Shown: one piece after another, positions 1 through 64,000 of the stretch
How the letters are laid out: every line of letters starts with the position of its first letter
Position numbering within the stretch: position 1 is the stretch's first letter
Assembly (NCBI RefSeq): GCF_018860505.1
Contig: NZ_JAHKPU010000002.1
Coordinates: 1-64,000 of the forward strand
DNA: 64,000 nucleotides
Direction of reading: 5' to 3'
Origin: Pacificibacter marinus
Lineage (GTDB): Bacteria > Pseudomonadota > Alphaproteobacteria > Rhodobacterales > Rhodobacteraceae
Translations under genes and position numbers: made by a program
The notes under the pieces: generated by a model
What the model was told of the DNA's origin: nothing
What the model saw: the letters and a program-made list of their open reading frames with translations, nothing else
Database searches by the model: none

Positions 1-246
1 CGTAAGCGGGACAAGACCACTTCCACCCGTCCTACGACCTACATCGATGTCAGAAATGCGCAAATAGCGGGCTTAAAACTATGTAGTTCCCCAACCTCAT
101 AGCGATGCGACGAACTAGCTTCCGATACTTTAGGTTTCTGCTCTAGCTTGCTATCTATTCGAAAATACTAGCCTAGAAAGAGTAACAAGTAGCGAGACAT
201 ACTACATCTATTGCTGCTTTAAATTGTTTAAAGGATATTCGGAAAC

Positions 247-1620
247 ATGACGGTAAACCAAGCGTGGGAAGGTGACCTTCTCGATTACGAAAGTATAGGA
301 AACGCCTTTACTAACCTCATCAAGTCCATCGATACCGCAAAAGTTATATCCATTGAGGCCGGATTTGGTCGAGGCAAAACCTTCTTTAGGAAGGCATGGT
401 CCGAACAATTGCGGCATGCTGGTGAAACCGTAGTTGAAATTGATGTACAGCAGTCGGACCATTCCGGTGATCCTGTTATAACTTTGCTGGGTGCGCTTGT
501 CGAAGCGGTGCCAAAAACTGATGTAGACAAAGCGAAGAAGGCGCTGGACTCAGCCAAAAAAATTGGCGCTATCGGTGCACGTGCTGCGGCAAAAGTCATG
601 CTACGTTCAGGTGCTGACGAAATTATTGATGCTTTATCCGATGGTGCCATTGATGCGCTTGGCGATTTCGACGCGCTCGATGATATTGTGAATGAACTTG
701 GCGATGGTATGTCAAAGGCTGCAGGTCAGCTTATTGCTGCACAAATGGCTACCGAAAAAGTACGCAAAGTAGAATTGCCCCAGCAGTTGACCGCTCTTCA
801 CACTGCTTTGGTTCAAGATACGCAAGGTGATCGTGTTGTTGTGGTCATTGATGAGCTTGACCGGTGCCATCCAGACTACGCACTGGCATTCCTCGAAGCC
901 ATGAAACTCATTTTTTCGCAGTCTGGCTTCGTCTTTTGTTTGATGGTAAATGCTGACTATTTGGAACGACTGGCAAAACACCGTTTCGGTGCCTCAACCA
1001 ACGAAGAAAGGTACTTAGAAAAGTTCGTTGATATCCGACTTTCACTTTCGCCTAAAGACGACACGTTTAAACAGGCTATATTTGCGCTGGCGCAAAACCT
1101 TCCAAACAAAATTCCTTACGGTGACGGATCAGATTTTTCCATTGAGCACGCCGCCGAATTGGCCAGCAAACTCGCCTTAAAAACCACGTTTTCTATGCGG
1201 AAGGTCAAAAGGCTGCTGTTAAAAGTGGAAGTAGCATTGCGGTGCTATGCGGATCGTCCACTGGATGTTTCTCTTTTGATATATTTGGCCTTCAAGCATG
1301 AGGCAGAAGAATTGGTCACGGTGGATGACTTGCCAAGAGCCTTCCTATCACCTCAAGAAGGTGAGAACCGCTTAGACGTTCCAGAAGCTCGCACTAATGC
1401 TTCCTTCCGAGATGAAGGCAAACGGGATAATGAATTAAATAGGGTTATCTACGAGGAGGCACCTGAACTTCTCAAGCTTCCACGCGAGCGCTATCAATTG
1501 CCGGAAGAAAAAGATTGGAAGGATTGGGCTCTTGTGTTCAAGTTCCTCGCGCCGCATTACATACCCAGTCATCAAGCAGTACTAAATGCGGTGGCCACCG
1601 TATTAGTCTCTAATGATTAG
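247..1620 (+). CDS. KAP-family P-loop NTPase
   Basis: A 457-aa predicted soluble P-loop NTPase of the KAP family. A Walker A variant GFGRGKT lies near residues 39-45, with Ala where the first Gly is usual. The Walker B is the KAP-typical run of hydrophobics followed by DELDRC near residue 200. KAP proteins often carry transmembrane helices between these motifs; here the insert (about residues 90-165) looks helical and amphipathic with no clear membrane span. It starts at the ATG after an AT-rich leader. It stands alone at the 3' side of a tRNA-Leu gene and looks lower in GC than the core genes to the right, which suggests acquisition. KAP NTPases are frequent in phage-defence and island contexts, but the role here is not known. 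Confidence 0.85.
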   Translation: MTVNQAWEGDLLDYESIGNAFTNLIKSIDTAKVISIEAGFGRGKTFFRKAWSEQLRHAGETVVEIDVQQSDHSGDPVITLLGALVEAVPKTDVDKAKKALDSAKKIGAIGARAAAKVMLRSGADEIIDALSDGAIDALGDFDALDDIVNELGDGMSKAAGQLIAAQMATEKVRKVELPQQLTALHTALVQDTQGDRVVVVIDELDRCHPDYALAFLEAMKLIFSQSGFVFCLMVNADYLERLAKHRFGASTNEERYLEKFVDIRLSLSPKDDTFKQAIFALAQNLPNKIPYGDGSDFSIEHAAELASKLALKTTFSMRKVKRLLLKVEVALRCYADRPLDVSLLIYLAFKHEAEELVTVDDLPRAFLSPQEGENRLDVPEARTNASFRDEGKRDNELNRVIYEEAPELLKLPRERYQLPEEKDWKDWALVFKFLAPHYIPSHQAVLNAVATVLVSND

Positions 1621-1973
1621 AATCCAGCTCGCCAAATCACTGAGCTTCGTACTTTTTGTACCGAGTGCTGAAAACTATCTTCGCTAAAACTAAGAAGCGA
1701 AAAAGCTCTAGGTCAACAAGTGACACCCGCCGAATACGCTTCAGACCAATGTCGGCTTTGACGCGCTGCAGAAACCTGAAAGGGTGGCGAACGGCTGCAA
1801 AGGGCCGTTCGTGCCTGTTGGCTATAAGCTATATCTTAAAATACCGCCCCCAGCACAGCTTAAGAGACGCTCAAAGGAAAATATAACCACCTGTTCAAAG
1901 GTGGTCGCATAGGTGGATATAAAAAATATAAAACCCACAACACACTGATTTTATTTTATTATATGGCATAATG
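1621..1973. other. Intergenic region, no supported gene
   Basis: This stretch lies between the KAP gene and the 3' end of tRNA-Leu. A 76-codon basic open frame at 1656-1886 has no ribosome-binding site or recognisable domain and I do not call it. The last 70 bases are AT-rich. No copy of the tRNA 3' end is visible that would mark an att site. Confidence 0.5.
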
Positions 1974-2059
1974 TGGTGCGGGCGGGGGGACTCGAACCCC
2001 CACGGGCATACGCCCAACAGATTTTAAGTCTGGTGTGTCTACCATTCCACCACGCCCGC
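1974..2059 (-). tRNA. tRNA-Leu (anticodon TAA)
   Basis: On the minus strand the gene begins GCGGGCGTGG and ends with the pairing 3' strand CGCCCGC, a discriminator A and an encoded CCA. The anticodon loop CTTAAAA between paired CAGA/TCTG arms gives TAA. A long variable arm (GGGCGTATGCCC region) and the TTCGAGT T-loop fit a class II leucine tRNA of 86 nt including CCA. Its 3' end faces the KAP gene. Confidence 0.95.
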
Positions 2060-2225
2060 AACCGTGTTGCAGGCACAAAACAAAAGATGCGCCGCGCAAC
2101 GGTTTGATGTTTAAGCGTAATGAGACCTAGAGCCAAGAGGTTTTCGAGCAAAGAAGAACATTCTACTGTGAATGCACATAAAGTTTTGCGCTTGACGCGC
2201 GGGCGTGCTGCGCCAATGTGGCCTT

Positions 2226-2972
2226 ATGTTTCCAATTCGTGACCACAACCCGTCCCGCCACCCTGCTTATGTCACCTATGGCATCATGGCGCTGAATATT
2301 GCTGTGTTTTTGGCGATGCTGCCAGCATATGGCAACGACACAGCCCTTTATAACATCTACGCCAATTGGGCCTTGGTTCCTGCGCGGGTGTCGTCTGGTG
2401 ATGGAACTTACACATTTCTCTCGTCGATGTTCATGCATGCTGGATTTATGCATTTAGCAGGTAACATGCTGTTTTTATGGATATTTGGTGACAATTTAGA
2501 AGACGAGATGGGTCACTGGAAATACTTGGGGTTTTATCTGTTTTGCGGCGTGATCGCGGGCTTGGCGCAGTTTTTGGCCGGTCCAACTGCGCGCGTGCCA
2601 ATGGTCGGCGCCTCAGGCGCGATTGCGGGCGTCATGGGCGCCTATTTGTTGCTATACCCTAAAGCAAAGATCGACATCTTGCTGATATTGATCGTATTTT
2701 TCAAAGTTTTCCCTGTGCCCGCATGGATCATGCTGGGATTATGGGCGATCATGCAGGTCGTGGGTGGGGTTTCGGCCACATCTGATTCTGGTGGCGTCGC
2801 CTATATGGCACATTTGGGTGGATTCATCGCTGGAATAATCGTGATATATCCCAAATGGTTATCCTTGGGCGGGCGGCAGTATTGGGATCGAACATTTGGT
2901 CATCCTCCGCATCCAGAGGCCCGATATCAATTTGTAAAATCGTCTGTCCCCGTCGTCAAACGGCGCAAATGA
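2226..2972 (+). CDS. Rhomboid family intramembrane serine protease
   Basis: A 248-aa polytopic membrane protein of the rhomboid family. These proteases cut transmembrane segments within the inner membrane. The catalytic Ser is S130 in GASGA and the catalytic His is H196 in AHLGG. The conserved HLAGN motif (near residues 76-80) that lines the oxyanion site is present. Six hydrophobic segments are evident. I use the ATG at 2226, which opens the family-typical MFPIRDHNPS N-terminus, rather than an in-frame codon at 2205. The substrate is unknown. The gene is monocistronic, between tRNA-Leu and a small membrane peptide gene on the other strand. Confidence 0.92.
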   Translation: MFPIRDHNPSRHPAYVTYGIMALNIAVFLAMLPAYGNDTALYNIYANWALVPARVSSGDGTYTFLSSMFMHAGFMHLAGNMLFLWIFGDNLEDEMGHWKYLGFYLFCGVIAGLAQFLAGPTARVPMVGASGAIAGVMGAYLLLYPKAKIDILLILIVFFKVFPVPAWIMLGLWAIMQVVGGVSATSDSGGVAYMAHLGGFIAGIIVIYPKWLSLGGRQYWDRTFGHPPHPEARYQFVKSSVPVVKRRK

Positions 2973-3057
2973 CGCCTTCTTCCATCATGCATTGAACATA
3001 CAACAACGCCCCAATCAAACGAAATGAAGTGTATGGAACGTACGACAGCAGAACTGT

Positions 3058-3264
3058 TCAGTCACCGTAACCCGCTTCATAAGCGACCTCTTCAATATCT
3101 TCGTTAATAAAGGTCGCATAAACTTTCGCGCCGTTTGTAATACTCAAGATCACAGCAAGCGATAGCCCCGCCACCGCAGATGAGATCACGACCCAATCAA
3201 CTGTGACAGCGCCACCCTCATCTTGGTTGTTGTTGGTTACCCATTGGGCAAGAGCTTTAAGCAC
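3058..3264 (-). CDS. Small membrane/pilin-like peptide (DEGGAV type)
   Basis: A 68-aa protein with a charged N-terminus, a DEGGAVTVDWVV motif and one hydrophobic helix, then an acidic tail. This pattern is common in Roseobacter genomes and resembles Flp/TadE-type pilin precursors, with E/V around the start of the hydrophobic helix. The start is a GTG at 3264 preceded by GGAGGA with a 6-nt spacer. The open frame extends upstream but has no equally good start. Function is not established; a Flp-pilin-like role is inference from shape only. Confidence 0.65.
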   Translation of the reverse strand: MLKALAQWVTNNNQDEGGAVTVDWVVISSAVAGLSLAVILSITNGAKVYATFINEDIEEVAYEAGYGD

Positions 3265-3411
3265 GCGCGTTCCTCCGATTATTCCAACCACAATCGCATC
3301 CAATACTGGCAAGAATAGGGCTGAAACGCGATTTTCCAAAAATCAATAAGTAACTTTCTTTGAAAATCGGTGCCATTTATGCGAAAATGGAAACAACACC
3401 TGACACGCAGG

Positions 3412-3440
3412 CAAATAAAAAGCGCGCCTGAACAGCGCGC
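3412..3440 (-). terminator. Rho-independent terminator after IMPase-family gene
   Basis: A GCGCGC / GCGCGC stem around a 7-nt loop is followed on the minus strand by a T run, 30 bp beyond the stop of the upstream minus-strand gene. Confidence 0.6.
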
Positions 3441-3469
3441 GTTTTAAAACATTTAGACTGGTGGCGCGA

Positions 3470-4258
3470 TCAATCGGCGCGAATGACTGCGGCAAACCGA
3501 TCAAACAGCGCTTCATTCGCACAGATGACTTCGCCATCCTCGATAATATTGTTTGTGCTCACGATAGGTTCAACAAAGCCGCCAGCTTCTTTGACCAAAA
3601 GCAAACCGGCTGCAATGTCCCAAGGCTTCATACGGCGCTCCCAGTAGCCGTCAAAACGACCGGCTGCGACAAACGCCATATCCAAGGACGGTGCGCCCCA
3701 ACGACGAACACCAGCGCAAGCAGGCAAAATACGCGCAAGATCGCGCAGGGTGTCAGGCAAATCAGACTGGCCACCATTTGGCAAACCTGTCGCAAACAAT
3801 CCCTCATGAAGCTTGGTGCGACCAGAGGCGCGAATGCGCGTGTCGTTCATCCAAGAGCCCGCGCCTTTTTCGGCCCAGAACAATTCACCTTTGGCCGGAT
3901 CAAACACAACGCAAGATACGATCTCGCCTTTATGCTCAAGCGCCACGGATACAGCCCAATGCGGCAGACCGTGCAAAAAGTTGGTCACGCCGTCCAAACC
4001 AGAGACAATCCAGCGACGGGTCGGATCTGCGCCCTCAATCTCTTTGCCGTCTTTGCCCAGCCAACCATAGGTCGGACGTGCTTCAACCAACATATCGCGC
4101 ATGATGGTCTCTGAGCTGATGATCGCTTTGGAAACAAAGTCCCCTGCCCCTTTGGCGGAAACTTGGAGGTTCTCGACCTCGCGAAAGTCTTTAACAAGAG
4201 AACGACCAGCGGCGCGTGTGGCCTTGATCATGACGTTTTGGTTTGCACTGCCTAGCAT
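3470..4258 (-). CDS. Inositol monophosphatase-family protein with altered metal site
   Basis: A 262-aa protein of the IMPase/FBPase-like fold. Conserved parts include DGVTNFLHGLPHWA and the late KPWDIAAG motif. Several catalytic metal ligands are changed. The usual G-E-E loop reads G-K-D (68-70) and the usual W-I-V-D-P-L-D-G-T reads WIVSGLDGV (83-91). So the first metal-binding Asp and its Pro are Ser-Gly, and the Thr after DG is Val. D89 is kept. The DNA shows no frameshift, so the frame is under selection. Start chosen at the ATG at 4258 (MLGSANQNVM); an upstream in-frame Met at 4303 is less typical. It may be a non-catalytic or altered-specificity paralogue. A terminator lies downstream. 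Confidence 0.85.
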   Translation of the reverse strand: MLGSANQNVMIKATRAAGRSLVKDFREVENLQVSAKGAGDFVSKAIISSETIMRDMLVEARPTYGWLGKDGKEIEGADPTRRWIVSGLDGVTNFLHGLPHWAVSVALEHKGEIVSCVVFDPAKGELFWAEKGAGSWMNDTRIRASGRTKLHEGLFATGLPNGGQSDLPDTLRDLARILPACAGVRRWGAPSLDMAFVAAGRFDGYWERRMKPWDIAAGLLLVKEAGGFVEPIVSTNNIIEDGEVICANEALFDRFAAVIRAD

Positions 4259-4388
4259 GGGTATCCGGCTCCGAAGATGTTCAAGTGCTGCGTATACGCA
4301 CAAGGACCCGATCTGCCAAGGGCTTGCGGGGCAGTTTTATGGGAAGTTTTGACCAAATCGACAGGGTTGCACGTTCAAATCGTGCAAC

Positions 4389-5294
4389 TTAACCACGTTG
4401 TAGTTTCACAGCTTCGGTTTTGGCGATGCGGATCAGATGCGCCATATAGGGTTTGGACACATCATCATCGCGTACAGCCGCATACAGGCGTCGCGTTCTA
4501 CCTGTCGCAGTCAGCGGTAAAACCGCATATTCCTCACTATCTCGGGCATCGCGCATCACCCAATCGGGCAGCACTGCAACACCCCGATTTGAGGCCACCA
4601 ACATCATGATCACATCTGTCAGTTCCACTTGGCGCACATGGGCAGGCGACACGCCTGCGGGCGTCAGCAATTCTTTGAACACATCCAAACGAGCACGATC
4701 CATCGGATAGGTGAACAATGTTTGGTCGGCGAAATCCTCGGCCTCAACAAAATCGCGCGTGGCCAGATGGTTTTTGCTTGAGCAAACAAACATCGGCGAA
4801 TAATCGAACAAAGGCACATAGGTGACACCTGTGGGCACATCGGGGTCGCTTGAGATCACCAAATCGACCTGCTCTTTTTCCAAAGCCGCCATCGCGCCAA
4901 AAGCAAGTCGCAGCCGAATATCGACATCCACATCCGGCCAAGCTTTACGGAATTGATTGAGCACTGGCATCAGCCAATCAAAACAGGCGTGACATTCAAT
5001 CGCGATGTGCAAGCGGCCCTTGGTGCCCTCCTCGATACCTTTGAACTCTGCCTCAATCGCCTCGATTCGCGGCAGCACGTCCTCGGCCAAGCGCAGCAAT
5101 TTCATGCCAGCAGCAGACAATTTCAACGGTTTTGAGCGGCGCACAAACAGTTCCACCCCCGCTTGATCCTCAAGCCCTTTGACTTGATGCGACAAAGCAG
5201 ATTGAGTGATATTCAAACGATCAGCGGCACGGGCCAAGCCGCCCTCTTCAAAGATCGCCTTGATGGTGCGCAGGTGGCGGAATTCCAAATGCAT
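4389..5294 (-). CDS. metR: LysR-family regulator, MetR-like, divergent from metF
   Basis: A 301-aa LysR-type regulator. The N-terminal winged HTH (about residues 5-62) contains AADRLNITQSALSHQVKGLE, followed by the effector-binding domain. It is transcribed away from metF with 95 bp between the two starts. A near match to the MetR box (TGAA-N5-TTCA; here TGAA-N5-CTCA) lies between them at 5329-5341. MetR activates methionine/folate genes with homocysteine as co-effector in enterobacteria, so a metF regulator is likely. The start at 5294 (MHLEFRHLRT) is preferred over an extension to 5354. The symbol rests on context more than on sequence identity. Confidence 0.8.
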   Translation of the reverse strand: MHLEFRHLRTIKAIFEEGGLARAADRLNITQSALSHQVKGLEDQAGVELFVRRSKPLKLSAAGMKLLRLAEDVLPRIEAIEAEFKGIEEGTKGRLHIAIECHACFDWLMPVLNQFRKAWPDVDVDIRLRLAFGAMAALEKEQVDLVISSDPDVPTGVTYVPLFDYSPMFVCSSKNHLATRDFVEAEDFADQTLFTYPMDRARLDVFKELLTPAGVSPAHVRQVELTDVIMMLVASNRGVAVLPDWVMRDARDSEEYAVLPLTATGRTRRLYAAVRDDDVSKPYMAHLIRIAKTEAVKLQRG

Positions 5295-5328
5295 ATGTGA
5301 GCGCCATTCATAATAGTGTTGAGAACTA

Positions 5329-5341
5329 TGAATTTGTCTCA
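5329..5341. promoter_or_regulatory. Candidate MetR box between metR-like gene and metF
   Basis: TGAATTTGTCTCA matches the MetR consensus TGAA-N5-TTCA at seven of eight fixed positions. It lies about 50 bp upstream of the metF ATG and 35 bp from the regulator start. A wider imperfect dyad (TTCATAATAGT near 5307 against ACTATGAA at 5325-5332) overlaps it. Confidence 0.5.
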
Positions 5342-5389
5342 CATGGCGCGACATGACACAAGACGGTCAAACACATAAGGACGACCACT

Positions 5390-6232
5390 ATGACCAAAAC
5401 GCCAAATATTTCCTTTGAGTTCTTTCCACCAAAGAACATGGCGGCCACATTTGGTCTGTTTGAAACAGTCAATGCGCTGCATGATCTGAAACCGGGCTTT
5501 GTCTCTGTGACGTACGGCGCAGGCGGCACCACACGCACGCTCACTCACGAAGCGGTGGAATTGCTGCACAAGAAATTCGGGCTAAATGTTGCAGCTCACC
5601 TGACTTGCGTTGATGCAACGAAAGCGGAAACGCTGGCGATTGCCGATGCCTATGCGGCGGCGGGTGTTTCTGAAATCGTGGCGCTGCGCGGCGACCCACC
5701 CAAAGGCGCTGGCGGCTTTACCCCCCACCCCGAAGGCTTTACCAATTCTATCGAGCTGATTGAGGCCCTGTCCGAAACAGGCAAATTCAAACTGCGTGTC
5801 GGCGCCTATCCTGATCCTCATCCTGAGGCCGCTGACGAGAACGCCGATGTAAAATTTCTCAAACGCAAGTTTGACGCCGGCGCGGATAGTGCCATCACAC
5901 AGTTCTTTTTCGATCCTGACACCTTTTTCCGATTCCGTGATCGCGCCGTTGCCACAGGCATCACAGGCAAAATTTTGCCCGGTATCTTGCCTATTAGCAG
6001 CTGGAACGGTGTTAAAAAGTTCGCACAGTCTTGTGGCACGCCTGTGCCTGCGCACCTTGATGACCTTTATACAAAAGCCGGTGACAATGCCGAACAATTG
6101 TCCATCGATTTGGCCACTGACATGTGCGAAAAGCTGATCGCTGGCGGTGTTGACGATCTGCATTTTTACACGCTCAACAAACCGAACCTGTCAAAATCTG
6201 TCTGCACCAATTTGGGTGTAACCTCAGCCTAA
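5390..6232 (+). CDS. metF: 5,10-methylenetetrahydrofolate reductase
   Basis: A 280-aa TIM-barrel flavoprotein that reduces methylene-THF to methyl-THF for methionine synthesis. Family features are the N-terminal SFEFFPPKN, the TYGAGGT loop, AHLTCV, ALRGDPP and ITQFFFD. The length is normal for bacterial MetF. The start ATG follows ACGACCACT with a purine-rich AAGGACG upstream. It is single-gene and divergent from the MetR-like regulator, which fits homocysteine-responsive control. No SAM riboswitch fits in the short leader. Confidence 0.96.
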   Translation: MTKTPNISFEFFPPKNMAATFGLFETVNALHDLKPGFVSVTYGAGGTTRTLTHEAVELLHKKFGLNVAAHLTCVDATKAETLAIADAYAAAGVSEIVALRGDPPKGAGGFTPHPEGFTNSIELIEALSETGKFKLRVGAYPDPHPEAADENADVKFLKRKFDAGADSAITQFFFDPDTFFRFRDRAVATGITGKILPGILPISSWNGVKKFAQSCGTPVPAHLDDLYTKAGDNAEQLSIDLATDMCEKLIAGGVDDLHFYTLNKPNLSKSVCTNLGVTSA

Positions 6233-6261
6233 GTTTTCAGACGCAAAACCAAAGCGTCTTC

Positions 6262-6287
6262 GGCGCGTGCTGGAAACAGTGCGCGCC
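6262..6287. terminator. GAAA-tetraloop hairpin between convergent genes
   Basis: An 11-bp stem (GGCGCGTGCTG paired with CAGTGCGCGCC, two G-U pairs) is closed by a GAAA tetraloop. It lies 30 bp after metF and ends at the stop codon of the convergent gene. No T run follows, so termination is only likely, not certain. Confidence 0.4.
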
Positions 6288-7339
6288 TATCGCTTTACTG
6301 CGGGGTGAATCACCTCAGACGGATCACGCCCGACGATACGCTTGGTGCGCAGCCAAAAGAACTTGCCCCAGCCTTTGCTCATACCAATGGACCGCCCATG
6401 CGGATCGGATAAGAAACGTCTGCGCCAGCCATTGGGCAATGCTAACCCCGCTTGTTCGGCCTTATCCAGCATCCACACCAATGTCGCATTCGACAATTTA
6501 CGTTCGGGATTATGCCCTGACAATTGCCCGCCGACATCGCTATGCGACCCCGGAAACCACATTTGTTGCAACACTTGATCCGAATTGGGATTAGTCTCGA
6601 ACATCACCGGCGCATAGGCACGGCGACGTTCATCATAGGCCAAAGCATGATAGGACTTTCGCGCACAACGTGGTGGCCTAAGGTCGCGAAACTCATGAAA
6701 GACCCTTGAGAACCGCCACAACACAGGAAAATGCACTCCAACTGCCGCGACCGTATCCCAAACCCCAAGCATGTCGATCACCACATTTTTATGGCAATGT
6801 TTGGCTGCAAAGAAACGCGCGGCATCTGTATCAGGGTCAGACTGATAATGGCGATAGGCGGTTTTAATATTACGCTCTGTCGCCTCATGACTTTCCAAAA
6901 GACCCACTTGGTCAATGAACCCCGCCAAAGAGCGCACAGCATAGGCCCCACGCGAATAACCGAACAGAAAGATTTTATCGCCGACACGATAACGTGACGC
7001 CAGCCCGCCATAAACCCGCTTGATCTGCTCATTAATGCCGCGCCCTTCCACGACATCCATCGTGTCAGCAAAGCTGTCCCATTGAATACCCGCTTCATAG
7101 CGCACAAGCATATTGGCGCTGTCAGGGCCGATATCAGCCACATCACAACACAGCTTAAACGTCAGTCCTGCATTGGTCTCATACCCTTCATCCAAAGACG
7201 ACAGCGTTCCGTCCATAATGATGACATGAGTGATAGGTCCGCGCCCATGCACGGCTTCTGATGTCGTTATTTTTCTTTTAAACTCAACAAGGTGTCGCAG
7301 GCGACCCAATAGACTTTTACGAGACGGCACGCATATCAC
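6287..7339 (-). CDS. DUF2235-type alpha/beta hydrolase
   Basis: A 350-aa protein of the DUF2235 family, which includes T6SS-type phospholipase effectors and housekeeping hydrolases. Visible motifs are an N-terminal MDGT, the nucleophile elbow GYSRG with S129, and FPGSHSDVGG near residue 270, which supplies the Asp/His. No signal peptide is seen. The start is a GTG at 7339 that overlaps the 3' end of a 48-codon upstream frame, with AAAAGG in front. No vgrG or PAAR gene is nearby, so a secreted-effector role is not supported here. Confidence 0.85.
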   Translation of the reverse strand: MICVPSRKSLLGRLRHLVEFKRKITTSEAVHGRGPITHVIIMDGTLSSLDEGYETNAGLTFKLCCDVADIGPDSANMLVRYEAGIQWDSFADTMDVVEGRGINEQIKRVYGGLASRYRVGDKIFLFGYSRGAYAVRSLAGFIDQVGLLESHEATERNIKTAYRHYQSDPDTDAARFFAAKHCHKNVVIDMLGVWDTVAAVGVHFPVLWRFSRVFHEFRDLRPPRCARKSYHALAYDERRRAYAPVMFETNPNSDQVLQQMWFPGSHSDVGGQLSGHNPERKLSNATLVWMLDKAEQAGLALPNGWRRRFLSDPHGRSIGMSKGWGKFFWLRTKRIVGRDPSEVIHPAVKR

Positions 7340-7463
7340 CTTTTAGAAACTCACTGAACGCTTGCTCAAAAAACGGCACCTCTTGCGTGGCGCGCGCAAA
7401 ATTCACCGCAGGAGGCGAGCCACCCAAAATCCTGACCTGCTGACATATTTTGCCCTGTCTCAC
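7317..7463 (-). CDS. Possible small protein upstream of the DUF2235 gene
   Basis: A 48-codon frame with GTG start at 7463, a very good ribosome-binding site (TTAAGGAG, 6-nt spacer) and a stop that lies 23 bp inside the DUF2235 gene. The frame contains VNFARATQEVPFFEQAF and resembles no family I know. The strong RBS and the overlap suggest translational coupling. The alternative is a leader without a functional product. Confidence 0.4.
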   Translation of the reverse strand: MRQGKICQQVRILGGSPPAVNFARATQEVPFFEQAFSEFLKGDMRAVS

Positions 7464-7480
7464 CGCGCACTCCTTAAACC

Positions 7481-7522
7481 AAAACGGCCCCTTTGCCGCA
7501 GACTATCGGGCAAAGGGGCCGT
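7481..7522 (-). terminator. Strong terminator after decarboxylase gene
   Basis: A perfect 14-bp stem (ACGGCCCCTTTGCC against GGCAAAGGGGCCGT) is followed on the minus strand by TTTTGGTTT, 37 bp past the decarboxylase stop. Confidence 0.85.
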
Positions 7523-7558
7523 GTAAAAGGCAATAGATTGTGAAGCCGGAAGACTGAC

Positions 7559-8734
7559 TTATGCGTAGAGCGGCTCTTGCGCCACGTCAGGTTTAACGAG
7601 GCTTTGCACCGTCTCGATTGTGATATTGCCAAACCCGTTGAACCGTGTGGCCGTCGCGATGGAATAGGCGCCGCAACCGGCAAAAACCAAGTGGTCTTCT
7701 TCCTCCATATCCGCAGGAAAGCCCAATTCGGACGGCAATTTGTCAGTGCTATCACAGGTGGGACCAAAAACGGTTCGCAACACTGGATCGCCCATACGAC
7801 GGTTTCCATACTGACCGTAGGCTTCGATACGATCAATAACACCGACCAAGTGCAACTCGGACAGCCCGCCATAAATCCCGTCATTCAAAAACACATGCGC
7901 ATCATCGCGAATGGCTTTCACGCGGGTGACAAGCGAAAAGCTTTCCGCCACAAGCGCACGACCAGGTTCACAAATCAATGCGGGACGCGCATCGCCAAAG
8001 GCCTCATCGGTAACGCGATCGATCAAGGCGAAGGTCGCGGACAGCTGTGGCACAACATCGTTCAAACGGTGTGACGGGAATCCGCCGCCGACATTTAGGC
8101 GGTGAATGTGTACGCCAGTGACTTGAGCAATCTCGGCCGCCGTATAGATGTAAGTTTCCCAAGCTTTTGGATCAGTGCATTGCGTACCTGGATGAAAATT
8201 AAGCGAGACATCAAAGCCAAGCTGATCCGCCAAAGTCACCAGTTCCATAGCTTTTTCAACCGTCGCGCCAAATTTGGCACCAAAGTTATAAGCAGCCCCT
8301 TCGACCGGCAGTTTAAACCGCACGGCAATTTCAACACCATCTGCTGGCACCAATTGGCCCAGTTTCACCAGTTCAGAATGGCTGTCGACGGAATAGGATT
8401 TCACGCCCAGCGCGACGGCATGTTTGATCTCGGACCGCGAGCGCACAGGATTGTTGTAATGCAGCGCTGCATGTGGCGCCAAACGTGCGATGGTGTCCAT
8501 TTCCACAGGAGAGGCCACATCAAAGCCGCTAATACCAGCCGCGATCAGGTTGATCAGAACCTCTTCGTCTGGATTGGCTTTGACCGCATATGTCACAAGC
8601 CCAGGGAATCCTTGCAAAAATTCATGTGCACAGGCCTGAAGCGTTTCAGGTGAAAAGAACATAACCGGATGATCCGGTGAATGTGTACGAAGGTAGTCTG
8701 CGGGCGATGCCCAAAGAGTATTAGAGAGCCCCAT
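7559..8734 (-). CDS. Type III-fold PLP-dependent ornithine/lysine decarboxylase
   Basis: A 391-aa alanine-racemase-fold (eukaryotic ODC-like) decarboxylase that makes putrescine or cadaverine. The PLP Lys is K52 in YAVKANPDE. Other motifs are GGGFPSH, CEPGRALVA (phosphate binding) and GPTCDSTD with the active-site Cys (C327) and Asp. Start at 8734 is supported by GAGGAAA with a 5-nt spacer; an in-frame Met at 8764 lacks this. It is followed by a strong terminator and is divergent from an Lrp-type regulator that may control it. Ornithine and lysine cannot be told apart by eye. Confidence 0.92.
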   Translation of the reverse strand: MGLSNTLWASPADYLRTHSPDHPVMFFSPETLQACAHEFLQGFPGLVTYAVKANPDEEVLINLIAAGISGFDVASPVEMDTIARLAPHAALHYNNPVRSRSEIKHAVALGVKSYSVDSHSELVKLGQLVPADGVEIAVRFKLPVEGAAYNFGAKFGATVEKAMELVTLADQLGFDVSLNFHPGTQCTDPKAWETYIYTAAEIAQVTGVHIHRLNVGGGFPSHRLNDVVPQLSATFALIDRVTDEAFGDARPALICEPGRALVAESFSLVTRVKAIRDDAHVFLNDGIYGGLSELHLVGVIDRIEAYGQYGNRRMGDPVLRTVFGPTCDSTDKLPSELGFPADMEEEDHLVFAGCGAYSIATATRFNGFGNITIETVQSLVKPDVAQEPLYA

Positions 8735-9010
8735 TAGCGTTTCCTCACCAACAGTTGCAGCCACTATCTTACCCGGGGTGTCCGGTTGGGAATGCGCTTA
8801 CGCGTTAATCCAAACCAGGCCAGGTACAAGCGTCTCCGCTGCCCTTTGATCCTGAAACAATAGAGCGTGTATGACGTGACATTTCACCGAAAAAAAGAGT
8901 TGAAATGTACATATGATACGTTATTTTGTAAGGTATTGAAGTTAATTTGTTAGTTATGTAGCATCCCCTATCGGCCAAGACTGGGGGTCGACTTTCAAAA
9001 GGAACGTTTC

Positions 9011-9442
9011 ATGGATGATTTGGACCAAAAAATACTCGCAGCGATGGCCACTGATTCATCGACCTCTGTCTCGCGTTTGGCGCGACGGTTTAAGGTCGCA
9101 CGCTCGACCGTACAGGCGCGATTGGAAAAGCTAGAAACCAACGGGACGATTGCAGGCTATACGATCAAATTGGGGGATGTCGCTTTGGCTCGACGGGTCA
9201 AGGCCACGGTGTTGGTCTATTGTGAACCACGCGCCTCCGCTGGTGTGGTCGGCAAGCTCAAGGCTATACCCGATGTGGAAATGGTGGCCACATCAACAGG
9301 GCGTGTTGATTTAATTACACAAATTGCTTGTGCCACCACCGAAGATATCGACCAAACATTAGATCAGATTACCTCGATCACGGGCGTTCAAGACATTGAA
9401 AGTCTGATTCATCTCAGCGTCAAATTTGACCGCTCTATTTAA
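9011..9442 (+). CDS. Lrp/AsnC family transcriptional regulator
   Basis: A 143-aa regulator with an N-terminal HTH (about residues 4-50, SVSRLARRFKVARSTVQARLEKL) and a C-terminal RAM effector domain containing STGRVDLITQIACAT. Start is the ATG after AAAGGAACG. It is divergent from the decarboxylase gene with a 276-bp AT-rich intergenic region, a usual arrangement for autoregulation and control of an amino-acid catabolic neighbour. The effector is unknown. Confidence 0.9.
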   Translation: MDDLDQKILAAMATDSSTSVSRLARRFKVARSTVQARLEKLETNGTIAGYTIKLGDVALARRVKATVLVYCEPRASAGVVGKLKAIPDVEMVATSTGRVDLITQIACATTEDIDQTLDQITSITGVQDIESLIHLSVKFDRSI

Positions 9443-9456
9443 CGATGCCCGACGCA

Positions 9457-10602
9457 TTATGCTGCGGCATGAGGGGGCAGACCGCTTCGGGGCGTATTTC
9501 CTGTTTCACTTGAAGTGGCTTCGCCGCGCGCGATGGCGTCGATCACCCGAAGAGATAAGGCGATCGAGCGCCCAGGGTCAGCAAGCTGGTTGGTTGTGCC
9601 CACCGCATAAATTTTGAGCTCAGGGGCATAAAACGCAAAACTGCCCCCAAAGCCAAAGTGACCATAAACTGCAGGCAGCTTACGCCCCCATAACCAAGGT
9701 TCTTTAAGACGAAACTTGAGCGCCACCAAGCGTGATGCATCAACACGCATCACCCCAAGACCGTAGTCAATAGGCGGATGCAACGGCTTCCAGTCGTACA
9801 AATCACGGATGTGCCGGCGTTCGAACAAATACCCTTCAAAGAAACTGCGCAAGAAAATCAACCCTTCGCGCGAGGTCGTCACCAAGCCGGCATCAGCTTG
9901 AAAAGACGTCATGGTGCGCGGCACTAAAACTTCTTTAGCGTGAGACATCAAATTGGCGGGCCGTGTGTCAGAGGGGTCGTTGTAAATATACGAGGCTGTC
10001 AACCCAAGGGGCTGCGTGATGCGGTCTTTCACAACCTGTGAAAAACTTTTTTGTTCGAGCGCCTCGATCACCTTTCCCAAAATATGAAAATTGCTGTCTG
10101 TATACAGGGCCGTGGGCGAGGCCCCAGGGACATCAATTGCGCCATGGGACCGTGTGCGCGAAATCACATCCTCAAACGTCCAAGAGGTATCAACACCCTT
10201 TGTCAGGGCATGTTGCAAGTCTCTGGCGTGATTGCGAAAAACAAAAAAATCACCCAAACCTGACGTCTGCGACATCAGATGCCGAATGGTGATGTCATCA
10301 GTATAATCGACAGCATCTTTGACATGAATTTCGAGGCATGATTTGCTATCAGGTATGTAGGATATAAAGGGAGTATCAAAGGCCACTTTGCCTTCATCGC
10401 GCAGCTGCATCAAAATCGCCACCACATAAAGCTTTGCCATGGAGGTCGCGAAATAAGGTGTGCGCGCATCCAACTGTCCCGCATTGAAATTGTAATGTGA
10501 TGCATCTGACTGTCGATACGCGGAAATTGTGATCCCGCTGTATTGCGGGCTTTTCACCATGCGATCAATGTTTCGATCAAGATGTGTTCGCCTGTCGCCC
10601 AT
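9457..10602 (-). CDS. Serine hydrolase, beta-lactamase/esterase fold
   Basis: A 381-aa class C beta-lactamase-like serine hydrolase. The SxxK catalytic motif is S54-M-A-K57. The second motif reads YTDSN (Asp at the third position, as in many D-aminopeptidase/esterase members), and HFGFGGSF stands in the KTG-like position. No signal peptide is evident, so it is probably a cytosolic esterase or peptidase rather than a periplasmic beta-lactamase. It is convergent with the Lrp gene (14 bp gap). Confidence 0.85.
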   Translation of the reverse strand: MGDRRTHLDRNIDRMVKSPQYSGITISAYRQSDASHYNFNAGQLDARTPYFATSMAKLYVVAILMQLRDEGKVAFDTPFISYIPDSKSCLEIHVKDAVDYTDDITIRHLMSQTSGLGDFFVFRNHARDLQHALTKGVDTSWTFEDVISRTRSHGAIDVPGASPTALYTDSNFHILGKVIEALEQKSFSQVVKDRITQPLGLTASYIYNDPSDTRPANLMSHAKEVLVPRTMTSFQADAGLVTTSREGLIFLRSFFEGYLFERRHIRDLYDWKPLHPPIDYGLGVMRVDASRLVALKFRLKEPWLWGRKLPAVYGHFGFGGSFAFYAPELKIYAVGTTNQLADPGRSIALSLRVIDAIARGEATSSETGNTPRSGLPPHAAA

Positions 10603-10932
10603 GCTGCATGTCTCCTATCGCAGCCTATCTTTTAGGTTCAAAACCTTAAGTCACCGTCAATTTTTAATGGCCGCTAAGTGGCGATTTTTGGGCACCAAGT
10701 GACGCATTTCAACACCCGTAGCCTCGGTTTGCTAAATATGCCCCTCCCCCGTGCTTGCATCCAAACATCACAGGCCCCCCCTAGGCCTGAAAGCGCAAAA
10801 GACCGACAAATGTCATGACGTCTTACGAGATTGTCCATTTAGCGGAGCAACATCCACGGGTTTCACCCTTTCCCTCGCCGTGGCCGCGCGGTACATATCG
10901 CGCAACAGGAATGACGTATTAGGCGGCTTATC
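10603..10932. other. Intergenic region upstream of valS
   Basis: This region separates the start of the serine hydrolase from valS and must hold both promoters. A short hairpin (CAGGCC / GGCCTG near 10771-10790) is visible. A 61-codon frame at 10751-10936 runs into valS and has no support. I see no riboswitch or T-box. Confidence 0.4.
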
Positions 10933-13900
10933 ATGACCATGGACAAAGTTTTTGACGCGAAAACAGCGGAAACGCGGATTTATAGCGATTGGGAAAAGGC
11001 GGGGGCTTTCAAAGCTGGCGCCAATGCATCGCGCGAGGACACCTTTACCGTCATGCTACCACCCCCCAATGTGACGGGCGCTTTGCACGTCGGCCACGCG
11101 TTTAACCACACTTTGCAAGACATCATGGTGCGCTGGCACCGGATGCGCGGCTTTGACACCCTGTGGCAGCCCGGCCAAGACCACGCAGGCATCGCGACGC
11201 AGTTGCAGGTCGAAAAGAAACTCATGGCTGATGAGGGCAAAAAACGCGCTGATTTGGGCCGCGATGAATTTCTGTCCCGCGTCTGGGATTGGAAAGGCCA
11301 ATACGGAACGACAATTATCGAGCAAATGAAACGCTTGGGCAATTCCTGTGACTGGTCCCGCAACGCCTTTACCATGTCTGGTGCGCCAAATGCGCCTAAA
11401 GGCGAAGAAGGCAATTTCCACGATGCTGTGATCAAAGTCTTTGTTGAGATGCACTCCAAAGGCCTGATCTATCGCGGCAAACGCCTGACCAACTGGGACC
11501 CGCATTTTGAAACCGCGATTTCCGATCTCGAAGTGGAAAACATCGAAGTCGCGGGGCACATGTGGCACTTTAAATACAAGCTCGCGGGTGGTGACACTTA
11601 CGAATACGTGGAAAAAGACGAAGACGGCAATGTGACTTTGCGCGAGACCCGCGATTACATTTCCATCGCCACCACGCGCCCTGAAACCATGCTGGGCGAT
11701 GGCGCTGTGGCTGTACACCCAAGCGACGAGCGTTACGCGCCAATCGTGGGCAAAATGGTGCATCTGCCGCTTTGTGATCGTTTGATCCCGATTGTCACCG
11801 ATGAATACCCCGACAAAGACTTTGGATCAGGTGCGGTGAAAATCACCGGCGCGCATGATTTCAACGATTACCAAGTCGCCAAACGCTGCAAATTGCCGAT
11901 GTACCGCCTGATGGATCGCAAGGGCGCGATGCGCGATGACGGCGAGGCTTATGACGTTTGTGTGGACCGCGCGCGCGAAATTGCGGCGGGGGCCGAGGCC
12001 ACTGAATCTGAAATCGACGCGCTGAACCTTGTGCCAGAAAAATACCGCGGCATGGATCGTTTTGATGCGCGCAAAGCTGTGATTGCGGACATCACCAACG
12101 CTGGTTTGGCTGTAATGCATACCGTCACAAAAAAAGTGAAAGACGATGAGGGCGTTGAAACTGAGGTTTCTGAAGTCGTGCCCTACGTTGAAAACAAACC
12201 TGTGATGCAGCCCTTTGGGGATCGGTCCAAAGTGGTGATCGAGCCTATGCTGACCGACCAATGGTTTGTTGATGCTGAAAAGATTGTTGAGCCTGCGCTT
12301 GAGGCCGTTCGTGATGGCAAAACCCAGATCATTCCTGATTCAGGGCGTAAAGTGTACAACCACTGGTTAGAGAATATCGAACCTTGGTGTATTTCGCGTC
12401 AATTGTGGTGGGGGCACCAGATTCCAGTTTGGTATGGACCGCAAGCTAAGGTCAACAAGGATGGATCACGCGTTCTATTTTTCGACGAGTTCCACGCAAT
12501 TTGTGCAGCCACAGAAGCTGAAGCTGTTTCAAAATTTGAAAAATATTACGAAGGCGCTCGCGTTGTCGCTACGGACCTTAGCGCGAGCGAGCTAGTCGAA
12601 AAGCAGTTGTCTGACGGCTTCAATGACCCGAACCACCCAGAAATCGAGGGAATTGGGATTTTCAGAGACCCCGACGTCCTAGACACATGGTTCTCCTCCG
12701 GCCTTTGGCCTATCGGTACGCTCGGCTGGCCTGAGTGGACGGAAGAAACATCGAAATACTTTTCGACAGACGTGTTGGTCACAGGCCAAGACATTCTGTT
12801 CTTCTGGGTGGCACGCATGATGATGATGCAATTGGCTGTGGTCGACGAAGTGCCATTCCACACCATTTACCTGCACCAGCTCGTGCGTGACGAGAAGGGC
12901 AAGAAGATGTCCAAGACCACGGGCAATGTCATCGATCCGCTGGAAATCATTGACGAATACGGTGCCGATGCGTTGCGTTTCACCAATGCGTCCATGGCCG
13001 CCATCGGTGGGGTTTTGAAACTGTCCGAGGACAGCATCAAAGGCTACCGCAACTTTGGCACCAAGATCTGGAACGCCGCCCGCTTTGCCGAAATGAACCA
13101 AGTGTTCGAGGTCTATGACCCCTCCGTGATGCCAACACCAAAAGCCACGGTGAACAAATGGATCATCGGCGAAGTCGCCAAAACCCGCGCCGAAGTTGAC
13201 GCCGCGATTGAAGCCTACCGTTTCAACGATGCCGCCAACGCGCTTTACGGCTTTGTTTGGGGCAAATTCTGCGACTGGTATGTGGAACTCGCGAAACCAT
13301 TGTTGTTTGCTGAAGACGAAGCGGTCTTGGCCGAGACACGTCAAACAATGGGCTGGGCCTTGGACCAAGCGCTTATAATGCTGCACCCCTTCATGCCGTT
13401 TATCACCGAAGAACTTTGGGGCACCGTGCAAACAGATCGCGGGCTTTTGGCCGTCACCGATTGGCCAACCTATGGCGCGGAATTGATCGATGCCGATGCG
13501 GATCGTGAAATGAACTGGGTGATCAATCTGATCGAACGCATCCGGTCCTCACGCGCTGAAGTGCACGTGCCCGCGGGGCTGAAAATCCCTATGGTACAAG
13601 TTGACTTGGATGATACAGGCAAAACCGCTTGGGCCAACAACGAAGCCCTGATCATGAAGCTTGCCCGCGTTGATAGCCTGACTGTCGGCCCGATGCCAAA
13701 AGGCGCGATCACCATTCCGGTTGAGGGCGGCACATTCGCGCTGCCGCTCGCGGGCGTGATCGACATTGCTGAGGAAAAAGCACGGCTTGAGAAAACCATG
13801 CAAAAACTGGCCAAAGAACTGGGCGGTTTGCGCGGACGCTTGAACAATCCGAAATTCGCGGCCTCTGCCCCTGCTGATGTTGTGGCCGAAGCGCAAGCCA

Positions 13901-13971
13901 ACTTGGCTGCCCGCGAAGAGGAAGAAGGCAAACTCAAAGCCGCTCTTGCGCGCCTAGATGAAATTGGCTGA
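10933..13971 (+). CDS. valS: Valine-tRNA ligase
   Basis: A 1012-aa class Ia aminoacyl-tRNA synthetase. The HIGH signature is HVGH (about residue 51, in [16 protein letters not shown]) and the KMSKS signature is KMSKTTGN near residue 657. The CP1 editing domain contains [15 protein letters not shown]. The C-terminal coiled-coil tRNA arm is the Lys/Glu-rich last 80 residues. Residues about 500-600 (12430-12720) include extra sequence before DVLDTWFSS, and codon choice there differs from the rest of the gene. ATG codons at 10933 and 10939 are both possible starts. A terminator follows. Confidence 0.97.
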
Positions 13972-13992
13972 ATGAAAATCAATTGAATGGAT

Positions 13993-14025
13993 AAAACGGG
14001 CGCAGCGCAATCTGCGCCCGTTTTT
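13993..14025 (+). terminator. Terminator after valS
   Basis: An 11-bp stem (AACGGGCGCAG against CTGCGCCCGTT) is followed by TTTTT, 22 bp past the valS stop. Confidence 0.85.
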
Positions 14026-14094
14026 ACAGTCTGGGGCGTACTCGTGTGCCTGTGACCGCTTGTTCGCGCTAGAAACTTAAGGCAGATATTGCAT

Positions 14095-15216
14095 ATGACA
14101 GATACACGCCTCACCCCGCTTGCCGCCTCATTGCCCTCGACCATCCCCTTTGTTGCGCCAGAGCGCATCGAAGCTGAACGCGGGACTGCCTTTGCCGCAC
14201 GCCTTGGCGCGAACGAGCTGTCGTTTGGCCCCTCACCCAAAGCCATTTCCGCGATGACAGATGCGCTGAGTGGCATTTGGAAATACGGCGTGCCAGAAAA
14301 TGAACCTCTGCGGACTGAGTTGGCGACACACCTGAACATAGCGCCTGAAGCCGTGACCATCGGCGAAGGCATCGATGGATTGCTGGGCATCTTGGTGCGA
14401 TTATATGTCGGCGCAGGGGACGCTGTGGTGACCTCTGACGGGTCCTATCCGACATTTAACTACCACGTGGCGGGCGCTGGCGGCATGTTGCACAAAGTCC
14501 CGTATAAAGACGATTTTGAAAACCCTAAGGCGCTGATCGCCAAAGCAAGTGAGGTTGGCGCGAAACTTGTGTACTTGTCCAATCCCAACAATCCTATGGG
14601 CAGCGTACACAACGCGCAAACCGTGCAATCGATGATCGATGCCGTGCCTGACGGCTGTCTATTGGTGCTGGACGAAGCCTATGCGGAATTCGCGCCCGAC
14701 GGCACAACACCCCAGATAGATATCTCTGACAAGCGCGTGATCCGTTTTCGTACCTTTTCAAAAGCTTATGGACTTGCAGGGGCGCGGATTGGCTATGGCA
14801 TTTCACATCCCGAAATCATCAGTGGCTTTGACAAAATCCGCAATCATTTTGGTGTGAACCGTGTGGCCCAAGCCGGTGCTTTGGCCGCGTTACATGACCA
14901 TAATTACTTGTCTGAGACCTTAGAAAAGGTCGACCAAGCCCGTGTCCGTCTTGCACAAATCGCACAAGACAATGGATTGATCCCTTTGTTATCCGCTGCC
15001 AATTTTGTCACGATTGACTGTGGGCGTGATGGCGATTTCGCACGCTCTGTTTTGGCAGCACTCAGTGCGCGAGGCGTGTTTGTGCGCATGCCGGGGGCAG
15101 CCCCACTGGATCGCTGCATTCGGATCTCAGTGGGACTGCCGCAGGAATTGGATATTTTGGCAGAGCGCCTGCCCTTGGCTTTGCAAGACGCCCGTGACCA
15201 CATCGACAAAACCTAG
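14095..15216 (+). CDS. PLP-dependent aminotransferase, histidinol-phosphate type
   Basis: A 373-aa fold-type I aminotransferase of the HisC-like class. It shows GANELSFGPSP near the N-terminus, the SNPNNPMG motif, LDEAYAEF, and the PLP Lys in FSKAYGLAGARIGYG. The final Arg-containing RISVGLP binds the substrate carboxylate. The ATG at 14095 is the start; the upstream in-frame codon at 14089 is TTG. It overlaps by 4 bp the convergent downstream aminotransferase. It may be a second histidinol-phosphate aminotransferase or act on another amino acid; the sequence does not decide. Confidence 0.88.
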   Translation: MTDTRLTPLAASLPSTIPFVAPERIEAERGTAFAARLGANELSFGPSPKAISAMTDALSGIWKYGVPENEPLRTELATHLNIAPEAVTIGEGIDGLLGILVRLYVGAGDAVVTSDGSYPTFNYHVAGAGGMLHKVPYKDDFENPKALIAKASEVGAKLVYLSNPNNPMGSVHNAQTVQSMIDAVPDGCLLVLDEAYAEFAPDGTTPQIDISDKRVIRFRTFSKAYGLAGARIGYGISHPEIISGFDKIRNHFGVNRVAQAGALAALHDHNYLSETLEKVDQARVRLAQIAQDNGLIPLLSAANFVTIDCGRDGDFARSVLAALSARGVFVRMPGAAPLDRCIRISVGLPQELDILAERLPLALQDARDHIDKT

Positions 15217-16457
15217 CCGCAGCAACATCCACCCGCCTCTGCTGGCGGTATCACAGTTCCAGCTTTGCTGGCCAAAAACTGCGCAGCGGCAGTGACACCT
15301 CCTGCGCCATGCGGAATATTCAACGCAACAAATCCGGTTTCAATTGCGCCTATAACGCCTAAAACCATCTGCGCATTTAGGTGTCCCATATGGCCGATGC
15401 GGAAATATCCGTGCCATTCTGCTGCGTCCCAATCCGCCATGCCCAAGGGAATACCAAGCGTGACGCCCATGTGCTCAGTCAACCAATCACGCAATCGCGT
15501 GCCGTCCGGTTCCGTCAACTTCAACGCAGTGACAGCATGCGACCGATGGGCGGGATCGGCGACGTTCAAGACCAAATCGCCACCCTGCCCCCAAGCCTGT
15601 GCGGCCGCCCAATACGCCCCAGCCAAAGCAGCATGACGGTTCCAGACGTTTTCCATGCCCTCAGTCATCAGCATGTCCACCGCCACGCGTAATGCATACA
15701 AGTGTTGCGTGGGTGGGGTGCCGCCAAAATATTCATAAAGGTGTACGGGATTTGTTCGTAAGTTCCAGTCCCAATAGGGCGTACGCATATCGGCGGATTG
15801 CCCAGCTGCAAGCGCCTTGTCCGAGACCCAAATAAAGCCCATCCCAGCCGGCGTCATCAGGCCCTTTTGCGAGGCCGCAATCGCAACATCGACGCCCCAA
15901 GCATCCATTTCAAATCGGTCACAGCCTATAGAAGCCACACAATCCACAGCATAAATCGCGGGATGTCCTGCGGCGTCGATCGCGGCGCGGATCGCTTTGA
16001 TATCGTTGCGCAATGAGGTCGCCGTATCGACATGTGTGACCAAAACGGCTTTGATTTTGTGATCTGTATCAGCACGCAAAACCTGCTCGACTTTTGCTGG
16101 ATCAATCGCTGCTTTTTTGCCAAAATCCAAACGTTGCACCGATGTCCCAAGGCTTTCGGCCACATCGGCCCAACCTTCGCCAAACGCACCAGACAAACAG
16201 GCCAAGACGGTGTCACCACGCGAAATCATATTTGTCAAAGCGGCTTCCCAAAGGCCGTGCCCATTGGAAATATACATCGCCACATGATGTTCGGTGCGCG
16301 CTATTTTTTTAAGATCGGGAACAAGGCCATGCGTCAGCTCCACCAATTCGCCTGTATATATATTTGGCGCGGGGCGTTGCATGGCTTGTAAAACGGCATC
16401 CGGCAGAACGGATGGGCCAGGAATGGCAAGGTAGTGGCGACCATTTGACAGTGACAT
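15213..16457 (-). CDS. Alanine/serine-glyoxylate-type aminotransferase
   Basis: A 414-aa class V aminotransferase. It opens with the family motif AIPGPSVLPDAVL and contains ISNGHGLWEAAL, the AVDCVASIGC segment with the PLP-binding Asp, and the Schiff-base Lys in SQKGLMTPAG. The C-terminus ends in a Cys-rich GGCCCG tail after a low-complexity spacer, which is unusual and could bind metal or be ornamental. The ATG at 16457 is the start. The upstream in-frame codon at 16463 is TTG. Physiological partner (glyoxylate, pyruvate) is inferred from family. Confidence 0.88.
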   Translation of the reverse strand: MSLSNGRHYLAIPGPSVLPDAVLQAMQRPAPNIYTGELVELTHGLVPDLKKIARTEHHVAMYISNGHGLWEAALTNMISRGDTVLACLSGAFGEGWADVAESLGTSVQRLDFGKKAAIDPAKVEQVLRADTDHKIKAVLVTHVDTATSLRNDIKAIRAAIDAAGHPAIYAVDCVASIGCDRFEMDAWGVDVAIAASQKGLMTPAGMGFIWVSDKALAAGQSADMRTPYWDWNLRTNPVHLYEYFGGTPPTQHLYALRVAVDMLMTEGMENVWNRHAALAGAYWAAAQAWGQGGDLVLNVADPAHRSHAVTALKLTEPDGTRLRDWLTEHMGVTLGIPLGMADWDAAEWHGYFRIGHMGHLNAQMVLGVIGAIETGFVALNIPHGAGGVTAAAQFLASKAGTVIPPAEAGGCCCG

Positions 16458-16658
16458 ATTCAAATCCTACGTAATGAGACCTTAAGCGGTAACGCCCAGA
16501 ATTCCTTTGGTCAATCTGCACGATTGGCTCAACAAGATTGACGTAAGGGAGGGCTGCGACCTGCAATGATCCGTGGCACATGCACGAGAAAGCGGCGGCT
16601 TGCGAGAGAGATCGTTTAAAGATACATAGCGCAGACTGGACTTTCCACATGAGGCAAC

Positions 16659-17354
16659 ATGTCAAAGACACTTAAAGAACGTTTCAAAGATCTTGAATAC
16701 GGACGCGTGGGCGCCTTTGGCAATGATGTGTCGACACCACGCACGCGCCGACTGGCTTATTGGCACTTTCAATTGTTTGATCACGCGTTTTTACGGGGCC
16801 TTTGGCACAACCTGTATGAAATCGCCCCCGGCGTATGGCGCTCGAACCAGCCTTCGCCCAAACGTATCGAAAAATATAAAAAGATGGGGATCAAAACGAT
16901 CCTGTCTTTGCGCGGAGATCCAAACCAACCCATCAGCTTTATGTTGCTGGAAAAACAGGCCTGCAAAGACCACGATATTACTTTGGTGACCGAAAAGTTG
17001 AGCGCCCGCAGCTTGGCCCCCAAAGAGACATATTTGAGTGTTTTGGATCGGCTGGAACAGCTTGAGCCCCCATTTTTGCTGCATTGTAAGTCTGGTGCAG
17101 ATCGCGCTGGTTTGGTGTCAGCGCTTTATTTGTTACATATCAAAGACGCCCCGCTCAGCGAGGCCCGCAAGCAATTGCATTGGCGTTTTATGCACCTGAA
17201 AAGCACCAAAACGGGCATTCTGGATCACCTACTGGACTGTTATGAGGCTGACATCATGCGCCTTGGCGCGATTCCGATACGCCACTGGTTCGAGAACCAT
17301 TTTGACCAAAAGGCAATCGCCGCGAGCTTTAAGCCTCTTTGGAAACACTCGTAA
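16659..17354 (+). CDS. Dual-specificity/tyrosine phosphatase-like protein
   Basis: A 231-aa protein with the Cys-phosphatase P-loop HCKSGADRAG (C143, R149) typical of bacterial DSP/PTP-like enzymes. Upstream parts include YEIAPGVWRSNQPSP and LSLRGDP, which are shared by a clade of alphaproteobacterial phosphatases often found beside lipopolysaccharide or lipid genes. No signal peptide is seen. It lies 78 bp upstream of an MsbA-like exporter on the same strand, so lipid or envelope phosphatase activity is plausible but not shown. Confidence 0.85.
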   Translation: MSKTLKERFKDLEYGRVGAFGNDVSTPRTRRLAYWHFQLFDHAFLRGLWHNLYEIAPGVWRSNQPSPKRIEKYKKMGIKTILSLRGDPNQPISFMLLEKQACKDHDITLVTEKLSARSLAPKETYLSVLDRLEQLEPPFLLHCKSGADRAGLVSALYLLHIKDAPLSEARKQLHWRFMHLKSTKTGILDHLLDCYEADIMRLGAIPIRHWFENHFDQKAIAASFKPLWKHS

Positions 17355-17432
17355 CTGTGTAAATATCGCATCGGCGGCTTAACCATAGCCGCTGGCACGC
17401 TGGCGAAACGCCTCTTACTGTCAGGATCTTGA

Positions 17433-19340
17433 ATGAGCGATACATTGCAGCGACAACCGAAGTCGACCAAGACATTGATGAGTTGGTTTTGGTCTGGATA
17501 TTTGCGCCAATCAACCCCAGCCCTAATGGGGGCCTTTGGCTTTATGGCCATTGAGGGCATGATGCTTGGCGCGCTGAGCTATTTGATCAAACCCATGTTT
17601 GACACCATATTGGCCGCTGGCAGCACCTCGTCGATCACTTGGGTGGCTTTGGCGATCATGGGCGTTTTCGCGGTGCGTGCCTTGTCGTCTTTTACGCAAC
17701 GCGTTTTGATGGCCACCGCCCAGCAACGCACCTCTGCGCGGGTTCAGACCAGTCTTGTGCAACATGTTTTGACCTTAGACGGTCCGTTTTTCCACAAATA
17801 CCCCCCTGGAGTTTTGATCGAACGCACCCGTGGGGACAGTCAACAAGTGTCGGTTTTATGGGGGCAGCTGTTTACCTCATTGGGCCGTGATGTTGTTGGG
17901 TTAATATCTTTATTGACGGTAGCTTTGTACACAGATTGGCTGTGGACGCTGATTGTTTTATCGGCAACTCCGCTGCTGATCTGGCCGATTTCATCCTTGC
18001 AAAAATTGGTGCGGCGCACATCCTATCAAGCACGCGAGACCTCGTCTTTGGTGTCCAACCGCTTGGACGAAGTGTTCCACGGCACCACATCCATCAAGCT
18101 ATCAGGCACGGAAGCGCGCGAAACCAATCGGTTTATGACCGCGATCAACGCCTTTGTGCGCTCTGAATTGCGCGCGGTGCGCGGCCAAGCGGCTATGCCA
18201 GCCTTGGTGGATTTGATCGCAGGGGTCGGGTTTTGTGCTGTGCTGTATTATGGCGGCGGGCAGATCATCAATGGCGAAAAATCCATCGGCGAGTTCATGT
18301 CGTTTTTCACTGCAATAGGATTGCTGATTGATCCAGCGCGGCGCTTGGGCATGGCAGCGGGTGTTTGGCAGCAGGCTATGGCGCCGATTGAGCGTTTGCA
18401 CGAAGTGTTCATGCAAAAGCCGACAATCATTGACCCTGCCACACCGAAATCCTTGCCTTGCCCAGCCGAGAAAGCGGATGTGCAGCTTGACGATGTGGTG
18501 TTTTCCTACACCGATGCGCCTGTGCTGCGCGGCACCAGTTTCACCGCCAAGGCAGGCGAAACCACAGCTTTGGTTGGCGCATCTGGTGCGGGCAAATCAA
18601 CGATCTTTAGCCTATTGACCCGTTTGGCCGATGTGCAATCTGGCGCGATCACTTTGGGCGGTGCCAATTGCCAAGACTTGGCGCTGTCAGAGTTGCGCGG
18701 TCTGTATTCCGTTGTCTCCCAAGATGCACTTTTGTTTGATGAGACCATCCGCGATAACATCACCATGGGCCAAGATGTCGATGACGCGGCACTGAAAACA
18801 GCAATGGATGCGGCGCATGTGAGCGACTTTGTGGACGGGTTGGATCAAGGCTTGGACACGCTGGCTGGACCTCGCGGATCAGCCTTGTCAGGCGGGCAAC
18901 GTCAACGCGTGGCGATTGCGCGGGCTGTCTTGCGTGATCGGCCTATATTGCTGTTGGACGAAGCCACATCAGCCTTAGACGCGCAATCTGAGAAAATCGT
19001 GCAAGAAGCGTTGGAGAAACTGTCACAAGGCCGCACAACTTTGGTGATCGCGCATCGCCTATCGACCATTCGCAGCGCCCATAAAATCGTGGTGATGGAT
19101 CACGGCCAAGTGGTCGATCAAGGCACCCACGATGAATTGTTGGCGCGCGGCGGGCTTTATGCCGATCTGTACCGTTTGCAATACTCTGACGGCAAAACCA
19201 TCACCGATAACCGCGGAGTGACTGCGCGGGACGCACGCCAAGCAGATAGCGCAACAATCGCCACAGATTCCGCGCCCCTTGGGCTAACCAGCCGTTTGTT
19301 TGGTAGCGTGTCGCGTCTATTTGGACGCAAAGCGGGCTAA
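17433..19340 (+). CDS. ABC exporter, MsbA/lipid-A type (fused permease-ATPase)
   Basis: A 635-aa half-transporter with a six-helix membrane domain (about 25-325) and a nucleotide-binding domain. Walker A GASGAGKST is near residue 380, the signature LSGGQRQR near 485, and Walker B LLLDEATSALD near 507, with the switch His in AHRLST. It resembles lipid A/multidrug exporters. The last ~46 residues after LYRLQYSDGK are outside the conserved fold. They are encoded opposite the conserved 3' end of the convergent glycosyltransferase gene (19201-19340). Confidence 0.93.
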   Translation: MSDTLQRQPKSTKTLMSWFWSGYLRQSTPALMGAFGFMAIEGMMLGALSYLIKPMFDTILAAGSTSSITWVALAIMGVFAVRALSSFTQRVLMATAQQRTSARVQTSLVQHVLTLDGPFFHKYPPGVLIERTRGDSQQVSVLWGQLFTSLGRDVVGLISLLTVALYTDWLWTLIVLSATPLLIWPISSLQKLVRRTSYQARETSSLVSNRLDEVFHGTTSIKLSGTEARETNRFMTAINAFVRSELRAVRGQAAMPALVDLIAGVGFCAVLYYGGGQIINGEKSIGEFMSFFTAIGLLIDPARRLGMAAGVWQQAMAPIERLHEVFMQKPTIIDPATPKSLPCPAEKADVQLDDVVFSYTDAPVLRGTSFTAKAGETTALVGASGAGKSTIFSLLTRLADVQSGAITLGGANCQDLALSELRGLYSVVSQDALLFDETIRDNITMGQDVDDAALKTAMDAAHVSDFVDGLDQGLDTLAGPRGSALSGGQRQRVAIARAVLRDRPILLLDEATSALDAQSEKIVQEALEKLSQGRTTLVIAHRLSTIRSAHKIVVMDHGQVVDQGTHDELLARGGLYADLYRLQYSDGKTITDNRGVTARDARQADSATIATDSAPLGLTSRLFGSVSRLFGRKAG

Positions 19341-19878
19341 GGGTGATCTGGCCTTTGAGTGCGCGGGCGATGGCCACGTCTTCCATCAAGGGCTGATCGG
19401 GATAGCCGCCGATGCTGTCATATAATCTGCGCGAAATCAGCAAGGCTTGATCGCCGTAAGGCAGATCAAACACACGGCTGCGCAGATTGGCCCAAGCACT
19501 TGTCATCTTCGGCATAAATCCGGTACTGCGAAACGAAAGCGAAAAGGCAAGCCCGTCACGGCCTGACTGAATGTGCTGCAAGGCAGCGTCTGACCAGCCG
19601 TCGGGCAACCAGGTATCAGCGTGCAAAAACAGCAACCAATCCCCTTGTGCGGTATCTGCGCCGCGCGCCAATTGCCCGCCACGGCCTGCGGGGCCTGCGA
19701 TAAATGTTGCCCCCACCTCGCCAGCCAATGCCGCGATATCATCTGTTGATCCGCCGTCTGAGATCACCAATTCGCGCACCAGGCCAGCATTCAGGCCCTC
19801 CATCACCCGCGCCAAACTGTCGGGTAAACTGGCGGCTGCGTTAAGCGTTGGGATAATGATTGATATTGGTGCGCGCAT
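19201..19878 (-). CDS. Glycosyltransferase family 2 (TIGR04283-like)
   Basis: A 225-aa GT-A fold glycosyltransferase. The N-terminus has SIIIPTLNAA, then DGGSTDD, GRGGQLARGA and the metal-binding LFLHADTWLP. The ending RNLWRLLRYLLGVRPAQSLRGYR-like stretch (shown here only in part) is characteristic of the TIGR04283 group, so the 3' end is genuine even though it runs 140 bp into the convergent ABC gene. Start at 19878 (MRAPISIIIP) is preferred over 19926. Divergent from ygfZ with 79 bp between. Confidence 0.88.
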   Translation of the reverse strand: MRAPISIIIPTLNAAASLPDSLARVMEGLNAGLVRELVISDGGSTDDIAALAGEVGATFIAGPAGRGGQLARGADTAQGDWLLFLHADTWLPDGWSDAALQHIQSGRDGLAFSLSFRSTGFMPKMTSAWANLRSRVFDLPYGDQALLISRRLYDSIGGYPDQPLMEDVAIARALKGQITLSPLCVQIDATRYQTNGWLAQGARNLWRLLRYLLGVRPAQSLRGYR

Positions 19879-19957
19879 TGTGATGTCCCTTTGCAGATCA
19901 GCCACTGGTGTCTTTGCCCCAAACACCTATATGATCGCCATGAACAAAGGAATGCAT

Positions 19958-20713
19958 ATGAACACTCTGCCGCCCCACTCGCAAGATCGCCACGTGATCG
20001 CGCTCTCCGGCCCTGACCGGATCAAGTTTCTGCAAGGCCTCGTGTCCAATGACGTGAGCAAGCTTGGTGACTCCGCCGTCTATGCAGCCCTTTTGACACC
20101 GCAGGGCAAATTTATGGTGGATTTCTTTGTGATACCACAGGGCGACACGATGCTGATCGATGTGGCCGCATCCGAAGCTCCAGCTTTGCTCAAGCGTTTG
20201 ACCATGTATAAAATGCGCTCGAATGTAACGCTTGAAATGACGGATTTGATCGTGTCACGCGGCGCTGGCAATACGCCCAAAGGCACCTTTGCCGATCCGC
20301 GTCATGCAAAAATGGGATGGCGTGCCTATGATGGCCGCCCATCCGAAGACGTGGATTGGGATGCCCTGCGAGTACAGCACTGCGTGCCCGAAACAGGCAT
20401 CGAGCTGACGCCTGACACATATCTGCTGGAAGCGGGCTTCGAACGCCTGCACGGCGTTGATTTTCGCAAAGGCTGCTATGTCGGCCAAGAAATCACCGCG
20501 CGGATGAAACATAAAACCGAATTGCGCAAAGGGTTGACTACTGTGAGCATCATTGGGGCTGCCCCCATCGGCACGCCGCTTAAAACCGAAGACGGCAAAG
20601 AGGCAGGCACTCTGTTCACGCAAAGCGGCGGTAAGGCCATTGCGCATCTGCGTTTTGACCGCGCAAAGGGGCCAATGACAGCAGGCGACGCGCAGGTCAC
20701 TTGGGACGGGTAA
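19958..20713 (+). CDS. ygfZ: YgfZ/GcvT-like folate-binding Fe-S repair protein
   Basis: A 251-aa YgfZ-family protein, related to the glycine-cleavage T protein, which helps repair or assemble Fe-S clusters in a folate-dependent way. The diagnostic KGCYVGQE motif is present with C173. The N-terminus has LSGPDRIKFLQGLVSND. The open frame extends far upstream, antisense to a glycosyltransferase. The real start is ATG 19958, preceded by AAAGGA with a 6-nt spacer; 19940 and 19952 are in-frame alternatives. The last 17 bp overlap the convergent tag gene. Confidence 0.9.
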   Translation: MNTLPPHSQDRHVIALSGPDRIKFLQGLVSNDVSKLGDSAVYAALLTPQGKFMVDFFVIPQGDTMLIDVAASEAPALLKRLTMYKMRSNVTLEMTDLIVSRGAGNTPKGTFADPRHAKMGWRAYDGRPSEDVDWDALRVQHCVPETGIELTPDTYLLEAGFERLHGVDFRKGCYVGQEITARMKHKTELRKGLTTVSIIGAAPIGTPLKTEDGKEAGTLFTQSGGKAIAHLRFDRAKGPMTAGDAQVTWDG

Positions 20714-21317
20714 AGCCCGCACGCTGTGCCTCAACGGCAGCATAGCAATGGCAGTCGGGCGCGTGATCGTTGACCAAGCCCATCGACTGCATAAAGGCAT
20801 ACATCGTTGTCGGGCCTACAAATTTCCAGCCGCGTTTTTTTAGATCTTTGGAGAGAGCAACCGAAGACGGCGAAGTCGCAGCAGGATACTCTAGCGCGGC
20901 CAGTTCTTCGGCACCGGGTTCAAATCGCCAAATATAAGCGGCCAATGACCCCTCGCTTGTCACCATTTCGATCGCGCGCTGTGCGTTGTTGATTGTCGCT
21001 TTAATTTTGCCGCGATGACGTATAATGCCCGCATCCTGCACCAAACGTTCCACGTCTTCGTCCGTGTATTGCGCGACCTTATAAAAATCGAAATCATCAA
21101 AAGCCGCACGAAAATTATCGCGTTTGGCCAGAATCGTCCGCCAGCTTAGGCCGGATTGAAACCCTTCCAAACACAGTTTTTCAAACAAGCGCTGGTCATC
21201 GCCCTGCACAAAGCCCCATTCGGTGTCGTGATAGACCTGATAAAACGGAAAATCTGGTGCGGCGAACGCCCAGTTACAACGGATCTTACCATCTGGACTT
21301 AGGGTGGAATGAGACAT
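20697..21317 (-). CDS. tag: DNA-3-methyladenine glycosylase I
   Basis: A 206-aa HhH-superfamily DNA glycosylase that removes 3-methyladenine. It has the N-terminal zinc Cys in RCNWAF, the YHDTEWG motif, GLSWRTILAKR, and the C-terminal HAPDCHCY that supplies the remaining zinc ligands. Length and start match the family. It overlaps ygfZ convergently by 17 bp. Confidence 0.95.
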   Translation of the reverse strand: MSHSTLSPDGKIRCNWAFAAPDFPFYQVYHDTEWGFVQGDDQRLFEKLCLEGFQSGLSWRTILAKRDNFRAAFDDFDFYKVAQYTDEDVERLVQDAGIIRHRGKIKATINNAQRAIEMVTSEGSLAAYIWRFEPGAEELAALEYPAATSPSSVALSKDLKKRGWKFVGPTTMYAFMQSMGLVNDHAPDCHCYAAVEAQRAGFTRPK

Positions 21318-21350
21318 CGCGGGTTCCTTATGTGCAGCGCCATTAAACGC

Positions 21351-21375
21351 AAAAGGCCGCCCAAAGGCGACCTTT
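21351..21375 (-). terminator. Terminator after efp
   Basis: On the minus strand a 10-bp stem (AAAGGTCGCC with GGCGGCCTTT, one U-G pair) is followed by TTTTGCGTTT, about 30 bp after the efp stop. Confidence 0.65.
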
Positions 21376-21405
21376 AAAACATTGTAAGCTTAAACGTTTT
21401 TAAAC

Positions 21406-21969
21406 TTACGCACGCTCTGAGTATTCCATGGATTCTGTATTGACGATGATGTCTTCATCTTGCGCCACAAATGGCGGCACCATGACTTTAACGCCGTTGT
21501 CCAAAATCGCTGGTTTGAATGAATTGGCTGCCGTTTGACCTTTGACCACAGGCTCTGTTTCGACCACTTTGCAGGTCACTTTTTGTGGCACAGTCACGTT
21601 GAGTGCTTCCACATCATAGTATTCGATCACAACAGTCATGCCGTCTTGTAAGAACGGACGACGATCGCCAAGCAAATCGGCAGGCAGTTCGACTTGTTCA
21701 TAAGTCTCTGTGTCCATGAACACGAGCATGCCGTCAGATTCATACAAGAACTGCTGGTCTTTTTGCTCAAGGCGCACACGCTCAACCTTATCGGCAGAAC
21801 GGAAACGTTCGTTCAATTTGCGACCATCACGCAGGTTTTTCATTTCCACTTGCGCAAAGGCGCCGCCTTTACCTGGCTTGACGTGATCGACTTTAACAGC
21901 GACCCACAAACCATTCTCATGTTCAAGTGTATTTCCAGGACGAATTTCGTTCCCGTTGATTTTTGGCAT
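21406..21969 (-). CDS. efp: Elongation factor P
   Basis: A 187-aa translation factor that relieves stalling at polyproline. Three beta-barrel domains are expected for this length. The tip loop KPGKGGAF carries the modifiable Lys (K34). Start is ATG 21969 ([10 protein letters not shown]); a frame extension to 22056 is not family-like. It is divergent from a small conserved gene at 22181 and is followed by a terminator. Confidence 0.97.
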
Positions 21970-22180
21970 GTGCACACCCGCGCTTAGGTTGAAAAAAGAT
22001 TTATCCATCCTATATCTGGACAGTCTGGGTGGCGCAAGACGCGGATATAGGTTCACGTTGGCAGAAAGCCAGTCACTAGACGCATATCAGGTATGCAAAT
22101 ACAGTGTATCCGAATCGTCACGAACATGTCATAAGGCACCTCACGCCGAAAAGACAAGACCAATAAAACAAGGATAAACC

Positions 22181-22498
22181 ATGGCTGATTTCGTTGACGG
22201 CTCCGCATTCAATTATGAACAAGGCCAACGCGCACGCAAGCTGTTTGCTGCTGTTGTACTTGCCGCTTTGGATGACGCGATCGCCGATAACAAGAAATAC
22301 GGCAATGGCCCTGAACAGATCGCCCGTTGGGCACGGTCTCGTGATGGGCGCGAAGTTTTGTCATGCTCAGGCATCGATCCAAACGAACGGGTTGTGTCTG
22401 GTTTGATGGAATTCGTATCTAAGGGCATCCGCACATCGGTTGCTCTGTCACGTGAAGAAAGCGAACGCCGCAACGCTCAGCAAGCGGAAGCTGCTTAA
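22181..22498 (+). CDS. Small conserved Roseobacter-lineage protein
   Basis: A 105-aa soluble protein of mixed helix content beginning MADFVDGSAFNYEQG. I recognise it only as a lineage-conserved protein, perhaps the DUF6280 group, with no known function. It has a good RBS (AAGGA, 7-nt spacer) and its own terminator at 22528. It is divergent from efp. Confidence 0.8.
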   Translation: MADFVDGSAFNYEQGQRARKLFAAVVLAALDDAIADNKKYGNGPEQIARWARSRDGREVLSCSGIDPNERVVSGLMEFVSKGIRTSVALSREESERRNAQQAEAA

Positions 22499-22527
22499 TT
22501 CATTAGAGAAACTGCCATTTCTTACCA

Positions 22528-22563
22528 AAGACGCGCCTCGGGAAACTCGGGCGCGTCTTTTGT
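22528..22563 (+). terminator. Terminator after small conserved gene
   Basis: A 10-bp stem AAGACGCGCC / GGCGCGTCTT is followed by TTTTGTTTT, 30 bp past the stop. Confidence 0.85.
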
Positions 22564-22628
22564 TTTACGCCTTTCAAACTTTGCCCCATACTGATGTCAT
22601 TCCACCAGATCAGTCGAAAGGCGAGGAT

Positions 22629-23135
22629 ATGACCCAATCCCCAAAGGGCGGTAAAATTGATATCGCAAATGTGCCAGCCAAGATCGGCACGCTCTATCCA
22701 CCGCCCCATCACATAAACACCAAAGCCCGCGAGAAACGCGCGCTGGGGGAAGCCGTGGGCCTCAACCAGTTCGGCGTCAACATCACACGGCTTGGGCCAA
22801 ACACGTGGTCCGCCCTGCCCCATTGGCATGAACGTGAAGACGAGTTTGTCTATGTCATCGAAGGGCACCCAACCTTGATCTATGGCGACACAGAAGAGCA
22901 ACTCGCCCCCGGGGACTGCGCAGGCTTCAAGGCGGGTATCGAAGTTGGCCACTGCTTACAAAACCGCACAGATAAAGATGTCGTGATTTTGGAAGTTGGA
23001 TCGCGCATCACAGCAGAGCGCGCATTTTATCCAGGGCTGGATCTGATGGTAGATACCGCCTCGCCGCATTTTTATCACCACTTGGACGGCACGCCTTGCA
23101 AAGACGTGAAAAGACGCGGGCCGAATGATGACTGA
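22629..23135 (+). CDS. Cupin-domain protein
   Basis: A 168-aa single-domain cupin. The metal-binding first cupin motif is visible as HWHEREDEFVYVIEG (two His plus Glu) and the second as GDCAGFKAGIEVGH. Substrate is unknown. Start is ATG 22629 after GCGAGGAT; the frame runs upstream into the previous gene without support. It ends 54 bp before cobQ on the same strand and may share its transcript. Confidence 0.85.
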   Translation: MTQSPKGGKIDIANVPAKIGTLYPPPHHINTKAREKRALGEAVGLNQFGVNITRLGPNTWSALPHWHEREDEFVYVIEGHPTLIYGDTEEQLAPGDCAGFKAGIEVGHCLQNRTDKDVVILEVGSRITAERAFYPGLDLMVDTASPHFYHHLDGTPCKDVKRRGPNDD

Positions 23136-23189
23136 CCTTTGCCCTCACCGCAATTCGCATTAGAACAGCACTCAAGAAACGAGGTGCGT

Positions 23190-24641
23190 ATGGCGCGAGC
23201 GATTATGATCCAAGGGGCTGGCTCCAATGTGGGAAAATCCATGTTGGTTGCTGGCATTGCGCGTGCGCTTTGCAAACGTGGCTATAAGGTCGCGCCGTTC
23301 AAGCCGCAAAACATGTCCAACAACGCAGCCGTCACATCGGATGGCGGTGAAATCGGGCGTGCGCAAGCCTTGCAAGCACGCGCTTGCGGCCTTGCCCCGC
23401 ACACCGATATGAACCCCGTTCTGCTGAAGCCTGAAACAGATGTGGGTGCACAAGTTATCGTGCACGGGCATCGTGTCGCCACAGTGAAAGCGCGCGATTA
23501 CGGTAAGATGAAAGCGACGTTGATGCCTGCTGTTTTAGACAGCTTTCAACGGCTTGCCGCTGATGTGGATTTTGTAATCATTGAGGGCGCGGGCAGCCCT
23601 GCCGAGATCAACCTGCGCGATGGAGACATTGCAAATATGGGCTTTGCCGAAGCCGCTGACGTGCCTGTGGTGCTGATCGGCGACATTGATCGCGGCGGCG
23701 TCATTGCGCAACTTGTGGGCACCCATGCCGTTCTGCCGCCAGAGGACAAAAATCGCATCAAAGCCTTTGCCGTCAATAAGTTTCGCGGCGATGTCAGCCT
23801 TTTCAAAGACGGCGCAACATCTATTGAAGACATGACGGGTTGGGCCAATTTAGGTACGATTCCTTGGTTTGCGGATGCCCATAAGTTGCCAGCAGAAGAC
23901 ATCATGGACATCGCCTCAAGCGGTGATGGTCATATCAAAATCGTTGTACCGCGCCTGTCACGCATTGCCAATTTTGACGACCTCGACCCGCTGGCCTCTG
24001 AACCCAATGTCACGATTGAAATAGTCGAAGCAGGTCGCCCCCTGCCCGCAGATGCAGATATCATCTTGCTGCCCGGCACCAAATCCACCATCGGGGATTT
24101 GGCCTACCTGCGTGCACAGGGCTGGGACATCGACATCTTAGGCCATGTGCGTCGTGGTGGACATGTTTTAGGAATTTGTGGCGGATATCAAATGCTTGGA
24201 ACTTGGATCAATGACCCAGACGGGATTGAAGGCACAGCGGACCGCGTGGCGGGCCTTGGGCTTTTAGACGTGGAAACTGTGATGACTGGCGACAAACGCT
24301 TGGCCGAAGTCACAGCACGCGACATTGCAACCAACACATCACTGAGCGCTTATGAAATTCATATCGGACGCACAACAGGCATGGATTGTAACCGCCCTTG
24401 GTTTGACGTTGAGGGCCGCCCTGAGGGCGCGCAATCAGCGTCTGGCCGCATCAAAGGCTGCTATCTGCACGGGTTGTTTGCCTCGGATAGCTTTCGTCAC
24501 AGTTATCTTGCCCCCTTTGGTTTAGACGCGCCGCAGGGTGATTTTGAGGCTGGCGTAGACGAAACCTTGGATGCACTAGCCCAACATATGGAAGCCCATC
24601 TGGACCTCGATATGCTGATCACATTGGCTGAAAACGTCTGA
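23190..24641 (+). CDS. cobQ: Cobyric acid synthase
   Basis: A 483-aa amidotransferase that amidates four carboxylates of adenosyl-cobyrinate a,c-diamide in B12 synthesis. The N-terminal ATP-binding domain begins [12 protein letters not shown] and contains [10 protein letters not shown]. The C-terminal glutaminase domain has the nucleophile in [10 protein letters not shown] (C330) and a late HGLFASD. Start at 23190 follows GAGGTGCGT. No other cob gene or cobalamin riboswitch is visible beside it. Confidence 0.95.
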
Positions 24642-24655
24642 GATTAAAAATCTGA

Positions 24656-25915
24656 CTATTCGAATTCGCGCAGGGTCAAAGCGCGCCGGACTTCGCGACG
24701 CACCAGACGGCGCACATTGCTGGTGATCCGTTCGCCCAAAGCGCCTTGTAATTCTTCGCGAATCACAGTGGCAATCATATCGCGCAAGGCCTCTTCCTCG
24801 AGCATGTCATCATCCGCGTATCCTGCGAGCGCCAAGTCCTCATCTTCGTCGTCATCCAAAGCATCCAACACCGACTGTAAAGGTGGCACGGACCCGGTAG
24901 ACTCTGCTTTGACTTCAGGCTCGCTGGCTGCCACATCAGGCTCCACAGTCCCGCTAACTGCATGCTCACCTGCATCAAAGGCGTCTTGCGCAACATCAAC
25001 ATCAGGCGCTTTGGGCGCTGCTGCGTCAACCTCCGCACCAGTGGCAGTGGAAACATCCGTTTGGCGCTCGGCTTGCGCTTTGACTTCAGCAGCTTCCGCC
25101 AATTTATCGAAATCAGCAGTGCGAAAATTCAACACGCGCGCAGTAGAATTCACCAAAGCCTGCGGGAACACCTGCGGGCTGTCCTCATCATCGTCATCAT
25201 ACCCGCTTGCATCCCAGTCATTGGATTTGGCTTCAACTGCACTTTCAAGTTCCGCGATGCGCTCCTCTAGCGACAATCCAGCCGCACGATCTGCCGCCTG
25301 CGCATTTGGGCTGTCATCGTAGGCAAAGGACCATGCAGTGTCTTGCGCCTCAACATCGTTATCTTGCATCAACACCTGCGCGGCGTGGACGGCATCCTCG
25401 ACGATCGAGGTCGCGCGCGCCGGCGCCGACTGAGTGTTGAACGCGGGCTCGGTTTCCTGTTCAGGTTCGGCCTGTGTAACCGCCTCATCGTCCACAACAC
25501 TGGTTTCGTTTTGAACCTTTTGCGCTGATGAAAACTCATTTGTCAGAGTTGTGTCAGAACCCAAATCTGTATCAGAATAAGACTGTGGCTCACTGTCACT
25601 CTCTGGCACCGCCGCAGGGACGACCTTAGGTGTGAGAGTTGGAATATGTGTCGCATCTTCGACCTCAAGCACCAAAGGCGCGAGATCATCAGGCGTGGCC
25701 ACAGTGTCAGCCGGCTCAGCGTTATGATCATCAATAGATGCAGTATAGGGTGCAGAACGGCCATCGATCACACGCAAATCCGGCGACAGGACCAACCGTT
25801 CAGGCGGTTTTGTCTGCGATTGTGCCCGCAATTGCGGATCATAGGTTTCCGAAACCAATCTACGAATAGACGCTAGCACGTCATCCGCGCCCATATTTGT
25901 CATTGGATCAGACAT
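24656..25915 (-). CDS. Acidic PopZ/DUF2497-like protein
   Basis: A 419-aa protein with a conserved N-terminal helix (DDVLASIRRLVSE), a long acidic, Ala/Glu/Asp-rich low-complexity middle and a conserved C-terminal helical region (EEALRDMIATVIREELQ, then Arg-rich). This layout matches PopZ/DUF2497 proteins, which form polar scaffolds in alphaproteobacteria. Start at 25915 (MSDPMTNMGA) is preferred. It ends 15 bp from the convergent cobQ and lies downstream of tolC. Confidence 0.7.
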   Translation of the reverse strand: MSDPMTNMGADDVLASIRRLVSETYDPQLRAQSQTKPPERLVLSPDLRVIDGRSAPYTASIDDHNAEPADTVATPDDLAPLVLEVEDATHIPTLTPKVVPAAVPESDSEPQSYSDTDLGSDTTLTNEFSSAQKVQNETSVVDDEAVTQAEPEQETEPAFNTQSAPARATSIVEDAVHAAQVLMQDNDVEAQDTAWSFAYDDSPNAQAADRAAGLSLEERIAELESAVEAKSNDWDASGYDDDDEDSPQVFPQALVNSTARVLNFRTADFDKLAEAAEVKAQAERQTDVSTATGAEVDAAAPKAPDVDVAQDAFDAGEHAVSGTVEPDVAASEPEVKAESTGSVPPLQSVLDALDDDEDEDLALAGYADDDMLEEEALRDMIATVIREELQGALGERITSNVRRLVRREVRRALTLREFE

Positions 25916-25978
25916 TCCGATTCCCTCGTTCTGCTGCCGCCTATGGTAGCCAGCTTCTGTGCCACGCACAACAAATAG

Positions 25979-26014
25979 AAAATCCGCTCAGGCACGCCCA
26001 AGCGGATTTTTTTT
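25979..26014 (-). terminator. Bidirectional-type terminator after tolC
   Basis: A 10-bp stem AAAATCCGCT / AGCGGATTTT around a 12-nt loop carries A/T runs on both sides. It lies 19 bp past the tolC stop. Confidence 0.75.
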
Positions 26015-26032
26015 CAAAATTGTTGCAAAGGC

Positions 26033-27421
26033 TTATTTGCGGCCCAAAGATTCCAAGACACGATCCAGTTTCGCACCTTCAGCGCTGACATTGCGAGAGG
26101 GCGCCGTTTTCACGGCATTGTAATAGGCGGCAGGATCATACACCGGCACATTCAATTTCAAATGGTCTACGGTCATCAGACCCATCGCGTTAAGCAAAGT
26201 ATAAATACCAGCCTCGCGATTGATTCGTGCCTGAATGGCGGAGACTTGTGCATCCAGCAAATCTTGCTCAGCTTCCAACACATCCAAAGTGGTGGACGCG
26301 CCCAATTCCGCTTCTTCTTTCACGCCTTGATAGGCAACGCGCTGCGCTTTGACTGAGGCTTCTGTCGCTTGAGATGAGGCATCATATACAGACAGCATAG
26401 CCCAAGCCGTACGCACACCTTGTTCAATCTGGCGTGTGGTTGTGAGAAGCGTTGCGCGTGCCGCATCACGATTGGCCATAGATTCGCGAATAATGGACGC
26501 GCTGTTACCGCCAGAATAAATCGTACCACTCGCCGTGATGCTGAGACTGTCTGTTGTGTTATCTGCGTCGAAAGCATTTTCACCGAAGTCGCTGCTAAAC
26601 GCCCGCGATGCACTGGCCGATACAGATGGAAACAAACCGCGTTCGGCGATTTCGACGGCCAAATCCGAGGCCGCGATTTGGTGCTGTAAAGCTTTGATGC
26701 TTGGATGGGTGCGCCTTGCAACTTGCACGGCCTCTTCGACTGTTTTGACTGGTGTCTTTACAGCCGGCGGGCTGGACAGATTGGATGGGTAGGTGCCAAC
26801 GGCAACCTTATAGACTTCGCGCGCGGCAGAAACTTGGCCCTGAGCCACTGCAAGATCAGCACGCGCAGACGCCAATTGGGCTTCGACTTGGCTAACTTCT
26901 GTGCGGGTAATTTCGCCCACTTCAAACCGATCTTGGGCAGCACGCAAATTTTGCTGCATCAAACGCACCGAATTGGCGCGTAGGTTTGCCTGTGCATCAT
27001 AGTAACGCACGTCCATATAAGCCGTGACCGCATCAGCCAAAACGTTTTGCTCAATGGCGACAAGGCTTGCACGCGTGGCCAAAACTGTTTCTTTGGCCGC
27101 ATCGATGTTCAGCTTATTCCGTCCAAACGTGTACAGCGCCATGCTAGACGAAAACGTCAACGCCTTGGTCCAAGTTTCGGTAGAGCTGCTGTAGCTTGCC
27201 GATGTAGAATAGCTCAGCGTTGGGCGCATCAATGCAACGGCTGCAGCAACACCTTCGTCTGTCGCACGCAGATTTGCACGATTTTGTTCGAGCAGACCTG
27301 AATTCTTATAGGCCGAAGCCAAAGCGTCGCCTAGCGTTTCGGCAGATAGGGCTAAGGGGCTCAGAGCCGTTCCAATAGCCAAAAAACTGGCTGCGAGTGT
27401 TCGTTTGATGCCAAGTTTCAT
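26033..27421 (-). CDS. tolC: TolC-family outer membrane efflux protein
   Basis: A 462-aa outer membrane channel with a signal peptide (about residues 1-26, ending SAETLGDAL at the mature N-terminus) and two repeated OEP domains rich in coiled-coil helix. It forms the trimeric exit duct for type I secretion or RND/ABC efflux. It lies 53 bp downstream of a PIMT gene on the same strand, an order common in Rhodobacterales. Confidence 0.92.
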   Translation of the reverse strand: MKLGIKRTLAASFLAIGTALSPLALSAETLGDALASAYKNSGLLEQNRANLRATDEGVAAAVALMRPTLSYSTSASYSSSTETWTKALTFSSSMALYTFGRNKLNIDAAKETVLATRASLVAIEQNVLADAVTAYMDVRYYDAQANLRANSVRLMQQNLRAAQDRFEVGEITRTEVSQVEAQLASARADLAVAQGQVSAAREVYKVAVGTYPSNLSSPPAVKTPVKTVEEAVQVARRTHPSIKALQHQIAASDLAVEIAERGLFPSVSASASRAFSSDFGENAFDADNTTDSLSITASGTIYSGGNSASIIRESMANRDAARATLLTTTRQIEQGVRTAWAMLSVYDASSQATEASVKAQRVAYQGVKEEAELGASTTLDVLEAEQDLLDAQVSAIQARINREAGIYTLLNAMGLMTVDHLKLNVPVYDPAAYYNAVKTAPSRNVSAEGAKLDRVLESLGRK

Positions 27422-27474
27422 GTGCCTGCCTCATCTGTTAAACGGGGCGGCCTTTTGACCTGCCCAAATCGATA

Positions 27475-28128
27475 TCAAAGCGCGAATGCGCGATCTGCCT
27501 CAAACCCCGGAAGCACCGGAGCCGTTGCGTTAAACGCCAAACGCCAAGTGATGTCACCGTTTAACTTGTACCCTATGCGTGCAATTCCAAGAGGTCCCTC
27601 TAAGAAAATTGCACAAATGCGCCCACCTTCTTTGATTTGGTCTAAAATTGCAGCAGGAATCGCCTCAACAGCGCCTTGCAACACGACAACATCGTAAGGT
27701 CCGTGTTGTGGTGCACCGGCGGTCAAAGCCGCCATCTCGACGACAACATTGTCAGCCCCAGCCTCAGCTAACGCTGATGTGGCATCCTGAGACAGTGCGT
27801 CATCTTCTTCAACAGCAATCACAGCCTGCGCCATTCGTGCAATCACGGCCGACGAATACCCAAGGCCTGTGCCGATATCCAGAACCAATTCGTCGTCCTG
27901 AATGTTGAGCGCATCCAACATCTTAGCCAAAACACGCGGATCAAGCGCCACACGGCCATTGCCGAGTGACACATGTTCACCAACGTAGGCTGCAGCACGT
28001 TGTGCCGTCGGCACAAAGTTTTCGCGGGCCACGGTCAACATGGCTTCAATGATCGGAAATTTGGTTACATCTGAGGGCCGCACTTGAGTGTCGACCATCA
28101 TGGTACGCAGTTTTGCAAAATCTGTCAT
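27475..28128 (-). CDS. Protein-L-isoaspartate O-methyltransferase-family protein
   Basis: A 217-aa SAM-dependent methyltransferase of the PCMT family. The SAM-binding motif is LDIGTGLGYSSAVIARM and VAVEEDD follows. The N-terminus has MVDTQVRPSDVT, typical of the alphaproteobacterial PIMT that precedes tolC; this clade is often called PIMT by homology without proof of isoaspartyl repair. Start is ATG 28128, with an in-frame codon at 28149 as alternative. Confidence 0.9.
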   Translation of the reverse strand: MTDFAKLRTMMVDTQVRPSDVTKFPIIEAMLTVARENFVPTAQRAAAYVGEHVSLGNGRVALDPRVLAKMLDALNIQDDELVLDIGTGLGYSSAVIARMAQAVIAVEEDDALSQDATSALAEAGADNVVVEMAALTAGAPQHGPYDVVVLQGAVEAIPAAILDQIKEGGRICAIFLEGPLGIARIGYKLNGDITWRLAFNATAPVLPGFEADRAFAL

Positions 28129-28266
28129 GAGCTGAACTCTTTCGTTCACATAGGAGTCTCTTGCGTTATTGCCATATCACAAGACATACGGCAACATGCG
28201 AATATCATACATTTGGCGTCTTGCAGCCCCCGCATCCTTGGTATAAACCCCGCTCAACCACAACGA

Positions 28267-28340
28267 GGCGAGTTGGCGGAGTGGTTACGCAGCGGATTGC
28301 AAATCCGTGTACACCGGTTCGATTCCGGTACTCGCCTCCA
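28267..28340 (+). tRNA. tRNA-Cys (anticodon GCA)
   Basis: A 74-nt cloverleaf with acceptor GGCGAGT pairing with ACTCGCC, discriminator T and encoded CCA. The anticodon arm CGGAT-TGCAAAT-CCG gives GCA. The T arm is CCGGTTCGATTCCGG. Its 3' end faces the integrase gene, so this is the likely integration target of the element. Confidence 0.96.
28313..28340 (+). other. Candidate left attachment site (3' part of tRNA-Cys)
   Basis: Tyrosine-integrase elements usually recombine within the 3' part of a tRNA, keeping the gene whole. The intact 3' half of tRNA-Cys lies 62 bp from the end of an integrase gene. No second copy of the segment is found up to the right edge, so the partner att site is outside the window and the core is undefined. 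Confidence 0.4.
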
Positions 28341-28386
28341 TTTAAAAACAATCACTTACATCACTCCTTGCCGTGTTTGAGGCCCC

Positions 28387-28407
28387 GCGTTTACAGGGGC
28401 GTTTACA
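28387..28407. repeat. Paired 9-bp direct repeats at the integrase 3' end
   Basis: GCGTTTACA occurs twice, 3 bp apart, overlapping the integrase stop and 47 bp from tRNA-Cys. GCCCC/GGGGC can also pair here. Such repeats could be arm-type integrase or Xis sites. Confidence 0.35.
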
Positions 28408-29479
28408 TTTTTGTGTCTTGAGACAGTGATTTTGCTCGATTGAGCTTGCGCAAAACCGCATCGCTTTCGTCCGGGCTAACCTGCGCATAATGCTCGATTA
28501 CCTGCGCCGCGTAGCGAACCGACCACCCCATCAACACCGCAATCTGGCGCAAAGACAGATCGGCATTTAGCAATCTTGTCGCCGCCGTCCCGCGAGTATC
28601 AGACAAAGTCTTCTCTCTACCGTCGATCCAAGGGGGGATTTGAGCTTCGCGCCGCCACTTGGTGATCTGGTTCGATGCCCAACGGGCCGTCAAAGGCCTG
28701 CCAAGCTCTGACACCAGCAGCACATCTTGGCCTTCCGGCGTCTCTGTGATCAATTTCTCAAGGGCTGAGGTAGCTGGGATATATGCGATCTGGCCGCGCT
28801 TACTGGTCCTGAAACGCAGGCGTTTGCCATGCCGCGTGTCCTCGAATTGGTCCATTTTAACCTGAACCAGATCAGCCGCTCGCAATCCGGTTTCGCATCC
28901 GGCGGTCAGGATCCTCTGCACCCATTTCGGCGCGTGCTTATTGAACTGGGCTATGTCGCCACTCGTCCAGATGATTTCTGTTCGGTTCGATTGGTAGAGC
29001 TTCTTGAGCTTGTGACAGTGATGCTCTTTTAGCTTTCCCTCTTCCACCGCCCAATTGAGGACGCGTGTCGCATGGGTGCCTGCCATATCGTGCTGCTTGG
29101 GCGAATGAAGCCACTTCTTGCGCCAATTGTTGACCTCGCCCCGCGAGGCGCGCTCTTCGAACATGGCGACAGGATCGGTACCGAACTCCTCGCGGAACAG
29201 GTCCAGCCATTTGCGGATATCAGCCTTTGAACGCTCAGCCTTGGGCAAGGACGCACTGGACAGAAAATCGTCGACCAAGTGAGTCGTCAGATATTCAGCC
29301 GGGCTCACAGGCGTGCCGCACTGTGAAAACGCATGATAGAATTCGGGCTCTTTGGGGTTCGGGTCCGTCCCTTCCCAAAATTTGGGGCCGCCCCGCCAGG
29401 CATAGAAATGGTAGCGAACCCCCGACACAACCTTGCGCCGGACACGGTGGACACCCTTGGGAAGATTACTTCTGGGCAC
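28403..29479 (-). CDS. int: Tyrosine recombinase/integrase
   Basis: A 358-aa site-specific recombinase with an N-terminal SAM-like core-binding region and a C-terminal catalytic domain. Box I is GCETGLRAADLV with the first Arg. Box II reads LSDTRGTAATR, with Ser in the usual His position before the second Arg. The nucleophile is the Tyr in IEHYAQV. The open frame extends upstream to 29662, but that part overlaps the excisionase-like gene in another frame. The GTG at 29479 has GGAGAG six bases ahead and overlaps the excisionase stop, so it is the likely start. It lies beside tRNA-Cys. Confidence 0.93.
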   Translation of the reverse strand: MPRSNLPKGVHRVRRKVVSGVRYHFYAWRGGPKFWEGTDPNPKEPEFYHAFSQCGTPVSPAEYLTTHLVDDFLSSASLPKAERSKADIRKWLDLFREEFGTDPVAMFEERASRGEVNNWRKKWLHSPKQHDMAGTHATRVLNWAVEEGKLKEHHCHKLKKLYQSNRTEIIWTSGDIAQFNKHAPKWVQRILTAGCETGLRAADLVQVKMDQFEDTRHGKRLRFRTSKRGQIAYIPATSALEKLITETPEGQDVLLVSELGRPLTARWASNQITKWRREAQIPPWIDGREKTLSDTRGTAATRLLNADLSLRQIAVLMGWSVRYAAQVIEHYAQVSPDESDAVLRKLNRAKSLSQDTKM

Positions 29480-29723
29480 GGCGCGCTCTCCGCTGTGCGA
29501 CAAGGCTCGGTTGCGAAGTGGCCTCGCGTTCTGCCGCGCTGATGCCCTGAACAGCATCCAATCGCGCGCGAATGAGCTTCGGGTCATACCACCCGCGCCG
29601 CCCCGGCACCGGAGCGATGCCAGTCCTGCGGCAAAAGTCGTAGAAGGACGCGCTCGGTTCATTGTAACCGAAGAGAAGCGCGAGCTCTGGGGTTGGAATC
29701 AACTGGATATGGCTTGGGCTCAT
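29466..29723 (-). CDS. Excisionase-like HTH protein
   Basis: An 85-aa basic protein with a MerR/Xis-like N-terminal region (TPELALLFGYNEPSASFYDF), directly upstream of the integrase and overlapping it by 14 bp. Position, size and charge fit a recombination directionality factor. Its own start overlaps (ATGA) the stop of the RHH gene at 29720. So the three genes form one coupled operon. Confidence 0.65.
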   Translation of the reverse strand: MSPSHIQLIPTPELALLFGYNEPSASFYDFCRRTGIAPVPGRRGWYDPKLIRARLDAVQGISAAEREATSQPSLVAQRRARRAQK

Positions 29724-29881
29724 TTTTCAGCCCTCTCACCCACGGCTTCTTGCCGGGACATCGCTGCCCGCAAACAAGACACCACCTGCGCGCCCTGTGA
29801 GCGCAAGTTCCGCACGGCCTCTTCTTCAAGCCAGGCTTTCACGTCCGCTGGTAGGTTCAGTTTGAATTGGGTTGTCTTCAT
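29720..29881 (-). CDS. Arc-like ribbon-helix-helix protein
   Basis: A 53-aa protein starting MKTTQFKLNLPADVKAWLEE. This is the pattern of an Arc/MetJ-type RHH DNA-binding domain: an alternating polar/hydrophobic strand with LP then two helices. It is the first gene of the RHH-Xis-Int operon, with ATGA coupling to the excisionase-like gene. It is divergent from a second RHH gene, with two palindromes between them. It probably represses integrase expression, its divergent partner, or both. Confidence 0.75.
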   Translation of the reverse strand: MKTTQFKLNLPADVKAWLEEEAVRNLRSQGAQVVSCLRAAMSRQEAVGERAEK

Positions 29882-29899
29882 ATTTACACCTCAACAAAA

Positions 29900-29914
29900 G
29901 GACATTAAATGTCC
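29900..29914. promoter_or_regulatory. Palindromic operator 1 between divergent RHH genes
   Basis: GGACATTAAATGTCC is a perfect 6-3-6 palindrome, starting 19 bp upstream of the RHH-Xis-Int operon start. Its centre is 25 bp from that of the second palindrome. Confidence 0.7.
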
Positions 29915-29924
29915 ATATCATTGA

Positions 29925-29939
29925 GGACAAATATTGTCC
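29925..29939. promoter_or_regulatory. Palindromic operator 2 between divergent RHH genes
   Basis: GGACAAATATTGTCC is a perfect 6-3-6 palindrome with the same GGACA-TGTCC outer arms as operator 1. It ends 11 bp before the rightward RHH start, so binding would block its ribosome entry or promoter. Confidence 0.7.
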
Positions 29940-29950
29940 ATCATGGAATC

Positions 29951-30256
29951 ATGAAAGATGAAGCCTTGGTCCAATTCAAACTCTTGCTTCCTGCCGCGCT
30001 GAAGAAGCGTCTGGAAACACATGCCACCCTGAACCGGCGCAGCCTGTCGCAGGAAATCGTCGTCGCCCTAGAGGATAAGTATCCGGCCACAGAACCGGAT
30101 GCGACGTCTGATCCAGCAGCCCGGCTGCTCTTCTGGCTTGCCAAACGCATCCGCCGAAGGAACCCGAAGCCTGGCTCTCCTAGGGACAAGCAAGCCGCCC
30201 TGTATGAGCGTATTGCGGGCGACATTGCTGAGCGCATGAAGGACATCGGCGAATAG
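29951..30256 (+). CDS. Arc-family RHH regulator with C-terminal extension
   Basis: A 101-aa protein whose first ~45 residues (VQFKLLLPAALKKRLETHA, NRRSLSQEIVVALED) form an Arc-type RHH domain. A Pro/Arg-rich linker and a C-terminal helix follow. Start is ATG 29951; an in-frame Met at 29909 lies inside operator 1 and would include the operator region in the coding frame. It is divergent from the RHH-Xis-Int operon and resembles phage immunity pairs such as Arc/Mnt in arrangement. Confidence 0.75.
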   Translation: MKDEALVQFKLLLPAALKKRLETHATLNRRSLSQEIVVALEDKYPATEPDATSDPAARLLFWLAKRIRRRNPKPGSPRDKQAALYERIAGDIAERMKDIGE

Positions 30257-30258
30257 CC

Positions 30259-30900
30259 CTAGTAGGCCACCCACTCATATCCGTGGGTGCCTTCGTGATC
30301 CTCCCATTCAACACCGACCCCGCGACGCCAGCTTGACGACGAACAGCGCCGCGACGGCAGAACCCATTGCGGAGCGGCCGCTGGTGTCATGCGTTGCCAA
30401 CCGAATTCACCCTGCGTTCCATAGGTCCCGAGGCGCATGTTGTAACTTTCAGAGCAATCATCATCACGGCCACGTTCGCGATGACTATAGTACCGCACAT
30501 CCCAGACGCGGATCGAGCGCACGAAATCGAATTCCAGACCACTGATGTCGATATCGGCACCGCCTTCAGCCACCTGAGCCAGAATGACTTCGCCGAGTGC
30601 CTGACCATTTCGGTAGCTGGCCTCCCAGATTCTAGGGGCCGTAATTTGCAACGGAGCGGGCTCAGAAACACCCATCGGGCAGCGCCAGATTTGCAACGGC
30701 GGCTCAATCGGCCAGGGCGTAATCCTGCGGATAAACACAGCACGGGCATGGGCGCATTCTGCTGACGCGGGCCACCCACCGGCCAGGCAAAGCAGAATGG
30801 CGCAGTCCACCTGATAGGCTTTCGCCGCTTGTGGAGCCACGGTTGAAAGCAAAGCCATAGCGACCCCGCCGAGCCAATTCCTGATGAATCTGCACCGCAT
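30259..30900 (-). CDS. Exported Cys-rich protein, TrbM-like N-terminus
   Basis: A 213-aa protein with a signal peptide (about 1-28, ending QAAKA). The mature start VDCAILLCLAGGWPASAEC resembles the CEAILCLSSG-type motif of TrbM/KikA conjugation proteins. A repeat of Cys residues (six or more) suggests disulfides in the periplasm. The C-terminal half contains ARG/Ser-rich SRRCSSSSWRRG and resembles nothing I know. It is 2 bp from the stop of the convergent RHH gene and far from the T4SS operon. Confidence 0.6.
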   Translation of the reverse strand: MRCRFIRNWLGGVAMALLSTVAPQAAKAYQVDCAILLCLAGGWPASAECAHARAVFIRRITPWPIEPPLQIWRCPMGVSEPAPLQITAPRIWEASYRNGQALGEVILAQVAEGGADIDISGLEFDFVRSIRVWDVRYYSHRERGRDDDCSESYNMRLGTYGTQGEFGWQRMTPAAAPQWVLPSRRCSSSSWRRGVGVEWEDHEGTHGYEWVAY

Positions 30901-31010
30901 ATCAATTCATGCCTTTTGATTACATTATTGCACTATTGTTACCCTACCGCCACTCTCTGCCTTTACACCATATGCGAGCATGCTCTTTGTGAGGCTCGCG
31001 CGCGTTTTGT

Positions 31011-31022
31011 GGAATATATTCC
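31011..31022. promoter_or_regulatory. Palindrome upstream of the XRE regulator
   Basis: GGAATATATTCC is a perfect 12-bp palindrome 36 bp upstream of the regulator start, a good autoregulatory operator candidate. Confidence 0.5.
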
Positions 31023-31058
31023 GTAGAGCGGTTCTTGTGATCTGGCCGAATACAGGCC

Positions 31059-31271
31059 ATGAAATTTCGAGAACGAGTAGGGTTAAATATCCGGAATCTA
31101 AGAAATTCCAGAGGATTGAGCCAAGAACAACTAGGCTTAGCTGCGGAAGTCGATCGCAGCTATATCAGCGAGATCGAACTCGCTAGGAATTCAGCATCGC
31201 TCGATGTTCTGGAGAGGATCGCAGATGCTCTCGGCGTCGATCCCAAGGAATTGTGTAACGAGAGGGGCTAG
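31059..31271 (+). CDS. XRE-family HTH regulator (single domain)
   Basis: A 70-aa protein that is almost entirely a Cro/C1-type HTH: RNLRNSRGLSQEQLGLAAEVDRSYISEIE. Such minimal regulators often control restriction-modification (C proteins) or mobile-element genes. It lies 2 bp upstream of a small unknown gene and downstream of a palindrome at 31011. No methylase or R-M nuclease follows directly; an IS110 insertion interrupts the block. Confidence 0.88.
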   Translation: MKFRERVGLNIRNLRNSRGLSQEQLGLAAEVDRSYISEIELARNSASLDVLERIADALGVDPKELCNERG

Positions 31272-31273
31272 TT

Positions 31274-31474
31274 ATGCCCGAACATGAAAGTGTTCGCTTA
31301 ACGGCCGAAGCCATCGGCCGCATTACGTGTATAAAGACAGGCGAAGAAATCGGCCTGCTGTATCGGTGGGACAATGGCGAGACGCAGGCAGCGATCTATG
31401 AGAACGGCTCGATCGAGTTGCCAGACTACCAAAATCAGGTCAGGGAACCAAGCCTTTCCGCAAAGCGCAGCTAA
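31274..31474 (+). CDS. Unknown small protein coupled to XRE regulator
   Basis: A 66-aa acidic protein (MPEHESVRLTAEAIG) with a likely beta-rich middle (GLLYRWDNGETQAAIYENGS). It follows the regulator by 2 bp on the same strand, so it is probably co-expressed. No family recognised. Confidence 0.6.
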   Translation: MPEHESVRLTAEAIGRITCIKTGEEIGLLYRWDNGETQAAIYENGSIELPDYQNQVREPSLSAKRS

Positions 31475-31537
31475 CGGCCGGTAGACCCATTTCGACCGAT
31501 TCTGCGCTTGGCATGAGTGGGTGAGAACCACAGCGCG

Positions 31538-31552
31538 TTGCTGACATTGGCC
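31538..31552. repeat. Degenerate CATTGC-GACATT-GCT repeat, copy 1
   Basis: TTGCTGACATTGGCC follows the small-protein gene. It matches three further copies behind the next accessory genes (34113, 35101, 36735). Confidence 0.4.
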
Positions 31553-31654
31553 GTGGCAAGGACGGCCCAAAGCATGCGTAATTGGGCTGCCCTCTGTTCT
31601 GAGGTCGAGCTCCCGATAAGATCACAGGATGACTGTGAACAAGGGAGATGAGAA

Positions 31655-32689
31655 ATGGATTACTTTGCTGGAATAGACGTATCGCTGCGATCCTGTGCGC
31701 TTTGCATTGTTGATGGCAAGGGAACAGTGCTGCTTGAGCGAGAGCTACCTTGCGAGGTCAGCTACATCGTTGAGTGCCTTGGAACGTTTCCCCATCCGAT
31801 TGAACGGGTTGGTTTTGAGGCGGGCACGATGAGCCAACATCTGTTTTTTGGCTTGAAGGCAGCGGCCCTTGACGTCGTTTGTATGGAGGCGCGTCAGGTC
31901 AATGCCGCGCTGTCAGCAATGCGCAACAAAACAGACAAGAATGATGCGCGCGGCATTGCTCAGGTACTGCGCACCGGTTGGTTCAGCCCTGTTCACATGA
32001 AGAGCCGCGAAGCGCATGGCGTCCGTGCGTTGCTGAGTACCCGCAAAGCGCTCCTGAAGAAGACAATGGATCTCGCCAACGAGGTACGTGGTCTGTTGAA
32101 GATCTTTGGCATTCGCCTGCCCACGACTGTGAAGCACGGCAGTTTTGACGGTGTTGTTCGACCGTTGATCGAGATGGACGACGTTCTGGTCCATGCTTTG
32201 GTGCCGCTGCTGGATGCACGCGTGGTTTTGTATCAGCACTTTTTGGAACTGGATCGCAGGGTCAAACGCGCTGCCAGCCAAGATGACGTGTGCATGCGGA
32301 TGATGACGGTCCCAGGCGTTGGTCCGATTGCATCCCTGACTTTCAAAGCCGCTGTGGACGATCCGACGCGCTTTAAACGATCTCGCACTGTTGGCGCGCA
32401 TTTTGGGCTGACCCCGCGACGATACCAGTCTGGTGAGCACGACAATCCTGGCCGCATCTCGAAAGCGGGGGACAGGGATGTCCGCGCAACATTGTACGCA
32501 GCCGCCAACGCTTTGCTGATGCGAACGATGGCCGGGTCCCAGATCAAATCCTGGGGTATGAGGCTGGTGCGGACCAAAGGACGTCGCCGCGCCGTTGTCG
32601 CCGTCGCTCGCAAACTCGCCGTCTTGCTCCACCGGATGTGGATTGATGGCACGGAATTTCGTCAGGATCAGGTGGGAGGCAAAGCATGA
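31655..32689 (+). CDS. IS110-family transposase
   Basis: A 344-aa DEDD-type transposase. The N-terminal RuvC-like domain starts YFAGIDVS (first Asp, D8) and has the NKTDKNDARGIA motif with further Asp residues. The C-terminal Transposase_20 domain has TVPGVGPIASLTF and RISKAGDRDVRATLYAAANALL with the conserved Ser. Length is typical and the frame intact, so it could be active. IS110 elements lack long terminal inverted repeats, and the ends could not be placed by eye. RBS is GGGAGATGAGAA. Confidence 0.93.
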   Translation: MDYFAGIDVSLRSCALCIVDGKGTVLLERELPCEVSYIVECLGTFPHPIERVGFEAGTMSQHLFFGLKAAALDVVCMEARQVNAALSAMRNKTDKNDARGIAQVLRTGWFSPVHMKSREAHGVRALLSTRKALLKKTMDLANEVRGLLKIFGIRLPTTVKHGSFDGVVRPLIEMDDVLVHALVPLLDARVVLYQHFLELDRRVKRAASQDDVCMRMMTVPGVGPIASLTFKAAVDDPTRFKRSRTVGAHFGLTPRRYQSGEHDNPGRISKAGDRDVRATLYAAANALLMRTMAGSQIKSWGMRLVRTKGRRRAVVAVARKLAVLLHRMWIDGTEFRQDQVGGKA

Positions 32690-33159
32690 TCTAAAACGCC
32701 AACACCAAACCTGACGGGGTCGTCCCTCACCGGACGAGGTTCGTGGAAGAAGCCGAAAATGGCTGCTGCGCCTCTTGAAGCGCGTCTCAAAGCAAGGCTC
32801 TCCACTGCCGATCCGACATATGCGTGCAGCGGTGCCAGCACGGCATCAACCAGACTGCGAAGAGAAGCGTGACCCGGATGAGTGACAAAGACCCGAAAGA
32901 AAGAAGGAAAATGAGCTTGACCCAAACACCCAATTAGAGAAGCCGCCATTGACAGACCTTGCAGCGAAGGGCAGAATTGAGTTCAAATTGAACAAATTTT
33001 GGCAAAGCAGCGCATGTCTCCTATCACGGTAGTGACAAAAGTCGCTCAGCAGGCTCCGAGGCTATGAACGGGCTTTTTTGATGCATCAAACGGCGTTTAT
33101 TTTCAAAATGCTAAAAGAAGTTTTTTTGGGTAAGGAGCATTTTCTATGAACGCATTAAA
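32690..33159. other. Region right of the IS110 transposase
   Basis: About 470 bp with no supported gene. The first part is probably the right end of the IS element; a minus-strand frame at 32668-32949 (93 codons) overlaps the transposase end and has no RBS. Near the right end AAGGAG (33132-33137) precedes a five-codon leader frame at 33146-33163 that overlaps the next gene. Confidence 0.4.
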
Positions 33160-33163
33160 ATGA
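33146..33163 (+). promoter_or_regulatory. Five-codon leader frame coupled to next gene
   Basis: AAGGAG at 33132-33137 is 8 nt before an ATG that encodes M-N-A-L-K and stops at a TGA overlapping the next gene's ATG (ATGA). The main gene has no other RBS, so re-initiation after this leader would set its translation. Confidence 0.5.
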
Positions 33164-33894
33164 ACCGACAAATGTTAAATCAAAACACTCTCGACACTTT
33201 CATGAATACTTTCATCGGCTATGGCGATTTCAATGCTGACACTTGGTTCATTGGTATGGAAGAAGGTGGGGGCAATAGCCTTGAGGATGTCCAGACCCGC
33301 ATCGGCATATGGGCGGAGCGTGGAGGACGTATCCTTGAGGACTGCGCAGAGTATCATCACGCGATTGGAGTGGGTCATTTATTCACTCCTCCAGTGCGTG
33401 CCGCACAACGCACATGGGATTGGCTTATGCGGGCACAACTTCTATCCGAGGGTAAGGCTCATGACATTACTACATCAAAAGTGATGCAGGGCGAGCGTTG
33501 GTTGCGAAGTGGGTCTAAGACCTGCGGAATTGAGTTGTTGCCACTTCCTTCACCCAAGACAAGTGTTTGGCACTACAACCAATTCTCAAATGATCCGATC
33601 CTGCGCAATCGGGCCAGCTATAAAGCTGCGATGTTGCCAACGCGGATCACGGCGATCAAAAATGCTATTAACACCCACAAGCCGCGTAACGTAGTGTTCT
33701 ACAGCAAACAATATCAAGCTCATTGGCAACAGATTGCGGGTAAGGATTTTGTCGAAGTCGACGGCCTGCAGGTCACGCATTCACGCGACACTAGTTTTTT
33801 TTGCACCATGCATCCGGCGGCGCAAATAAAAGGTGCCGGCAAAAAAATTGCCTATTGGGAAAACATCGGTAGGCGGCTGGCGGGCTCAGAATAG
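33160..33894 (+). CDS. Unknown protein, uracil-DNA-glycosylase-like pattern
   Basis: A 244-aa protein. DTWFIGMEEGGG near residues 28-39 and a late FFCTMHPAA followed by WENIGRRL sit at the places where UDG-fold enzymes have their A and B motifs, so a UDG-like fold is possible. I do not recognise a named family. Translation seems coupled to a five-codon leader. It is the first gene of the accessory block after the IS110 element and is followed by a degenerate repeat. Base composition looks lower in GC than in the T4SS genes. Confidence 0.55.
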   Translation: MNRQMLNQNTLDTFMNTFIGYGDFNADTWFIGMEEGGGNSLEDVQTRIGIWAERGGRILEDCAEYHHAIGVGHLFTPPVRAAQRTWDWLMRAQLLSEGKAHDITTSKVMQGERWLRSGSKTCGIELLPLPSPKTSVWHYNQFSNDPILRNRASYKAAMLPTRITAIKNAINTHKPRNVVFYSKQYQAHWQQIAGKDFVEVDGLQVTHSRDTSFFCTMHPAAQIKGAGKKIAYWENIGRRLAGSE

Positions 33895-34200
33895 CATCTT
33901 AGTGTCCGAAAGATTTTCGGCGAAAAACGACCCGTTGTTGATCCAATGGATAGCAGCAATTAGTGCGTCGATAGCAAAAGCACACTTTACCCGCATAGCT
34001 GACCTTGGTGCAAACCGCAGCGAAGGTCCGGTTTCCGCCCAAGGTGTCTATCGACACGAACGGCCCTTAGCGGCCCCTGATCAGGCCACCAAGCGCTGCG
34101 CCACAGCTTTCGCATTGCGGACATTGAGGCAAAGCATCTTTCAAGTGTAGTTCGTGGTAGATGAGCGCACTGTGATTGAGCAATTCAGTATGAGGTCAGT
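33895..34200. other. Intergenic region with repeat copy 2
   Basis: No gene is supported. It holds a repeat copy at 34113-34129 and the promoter of the HNH gene. Confidence 0.45.
34113..34129. repeat. Degenerate CATTGC-GACATT-GCT repeat, copy 2
   Basis: CATTGCGGACATTGAGG, in the gap after the gene that ends at 33894. Confidence 0.4.
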
Positions 34201-35088
34201 ATGATTGAACACGTCAAAATCCTATGTTGTCGAATCTCATGGATGAAAGAATATAGATCAAGGGAAGAGCGTCCATTTTCTTATCACAGCTACATCCGTG
34301 ACGGAAACACCCCAGCAGAGGCTCTGAATTTTCGAGCTTGCGATGACAACCTGTTTAGAGGCTACGTTCCTGTTGGGGACGACAAGAGCGGCAACTACGG
34401 AAAGATAGCAATCGAACGGCTTGGTGCATCAAAAAACGCTGAACGAACGTCACCAGTTGTTGTCGTTTTTTGTGCTCCCCATGAACAGAATGGTGGCCTT
34501 CGAATTGTAGGTTTCTACCCAAGTGCCACCGTTCTTCGAAAGCCTGAAATTTCTGAACTTCCTGATCGAACGCCAATCACGCGAGTGATTGCAGATAGCG
34601 CGGTTCTTATCCCTGAAGCAGAGCGTCACTTTGCAATTCCCGGTCGAAAAGAAGGTGGATTTGGTCAGTCAAGTTTGTGGTATGGCTTAAATGAAGAGAC
34701 GCCGTTACGCTCTGACGTTCTCAAGTATGTTCAAAATCAAACTGCCCTACCTGGCGATCAACCAAGCGTAATTGAGTATCGCCGAAAGAGACTTCACGAA
34801 CGATGGGAAGGTCGGGCAAACTCGCGCCACCTAATTCACGAAAAGGGTTACTGTTGCGATGCATGTAACTATTCCATTTCAGAAGCGGACCAACCGATTT
34901 GGGGTAGTGGATTTGAGTTGCACCACCTCCTTCCTTGGGCAGATTTGAATGAAGGAGACGAACGAGCGCTAAATGCCAGCGACTTTGCCGTATTGTGCTC
35001 GACCTGCCATCGCGCAATCCATCGGTCTCTGTATGTTTCGGACGTCGCAACATTTCGAACAAAGGTTTTGGCAAAACGAGGATTCTAG
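34201..35088 (+). CDS. HNH endonuclease with N-terminal sensor-like domain
   Basis: A 295-aa protein. The C-terminal HNH nuclease (about 205-285) has CCDAC, LHHLLPWADL with the catalytic His pair at 241-242, then LCSTCHRAIH. The N-terminal ~180 residues include RIVGFYPSATVLRKP, a pattern I associate with the domain preceding HNH in putative modification-dependent endonucleases (inference). That would make it a single-gene type IV-like restriction enzyme. No methylase is adjacent. A repeat copy follows 13 bp after the stop. Confidence 0.8.
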   Translation: MIEHVKILCCRISWMKEYRSREERPFSYHSYIRDGNTPAEALNFRACDDNLFRGYVPVGDDKSGNYGKIAIERLGASKNAERTSPVVVVFCAPHEQNGGLRIVGFYPSATVLRKPEISELPDRTPITRVIADSAVLIPEAERHFAIPGRKEGGFGQSSLWYGLNEETPLRSDVLKYVQNQTALPGDQPSVIEYRRKRLHERWEGRANSRHLIHEKGYCCDACNYSISEADQPIWGSGFELHHLLPWADLNEGDERALNASDFAVLCSTCHRAIHRSLYVSDVATFRTKVLAKRGF

Positions 35089-35100
35089 TTAGTCTCGGCC

Positions 35101-35117
35101 CATTGCCGACATTGGCT
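35101..35117. repeat. Degenerate CATTGC-GACATT-GCT repeat, copy 3
   Basis: CATTGCCGACATTGGCT, directly after the HNH gene. Confidence 0.45.
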
Positions 35118-35242
35118 CGTCGTTGGGCATGCTGCGGTGCGGCCTGTCAAACTGGTCATTCGCTTTGAATAATACTGTTCCTCCCAGCCTTGTCCCGTGG
35201 TAGTTAAGTGGGTGCTTTTGATCAGATTTATTGGGCTAGGTT

Positions 35243-36676
35243 ATGACAGATATTCTCTACAAGTACCGTGCGGATGGCAAATTTACGGAGAGCATAATAA
35301 CGACTAAGAAAGCTTATTTGGCTACGGCCCATCAACTAAACGACCCGTTTGAATGCACTCTCCAGGAAGTGGCCCCAGCTTGGTTTGAGAAAAATATCCA
35401 AGAAGGAATGAGCGCGTCAATCTTGGGCTTCATGATGGAAGCTCAAAGGGCGGCGTCTAATGGCGAAGATTTCTTTGGATATACATCTGATAAGATCTCC
35501 TTTGTGACTGAGAAAATAGCTTCGTCGGAAAATTTAGATACAAAGTACAATGCTTGGAGAGCTTTTATGCTGGACCACACCGGCCATGAACCGTCCGACA
35601 TTCGAAAAACACTCTATCAAATGGACACTCAACTCACGGAAACTGGTATCCTTAGCTTATCCATAAATCCCGTTCAGGACTTGATGTGGGCTCACTACGG
35701 CGACAACCATTATGGCGTCTGTTTCGGCTTCAAGCGGGCTGCTGGATCAAAGCTAGCTGATCCAAATCACTGTCTACCTGTACGGTATTCGGATAAACTA
35801 CCAGAGATGGCCGATGATGGACTGCAGACCGCTTTGACCTTGGCGGTTGATGAGAACGGGCAGCCGTATACTTCAAGTCTCAAGATGGCCTTTACAGATA
35901 AGACATTTCAACGTGTCATTTCGACGAAACCAACTTCGTGGGCCTATGAGGAGGAAGTTAGGTACGTCGAACCATATTCTGGTCTCTGCGATCTACCCGG
36001 CCCTTTGATAGAAGTCATTTTTGGTCTCAGGTGTTCAGCGGAACGACAGGAGCACTACATAGAGCTGTTGCGTGATCATTCAGACAACGAAGTCCGATTG
36101 TTCAAGATTAAGAAACGTGATGGCGGAAACACTCTTGAGCGGGTCGAACTGGAGCCCCCGATCTTGCAACCGCGAGCAAGATCGTTGCCAGACAATAAGC
36201 TTGAGCAACCTAGGGAGATGTCCGAAAAGGAGCTTGCGGCATGGATGGAACAACTTATCCAGAAAGAAATGTACGGAGAGGTGATTTTTCAAACTGCCGA
36301 GAACCTGTCAAGATCGCCTGACTCTCCTCTTTTACGTCACATAAAGGCCACTGCCCATGGGCTCGCCGGAGAACACGACAAAGCGCTTATCGAATACAAG
36401 ACGCTCTCTAATAGCTTTCCCGAAGTTGCCGCTGGTTGGTATGGCATGGCATGCGCCTACGAGGCGATGGGACAGTTAGAGAAAGTGGTCGCGCTTCTGC
36501 GAACAGCATACAACTTGAACGAAACAGACCCAAGCATCACATTAAACTTGGGAGTTCACCTGGTCTCCGACAAGCAAACCCTCGAAGAAGGCATGACGCT
36601 ATTGCGCAAAGCTGATGAGTTGGGCCACCGACGGGCACGACAAATTATCAACAGTTATTCCCAGAGAAAATTATAA
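35243..36676 (+). CDS. DUF2971 protein with C-terminal TPR region
   Basis: A 477-aa protein. The N-terminal ~290 residues fit DUF2971: ILYKYRADGKF, ATAHQLNDPFECT, LMWAHYGDNHYGVCFGF and EEEVRYVEP. The C-terminal ~150 residues contain tandem TPR-like helix pairs (GLAGEHDKALIEYKTL, AYEAMGQLEKVVALLRTAY). DUF2971 proteins are common in accessory islands and some sit in abortive-infection contexts, but the biochemical function is unknown. Start is ATG 35243 with GGGCTAGG upstream. A repeat copy follows. Confidence 0.8.
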   Translation: MTDILYKYRADGKFTESIITTKKAYLATAHQLNDPFECTLQEVAPAWFEKNIQEGMSASILGFMMEAQRAASNGEDFFGYTSDKISFVTEKIASSENLDTKYNAWRAFMLDHTGHEPSDIRKTLYQMDTQLTETGILSLSINPVQDLMWAHYGDNHYGVCFGFKRAAGSKLADPNHCLPVRYSDKLPEMADDGLQTALTLAVDENGQPYTSSLKMAFTDKTFQRVISTKPTSWAYEEEVRYVEPYSGLCDLPGPLIEVIFGLRCSAERQEHYIELLRDHSDNEVRLFKIKKRDGGNTLERVELEPPILQPRARSLPDNKLEQPREMSEKELAAWMEQLIQKEMYGEVIFQTAENLSRSPDSPLLRHIKATAHGLAGEHDKALIEYKTLSNSFPEVAAGWYGMACAYEAMGQLEKVVALLRTAYNLNETDPSITLNLGVHLVSDKQTLEEGMTLLRKADELGHRRARQIINSYSQRKL

Positions 36677-36734
36677 TACTCCCGGCCCTGAGCTGCAATT
36701 CGACTTTTTAGGTCAATGCTGCGATTGCAGCCCG

Positions 36735-36751
36735 CATTGTTGACATTCGCT
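36735..36751. repeat. Degenerate CATTGC-GACATT-GCT repeat, copy 4
   Basis: CATTGTTGACATTCGCT, after the DUF2971-TPR gene. Confidence 0.45.
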
Positions 36752-36939
36752 ATGGGGCGGACGACGCGCGGTGATGCCCGCTGGTTATGGCTCAGCACAC
36801 CCCCACGGCTAAGCGTTTCTGTCTTATACGTCTAGCGTCGGATCTCTTCGCTGGTATGACGCTTACTTGGACGGGGCAGCAGGCGCCATACATTCCATGC
36901 AGAGACTTTGCGCCACGGCATTTACCGCAGTGCAAAGGT

Positions 36940-38430
36940 TTAGGCGTTGACCACGATGTGATCGAGTGTAATGCCCGTATCACCGTCCAAGCGGATCACC
37001 ACGGGGACCTCTTGGCTCGAATAATCGGGTTCATAGACCACGATCACGTCAGAATAGCTCCCGTCGTCTGCATGAGTGATTTCAATGCGATCGATACTGT
37101 CTAAATCTCCGTTGTCGATCATCAAGACGTCCTCAGTGATGTCAAAGTCGGTGATCCGCACAAAGGCGTTCTCGTTCTCGACAGAGTAAGCTCTTGGGCT
37201 CACATGAATCGTGTCCGCGCCCTCTCCGCCGGTGATCACGGTGGTTTCGTCATCGGCGTTGAAGTGATCATTTACGGTAAACGTATCATCGCCGGCCCCG
37301 CCAAAGCTCGTGGTGCCTGCATCGACCTGAAGATTGTCATTGCCATCGCCACCATAGCCCGTCGCGCCATAGTCTAGGCTCACAAAGTCATCTCCAGAGC
37401 CACCGTGGGCCTCGGAATTTTCACCGCTGACAATAAGACTATCATCGCCCGTGCCGCCCATTGCGGTGCCCGCGCTGATGCTGATCCTATCATCGCCTTC
37501 GCCGCCATCAACGGTATCGACGATGAACCCGGTAATATCATCGTCGCCCGCGCCGCCTTCGATGACGATACCAGTGTCAAGATCGGTGCCGTCATCGGGC
37601 CAATTGAAACCCAAACTATCAGTCCCCAACCGTGTGACGCCGGGGCCATAGGCGTTGATATCATCATCCCCATCACCGCCAATAAGGGTCACATCGAAAT
37701 TATCTGTTTCGAGACGGTCATCCCCGTCACCACCCTCAACTGTGATGTTGTCTTCGTCTGTGCTGATCCAATCAAAGCCGTCGCTGCCAACTGTGTCTTC
37801 GGTGACGATCGTTTCTGGAATACCATTAATCGTGACTACATAATCCGTTGGAAGAAACCCCACTATATCATCCCCGTCCGTATTCGCAGTGAGGTAATAG
37901 CTGTCGATGGGCGTGTTTGTCTCGATATCGCCGACGCGGGCGCTTGGGTCTTCGTTGGCCTCAACCTGCGAAAGATCAACAACCCCCAGAAGTTCAAGAT
38001 CATGGGCCTCTTCAAAATCATCAAGCTCGAAATAGCCGCCGTCATCGCCAGGGATATCAGTACGATTTTCCCAGTTTTGACCGGACCAATCCACGCCCTC
38101 GGGCACCAGATAAAAGCGCGCCTCGTCCCGTTCGAACTCATCTGAGTTGGGTTCGGTATCAGTATAGTACATGACGGCGATGCGGCCGGTTTCATCTTCG
38201 CCAAGCTCAATAGACACGCCCGTTTCCGTTAACGAAAATGACGCCCCAAGATCAGCGTCTGCGTCTGCGTCTGCGTCGATTGTGTCGTCGTCGCTTTGGT
38301 AAAGGACCCCGACGTCGCTTTCGTCGTTAGCGCGATTGGTGTCGCCTGAGGCGTTCTCGTCGTCATCGGGCAAAAGGCTATCTATTGCTAAGCCTGTTCC
38401 TAACATTGATAATAAAATAAGTGCGAGCAT
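36940..38430 (-). CDS. RTX-type calcium-binding repeat protein
   Basis: A 496-aa very acidic protein. The N-terminus is a short hydrophobic segment (MLALILLSMLGTGLAI), then an Asp-rich linker with a DADADADAD run. The central part (about 225-400) has many hemolysin-type GGxGxDxhx nonapeptide repeats (GGDGDD, GGAGDD, GGTGDD), which fold as a Ca-binding beta roll. The last ~100 residues resemble the usual C-terminal type I secretion region. It resembles Rhodobacterales RTX-like surface proteins. Start is ATG 38430 with AGGGGGC ahead. No type I transporter gene is beside it. Confidence 0.85.
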   Translation of the reverse strand: MLALILLSMLGTGLAIDSLLPDDDENASGDTNRANDESDVGVLYQSDDDTIDADADADADLGASFSLTETGVSIELGEDETGRIAVMYYTDTEPNSDEFERDEARFYLVPEGVDWSGQNWENRTDIPGDDGGYFELDDFEEAHDLELLGVVDLSQVEANEDPSARVGDIETNTPIDSYYLTANTDGDDIVGFLPTDYVVTINGIPETIVTEDTVGSDGFDWISTDEDNITVEGGDGDDRLETDNFDVTLIGGDGDDDINAYGPGVTRLGTDSLGFNWPDDGTDLDTGIVIEGGAGDDDITGFIVDTVDGGEGDDRISISAGTAMGGTGDDSLIVSGENSEAHGGSGDDFVSLDYGATGYGGDGNDNLQVDAGTTSFGGAGDDTFTVNDHFNADDETTVITGGEGADTIHVSPRAYSVENENAFVRITDFDITEDVLMIDNGDLDSIDRIEITHADDGSYSDVIVVYEPDYSSQEVPVVIRLDGDTGITLDHIVVNA

Positions 38431-38797
38431 GACGCCCCCTAAAAAAAATAAAAAAATGGTTACACTTTAAACTGTAGAGTCGCGCTTACTCTCTGTCTAC
38501 CCGCCCCCACACATGCGCAGCTTTTATCCTGCGGCGTTGGTCAATGCGGGTTAGAAGCGGACGTTTGCTGCGGTTGAAAGTGCCGCGTGCCGCCGAATGT
38601 CTGCTTTCTCATTCGGTTGGACTATATTTCGCACGCGCAGCGAATTCACACTTTCCGCCCTTGGTGTTTTTCGCTGCGGTCGCAATACTCAGAAAGCGGT
38701 TGTTGAGGCCGGCGCGGCGAATTCACACTTTACCCCGCATGGGAGACCTTCGCCGCAGCTTTGTTGAGCGCCAGCTTTCCCTACTCGAGGACCGGTG
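38431..38797. other. Intergenic region with a direct repeat pair
   Basis: No gene is supported. It holds two copies of a GAATTCACACTTT-containing repeat (38637 and 38714) and a dyad around 38592-38620 of the type often scattered between genes in this lineage. Confidence 0.5.
38637..38737. repeat. Direct repeat pair, GCRGCGAATTCACACTTT type
   Basis: GCAGCGAATTCACACTTT at 38637 and GCGGCGAATTCACACTTT at 38714 are 77 bp apart and followed by related C-rich sequence. They look like dispersed intergenic repeats rather than part of a gene. Confidence 0.55.
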
Positions 38798-39085
38798 TCA
38801 TTTCCTCACGCCGTCCAGAAGCTCCAAAACGCGCGCGTAGTCTTCGGTGAAGTCCCTAACCTGCTCAAAAACCTCCCGTCGCTCCTGATCCAGGCAACGG
38901 AAGTACCGCTCGACATCGGTAAAATACGTCTCCGCATCACGCTGCAACAGATCTGCATAGGCCTGCACGTCATGTGCATTGGTCGGCATCCAGGGCGGCA
39001 CAGGCGGCAGACAACTGCCCGCGATCGAGGCAGAACTCCAGCTCAGAACGATCATAACCGCCAATGTTTGTTTCAAAAGCGCCAT
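38798..39085 (-). CDS. Small exported protein divergent from T4SS operon
   Basis: A 95-aa protein with a signal peptide (about 1-22, ending SSASIAGSC). A short Pro-rich mature N-terminus and a long charged helix follow. No family recognised. It is divergent from the T4SS operon, and both would be controlled from 39086-39248, which contains an AT-rich palindrome. The place fits a T4SS accessory or exclusion factor, but that is only inference. Confidence 0.6.
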   Translation of the reverse strand: MALLKQTLAVMIVLSWSSASIAGSCLPPVPPWMPTNAHDVQAYADLLQRDAETYFTDVERYFRCLDQERREVFEQVRDFTEDYARVLELLDGVRK

Positions 39086-39162
39086 ATTATCTTGGCTCAG
39101 CCACTCCGTTGCAGTAAATTCGTTTCAACGCATGAATGGCGCAATAACGCAAATTGCACCTA

Positions 39163-39191
39163 TTGATTGCATAATTATAATATTGTATCGG
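39163..39191. promoter_or_regulatory. AT-rich palindrome upstream of T4SS operon, shared with oriT
   Basis: The sequence runs TTGATT...ATTATAATATTGTATC and shares ATTATAATATTG plus ATC with the 28-bp palindrome at 61271-61298. It lies between the divergent small gene and the T4SS operon. Confidence 0.6.
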
Positions 39192-39194
39192 TTC

Positions 39195-39215
39195 GGTAGT
39201 CCATGAGGGACTGCC
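39195..39215 (+). promoter_or_regulatory. Hairpin in the T4SS operon leader
   Basis: GGTAGTCC pairs with GGACTGCC around a 5-nt loop (one G-U pair), ahead of the first gene of the operon. It could be a leader structure or an operator arm. Confidence 0.35.
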
Positions 39216-39248
39216 GGGCTCATGCGAAATTCTGCAAGGCTCGATCCT

Positions 39249-39575
39249 ATGAATTTGATGCAAGACGCCCCAAATGTTGTCAGCGAAGAAGGGCTGCGCA
39301 CACTGCTCGCCGAAGGACATTCGGCGGATGTCGTGTGCCGAGTTACGCCCAAACGTACAGGTGCTCAGTGGTCCGGAGTTTGGACCGTGCATTGCGTCTC
39401 GCCAGATGGCGAGACGCGCCGCCTGCTTGTCACCGCGCGCAACAACATGGCTGCTCGGGAATTCAAGACGATCAACGGCTTATCCAGCTTCCTTGCGGGC
39501 CTTGGTGTTTCGATCGTCTCAATCCCCATGCTCGAAGGCAAGGTTGCCTCGCACAAGCTGCACGACGCGGGCTAA
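39249..39575 (+). CDS. Unknown first gene of the T4SS operon
   Basis: A 108-aa soluble protein (MNLMQDAPNVVSEE) with alternating strands and helices: VCRVTPKRTGAQWSGVW and REFKTINGLSSFLAGLGVSIVSIPM. No family recognised. Start is ATG 39249 with AAGG 9 nt ahead; an in-frame ATG at 39222 has a weaker RBS. It overlaps the lytic transglycosylase gene by 32 bp. Gene-first position suggests a regulator or cytosolic T4SS accessory (inference). Confidence 0.65.
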   Translation: MNLMQDAPNVVSEEGLRTLLAEGHSADVVCRVTPKRTGAQWSGVWTVHCVSPDGETRRLLVTARNNMAAREFKTINGLSSFLAGLGVSIVSIPMLEGKVASHKLHDAG

Positions 39576-40218
39576 GCCACTTGCCGTCCTCGCAGCATTC
39601 CTTGCTGCACCCGCCTATTCTGAAGGCTTCGTGCTTTCCATGCGGGCCGATGGCCAGCTGGAAACCAAAGCACCCCAATCAGGGTTTGCACAAAGCTATG
39701 TCGACGGGATTGGCGCAAACCCACCAGAGCTGATTGTTTTTGCAGCGCCAGAGCCTGAAGCTCCCCCACCTGCACCCGCCCGCGCAGTTCCCCGCCCCGA
39801 AATCCTCGCTGCCATTGAAAGCACCGCGCACCGTTATGGTGGGCATCCTGCACTACGCCGCGCCGGGCTCTCAGTGACGGAATGGCAGACGCTGTTCCAG
39901 GCCAATATCGAAATCGAAAGCGCCTATCGCCCGAATGCGCGTAGTCCCGTAGGCGCGATTGGCCTCGGACAGTTGATGCCAGCGACGGCCGCGCAGCTCG
40001 GCGTGGATCCGCATAACTGGCAGGCCAATCTGGATGGCTCTGCCCGTTACCTTCTGATGATGTTGGCGCAGTTCGGCACGCCCGAACTCGCGCTTGCCGC
40101 CTACAACGCGGGGCCTGACGCGGTCGCTCGCCATGGCGGCATCCCTCCCTACCGAGAAACCCAAAATCACGTGCGCCGCGTCATGGCCGTGCGTGATCGA
40201 CTGACTGGAGCCTCATGA
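39544..40218 (+). CDS. virB1: VirB1-type lytic transglycosylase
   Basis: A 224-aa murein-cleaving enzyme that opens the wall for T4SS assembly. The likely signal peptide is PRTSCTTRAKPLAVLAAFL... ending APAYS. A Pro-rich linker follows, then an SLT domain with NIEIESAYRPNARSPVGA (catalytic Glu in the IE-S pair), GLGQLMPATA and LALAAYNAGP. No ATG is available after the upstream gene's conserved part. The best start is TTG 39544 with GAAGG four bases ahead, so the start is uncertain. It ends with a 4-bp overlap (ATGA) with virB2. Confidence 0.85.
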   Translation: MPRTSCTTRAKPLAVLAAFLAAPAYSEGFVLSMRADGQLETKAPQSGFAQSYVDGIGANPPELIVFAAPEPEAPPPAPARAVPRPEILAAIESTAHRYGGHPALRRAGLSVTEWQTLFQANIEIESAYRPNARSPVGAIGLGQLMPATAAQLGVDPHNWQANLDGSARYLLMMLAQFGTPELALAAYNAGPDAVARHGGIPPYRETQNHVRRVMAVRDRLTGAS

Positions 40219-40508
40219 TGCACATTCAATTCCGCACGATCCTGTCGCTGGCTCTGGTCAGTTTGATGATTGCCAATCCCGCGCTCGCGCAAAGTATCGA
40301 CCTCTCACCGGTGCAAAACCTTCTCCAAGGCATCGTCGACACGATCACCGGCCCCTTGGGTATTGTCATCGGCACGCTGGCTTTGATCGGTGTGTTCCTC
40401 TCCTGGCTCTTCGGAATCCTCGACTTCCGCCAAGCCCTCTGGGTGCTGGTCGCTATCGCAGGCATCGCAGCTGCGCCGACCATCGTGACCGCCATCTGGG
40501 GCGCGTAA
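40215..40508 (+). CDS. virB2: VirB2-type pilin
   Basis: A 97-aa TrbC/VirB2 major pilin precursor. A signal peptide ending NPALAQS is followed by two hydrophobic helices (PLGIVIGTLALIGVF and ALWVLVAIAGIAAAPT), as required for the extracellular T-pilus subunit. ATGA coupled to the transglycosylase gene. Confidence 0.92.
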   Translation: MMHIQFRTILSLALVSLMIANPALAQSIDLSPVQNLLQGIVDTITGPLGIVIGTLALIGVFLSWLFGILDFRQALWVLVAIAGIAAAPTIVTAIWGA

Positions 40509-40515
40509 ATCCGGC

Positions 40516-40794
40516 ATGGCAACTCAAACCCGCCTCTTCCTGGGCCTGATCCGGCCGCCAAAGCTCATCGGCTTGCCGATCATGTATGCCATGGTTTGGC
40601 TCTTCGGGTTTGTGTTGCTGTTTCTCTGGGTCCAGAGCTGGCCGGTGATCATCATCGCCGCTCTGGCCTATCCTGTGCTGTGGAAAGCCGCTGACTGGGA
40701 CCCGGCCTTTCTTGAGGTGATGGTCACCGCGCTGCAGGAAACGCCCCCGACGCCAAATCGCAAGATCCATTCGGGGGACAGCTATGCTGCGTGA
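40516..40794 (+). CDS. virB3: VirB3-type membrane protein
   Basis: A 92-aa inner membrane protein with LFLGLIRPPKLIGLPIMY and two membrane helices. Its place between virB2 and virB4 and the RPPK motif identify VirB3. It overlaps virB4 by 11 bp. Confidence 0.92.
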   Translation: MATQTRLFLGLIRPPKLIGLPIMYAMVWLFGFVLLFLWVQSWPVIIIAALAYPVLWKAADWDPAFLEVMVTALQETPPTPNRKIHSGDSYAA

Positions 40795-43150
40795 CCCCTC
40801 AGATGATCTTGCGATGCTACCGGACTGGGCGCGCAAAGAGCGTCCAATGGCCAGCATGCTGCCCTATGTCAGCCTCGTGAATGACGTGACGATCCGCACA
40901 CGCGGCAACGCACTGTTCCAGTGCATCCGCCTCGATGGCGTCAACAGCATGACAAGCGATGACGCACATCTAGAAAAGATCCGCGCGCTCTTCGCGGCGA
41001 TCATTGCGCAGATTGGGCCAGAGTTCAGTTTCTACGTCCACAAGGTTTCAAAAGCGATCGAGACGGCCTTGCCACCGGTTCGCGAGGAAGAGTTCGCGCA
41101 AGCGCTGGACACCCGCTGGCAATCGGCCATGGCTCGGGCGGGCCTGCGGGACAAAACGCTCACGCTGACAGTGCTGAAACGTCCTCCCCTCGGCGCGCGG
41201 CTACGCCTGAAGCGTTCAGACTCAATCGAACAGATGAAAGACCAGACAGCCAAGCAGCTGCGCAAGCTCGAGGAGGTCGTCGGGTTTCTGCTGTCGTCCT
41301 TTGCAGAGATGAACCCGCGCCTTCTTGGAGCCGAAAGCGGCGAACTGCTTGGTTTCCTCGGGGCGCTCAACATTGGTCAGGAACGGCCGCTTTTCGCAAA
41401 ATCGCGATTTGGCGTCATTGCCGAAGATGTGGCCAACACGCGCGTCACGTTTCAGGGGCGAGGCTTTACGCTGGACGACGGAACGGCGGGAAAGCGGTTT
41501 GGCACCAGCTTTGCGATCAAGACCTATCCAGCCAAAACCAGCTGCACCATGTTCGATGAGCTGAACCTGCCCGTCGACATGGTCGTCACCCATTCCTTCA
41601 CGCCGATCAACAGCAACATCATGGCCAGTCGGATCAAGCGGCAACAGCGTCTGATGAAGGCCAGCGATGACGGCGCGATTTCCCTCGCAGAAGAACTGGT
41701 CGACGCGCTGGACGATCTGGAATCCAAGCGGCTCAGCTTTGGCGATCATCACATGACGGTGACGGTGTTCGCCGAGACCGAGGAAAAGTTGGAAGCGATC
41801 GCCGCCGAGGTGCGCAACATCGCGATCGGTGAAGGCGTCAATCTGGTGAACGAGAGCTTTGCGGCCCGAACCCATTATTTCGCGCAACACCCGGGCAATG
41901 GACAGATGCGCAGCCGCAAGGCCGCCATCACCAACACGAACTTTGCCGACCTCGCGGCGCTTCATCGCAGTCAATTGGGCAAACCCGGAGACAATGTACC
42001 TTGGGGCAAGCCGATAAGCATGTTTCCAACGCCTGAACGCTCGGGCTTCCTCTTCAACTACCACGAGGCCGGACAGCCAGACAAAGAACCGACTGGTGGT
42101 CATACTTTGATCCTCGGCCGCCCTGGTTCTGGCAAATCAGTGCTGTCGGCCTTCCTCATGACCCAAGCGCGTCGCTGCGACGCGCGCGTGTTTGTCTTCG
42201 ACTATCGCACGGGCATGGAAATGGCGGTCCGCGCCAATTGCGGGCGCTACAGTGCCATCAAGGCAGGTGAAGCAACCGGTCTCAACCCGCTGCGCACCGA
42301 AATCGATGGGCGCGGTCAAGCCTGGCTCTCCGATTGGCTGGCGACGCTGCTGAATCGCACCGACAAGCCCCTGAGCCCAGTTCAGGTCAACCGGATCCAA
42401 GAGGTGGTGCGACAGAACGCTGGGGCGAACAATGCCGCCCTGCGCAACTGGCAGGATTTGGCCTCACTCTTTGTGGCTGGGGCAGATGAAGGGGATCTGT
42501 TCGAACGGATCCAGGAATGGACGGCGGATGGCCGCTTTGGCTGGATCTTTGGACAAAGCTCTGAAGATACCTTCTCGCTCGATGGTAATGTCGTGGGGTT
42601 CGACCTCACCGGCATTCTCGACAGCGAAAGCGAGAAAGAGCGCATGGCGGTCCTGTCCTACCTGTTTCGGCGGGTGGAGCGCGTGATCGAGGATCGCAAG
42701 CCGACGCTGATCATCATCGATGAGGCCTGGAAGGCGCTCGACAACCCGTATTTCGCAGACCGGCTCAGCAACTGGCTGGTCACGGCACGCAAACAGAATG
42801 CCGTCGTTGTGATGATGACCCAATACGCAAGCCAGCTCGAGAAAACACGAACCGGCAAAACGATTTTCGAGGCCGTGCCGACACAGCTCCTGCTTCCCAA
42901 CATCCGCGCCTCAGCCACCGATTACACCATGCTCGGTCTCACCGAAAAAGAGCTCAGCGTTTTGCTCGGCACAGGCAGCAACTCTCGCCTAGCGCTGGTG
43001 CGCGACGATCAAGGCTCGGTGGTGGTCGACGCTGATTTAAGCGCCCTTGGCCCTTATCTCACGATCCTTGGCGGCATGGAAAAAGGCGAAGCGCTGGTTG
43101 GCGCGGATTACCGCCAAAACCCCGATTTTTGGAGACAGATTGATGCGTAG
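40784..43150 (+). CDS. virB4: VirB4-type T4SS ATPase
   Basis: A 788-aa ATPase with the CagE/TrbE N-terminal domain and the C-terminal motor. Walker A GRPGSGKSVL is near residue 444 and Walker B is TLIIIDEAWKAL. It powers pilus biogenesis and substrate transfer at the inner membrane. The ATG at 40784 overlaps virB3; the end overlaps the lipoprotein gene. Confidence 0.96.
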   Translation: MLRDPSDDLAMLPDWARKERPMASMLPYVSLVNDVTIRTRGNALFQCIRLDGVNSMTSDDAHLEKIRALFAAIIAQIGPEFSFYVHKVSKAIETALPPVREEEFAQALDTRWQSAMARAGLRDKTLTLTVLKRPPLGARLRLKRSDSIEQMKDQTAKQLRKLEEVVGFLLSSFAEMNPRLLGAESGELLGFLGALNIGQERPLFAKSRFGVIAEDVANTRVTFQGRGFTLDDGTAGKRFGTSFAIKTYPAKTSCTMFDELNLPVDMVVTHSFTPINSNIMASRIKRQQRLMKASDDGAISLAEELVDALDDLESKRLSFGDHHMTVTVFAETEEKLEAIAAEVRNIAIGEGVNLVNESFAARTHYFAQHPGNGQMRSRKAAITNTNFADLAALHRSQLGKPGDNVPWGKPISMFPTPERSGFLFNYHEAGQPDKEPTGGHTLILGRPGSGKSVLSAFLMTQARRCDARVFVFDYRTGMEMAVRANCGRYSAIKAGEATGLNPLRTEIDGRGQAWLSDWLATLLNRTDKPLSPVQVNRIQEVVRQNAGANNAALRNWQDLASLFVAGADEGDLFERIQEWTADGRFGWIFGQSSEDTFSLDGNVVGFDLTGILDSESEKERMAVLSYLFRRVERVIEDRKPTLIIIDEAWKALDNPYFADRLSNWLVTARKQNAVVVMMTQYASQLEKTRTGKTIFEAVPTQLLLPNIRASATDYTMLGLTEKELSVLLGTGSNSRLALVRDDQGSVVVDADLSALGPYLTILGGMEKGEALVGADYRQNPDFWRQIDA

Positions 43151-43301
43151 ACTTTGCGTGCTGACCCTCACCCTTTTGACCCTGACAGCCTGCTCGGAAT
43201 ACCGGCCGTCCGAAGCTGAATGCTTCACCTTCTTTGCCGAAGTCAGCCGCAGCAATTGCAATTTCGAGCTGCTCGGGCCGATTGGTTCGCTGCATGAATA
43301 G
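43143..43301 (+). CDS. Small lipoprotein, VirB7-like position
   Basis: A 52-aa lipoprotein: hydrophobic leader CVLTLTLLTLTAC with the lipobox LTAC (C17). Three more Cys follow, which could bond to a VirB9 partner. It overlaps virB4 and the next transglycosylase gene (ATGAATAG). Size and position fit VirB7 or a TrbK-type exclusion lipoprotein; sequence cannot decide. Confidence 0.75.
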   Translation: MRRLCVLTLTLLTLTACSEYRPSEAECFTFFAEVSRSNCNFELLGPIGSLHE

Positions 43302-44442
43302 CCTCCGCCCGCATATCCTTGCGGGTTTGGTGTCGCTCGCCGCACCGGTGGCTTTTGCCCAAGGCGTGCCCACATTTGATGCGGGCATGTTCCTGCAGCG
43401 TGAACGCGTGTTGCAGCAAGGCGAACAAGATCTGGCGCTGCAGCGAGATCGGCTGACCAAAGAAGAAGAGCTTGAGGCGATCGAGCAAGAACAACTCCAG
43501 GCGCTGGAAGACATCCTCAATGCCACGACGTTGACCAGCGGGAGTTCAGGCGCGCTGGTTGCGAGCTTGGAAGCTGGTTCATCACCTGAAAGCGCCGCAG
43601 AAACGCTTTACGATCCTGTCGACCCAAATCTCGGCGCGGCCCAGTTGTTCGGCGATGCGTCCGGCTCGATCGAACAGCTGATCATTCGCGCCGCGCAGGA
43701 AACGCACCATATGTCCGGCGTGGGCACGGCGGGCCTTTCGCCCAAGCAATGGCGTTGCCTTCTGCAGGCGCTGATCTGGCAGGAAAGCCGCTTCACCATC
43801 GGCGCGCGATCCCCGGTCGGCGCGTTTGGCCTGACCCAGATCATGCCCGGTACGGCGCAGGATCTCGGGATTTACCCAGCCTATTATGAAAACCCCTACA
43901 TCCAGGTCACCGGCGGCGCGCGCTATCTGGCACAGATGCTGGCCATGTTTGATGGCAACATCATTCACGGGCTAGCTGCCTACAATGCCGGTCCCGGCAA
44001 CGTGCAGCGCTACAGCGGCGTGCCCCCTTTCGCTGAAACCCAGCACTACGTTCAGGTCATCCCCGAACGCTACAATCTCTACCTTGCCCGCGTCGGTGGC
44101 GTCGATGCGCTTGGCACGATTGATCCCGTCTTGCTTGCCAACTCCACGATGAGCCTGACCTCTTTTGGGGCGGGGGTCTATGGCGACTACTCATTGGTCT
44201 CGGTGCAAGCGGCCGCGCTGCGCGTGCAGGACATCATCACCCGCATCGGCGAAACCGACGACATTCACGCGGCCATGTCGCTCAACACCTACGCGCGGGC
44301 CGAACTCGCCCGCCTGATCGCCATCCGTACGCGCCTAAAGGCCGCCCATACCCGCCCGCTTAGCTCGGCCGAGCTGGCCATGGCGGCCGCACAGGCCCGC
44401 GAACAAGACTTCATGCAATTCGATCTGGAGGCATTCCGATGA
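43294..44442 (+). CDS. Lytic transglycosylase with VirB5-like N-terminus
   Basis: A 382-aa exported protein. After a signal peptide ending PVAFAQ the mature part starts GVPTFD and is followed by a predicted coiled coil (about 40-90, rich in Gln/Glu/Leu). The SLT domain lies at about 150-280: LIWQESRFTIGARSPVGAFG, LTQIMPGTA and GLAAYNAGPGN. The first ~70 residues look like those of the following VirB5 (AQGVPTVDTRN), which suggests fusion. It is a second transglycosylase in the same operon. ATGA-type overlaps on both sides. Confidence 0.88.
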   Translation: MNSLRPHILAGLVSLAAPVAFAQGVPTFDAGMFLQRERVLQQGEQDLALQRDRLTKEEELEAIEQEQLQALEDILNATTLTSGSSGALVASLEAGSSPESAAETLYDPVDPNLGAAQLFGDASGSIEQLIIRAAQETHHMSGVGTAGLSPKQWRCLLQALIWQESRFTIGARSPVGAFGLTQIMPGTAQDLGIYPAYYENPYIQVTGGARYLAQMLAMFDGNIIHGLAAYNAGPGNVQRYSGVPPFAETQHYVQVIPERYNLYLARVGGVDALGTIDPVLLANSTMSLTSFGAGVYGDYSLVSVQAAALRVQDIITRIGETDDIHAAMSLNTYARAELARLIAIRTRLKAAHTRPLSSAELAMAAAQAREQDFMQFDLEAFR

Positions 44443-45218
44443 TCCGCTTTCTTTCTAACGTTGCCACTTGCGCGCTGTTGGTTGCGTCACCCGTATCTGC
44501 CCAAGGTGTTCCGACTGTCGACACACGCAACATCGCCCAGGAAATTCGCCAACTGCAGCAGATGCTGAAGGATTTCGGGATCCAAACTGACCAGCTCGAC
44601 ACGCTTCTCGAACAACTCGACCTGGTTCAGCAGCAACTCGACACGCTCAACGAGACTTACGCAGCCCTGACCGGCGCGACGGATATCATCGAAATGGCCA
44701 TGGGCGGCGACCTTGACGGCCTGCTCGATCAGGAATTCGGCGATCTCCTTGGCACCATCCGGCAAATCCAGAGCGGTGACTTCAGTGGCCTGATCGGCAA
44801 TGCGGCCCCACAGATGGAAGGCCGCATGACGCAAGCCTTGGAGGACGCAGGTTTTGACCAAGATACCCTGTCCGACATGGCCAGCAGCGGCAATCCGGGT
44901 GCAGAACGCGTTGCTAGCCAGGCGGGCACTGGGGCGGTGATGTCGGCGGCGGCCGAGAACAGCTATGACGAAGCCGCGCAGTCCCTCGAGCGGGTCGAGC
45001 AGCTTGTGTCGCTGATCCCGGACATGGAAACGCTCAAGGAAGCCGTGGATCACAATACCCGCGTCACGGCCGAACTGGCGATTGCCATGACCCGCATGTG
45101 GGAGCTCGAGGCCATTCAGACCGTGGGTGCGGGCCAATCCGGCGTGGTGGATGCCGCCACGCTGGCCGAAGAGCGCCGCTACATGGACTTCACCCTGCCA
45201 GACCTGCGCGCGGACTGA
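44439..45218 (+). CDS. virB5: VirB5-type minor pilin/adhesin
   Basis: A 259-aa exported protein with signal peptide ending SPVSAQ. A long coiled coil (QEIRQLQQMLKDFGIQ, LDLVQQQLDTLNETYAAL) fits VirB5, a pilus-tip subunit. A second helical region lies at 150-230. The gene overlaps the transglycosylase by 4 bp. Confidence 0.88.
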   Translation: MIRFLSNVATCALLVASPVSAQGVPTVDTRNIAQEIRQLQQMLKDFGIQTDQLDTLLEQLDLVQQQLDTLNETYAALTGATDIIEMAMGGDLDGLLDQEFGDLLGTIRQIQSGDFSGLIGNAAPQMEGRMTQALEDAGFDQDTLSDMASSGNPGAERVASQAGTGAVMSAAAENSYDEAAQSLERVEQLVSLIPDMETLKEAVDHNTRVTAELAIAMTRMWELEAIQTVGAGQSGVVDAATLAEERRYMDFTLPDLRAD

Positions 45219-45222
45219 TCCC

Positions 45223-45873
45223 ATGAAAAGTGAGGCAGAAGTCATCGAAGAAGAGCTCGTCTACGGCGCACGACGACGCGAGCTCATGTGGCAGAAACTG
45301 GGGCTGACAGGCATGGGCTTTGGCATGGCAGGTTGCCTCGCCGCTGCCCTCGTTGCCCTGTTCGACGTGGACCCGCCGCCCATGATCGTGCCCTTTGATT
45401 CTGAGACCGGCATGGCCCTCCCCAATGCCGTTGTTGAAGCGGTCTCACTCACGGAACGCCCCGCTATCATTGAGGCACAGGTCTACCGCTATGTTATTGA
45501 TCGAGAGACGTATAATCAGCTCGACAATGACGTGCGGGTGCGGCGGGTCCTGGACCAGTCGGACGGCGCTGCTGCCGCTGGTCTGCGCGCGCTATGGACC
45601 AGCGGCCATGAGACCTATCCGCCGGACAGCTACGGTACAGATGCCCGGCTTGATGTCGAGGTTCTGTCGATCACCCATATCAGCGCAAATCGTGCCCAGG
45701 TGCGCCTGCGCAAGCGGCTCAACTCGCCGCGCGGCAGTCAAAACGGGCTCTTCACCGCAACGCTGATGTTTGAGTTTCGGCCCGAGAATAGCCGGTCGAT
45801 CGACGATGTCTGGCAGAACCCCTTCGGCTTCACCGTCACCGAATATGCGATCCGTTCGGATCGCTTGGAGTAA
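45223..45873 (+). CDS. virB8: VirB8-type core bridging protein
   Basis: A 216-aa bitopic protein. One N-terminal membrane helix (GMGFGMAGCLAAALVALF) is followed by a periplasmic NTF2-like domain with YNQLDNDVRVRRVLDQSD and RKRLNSPRG. It links inner and outer parts of the T4SS. Start is ATG 45223; the frame upstream lies inside virB5. Confidence 0.92.
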   Translation: MKSEAEVIEEELVYGARRRELMWQKLGLTGMGFGMAGCLAAALVALFDVDPPPMIVPFDSETGMALPNAVVEAVSLTERPAIIEAQVYRYVIDRETYNQLDNDVRVRRVLDQSDGAAAAGLRALWTSGHETYPPDSYGTDARLDVEVLSITHISANRAQVRLRKRLNSPRGSQNGLFTATLMFEFRPENSRSIDDVWQNPFGFTVTEYAIRSDRLE

Positions 45874-45876
45874 CCC

Positions 45877-46572
45877 ATGCACCGCCTGTTCCTGATCCTC
45901 GCATTCCTCGTACCTCTTGCTGGCACCGCCAATGCCGAAACGCAGCCGCGCCAAGGCCCCTATGATGCCCGCGTCCGGCTGGCCACCTATCAAGATGGGC
46001 AGGTCTACCGCATCAGAACCAGCCTGACCCACGTGACCAGCATCGAATTCGGCCAAGGCGAGACCATACGCTCGATCATTGCAGGTGACACAGAAGGGTT
46101 CCTTCTCGACGGCGTGCCCGGTGGCCAGGCCTTTGCAATCAAGCCCGTCACGCGCGGCGCGCATACTAACATCACCGTCTACACCAACCGGCGCAGCTAT
46201 TACTTCAACGTGACCGAGGCGAGCTCGCCGACCTTCTATGTCATTCGCTTCAACTATCCAGAAGCGGCACCACGGCAATCGCGGGTGGCGACAAACCAGC
46301 CAGCAAACCACGCTTATGGCGTCAGCGCGCGATCCGAGATCACCCCACGAGAAATCTGGGACGATGGCACCTTCACTTATTTCCGCTTTGCCGCGAATGC
46401 CCCATTGCCCGCGATCTTTCGATTGTCCGGTGGCAATGAGCGCAGCGTGAACGCGCTCGCACGGCCAGATGGCGTGATCCGCGTGTCAGGTGTCAGCACT
46501 CGATGGGTTCTCAGGCTCGGTGATGACGAGATCTGCGTCCAAGAGATGAACGAGGCAAACCACGATGAGTGA
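45877..46572 (+). CDS. virB9: VirB9-type outer core protein
   Basis: A 231-aa protein with a signal peptide ending GTANAET and CagX/VirB9 features: VRLATYQDGQVYRI, GDTEGFLLD and the C-terminal YFRFAANAPLPAIF with beta-rich ending. It forms the outer-membrane core with VirB7 and VirB10. It overlaps virB10 by 8 bp. Confidence 0.93.
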   Translation: MHRLFLILAFLVPLAGTANAETQPRQGPYDARVRLATYQDGQVYRIRTSLTHVTSIEFGQGETIRSIIAGDTEGFLLDGVPGGQAFAIKPVTRGAHTNITVYTNRRSYYFNVTEASSPTFYVIRFNYPEAAPRQSRVATNQPANHAYGVSARSEITPREIWDDGTFTYFRFAANAPLPAIFRLSGGNERSVNALARPDGVIRVSGVSTRWVLRLGDDEICVQEMNEANHDE

Positions 46573-47878
46573 AACAGCCGAGCTTAAGAAACGCCTCGAA
46601 GCGCTTGAAGAAAAAACACAAAAGCCAATTGCACGTCCGTCTGCTGTCGCTATTGCCCTGGGTATTGGGGCAATCGCAGCCCTTGGTGGTCTCTTGCTGT
46701 TGTTCTCTGACAGCTCTGAACCCGACAGCCTGGAAACCGCCTCCCCAGATGAATTCCAAGCGGCGGGACCGGGCTTTGGTGCGCTCGAGCCCACGCCTGC
46801 ACCGATAGACACAATCCCGCCGCCGGAGCCGCAAGCAGACAGCGAAACAGAAGAGCTGCGCGCGCGAATGGATGCACTGCGGAGCGAGCTTGAGGCCCTT
46901 CGCAACGCGCCTGCGCCGGAAGCCCCAACCGTCGATACACAAGCATTGGATGCTCTGGGCGCAGAGATCGATACCCTTCGTAGCGAGGCAGCAGCAACGC
47001 AAGCCGCCTTGCGCGAGGAACTGGAAGAACGTGCACGACAAATCCAGCGACTGCAGAATGATCTGGAGCTTGCACGACTGGAAACTCCGCGCTCCCCCAC
47101 ACCGACAGGCCCAACGGCCGAAGAACTGCGTCTTCAAGAGCTCGAGCGGCGGCGGCAAGCCGAACTTGAGGAGCTGCAAGCCCGAATCGCCAGCCCGATC
47201 ATCGCCTTTGGCGGCACCGGAGGCGGCAACAATGAAACCGCCGCGCGGCAGCGGCGGCTTTATGGCGAGACAGACTTTGTCCGCAACGGCGCTGAACCCG
47301 CCGAGGTGACGCAGGCCCAGGTGATTGTGAACCCGTCAAACACGGTCGTTCAGGGCACGATGATCCAGGCGGTGTTGGAGACAGCGATCGACAGCTCGCT
47401 CGTCGGTCAGGTCCGCGCGATGGTGTCTGAAGATGTTCATGCCTATGACGGCTCGCAGATCCTGATCCCGCGCGGCGCGCGTCTGATCGGGCGGTATCAA
47501 TCCGGCCTCGACATCGCACAGCAACGCGTGACCATCGCCTGGGACCGGATCATTTTGCCTAGCAACCAGACCGTCGAAATCAGCGCTTTCGGGGGCGATG
47601 AACTGGGCCGCTCCGGCACGACCGGTTTCGTCGACAGCCGCTTTGGCACGCGGTTCGGGTCAGCCGCGCTAATATCGCTGATCGGGGCATTGCCTGCTGT
47701 GGCAGCCCAGAACACCGAAGACGAGATCACCTCTGATGTGCTCGAGGGCATTGGGGAAGACCTGCAAGACAGCGCACAAAGCGTGATCGGCGAATATCTC
47801 TCTGTCTCGCCGGTGATCTATGTGGATCAGGGTGCCCGCGTCACCGTGATGGTCGACCGTGATCTGGAGATTTTCTGA
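46565..47878 (+). CDS. virB10: VirB10-type core channel protein
   Basis: A 437-aa protein spanning inner and outer membranes. One N-terminal helix (VAIALGIGAIAALGGLLLL) is followed by a Pro/Glu-rich and coiled-coil periplasmic arm (about 60-190). The TrbI/VirB10 barrel domain has QAVLETAIDSSLVGQVRAMV and LIPRGARLIG. Length and order are normal. It ends 2 bp before virB11. Confidence 0.95.
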   Translation: MSETAELKKRLEALEEKTQKPIARPSAVAIALGIGAIAALGGLLLLFSDSSEPDSLETASPDEFQAAGPGFGALEPTPAPIDTIPPPEPQADSETEELRARMDALRSELEALRNAPAPEAPTVDTQALDALGAEIDTLRSEAAATQAALREELEERARQIQRLQNDLELARLETPRSPTPTGPTAEELRLQELERRRQAELEELQARIASPIIAFGGTGGGNNETAARQRRLYGETDFVRNGAEPAEVTQAQVIVNPSNTVVQGTMIQAVLETAIDSSLVGQVRAMVSEDVHAYDGSQILIPRGARLIGRYQSGLDIAQQRVTIAWDRIILPSNQTVEISAFGGDELGRSGTTGFVDSRFGTRFGSAALISLIGALPAVAAQNTEDEITSDVLEGIGEDLQDSAQSVIGEYLSVSPVIYVDQGARVTVMVDRDLEIF

Positions 47879-47880
47879 TT

Positions 47881-48876
47881 ATGGCGGCCAGCTATTTGCA
47901 AAGCTCGATGGACAAGATCCCCGAGGCGCGTGATCCAAAGCTGATCGAGCTTTGCATCAACCCCGACGGCACGCTGTGGGCTGAGTTTCAGGGGGATCAC
48001 TTCATGCGATCCGTCAATCGGCGGCTCTCACCGAACGAGATCAAAGACTTGGGCAATCAGGTTGCTTCCGCCGCGAACACCACTCTGAGCCGGACCAAGC
48101 CGATTGTATCAGTCAGCATCACCTACCGTGACCGCCCGATCCGCGCGCAAGTCATCCAGCCTCCCGCCGTTGATGGCGGTTACGCGATTTCCCTGCGGTT
48201 CTTCGCCGACCTGCCATTGGAGCGGATCAAGCTGTCCTTTCTCTTCGGAAAAGAGCGCAGCAACGAGGGTGCACGCCGCAAACGCAATGCCGAGCTGCGC
48301 GATGTCGTGGCCACGGGCGACATCGACGCTGCGATCAAGTTCTGCGTCAGGCACAAGCTCAATATGATCGTGTCCGGCGGGACCTCCACCGGCAAGACCG
48401 TCACAGCGCGCAAGATCCTCTCCTTCGTGCCCGCCGACGAACGCATCATCACGATCGAAGAAGCTGCCGAGCTACGTCCGACGCAACCCAATGTGGTCAC
48501 GCTGATGTCTGACCGCAACGAAGCCTCACGAAGCGCTGATGTCCTGCTGACCTCTACCCTGCGCATGCGGCCGGACCGCATCGTCTTGGGCGAAGTACGC
48601 GGCAAAGAGGCCATGACCTTCCTTGAGGCCATCAACACCGGGCATGGTGGCTCGCTAACTACGCTGCACGCTGAGACGCCGCAGCTGGCGGTCCAGCGCC
48701 TGGCGATTGCGGCCCTGAAGACCGACGTGCCTATGACCTACCAGGACATGAACGACTACATCACCCGCTCGATCGATGTGATCATCCAAGCCGGTCGCTA
48801 TGAAGGCGCGCGCGGCATCACCGAATTCTACCTGCCGGTTGATCCGGCCCAGCAAAGGAAAGCATCCCATGTTTGA
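47881..48876 (+). CDS. virB11: VirB11-type hexameric ATPase
   Basis: A 331-aa traffic ATPase. Walker A GGTSTGKT is near residue 166, the Asp box has TIEEAAELR, and His/Walker B lie in RIVLGEVRGKEAM. It drives substrate and pilus assembly at the inner membrane. It is followed by an overlapping DUF4177-like gene. Confidence 0.95.
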   Translation: MAASYLQSSMDKIPEARDPKLIELCINPDGTLWAEFQGDHFMRSVNRRLSPNEIKDLGNQVASAANTTLSRTKPIVSVSITYRDRPIRAQVIQPPAVDGGYAISLRFFADLPLERIKLSFLFGKERSNEGARRKRNAELRDVVATGDIDAAIKFCVRHKLNMIVSGGTSTGKTVTARKILSFVPADERIITIEEAAELRPTQPNVVTLMSDRNEASRSADVLLTSTLRMRPDRIVLGEVRGKEAMTFLEAINTGHGGSLTTLHAETPQLAVQRLAIAALKTDVPMTYQDMNDYITRSIDVIIQAGRYEGARGITEFYLPVDPAQQRKASHV

Positions 48877-49060
48877 GTACAAGATTGAACAGATCAACAC
48901 CGCCAAGACAAAGCCGCCGAAGATCGAAGCACTGCTGACGGCCCTTGGTCAGGATGGTTGGGAGCTGGTGTCGGTGGTGCCAGATTTCGACGGCGAGCAC
49001 ATCCTGAAGGCCTTCCTGAAACGCGACATCTGGCGTGTCAAACCGACCGAGAAAGCATAG
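48869..49060 (+). CDS. DUF4177-like small protein in T4SS operon
   Basis: A 63-aa soluble protein: MFEYKIEQINTAKTKPP, then LGQDGWELVSVVPDFDG, LKAFLKRDIW. This is the compact DUF4177-type pattern seen in many small proteins. It overlaps virB11 by 8 bp and precedes virB6, so it is made with the T4SS. No role for such a protein in T4SS is known to me. Confidence 0.7.
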   Translation: MFEYKIEQINTAKTKPPKIEALLTALGQDGWELVSVVPDFDGEHILKAFLKRDIWRVKPTEKA

Positions 49061-49069
49061 GAGCACATA

Positions 49070-50068
49070 TTGGGCGTCGTCACCTGGATGGTTGAGACAA
49101 CCGACAACTTTCTGGACGACGCGGCCCAAACCACCTTTGGCAACGTCGCCAGTCAGCTTGGCGGCGTCATCGCCGTGGCCTCGACGCTGGCTGTGATCGG
49201 CGTCTTCCTCAACATGGTGTTTCAGTACAAGTCCATGGATGGGCGGACCGCGTTCTGGTTCGCGCTCAAACTCATGCTCATCTCGCTGTTTGCGATGAAC
49301 TGGGTCCAATTCAACGCGGTGGCCAGCGCCCTCATCAACGGGCTCGACCAGCTTGCGGGCGGCATGGTTGCAGGGCTTGGCGGCGGCGGTGCAGGTGCAT
49401 CCTACTTTGCTGGGGCCTTCGACGATCTCATCGAGGAATTTGGCGACTACTTGAACGCGGCCGGTGACAACATGCATTGGATGGCCGGTGCCCTCATCGG
49501 TGCGATTGGCGCGTTCCTTTTGGGCGTCATCGGCGCGCTCTGCGGCCTTGTCCTGATCTTCGCCAAGATCATGCTCGCGTTCATGATCGGCATCGCCCCC
49601 ATCATGATCGCGCTTTCGCTGTTCGACGTCAGCAAAGACTATTTCCACCGCTGGCTGTCCAGCACAGTGTCCTACGCGCTCTATCCTCTCGTGATCGCGG
49701 GCGTGTTTTCAACCGTCGTTGGCATGTCGCGCTCGCTGATGACAGAACTTGGAGATCCCTCCGGCGCAAGCAACATCGGCGCGCTGGTGCCCTTCTTCAT
49801 AATGATGTTCCTCGCAGGCGGCATGATCATCGCCACCCCGCTGATTGTGCGCTCAATCTCCGGCAACTTCATGATGGCCGGACCGCCGAGCATACCTGGA
49901 CCTAGCGGGTTCGCGAAGGGCTTGATTGGCACCAAGGGGTCACGGGCACGGGCGCGGTTTGGGACAAGGTCGAATGCTGAGATCGCTGGGGCTGGAATAC
50001 GTCAAGCAGGTGGTGCGACTGTCTCGATGGTTCAGCGGGTGGCTGAGCGTGCGAAGCGGTTGGACTAA
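49070..50068 (+). CDS. virB6: VirB6/TrbL-type polytopic membrane protein
   Basis: A 332-aa inner membrane protein with six or more membrane helices and a Gly-rich central loop (VAGLGGGGAGASYF), matching VirB6/TrbL. TTG 49070 with AGGAG 6 nt ahead is the likely start; a Met at 49088 is an alternative. The basic C-terminus is cytosolic. It is the last gene of the operon. The cargo gene on the other strand ends 86 bp away. Confidence 0.92.
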   Translation: MGVVTWMVETTDNFLDDAAQTTFGNVASQLGGVIAVASTLAVIGVFLNMVFQYKSMDGRTAFWFALKLMLISLFAMNWVQFNAVASALINGLDQLAGGMVAGLGGGGAGASYFAGAFDDLIEEFGDYLNAAGDNMHWMAGALIGAIGAFLLGVIGALCGLVLIFAKIMLAFMIGIAPIMIALSLFDVSKDYFHRWLSSTVSYALYPLVIAGVFSTVVGMSRSLMTELGDPSGASNIGALVPFFIMMFLAGGMIIATPLIVRSISGNFMMAGPPSIPGPSGFAKGLIGTKGSRARARFGTRSNAEIAGAGIRQAGGATVSMVQRVAERAKRLD

Positions 50069-50153
50069 ACGTCTCGGTTAAATTCAAACCTCGTCGCTTC
50101 ATGCCATGCATTTCAGCTTGGGTAGCCACTGGCGTCGCGGCCTTCCCTCGCAT

Positions 50154-51884
50154 TTATGTGCCCTTAGAGGTGGCCGCGACCAAAACATCAGAGCAAGTTT
50201 CATCTCGTCCACAAAGCGCCAAAATGGATTTTGCACGCGAAATCCCAACGTAGAGCGTCTCGCGCTTTTCTTCACCAGGCAAATCGTCGAGGCCCCACAA
50301 GATCAGAATTTCACCCTCTAGGCCCTTGAACCTTGCGACAGTCTCCACTGTGACACCGTGTTTTCCAGTGCTCGCGAGATCTTTCCAACCAAGCCCAGAC
50401 GGTAGCAACATGCCTTGTAAAGCGTTTTCGTATTCCTTGCGTCTAATTCTGTCAGCGATCAATACGACGATGGAAGCGTTCGGCAACTTTTCAACAGTGA
50501 TCAGCCGGGATACGAACTCTTGGATTTTCTTGGCCTGGCTGCGCAAATCTGGGGCTGCTAATATCTGGATATCGTCGCCAACAATCTCCGGCGGATCGAT
50601 CGAAGGCCCCTTGTAGTAATGGTAGGCAGCTTCATGGATGGCCCGGGTATTACGGCAGTTGAAGGAAAGTGTGATTGGCGAGGCGTCGGCGGGAAAGGTG
50701 CTCGCTCGCGTGTAAACGTCTTGGTTCTCATCGTGAAAAATATAGAGTGGTGAAGTATTGCCGTCCCGCAGCAGCATTTCGATTGGAAGCCAATACTCTT
50801 CTCCAAAATCTTGGCCTTCATCGACGACGATGGCGTCGTAGCGAACATCGACGACATCGAGCGCATACGCTAGTGCGATCGGAAAATAGTGATCCCAAAG
50901 TTCCAATCCAGGGAAGGACACCTTGGCCTCGGCGATCAGATCTCGCCCGCTCTGCCGACACGCGTCATCCACGATACGCTTACAGAGTTTGTGAAAACCA
51001 AAGACATCAAGGTTTTCTTGGCCGCTACAAACGTCCTCCAAATGGCTTGCCAATGGGACGTTGTAGCAGGTCAGTAGTGTTTTGAAGCCTTCATCTGCAA
51101 GCCGCTTAGCTTTCTCGACTGCTAGAACCGTCTTCCCAGTTCCTGCGCCACCGCTGATCGCGACCCGCCTTTGCCTGGAGAGCAGATCTAGAGTTTGAAT
51201 CTGCCGATTGGTCAAGCTCAGTCGCTGACTTTCCTCTAGCTCGATTTGAGCGGACAAGAGCGGCCGAGCTTGCACGACGCGAGCAAATATCCGCTGCATC
51301 AGCTGCACACCACCAGCACCTAAAGAGTTGGTCCAAGAATTTGCACCGTCGCTGGACCAATAGTCGAAAGCTTGCTCCAACCAAGCTTCGAGATTGGCAA
51401 GATCCGACCGATCTCCGATGATTTCCGGTGGGGCATTGGGGCCCTTCAAAGCCCGTCCATCATCCACGTCCGGAAAGAATGCTGCGTGCCCCGCCGAAAT
51501 CTTCTTGAGGCCCAAGCGCGTCCAGTCCCGGTGTTCCCTGAGCTTTGACAGGACATTGAACTTTCCCGTCATGGATTGGCGAAATGGATCCTTGATTTTG
51601 TGCTCTCGACCATTTCGATCGATTGATGACCACTCGCCTGATGTGTAGTCCGCACGAATGCGCCCCCCCTTGACCTCCACGACCAAAAATCCGCGATCCG
51701 GGTGACATACGAGAAAATCAGCTTCACCGTCCCGAGCACTACCCTCGGTTCTGGAAATCCAGCCGACAGAATGGAACATGTGGTAATCGCCTTCTAGGGA
51801 GGCGCAAGCTTCGTAGAATTTGATTTCAGCGGAGGGTACGTCTTCCCCGTAGTTCCCTCGATAGTCTGGATAAAGTCTCACCAC
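50154..51884 (-). CDS. NERD-nuclease/UvrD-like superfamily 1 helicase
   Basis: A 576-aa protein. The N-terminus is a NERD nuclease domain of the PD-(D/E)xK type with E20, D56 and E70-V-K72. The Q motif (LTNRQIQTLDLL, about 225) and Walker A GGAGTGKT (245-252) start an SF1 helicase core. Walker B is VVDEGQDF (near 356) and motif VI is TLYVGISRAKS. It ends right after motif VI without the Tudor-like tail usual in UvrD/PcrA. The start is GTG 51884, 4 bp after the stop of the large upstream gene, with GGAGG nine bases ahead inside that gene. Frame extension to 51920 is not needed. It is translationally coupled to the NOV/sacsin-like gene. Confidence 0.88.
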   Translation of the reverse strand: MVRLYPDYRGNYGEDVPSAEIKFYEACASLEGDYHMFHSVGWISRTEGSARDGEADFLVCHPDRGFLVVEVKGGRIRADYTSGEWSSIDRNGREHKIKDPFRQSMTGKFNVLSKLREHRDWTRLGLKKISAGHAAFFPDVDDGRALKGPNAPPEIIGDRSDLANLEAWLEQAFDYWSSDGANSWTNSLGAGGVQLMQRIFARVVQARPLLSAQIELEESQRLSLTNRQIQTLDLLSRQRRVAISGGAGTGKTVLAVEKAKRLADEGFKTLLTCYNVPLASHLEDVCSGQENLDVFGFHKLCKRIVDDACRQSGRDLIAEAKVSFPGLELWDHYFPIALAYALDVVDVRYDAIVVDEGQDFGEEYWLPIEMLLRDGNTSPLYIFHDENQDVYTRASTFPADASPITLSFNCRNTRAIHEAAYHYYKGPSIDPPEIVGDDIQILAAPDLRSQAKKIQEFVSRLITVEKLPNASIVVLIADRIRRKEYENALQGMLLPSGLGWKDLASTGKHGVTVETVARFKGLEGEILILWGLDDLPGEEKRETLYVGISRAKSILALCGRDETCSDVLVAATSKGT

Positions 51885-51888
51885 GGCA

Positions 51889-54800
51889 TCAATCCTCCAG
51901 CAATTCCATAGTGGTCGCATTGAAGGTAATTGATTTCGTTCCCCAATCTTTGAATTCGATTTTGAGCTGGGTCATGACGCCGATTTTCTTGATTTCGAGG
52001 ATTGTTCCAACACCAAAGCCTTCTACTTGGATACGGCGGCCAGCTACGAATTGTGCTTTGTAGTCCCCTCCCTTTTCTTCCGCGACCTCTCGCCAAACCC
52101 GATCGAACCAAAATTCATCTGCTTTGAAAAATGGATTTTTGATCGCATTGATCTTTCTCTTCTTTGGCTCCAAAGCGTGTTCGACGACGTAGAGCCAAGC
52201 TTCATCTGGATGATCCTGGGCGAATGAAATCTGAGTTCTTGAGAGCTTCACCCCTCTGTCGGTCCATTCACCGTCCAAACCTTTCACCTCGATGAGGCGC
52301 TTCTCGTCAGCATTTTTCGATCGGGACATTACATCGTAGCCTGGATTGAAATGCGGCTGACGTTCGGGCAGGAAATCTCGGTTCAGCTCGTAATCCATCA
52401 CTGCTTTCATGGCCGCCTCGTCGATTGCCGAAATCCGCTCACGACTAGGTCCAGATCCTTTCCCGGCTTCTCCTGGCTCGCCTTTCTCGGGTTTGACGTA
52501 AGACCTCATCCATTCGGTTCTTGCCTTCCTAGTGGTTTTTGCGGGGTCCTTGTCTATGGATGACGATCCAGAGCTTGAGCCTGGAGTTTCGCTCGTTGCA
52601 GATCCAGACGACCCTTCACTTCGCTTGCGGCCAGGCTCTTGGGTTCCTGAAGATTCAACACCAGTTGCCTTTTTGTTGGCTTCCGCTGCGATATGCGCGT
52701 CGGATGCGGCTTTCTCTGCACCTATGTCTGGGTCGTCGATCACCTCGTCGTCTTCAATATCCCAATCGGCTGGATCTTGCTCAGATCCCGTTCCAAAACC
52801 GAGCTCCCCGACTTCGTCTTCAGGCAGCACTTCCGTTGGAAATTCTTCTGTCTCTGGCGTGTCGTAGCCGGCTTGCCTGAGTTCGCAAGCCGCATCTTCG
52901 CGAGAATTTGCACTCAGTACCAACTTGGCAATCAGAGCAAGCTGGCCGATTGACGCTTTGCTTTCCCCAGCCAATAGCGTTGAGAATATCGCTCGAAAGG
53001 CCGGAATCCAGTAGTTGCCAAACAAGTCTAGAAGCACATAAACCCTCGCCTCGTCGGAATCGAAGACCACTTCGTCATTTCGTGGCGGCGACGCGAACGG
53101 AACATCATCCAACTCGAAGATAGAACGAGCGGTCAGAGCATCCGTCCGAACCAGTTCGATATTTCGCAGTGTCTTTTCTAGACGTTTCCTTGTTTCCCTG
53201 CGTAGATCGATGCATAGCCATCCAAGGAGATCACTTCGTTCTCGCACCAACTGCGTCGCATATTCGTCGTCGATCACTTCGCCCAATTCAACGATTTCCA
53301 GCCGAGTCACCAGAGATAGCGGTCGTATCTTAAACCAATCGATGAGCTCTACCGTCTCAGCAGACGAGCGCACCAAACGTGCGTCCAGATCTCCTCCGAA
53401 CGGCTGTGCCAGCCAATCACTGTCCTGTATGGCGACTTCGTCGACGAAAGCGAGTGTTCCAGCGAGGGTGAATAGAAACGGATGCTCCCGAAGTCGTTCC
53501 AGTTGCAGAGATGTGCCCGCGGGATCGTCGCGTAGCTTCTCTGAAAGGGTTTTGGTGCAAACATCATGAACCAGCGAGATTTCACCGGGCAAAAGCGACG
53601 CGTCGCCACCAAACTCGTCTGCTATGTCGATCAAGACGTCTACGTATGTTTCGGTGGAGGGCTCTTCAGTTACACCAAGAAAATCGAATAGCTCCTTGTA
53701 TTCATGCATCCATTCTGGTGCCTTGAAACAGTACCGTGCCAGATGCGGTTTGCTCCAAAAGAAACGATCGGTTCCGATGAACTCCTTCCTCTTGGGGGCG
53801 TAGATGCATTTCTCGTTCTTCAATCGCTCGATGAAGAACTGGTCGTCTTCTTTCTTCAGGCGCTCACTCAATATCTGATAGCTGTGCTTGCTCGGCTCCA
53901 CTCCTCGTTCGATACAGTCTTCGAGATGGTCGACGATGATCGACGTGTCCGGTTCTGCCGGCATTTCGAGAAATTCCAGGAATTCCCTATTCAGCCGACG
54001 CCCCATACCAGTTACACCTAGCACTGCCACCTGTGACGAAAACCCTCCCGCCCGGAATGGCTGATGCAATTCATGTGGGGCATACCAATACTCGGTATCC
54101 AGCTGGCCTTCTTTCTCGGCGGGAAGCCAATCCGTATGCCGCATTCTTGATATTTCGGCCTCGAACTGCTCCTCATTCTTAGCCAAACTCTCGTCTTGAT
54201 AGACTTCGAGTATGAAACCAAAGATTTTGGAAACCGCGCCTCGTGTTTTCTCTGAGGGCGGATCTGCCACGACCGCTTCGATCCTATCCATGGCGTGCGT
54301 CAGCGAAGGCCTGGATCGCATGCCAAGTGACCGAAAGAAGCCCAGATAGAGTTCCTTTCTCGACTCGCCGAAGATGCTTTCGTCGACCCATAGTGCATCA
54401 TCGGCTCCTAGAATTTCGGCGAGCGCATCGGTCTTCGCGTAACAATCTCTGGCAGCTCTCAGGAGGCCATCCTTGGTTTTTACCAAAGGCAGAGCAGCCA
54501 AGGTCTCCTTCGTGCTTTCTTTATTGAGCAAGTCCTTCTTTGATACGAACACATCGAGCAGGGCAACGTAATGCTCTTTTGAGAGGTCTTCGTCCAGAAT
54601 GTCTGCCAAATGCTCTTCGATGTAGGCCTGGAGCGTCAACGTTTCGACTTCCAAGACCTCTTTGAGGAACTTTCGCGCCCTATCCCCGAAGTAATCGAGA
54701 TCCAAAGTATCGAAGCGACCAATCGGATCGTCAAAACCTCCGGGTAAGACGGCCAGTCGTGGCGTCAAAAAACGTCCATGGCCTGCCAGAAATGGCGTCG

Positions 54801-56694
54801 AAGCCACATTTGCAGAGTAATCATGGTCCTCATCGCGGGGATACTCGACTAGAAAATCATAGAACGCACGTACCCGTTTTTTATCGCGAGACAAGAATGA
54901 AACGGCAGTCTCTTCATCTTGCACCCATTCTGCCAGTTCCCCCAGGAGATCCTCGAAGACGAACGCAGGAGCGAGTGAGAAAAGCTGTGGGAATTGTTGG
55001 AATTCTTCCGACGCCATCGGCAATTCAGGGAAAAAATTGCGAACATCTTCTACTTTTGCCTGGGCAGGCAGCCTTTTCAATTCGGACAGCTTAGCCAATC
55101 GGCCGTCGAAACTTGGGGCAATCCGCAAATTACACAGTTCTACTTTTTGCCGTCGCAGTTCGATCTCCGGTCCGCTAATCACTCGTGACTTCTGCCTCGG
55201 TTTTTCTGGCAGTGAACTTTCCAAGAAATCTTCTAAGATACGCCATAGAGGAGAGACGGTATTGTGCAGACTGGGCCAATCCGGTTCGGAATCATGGTCA
55301 AATTCGGCCTGATCCCAGGACGTCAGAGAGCCCACGAGTCTCTTTAGGGTCAAATCAGACACACCCGCCGCTCGTACGACAGATTTGAATGACAGCAATG
55401 ACGAGTTGACTGTCGGTATTCCTATTTTTTGCAACGACCTTTCTTGGTCAACCCCGAATTGCGCCGACAAAATCCAGCAATCCGACCGCCCAACCCACTC
55501 GTTGGCACTCGTCAAATAAATATCAGCGACTATGGCCGCTTTAGAAATCTCCGCCCAGAACACCCCGAAGTTGTCACTGTTTCGATTTTGGTGCGCCTCG
55601 TCTATGAGCCTCCAAAGCCCCTTGGGACCGAGAACATCCCTCAAGCTTTCGAGACGCCCAGCGATTTCCTGGGCAGCATACGCCAAAAGCATCTCGTTCC
55701 AATGTCGTTCGTGCTGCTCACCAGTGAGAACGAGAGCTTTTCGAGTCTGCTCAGGAAAAAAGTCCGCGTTGATGTGGCAGGGTACCGGCGAATCCTGTTC
55801 GGTGGGAAGGTACGCAAAAAGTCGTCCCGTACGTTCCTCGTGATCGTCGAGCCGAAAGGCGATTTGAGCGGTAGTTTGTCGGTCCAACCTCTCTATGACC
55901 ACGAATTTCTCTTTCAGCGGGCGCGCTGCCTCTTCGGCATCCAAGTGGATGACGTACCACTTTTCGCGCTTATTCTTTCTTTCGAAAAAAAGTTCTAGGT
56001 GGTTTTCATCGTCGACGGACTTCTGAACGAAGCTAACTCTTTTTCCGTTCCGTAGGATCTCTATCGAACCCAGGTTTTTCAAGAATAGAAGGCAATCTTC
56101 GGCGGTGGTCACCAGATCGTCTTGAAGTGGCTTTAAGCTCTCCAACGAAAAAGCAGAAGCGCTGAGAGCCTCCCTAATTGGGCTTCGGTCATCCAGCGCC
56201 CACGTTATCTGAATCTCCGATCCATCGACCGGATCGATCGTTCGGATCTGGTTCTTTTCGGACAGAGGGTTGAGCGTTAGTTCGACGTCCCCAGAGCGAA
56301 TGATCGGTTGATCCGTCAATTGATAAACCGAGACGAACCCGATCCCGAACCTACCGATCAATCCCGGCTGATTATATTTGTTTCCGCTCCCGACCTTGCT
56401 GATCGCATGGAAATCACATGCCTTTCTTTTGCCGAGCTGCGGGCTGCCATCTCTCGTCCAAAGGCACTCATCCGAGTTCAATCCACAGCTGAGGAACACT
56501 GCGTCGTTCCACACGATCAGTGCGTTGTCTGTGATGTCGAAACGAATGTTTTTAGCACCCGCATCGTCCGCATTCTGGATAATCTCGCGGGCCATCGAAT
56601 CGAAACCCTGTAGACCCGTCAATATTTGCCGGATGTTGCTTATCAGCGGTGCAGAGTAGGAAAGTTCTCTTACTCTTTGGGCATTGGACGGCAT
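51889..56694 (-). CDS. Sacsin/NOV-type ATPase with DUF3883 and Tudor-like tail
   Basis: A 1601-aa protein. The N-terminus is a GHKL (HSP90-like) ATPase of the sacsin type: REIIQNADDAGAKN (E37, N41, D43) and the G-rich GRFGIGFVSVYQ (114-124). A long middle of about 1200 residues has no motif I recognise. An acidic, Ser/Gly-rich linker lies near 1310-1400. A NOV_C/DUF3883 domain follows with PGYD (D1454) and IEVKG (E1469, K1471), a PD-(D/E)xK-like layout. The last ~55 residues (VEGFGVGTILEIKK and EFKDWGTKSITF) look like the Tudor fold at the end of UvrD/PcrA helicases. Start is ATG 56694 with AGAGG. The partner helicase gene follows. A defence role is inference. Confidence 0.88.
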   Translation of the reverse strand: MPSNAQRVRELSYSAPLISNIRQILTGLQGFDSMAREIIQNADDAGAKNIRFDITDNALIVWNDAVFLSCGLNSDECLWTRDGSPQLGKRKACDFHAISKVGSGNKYNQPGLIGRFGIGFVSVYQLTDQPIIRSGDVELTLNPLSEKNQIRTIDPVDGSEIQITWALDDRSPIREALSASAFSLESLKPLQDDLVTTAEDCLLFLKNLGSIEILRNGKRVSFVQKSVDDENHLELFFERKNKREKWYVIHLDAEEAARPLKEKFVVIERLDRQTTAQIAFRLDDHEERTGRLFAYLPTEQDSPVPCHINADFFPEQTRKALVLTGEQHERHWNEMLLAYAAQEIAGRLESLRDVLGPKGLWRLIDEAHQNRNSDNFGVFWAEISKAAIVADIYLTSANEWVGRSDCWILSAQFGVDQERSLQKIGIPTVNSSLLSFKSVVRAAGVSDLTLKRLVGSLTSWDQAEFDHDSEPDWPSLHNTVSPLWRILEDFLESSLPEKPRQKSRVISGPEIELRRQKVELCNLRIAPSFDGRLAKLSELKRLPAQAKVEDVRNFFPELPMASEEFQQFPQLFSLAPAFVFEDLLGELAEWVQDEETAVSFLSRDKKRVRAFYDFLVEYPRDEDHDYSANVASTPFLAGHGRFLTPRLAVLPGGFDDPIGRFDTLDLDYFGDRARKFLKEVLEVETLTLQAYIEEHLADILDEDLSKEHYVALLDVFVSKKDLLNKESTKETLAALPLVKTKDGLLRAARDCYAKTDALAEILGADDALWVDESIFGESRKELYLGFFRSLGMRSRPSLTHAMDRIEAVVADPPSEKTRGAVSKIFGFILEVYQDESLAKNEEQFEAEISRMRHTDWLPAEKEGQLDTEYWYAPHELHQPFRAGGFSSQVAVLGVTGMGRRLNREFLEFLEMPAEPDTSIIVDHLEDCIERGVEPSKHSYQILSERLKKEDDQFFIERLKNEKCIYAPKRKEFIGTDRFFWSKPHLARYCFKAPEWMHEYKELFDFLGVTEEPSTETYVDVLIDIADEFGGDASLLPGEISLVHDVCTKTLSEKLRDDPAGTSLQLERLREHPFLFTLAGTLAFVDEVAIQDSDWLAQPFGGDLDARLVRSSAETVELIDWFKIRPLSLVTRLEIVELGEVIDDEYATQLVRERSDLLGWLCIDLRRETRKRLEKTLRNIELVRTDALTARSIFELDDVPFASPPRNDEVVFDSDEARVYVLLDLFGNYWIPAFRAIFSTLLAGESKASIGQLALIAKLVLSANSREDAACELRQAGYDTPETEEFPTEVLPEDEVGELGFGTGSEQDPADWDIEDDEVIDDPDIGAEKAASDAHIAAEANKKATGVESSGTQEPGRKRSEGSSGSATSETPGSSSGSSSIDKDPAKTTRKARTEWMRSYVKPEKGEPGEAGKGSGPSRERISAIDEAAMKAVMDYELNRDFLPERQPHFNPGYDVMSRSKNADEKRLIEVKGLDGEWTDRGVKLSRTQISFAQDHPDEAWLYVVEHALEPKKRKINAIKNPFFKADEFWFDRVWREVAEEKGGDYKAQFVAGRRIQVEGFGVGTILEIKKIGVMTQLKIEFKDWGTKSITFNATTMELLED

Positions 56695-56932
56695 TGGGGT
56701 AACCTCTATTGGGAACGAACTAGCTAAGCTGCTCGAAAGATGTTTTGTTGAATTCGATGCTGCAAAATTTGAATATTGCAGTTATGTATTGTGATTGTTC
56801 TTATTGCAATCGTTCCATATTTTTTTGACCCCTTTAAGCCTACCTGTCACCTACCGCTTCTGCAGCATTCCAAGCGCGGCTATGCAATATGCAATCGTGA
56901 ATCTCCTGCCACCCAATTGGTGCTTCGTGCCC

Positions 56933-58825
56933 TCAGCCATTGTACGCGCTCTCCAAAAACCGTTCCACCCGATCTGTTCCTGCCTGATACTCGTCCAAAC
57001 TGGGCTTGTCTTCGTTCGGCTCACCCTGCTCTTTGCTGGCCAAGTCGTTGATCTCCTCACGCTGCTTCCCGCTACTTTCAAATCCCGCAGCAGGTATCAC
57101 CTTCGGCACCTCCAGCGCCCCAATCTTCGCCTCCAGCGCCTTAATCTGCCCTTGCAGGCCGCGCATCTGATCTCCCGCTGAGGGATATGGCAAATCGCCA
57201 GTCTGCTTGTCGAAGATCTGCTTAAAGAAGCGATCCTCATAGTATTTGATCCGCTTGGCGCGGACAGGCATTTGCGCGTCAACCACCAAGACGATGTCAT
57301 CCAGATCCATGCGCCGCGCCTCATCCTCAGGCAGCAATGCGGTTTCTTCCGTTCGTTCAGACATACTGCGCCCGGCGAAGGGGTTGCGGCCGACCGAGCG
57401 CGAGCGAGTCACAACACGCTTGGTGGTTTTGCCGACGGCCTTGCTCAGCTCCTCGATGGTCTTCTCATCTGAGGGGGTCAGATAGAGCTTGATGCCCGCG
57501 TTGCCCTGCAAGGCACGTCGGGCATTTTCGCCGTAGATTTCATCGAGCACAGGGATGGTCTGGGTGACGATCGCGAGATTGGCGCGGTAGGATCGCAGCG
57601 TCTCGATACTGTCGAGCACGATCGGCATTTTGCCCAAGCGATTGAACTCATCGAGCATGATCATCACCGGCCAAGGCTCGTCCTTGCCGGGTTCATGGTC
57701 CTGCAGAGATGCCAGCAAGTCCGAGAAAAACAGGCGGATCAGTGGCGCGAGCGGTTTCACCATGAGCGGTTCGACCACGAGATAGATCGAAAACGGCGTC
57801 TTTCGGATATCGCGAAAATCGAAGTCTGAAGTTGCGGTTGCCCGATCGATTGCGGGGTTCGACCACTGCTTGAGGCCAGATGTCATCAGAAGCGACAGGT
57901 AAGACGTCAGCGTGTCGTTGTTGGTCGAGGCCATGCGCATGAAAATCAGCTTGGCGGCTGGATTGACCACTTCATCAGCGCGGCGGCGATATTCCTTCTG
58001 CTTGTCCCCGCCTGATGCGGTGATGCGGTAGATCTCGCCCAGGGTCGGCCGCTTTCGCTCAAAGGCCAGAAGCCCTGCCGCAACAAACAGATCGATGCCG
58101 CCATCGAGGAGCCCCTGAACCCGATCGTTGTCAGCTTGAAGAAACAGCGAGGCCAGGAGCTGCAGCTCCATCTGCTGGCGGTCGACGTTTTCCAGCGCCG
58201 ATATGCGCAACAAAGGATTGTAGCGATGCGAGCGGCCGTCTGTCCAATCAGTGGGCGCAAACCGGAACACTTTGTCGCCCTGCGCGGCCCTGTGGCGTGC
58301 TGTTGCTTCGAAGTTTTCGCCCTTCACGTCCAGCACCACGGCACTGCCCCGATAGGTCAAAAGGTTCGGGATGACGAACCCTGTAGTCTTACCTCGCCCG
58401 GTCGGGGCCACGATCAGAGCATGGGGGAAGACCTTGGACATGACAAAGGGTTTGCGGCTCTTGGGCTTGCCCATTTTGCCGAGGACAAAGCCGTGGCCGG
58501 GCTTGCCGAAAAAGCCGTTCCGCCTCATCTCAGACATGTGCTGCCAGTGGGTTTCTCCGAACTTGGTCAGTGCGTCATTCATCAGGACGGCACTGAGCAA
58601 GACACCGGCACCGGTGCTGATCCCGACAATCAAGTGAACGATCTGCATATCGTCCGGATGGGTCGTTCGAAGAACCCCATAGCTGCGTGCCAGCATCAAG
58701 AAATCGATCTCCGCCCCAACCCCGAACCAGCGGAACGACAGAAAGGCCGACGCCAGAACATACCCCAGCACCGCGCCGAGAAGAGCAAAGCTCAAGACGC
58801 CGAGTGCGATCCGCGTCTTACCCAT
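56933..58825 (-). CDS. virD4: VirD4/TraG-type coupling protein
   Basis: A 630-aa T4SS coupling ATPase. Two N-terminal membrane helices lie before residue 90, then Walker A APTGRGKTTG (140-149) and Walker B MIMLDEFNRLG. It recruits the relaxase-DNA complex to the VirB channel. Its start overlaps the relaxase stop by 8 bp. It is convergent in layout with the virB operon, with the cargo pair between them. Confidence 0.95.
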   Translation of the reverse strand: MGKTRIALGVLSFALLGAVLGYVLASAFLSFRWFGVGAEIDFLMLARSYGVLRTTHPDDMQIVHLIVGISTGAGVLLSAVLMNDALTKFGETHWQHMSEMRRNGFFGKPGHGFVLGKMGKPKSRKPFVMSKVFPHALIVAPTGRGKTTGFVIPNLLTYRGSAVVLDVKGENFEATARHRAAQGDKVFRFAPTDWTDGRSHRYNPLLRISALENVDRQQMELQLLASLFLQADNDRVQGLLDGGIDLFVAAGLLAFERKRPTLGEIYRITASGGDKQKEYRRRADEVVNPAAKLIFMRMASTNNDTLTSYLSLLMTSGLKQWSNPAIDRATATSDFDFRDIRKTPFSIYLVVEPLMVKPLAPLIRLFFSDLLASLQDHEPGKDEPWPVMIMLDEFNRLGKMPIVLDSIETLRSYRANLAIVTQTIPVLDEIYGENARRALQGNAGIKLYLTPSDEKTIEELSKAVGKTTKRVVTRSRSVGRNPFAGRSMSERTEETALLPEDEARRMDLDDIVLVVDAQMPVRAKRIKYYEDRFFKQIFDKQTGDLPYPSAGDQMRGLQGQIKALEAKIGALEVPKVIPAAGFESSGKQREEINDLASKEQGEPNEDKPSLDEYQAGTDRVERFLESAYNG

Positions 58826-60626
58826 GCGTCACACCCTTTTCGCCATCGCTATCGACATGCCGCTCGCGTTGAACATCAATTTCTTCATTGGCGATTTTGT
58901 CGAGGACATGCTCCATCGCTATACTATTCGCCATAGCGGCATCGCTCTGGAGATAGGCCTTGGCCGAATAGAGCCGGTCCAGGCGATCTTCGATATGTTC
59001 CTCCAGAGTGGCCTCATCGCCAATTGCCAAGTCCGGGGTATTTTCTTCGCCGACCAGTTCCTCCAGCTCGATCCGCAAGCTCTCGCGCTCCAGATCGCTG
59101 CGGAATGGATCTGCGGTTGGGTCGTCCCTCATGCGGCTCAGGATGTCAGCCGTGGTCGGCGGCAGCCGGTCGATGATGGCTTCCTGCCGGTCGGTCTCCA
59201 CCGTCCCACTGTCTTTAAGAACCTCAGCATCTGCCAACAAGAGGCCCAGATCGCTGTGAACCTGGTCGAGACGATCGATCGCTTTTTCGAGCTCATCGGC
59301 GCGCGACAGGTCAAAGCCCTCCTTCTCGGCAATCGCCTTCAGATCCTGTCCAAGCCATTGCCGCTCGAGCGCGGCATTGCCCGCGCCGATTTCGACACGA
59401 CGTGTCACCTCTTGCGCGTCAATGCTGGTGCCTTTCAAAGCCTGCTGGAAACGTTCTGCCAGAGCTGGATCCTGCAAGGCTTCTTGAGCTTCGGCCCGTA
59501 TATTCACAGCAGAATAGATCCCACTCTTGGATGCGTCTTCGAGCAACGTGTGGGACTGCGTTCCCATGGGGCTCAGATGTGACAGTGAACGATAGATGTC
59601 GTTCAGCTCATGCTCCAGCGCCGCACGCCGCTCCACCGGGGCGTCAGCGACAATGCGTTCGGCTTGGTTGATCTTGTCGTGAAAGGCATCCACGACCTCA
59701 TCAAATGAATGCTGTTCTTCGGCCATGCCATATACCTTTCCATCTGCTTCAATCGGTTTGCCCTGCGCCAAAAGCGTCGCGGCCTTGTCCAAGGCTGCTG
59801 CAATGTCATGCTGGTTCTCGCGCGAGGCCTCGGCCGCCAGGCCGCGATAAAGCCGCGCGTTCAGCGCCAAATCAGCCAAGGCACGGTCAAGCTCCGGCCC
59901 CACGCGGTCACGTTCGGCCAGCTTCTGCCCCGTAGCTTCTGCACGACGTCGGTCCACGTCGCTCGGCCTCTTCGTCGTGATTCCACGCTCGAGCTTTCGG
60001 GTCGCTTCGAGGCGCAGCCCATAGCGATCCGACACCTCGACCATGGCCTCGCGAAAACTGTCGTAGTTGAAATGGTGCCCTTCTTTCAGAAAGAAGAATT
60101 CACCGTCCTTGCTGCGCCGGTTTAGGACGATGTGGGCGTGCGGGTGATCCCGGTCCTCATGCACGGCCGCGATGTAGTCAAAATGGCTGCCTTCGCCTTG
60201 AAAGAACCGCTCGCAAATCTCGCGGGTGATCTCGGCCACGTCCGCGCCGCGCGTGCCAATCGGGAAAGCCATTAAGAGGTGCGAGGTATGCCCCAGCTTC
60301 GGGTGGAACCCCTCATTCCACTGTGCGGAAAACCGGCGCGTGACTTGTTCGATCTCTTTGGTCGACAGGACGGTTTGGCCGTCATAGGTGCCACGGCTGT
60401 CGATGATGAAGCTCGACTTGGTGGTCAGGTATTCCAGCTGGTTGCGCAGCTGCGCTTTGCTGTGCGTGCCGCCGTCGCGAATGCCTTTGAAGATCGCAGG
60501 CGAATGCCCCATAGCAGCGCGTGCCATCTGCTTTTGACGCTGGCGCGGCGCGCTCCCGCGTATGCGACTCCAGTCGCGGTCGAAGAAGGCATCTTGGGCT
60601 GCGACAACGGTGCTATTCCGGGCCAT
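58818..60626 (-). CDS. MobA/VirD2-type relaxase
   Basis: A 602-aa conjugative relaxase. The histidine motif HEDRDHPHAHIVLNRR (H156, H161, H163, H165) binds metal, and HTSHLLMAFP lies upstream. A candidate nucleophile is Tyr66 in QLEYLTTKSS. The last 350 residues are helical and acidic, typical of the transfer-signal tail. Start is ATG 60626 with GGAGG ahead, overlapping the mobC stop; an in-frame codon at 60632 is TTG. It nicks oriT and pilots the strand. Confidence 0.93.
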   Translation of the reverse strand: MARNSTVVAAQDAFFDRDWSRIRGSAPRQRQKQMARAAMGHSPAIFKGIRDGGTHSKAQLRNQLEYLTTKSSFIIDSRGTYDGQTVLSTKEIEQVTRRFSAQWNEGFHPKLGHTSHLLMAFPIGTRGADVAEITREICERFFQGEGSHFDYIAAVHEDRDHPHAHIVLNRRSKDGEFFFLKEGHHFNYDSFREAMVEVSDRYGLRLEATRKLERGITTKRPSDVDRRRAEATGQKLAERDRVGPELDRALADLALNARLYRGLAAEASRENQHDIAAALDKAATLLAQGKPIEADGKVYGMAEEQHSFDEVVDAFHDKINQAERIVADAPVERRAALEHELNDIYRSLSHLSPMGTQSHTLLEDASKSGIYSAVNIRAEAQEALQDPALAERFQQALKGTSIDAQEVTRRVEIGAGNAALERQWLGQDLKAIAEKEGFDLSRADELEKAIDRLDQVHSDLGLLLADAEVLKDSGTVETDRQEAIIDRLPPTTADILSRMRDDPTADPFRSDLERESLRIELEELVGEENTPDLAIGDEATLEEHIEDRLDRLYSAKAYLQSDAAMANSIAMEHVLDKIANEEIDVQRERHVDSDGEKGVTHG

Positions 60627-61203
60627 CAGCAAAGCCTCCTAGAACGCGGGCAACCTCGCCGGACAAAGCACTGCGGCGACGCTGCGCCATGTCCTGAACC
60701 TGGTCTGCGATGTTGAAGATCAATCCCGCCAAGGCGCGAACCTGCCCATGTGCAGAGTTGCCATAGGGTGGCGTCTTGCCCTTGCGCTTCGCCTCGTTCA
60801 GGCGCTGCGCAATCTGGTTGATATTGTTACCGGTGCGATTGAGCGAGGCCGACAATCCCTGCATCTGTTCGGCCAACTCGTCATCGGGAACAAACAGGTC
60901 ATTCGATGCATAGATGAGCCTCCGCAGCCCCTCCGCGCGGCTGGCGATATCATGCCGCGTGAGAGCCGCATCAAAGCCTAAGAGCTCTTTAGGTGTGAGC
61001 CGAACATTCACCAATTCAGACCGCACGCGCCCGTCCAGTTTGCGGCTTTGGTCGGCCTTCAATGTGTAGAAGATGCTGCGGGGCGTGACGCCGAATTCAC
61101 GGGCCAGATCCTCGATCGGCACCCCTTCGGCACGCTTGCGCACGATCACAAAACGCTGGTTTTGCGTCAGTCGCTTGTGCCGTGGTGCGCGCGGTCGGCC
61201 CAT
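60613..61203 (-). CDS. mobC: MobC-type relaxosome accessory protein
   Basis: A 196-aa protein. It has an N-terminal HTH-like region (GVPIEDLAREFGVTPRSIF), an RHH-like segment with VRLTPKELLGFDAAL, and the MobC signature LSASLNRTGNNINQIAQRLNEAKRKG. It binds near nic and aids the relaxase. It is the first gene of the mobC-relaxase-virD4 operon. The oriT-like region lies directly upstream. Confidence 0.9.
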   Translation of the reverse strand: MGRPRAPRHKRLTQNQRFVIVRKRAEGVPIEDLAREFGVTPRSIFYTLKADQSRKLDGRVRSELVNVRLTPKELLGFDAALTRHDIASRAEGLRRLIYASNDLFVPDDELAEQMQGLSASLNRTGNNINQIAQRLNEAKRKGKTPPYGNSAHGQVRALAGLIFNIADQVQDMAQRRRSALSGEVARVLGGFADGPE

Positions 61204-61251
61204 GTGAAGTAATCCCCCCTATTTCTTGCCAGCATCATACAGGCAGCCTTG

Positions 61252-61270
61252 TTATGGCACTTCGCCATAA
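61252..61270. promoter_or_regulatory. Hairpin in oriT region
   Basis: TTATGGC pairs with GCCATAA around ACTTC, a perfect 7-bp stem. Confidence 0.6.
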
Positions 61271-61298
61271 TTGATTCAATATTATAATATTGCATCAA
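61271..61298. promoter_or_regulatory. AT-rich palindrome in oriT, shared with virB promoter
   Basis: A 28-bp near-perfect palindrome centred on a perfect 16-bp core (CAATATTATAATATTG) flanked by TTGAT and ATCAA. Half of it recurs upstream of the T4SS operon at 39163-39191. Confidence 0.6.
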
Positions 61299-61368
61299 CT
61301 GCCTGTATTCCGTTTGGAGCAGCCATAGGCTGCGACCCCTAGGGAATACTTTTGCATCAACACAAACT

Positions 61369-61387
61369 CCGTTTGCCAAACAAACGG
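61369..61387. promoter_or_regulatory. Hairpin right of oriT
   Basis: CCGTTTG pairs with CAAACGG around CCAAA, 22 bp before the ATG at 61409. Confidence 0.5.
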
Positions 61388-61408
61388 CCAATCAACTAAC
61401 AATAGCCT

Positions 61409-62050
61409 ATGAATAGACAAACTACATTTTCCGTCATGGCAGTTGCCATAATCCTCCCGATGTCAGTGTTTGGGCAAGGCACTAGCGACTGTTCTGCACC
61501 TCGCACGGAATTGTCCCGCGATGCGCTGACGTCCTGCTTCGGCGCGGAAGTCGCTGCCGATAAAAATATCCTCGCGGTCGTTGCGCCAATTTGGCAAAGC
61601 TTCGGCGATGAACAAAAGGGGGCTGCTGTTGATCGTTACAGAGACGGCATGCCAGCCGCCTCCTCAATCGTCCTCAATGCCTTTCCTCGGACATCAGCCA
61701 CGATGCGCATCTTACATGCTGATGCCATTACGATTGGTGAGCAGGAATTTTTGAGCAATATCCGACGGGACCCGGAGCTTGAAGGTCTCACAGACGAAGA
61801 TTTCATCGCTTATCGCGATGAGATATTGGACGCCTTCCTTGATGGCACAGACAATTCAACGTTAATTGAATTTGTGACCTACGCACCTTCTTTCACCGAG
61901 TACGTTTTGACGTTCTCAAACGATTTCGTGTTCGCGGAAGATTTGCCGCGAGTAGTGAACATTGCAGAGAGCGAGCGCAAAATCGCGGAGCAAAACGCAA
62001 GGCAAGCTGCATTGGCTAGACTAATTAACAATATCAAACGGGGCTTATAA
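61409..62050 (+). CDS. Exported protein of unknown function beside oriT
   Basis: A 213-aa protein with a signal peptide (about 1-22, ending SVFGQGT). The rest is soluble and helical with one disulfide pair possible (C27, C42). No family recognised; the fold shows no membrane helix or lipobox. It is the first gene on the leading side of the oriT-like region but points away from it. A periplasmic exclusion or T4SS accessory role is only a guess. Confidence 0.75.
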   Translation: MNRQTTFSVMAVAIILPMSVFGQGTSDCSAPRTELSRDALTSCFGAEVAADKNILAVVAPIWQSFGDEQKGAAVDRYRDGMPAASSIVLNAFPRTSATMRILHADAITIGEQEFLSNIRRDPELEGLTDEDFIAYRDEILDAFLDGTDNSTLIEFVTYAPSFTEYVLTFSNDFVFAEDLPRVVNIAESERKIAEQNARQAALARLINNIKRGL

Positions 62051-62122
62051 ACTTCGATGCACAGAAAGCCGAACGGTCGGTAATCCATGCTAGGTTATTT
62101 GGCAACCTAATCTCCTCCAAAG

Positions 62123-62326
62123 TCATCGCAACGCCTCCTCAAGGATTGCGAGAGCCCCAAGACAATCGTCGATATAGGGCTGCTCCTCGCCGTCCAGATC
62201 GTTCATCTCCAGCCGGTTCAAGACCGCGTAGAGCGTGGCACGCGCTTCACGGGCCGCGCTTCGCAAGCTGACGGTGTCTTCCAGACGTGCGGTCGCAAAA
62301 TCATCGCTGTGATAGTCGGGAGTCAT
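62123..62326 (-). CDS. Small acidic protein coupled to ardC
   Basis: A 67-aa acidic, helical protein (MTPDYHSDDFATARL). It has a perfect RBS (AAGGAGG, 7-nt spacer) and overlaps the ardC stop by ATGA. It is probably made together with ArdC. No family recognised. Confidence 0.75.
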   Translation of the reverse strand: MTPDYHSDDFATARLEDTVSLRSAAREARATLYAVLNRLEMNDLDGEEQPYIDDCLGALAILEEALR

Positions 62327-63201
62327 GCTGCCACCTCCTTGCTTTGACCTGCTGCTTGCAAAGCAAAGTCTGTGGCTTTCTGCGCTTCAGATGCCGCACG
62401 AAAAATCGCCCGCTTGTCTTCTTTGAGAGCCTGTAACCATCCTTCGACATAGGCGGCGCTTTGACCGAACTCAGGCGCCACGCCAATCTGAGCCCCAAGG
62501 AAACAAGCACCGATTTCCGCCACCAGCTCTTCAAAGGCATAGGCTTCGCGGTTCGCAAATTTCTTGATCCGCTCAAGCCGCTTTTCGCTGCCAGTCCAAT
62601 GGATCACCTCATGGGCCAACGTCCCATAATAGCCTGCCGCATCGTGAAACGTGGCAATCGGCGGCATGTGGATGTGATCTTTGGCAGGGCTGTAATAGGC
62701 ACGCGGGTCGTCGCTGGTGAGGATCTCCGCCCCTGTCCGGCCGAAAAACGCTTCAAGGTCCGGATCTCCCGCCGTGCCAAGATCGCGCGGGGCCTCGGGC
62801 CGGATGTAGTAATCCTCCGGCAAACCTTCGATCTGATCAGCATTGAAGACGCGGTATGCGCGCGCATAGGGCAGCTCTTCCTCGATGCCCAACTCGTTCT
62901 CTCTGGTGAACGTCCCGTATTTGACCACGGTCGAGGACGTTTCGCCTTTGCGGACCTGACCGCCAAGCTCCTGCGCCTGTTTGTAGGTCATCCAGCGGCT
63001 GGACACACAACCATGCTTGGCCGCCATAATCCAGAGCATCAGGATATTAATCCCGCGATACTCCTCGCCGTTGTGTCGGGTCGGCAGTGCAATGCCAGAC
63101 GCGCTTCCGGTCCACGGCTTGCGCCATGGCGGCGTGCCCGCCTCGATCTCTGAAATAATGGTGTCGGTGACATGGGCATAAACATCAAACTTCGGTGCCA
63201 T
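62323..63201 (-). CDS. ardC: ArdC-type antirestriction protein
   Basis: A 292-aa protein with the N-terminal ArdC ssDNA-binding domain (IEAGTPPWRKPW, YRGINILMLW, TYKQAQELGGQVRKGE) and a C-terminal zincin-like metallopeptidase with HEVIH (H197, E198, H201). ArdC proteins protect incoming conjugative DNA from restriction. RBS AAGGAGG is six bases before ATG 63201. It lies on the leading side of oriT and is transcribed toward it, downstream of a strong inverted repeat at 63392-63466. Confidence 0.94.
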   Translation of the reverse strand: MAPKFDVYAHVTDTIISEIEAGTPPWRKPWTGSASGIALPTRHNGEEYRGINILMLWIMAAKHGCVSSRWMTYKQAQELGGQVRKGETSSTVVKYGTFTRENELGIEEELPYARAYRVFNADQIEGLPEDYYIRPEAPRDLGTAGDPDLEAFFGRTGAEILTSDDPRAYYSPAKDHIHMPPIATFHDAAGYYGTLAHEVIHWTGSEKRLERIKKFANREAYAFEELVAEIGACFLGAQIGVAPEFGQSAAYVEGWLQALKEDKRAIFRAASEAQKATDFALQAAGQSKEVAA

Positions 63202-63285
63202 TTGTGGCCTCCTTGATCAAAGTGATGCGGGTAAGGCTTCGCGCCCCCTTCCGCCGATGGGCTGCGCCTCGGCCACCTGATCTGA

Positions 63286-63305
63286 CCGAATACGCATGTA
63301 TTCGG
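63286..63305. promoter_or_regulatory. Hairpin upstream of ardC
   Basis: CCGAATAC pairs with GTATTCGG around GCAT, 85 bp upstream of the ardC start. Confidence 0.55.
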
Positions 63306-63391
63306 CGGAACAGAGTGGGAGAGGGCAAAGCCCGACCCACGGCCCTGAACGGGGCTGTCAATCGGCCACATTTGCGAAGAAAATGTCTGCG

Positions 63392-63466
63392 CCAAAATCA
63401 GACACCAATTTGCCGCGCGAGGAATGGCTCGCGCGCGAGACAGGGGAAATTGGTGGCTGATTTTGG
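63392..63466. promoter_or_regulatory. Nested 20-bp inverted repeat; candidate ssDNA promoter
   Basis: Arms 63392-63411 and 63447-63466 match at 19 of 20 positions as an inverted repeat. Inside them 63415-63421 (GCGCGAG) pairs with 63428-63434 (CTCGCGC). The whole can fold as one long stem with an inner hairpin when single-stranded. It is 190 bp upstream of ardC. Confidence 0.55.
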
Positions 63467-63706
63467 GGATGGACTAAGGTTGACCGCCCCGGTCAGGGAT
63501 GTTGGGCGGACCAAATAAAAGGAATGATGCCTGGATCGGGGTGAGCGGGCCAACGGCCCGTTGAGCCCCGGTCTAGTCGATTGAAATCATAGTCCGCGCG
63601 CCAATGCGCGGTTCCTTAGATCGGAGATCCCGCATAATACTGACGCCAAACCAGACTATAATAGCGGCGACTAAACAAGCGTTACCTTGACGCAAACCAC
63701 AGAAAG

Positions 63707-64000
63707 CTAGTCGCGAAGAAAAACCACCGAAGATATGTTTGGCTTCTCAACGAACACCCCATCGGGCTGAAACGCGACAACAAGATCGAGCAGATTTCTC
63801 AAAAGCTCTTTGATGTTGCGCCTGTAGGGCGCAGGATCATCATATACGTCTGTGTGAAGTTTTTGCGAAAGCCAACCAAATGAAGCCGACCCACCATTCT
63901 CCTCAACAGAACGCATGAGCCATAAATATGCAGGACTTACTTTCAACTTTTCGATGTCGTTCCACCTAAAACTGTCTGCGGTTGTGTTTTGAGGGAAGTC
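63707..64000 (-). CDS. Unknown protein, 5' end outside the window
   Basis: The last 97 residues of a protein whose frame stays open to the right edge, so the gene is cut by the window. Visible text includes WNDIEKLKVSPAYLWLMRSV and VAFQPDGVFVEKP. It is soluble; no family recognised. A TTG at 63946 is an in-frame codon but probably not the start, because the frame continues upstream without a stop. It is transcribed toward oriT like ardC. Confidence 0.65.
   Translation of the reverse strand, partial: DFPQNTTADSFRWNDIEKLKVSPAYLWLMRSVEENGGSASFGWLSQKLHTDVYDDPAPYRRNIKELLRNLLDLVVAFQPDGVFVEKPNISSVVFLRD

Follow-up and report, generated by a model that had tools for sequence, protein, structure and literature searches.

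A TmtA-like GHKL ATPase gene and a NERD nuclease-helicase gene as a candidate two-gene Tiamat variant in a conjugative-element slot of Pacificibacter marinus

Introduction

Two adjacent genes of Pacificibacter marinus, termed A and B here, lie between virB6 and virD4 of a conjugative element, and the locus raises the question of whether they act together as one defence system and whether that system already has a name. The original prediction, made from the DNA sequence, regarded them as a candidate new defence system for which no named system was known. This study examined the composition of both genes, their conservation as a pair, their genomic setting, and the other partners of the B family. 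All coordinates refer to the window, namely the whole stretch of 64,000 nucleotides that was analysed (contig NZ_JAHKPU010000002.1, assembly GCF_018860505.1).

Results

Composition of the two genes

Gene A was located at 51889..56694 on the minus strand by its open reading frame and translation, encodes 1601 aa, and is TmtA-like (Tiamat family) by its PADLOC match. The PADLOC Tiamat model PDLC03969 TmtA scored 1260 bits over residues 6-1597 of the 1601, and by this near full-length model match the predicted product of gene A is TmtA of the known Tiamat anti-phage family. Therefore, the earlier view that no named system was involved fails for the main protein, and the family of gene B is likewise modelled in PADLOC.

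The predicted GHKL ATPase N-terminus and DUF3883 domain of A were both recovered by Pfam. The sacsin-type GHKL/Hsp90-like ATPase domain covers residues 16-144 (56263..56649, minus strand; Pfam SACS, 84.6 bits), and the profile matches of this region include the sacsin structures 5v44-5v47. The PD-(D/E)xK-like NOV_C/DUF3883 domain covers residues 1426-1511 (52162..52419, minus strand; Pfam NOV_C, 46.4 bits) and was present in 43/43 scanned A C-termini. In an alignment of 47 A frames chosen by length, the ATPase residues E37, N41, D44, G114, G117 and G119 were invariant in all 45 rows with letters there, and the NOV_C residues D1454, E1469, K1471 and Q1488 in 47/47. A UvrD/PcrA-type tudor-like domain is tentatively placed at residues 1552-1588 (51931..52041, minus strand), since Pfam PcrA_UvrD_tudor matched 24 of the 43 A C-termini at E<=0.01, with the window's own A below the cut-off. 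No Pfam match to an OLD/TOPRIM domain was found in gene A, GajA was absent among its PADLOC matches, and PADLOC gave no match in A to DrmA, DrmB or DruE, nor to DruE in B among the 25 listed out of 31 families.

Gene B (50154..51884, minus strand, 576 aa) was identified by translation, PADLOC and Pfam as a NERD nuclease joined to an SF1 (UvrD/Schlafen-like) helicase, as had been predicted. Its GTG start at 51884 lies 4 bp beyond the stop of A, and its likely ribosome-binding sequence, GGAGG, is found inside the end of A at 51894..51898 (minus strand, read from 51898 to 51894), 9 nt before the GTG. The coordinates, strand and lengths of both genes, the 4-bp spacing, and the ribosome-binding site within A all agree with the original prediction.

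The NERD nuclease core occupies residues 20-103 of B (51576..51827, minus strand) and was recognized by its conserved residues and by Pfam NERD in relatives: 34 of the 37 aligned B proteins matched, and the window's own B missed at 1e-3. The SF1 helicase core spans residues 225-557 (50214..51212, minus strand), where AAA_19 and UvrD-helicase exceeded the Pfam cut-offs and UvrD_C_2 fell just under. Among 38 B frames chosen by length, the NERD residues E20, E54, D56, E70, K72 and Q103 and the helicase residues K251, D355, E356 and R411 were invariant in 38/38, and the later helicase motifs were kept in all rows but one or two. The four residues that had been proposed for mutation (E37, D1454, E1469 and K251) are hence conserved throughout. 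The closest solved relatives of the B helicase by profile were SLFN11 (Schlafen-11) and SLFN5 (Schlafen-5), followed by UvrD1 and PcrA. The PADLOC matches of B include RTasNERD-Hel (225 bits) and C3a187 'NERD+UvrD' (92 bits), two models whose names do not refer to TmtA. When the NOV_C and NERD profiles were compared, their D...EVK motifs were aligned with a probability of only 36%, and therefore a common origin of the two is not claimed.

Conservation of the gene pair

An alignment of four A proteins was used to scan a collection of 84,980 species genomes, with a bias in that three of the four seed proteins came from paired loci. The scan yielded 542 pattern hits and 179 relatives, and the best 80 of the 179 relatives gave 79 loci, consisting of 52 close relatives of A (L018-L069) and 27 weaker ones. 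Leaving out three of the 52 owing to contig ends (L062, L065, L066) gave 49 informative loci of the TmtA clade, in which the B site was searched with 38 B queries.

The adjacency that the original prediction had put forward for checking in other genomes was found in most of these loci: among the best 80 of 179 relatives, B, in some cases broken, lies directly downstream of A in 40/49, and B remnants occur at the downstream site in a further five (L032, L042, L054, L059 and L064). The 38 queries found no trace of B downstream of A in four of the 49 (L019, L046, L055 and L052), L052 being scored with just 1125 bp of downstream DNA. In the paired loci, the start of the first B-like stretch falls between 19 bp ahead of the A frame's end and 249 bp past it, and A and B overlap or nearly abut in most pairs. 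Both frames are seemingly open in 33 clade loci, which are the 34 loci selected by length minus L061, in which the B match extends no further than about residue 372; the B genes of L033 and L034 are cut by contig ends.

After the weaker TmtA relatives within the same best 80 of 179, three B queries found no B in any of 24 informative loci, these being the 27 minus L088 (no A frame) and L082 and L092 (249 and 692 bp of downstream DNA). Six of the 24 were scanned with PADLOC, and all were TmtA. A long TmtA relative (642 bits) was also observed on the plasmid pRadio3 of Deinococcus radiophilus (L014), with genes for a DNA methylase, a specificity subunit and a DUF262 protein in the place of B.

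Samples that were not seeded by the pair were also searched. In 390 genomes of the host's order, three full-length A genes were found, each followed by B (one of them frame-broken), and among 369 genomes belonging to one gammaproteobacterial class A occurred in two, both with B; one of these two is a seed genome, and in the other the match does not cover the first 97 residues of A. Among viral contigs, B accompanies two of three long A genes. According to record titles, the system occurs in Alpha-, Beta- and Gammaproteobacteria, Geobacter, a Rhodothermales bin and a cyanobacterial bin. Therefore, from the locus counts and the unseeded samples, the A-B system is rare, and pairing is the rule within the TmtA clade.

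The two genes also descend together. Over the 36 loci common to the A and B alignments, the distance matrices of A and B were correlated with a Mantel r of 0.969, which none of 5000 permutations reached (largest value 0.43). Of 24 well-supported splits in the A tree, 16 recur in the B tree and four conflict with a well-supported B split, and the losses of B are dispersed across the A tree. The pairwise dN/dS values, 0.11-0.14 for A and 0.05-0.08 for B, demonstrate purifying selection on both genes. Because of these values of 0.05-0.14, together with the retention of the pair in other genomes, the pair is more than a chance neighbourhood. A search for a recurrent third gene around 40 pairs, in which frames of 80 aa or more up to 6 kb away gave 348 neighbours, found none, the commonest family being present at six loci. 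Flanks longer than 3 kb were available upstream of the pair at 36 loci and downstream at 29. At one further locus (L017), scattered pieces of A that are 84-91% identical to the window's A were observed with no B found there, which represents a decayed copy.

The cargo slot of the conjugative element

The position of the pair as isolated cargo between virB6 and virD4, also part of the original prediction, was confirmed by Pfam. The left border of the slot is the virB6/TrbL gene (49070..50068, plus strand; TrbL), the right border is the virD4/TraG coupling protein gene (56933..58825, minus strand; T4SS-DNA_transf and TraG-D_C), and the slot between these convergent genes (50069..56932) is defined by the breaks in DNA similarity and by other cargo in relatives. 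The virB6 region was matched in 41 of 295 genomes of the host family, and the slot was compared in seven of those 41, all from other genera, in which the match extended along nearly the whole query (L151-L157). The virB6 proteins of these seven related elements are 94-97% identical, and virD4 is 90-94% identical in the six whose contig reaches it. The DNA similarity ends at 50062-50069, at the virB6 stop codon, in 7/7, and restarts in the 3' part of virD4, at 56951-56964 in five and at 57105 in one of the six reaching virD4.

The gaps thus bounded range from 2.0 to 7.1 kb in the six measurable elements. Their G+C is 0.47-0.55, compared with 0.59-0.61 for the transfer genes, 0.52 for the window cargo and 0.53 for positions 1-38000 of the window; since the cargo is close to this last value, G+C alone is uninformative on its origin.

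Concerning the contents of the slot, L155 carries IetS (984 bits) with IetA (514 bits), L156 carries Septu PtuA (130 bits) with PtuB (76 bits), and L154 carries PDC-S06 with an SbcCD-like pair (896 bits), the gene layout of which is equal to that of L157 (a comparison of layout only). L151 holds component B of PD-Lambda-2 by itself (358 bits), L153 an SMC-like ATPase with a match to the Lamassu-like LmuB (88 bits), and L152, whose contig stops short of virD4, a ResIII helicase that matches PDC-S71 weakly (66 bits). By these model matches, the slot appears to carry mostly genes of known or candidate defence systems. Therefore, the defence-matching cargo of the relatives is the best contextual evidence that A-B would be a defence system.

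At other sites, the five scanned neighbours of the pair in Ruegeria conchae, in which the B copy is frame-broken, comprise matches to MkoA (Mokosh-like), DEDDh, a cytosine methylase and a DrmD/DrmA model, with one unmatched. Of five neighbours in Loktanella salsilacus (L016), one matched PDC-M72B (98 bits), one gave a weak Cas3 match, and three were unmatched. Scans for promoters and terminators found nothing that exceeded shuffled sequences, and the repeat search gave no usable result.

An anti-restriction gene of the ArdC type, encoding a zincin domain, is located past virD4 on the same side (62323-63201), and related elements carry it as well. In L153, a partial second virB6 (86% over 96 residues) lies past the ArdC gene at 8318-8605, beside a transposase-like frame. 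A phage origin of the pair was considered and rejected, as 50,697 phage records were nearly empty of A and B: they contained one partial A match (8% covered) and one B-like gene with 29.8% identity over 90%.

The B family with other partners

B-family matches at 1e-20 were found in seven of the 390 order genomes, three by TmtA, three after DrmA and DrmB, and one after DruE. A tree was used to place 18 full-length B genes that do not belong to the PDLC03969 clade (four from order genomes, eight from viral contigs, and six from plasmids; the DrmA-DrmB- or DruE-linked loci are L122-L125, L098-L105 and L126-L131). Partial genes (L101, L106-L113) were left out, and the plasmid genes were taken from six of 51 records. 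A DrmA-like sequence is present in the locus of 13 of the 18; B comes after it and shares its strand in ten, and is on the opposite strand in L098, L099 and L129 (the last one weak). Among the remaining five, three B genes come after DruE, one (L097) comes after a different TmtA, and one has none of these.

In the L097 locus (4211-11662), a divergent TmtA (PDLC03965, 1907 aa) has a B-family gene 6 bp on. The TmtA-linked B genes, including this one, form one group in the tree with a support of 1.0, separate from the DrmA- and DruE-linked genes. No further B-paired TmtA outside the main clade was found beyond L097 in 299 genomes, plasmids and viral contigs, part of this search being uninformative when empty, and a search of viral contigs with the DruE-linked B found none.

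Discussion

A and B constitute a conserved operon with joint descent, preserved catalytic residues and a place in a slot shared with other cargo. These observations carry the explanation, which we consider probable from sequence comparison, that A and B are one two-component anti-phage or anti-mobile-element system, a Tiamat variant with a dedicated NERD nuclease-SF1 helicase, carried as cargo in a conjugative-element slot that is also used by other defence systems, and working by the mechanism proposed below. Accordingly, the original idea of a candidate defence system stands as far as the conserved operon in a defence-used slot, the ATPase, the two nuclease-like centres and the helicase are concerned, and has to be given up as far as it placed the pair outside any named system.

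Concerning the mechanism, GHKL proteins dimerise or clamp upon ATP binding, NOV_C and NERD are PD-(D/E)xK-type nucleases, and SF1 helicases of the B kind move on single-stranded DNA. The GHKL ATPase of A would be a clamp or switch powered by ATP, which recognizes either invading DNA or a complex made by the phage. The C-terminal PD-(D/E)xK and tudor-like domains would next nick the DNA or anchor it, and B would be recruited for its unwinding and degradation. In such a scheme, A would serve as sensor and loader, and B as the effector that unwinds and cuts.

A different use of the same parts would be abortive suicide, in which the host's DNA is destroyed by an indiscriminate nuclease-helicase that the ATPase sets free. 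The nuclease residues are kept in both proteins, and several loci with an open A have a lost or broken B, as might be seen for a costly effector. We nevertheless regard this explanation as unlikely; the argument against it is indirect, namely that in three loci B is open where A is split, so B is not obviously toxic alone.

Less likely still is that A is an ordinary single-gene Tiamat and that B is a separate, co-transferred nuclease-helicase defence gene providing a second layer with no joint mechanism. The absence of B from the 24 weaker TmtA loci searched with three B queries would fit this explanation, as would the occurrence of the B family with other partners. Further, among the best 80 of 179 relatives, A is a long open frame in ten loci that lack an intact B, where B is broken (L020, L040, L061), a remnant (L032, L054, L059, L064) or without trace (L019, L046, L055), and three B-less A genes that were tested are under constraint, with dN/dS of 0.10-0.14 as against 0.09-0.17 for B-bearing A. 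Of all results, these ten loci speak most against a machine that strictly needs both parts, and from them and the equal constraint, A alone may keep a function, or the losses of B may be recent. On the other hand, the overlap or near-abutment of A and B in most pairs, the five remnants at the B site, the congruence of the trees (r 0.97), and the lack of another recurrent neighbour argue against two independent genes, as does the grouping of TmtA-adjacent B genes (support 1.0) apart from those adjacent to DrmA-DrmB or DruE.

It is very improbable that the pair serves the conjugative element as an accessory for DNA processing or entry exclusion instead of acting in phage defence: it does lie between virB6 and virD4, after virD4 on the same strand, but other genes occupy the slot in the seven related elements, the neighbours elsewhere are quite different (for example DrmD/DrmA-like among the five scanned by defence models in Ruegeria conchae), and the G+C of the pair is lower than that of the transfer genes, though similar to that of positions 1-38000.

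Returning to the two-component Tiamat variant, its likeness to Tiamat (PADLOC PDLC03964-PDLC03972) lies in gene A, which combines a GHKL ATPase and DUF3883 with intact residues. Millman et al. are said to have described Tiamat in 2022 as a single gene, whereas in the present clade a NERD-helicase comes directly after it in 40/49 loci, plus five remnants, among the best 80 of 179 relatives. The predicted two-gene form of Tiamat would be new; the TmtA and NERD-helicase families themselves are already modelled in PADLOC. The pairing of TmtA with a NERD-helicase was not met in the main texts of the open-access papers that were consulted. Available parts of the literature place Tiamat among systems of unknown mechanism (a 2026 review, PMC12926258) and report TmtA-like matches on plant sequences in plant samples (PMC12409356).

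Several other systems resemble the pair in part. B matches both the NERD-helicase of RT systems (RTasNERD-Hel, DRT) and C3a187, but no reverse transcriptase lies beside the window's B, the neighbours of which are A and virB6. Gabija (GajA/GajB) also combines a large ATPase with a UvrD-like helicase, and weak GajB matches occur in B (<=33 bits); however, A has no OLD/TOPRIM match, and B bears a NERD nuclease. Nhi contains a nuclease and a helicase within one chain, as B does, but its model gives B just 21 bits, with the best stretch at residues 224-271 and no full-length match. The available part of one report lists NERD for Mokosh type I and Nhi-like systems (PMC10952713).

With respect to DISARM and Druantia (systems with YprA-type helicases), B-family genes follow their DrmA-DrmB or DruE elsewhere, whereas the window pair has a GHKL ATPase in that place and transfer genes as neighbours. 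B would occupy the position that DISARM gives to the nuclease after DrmB; in the available part of a 2025 preprint on YprA helicases, the PLD nuclease DrmC of DISARM comes after the DUF1998 protein, and NERD is mentioned only for the rare TALON systems (PMC12458937). TALON, as described in that part of the preprint, is similar to A-B in having a NERD nuclease beside a large ATP-driven defence protein, and unlike it in being rare, largely from Chloroflexota, and composed of a YprA helicase with TPR-CSD and TBP genes.

Taken with the B tree, these comparisons lead us to lean slightly towards the idea that several unrelated defence engines (the GHKL protein TmtA, the YprA-type DrmA-DrmB, and DruE) share the NERD-SF1 helicase as a general-purpose nuclease unit placed downstream, each being served by a separate, partner-specific lineage. 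The TmtA form would then be a two-gene Tiamat type, with a sacsin/Hsp90-like ATPase doing the job of the helicase of DISARM and Druantia, and the common B module would tie Tiamat to DISARM- and Druantia-type systems.

The conserved partner gene would provide a direct handle on the mechanism of Tiamat, for which it predicts a DNA-directed effector. Given the reportedly single-gene definition of Tiamat, the TmtA model by itself would annotate half of the system. Finally, the virB6-virD4 slot may serve as a site for seeking more defence genes in the conjugative elements of the host family.
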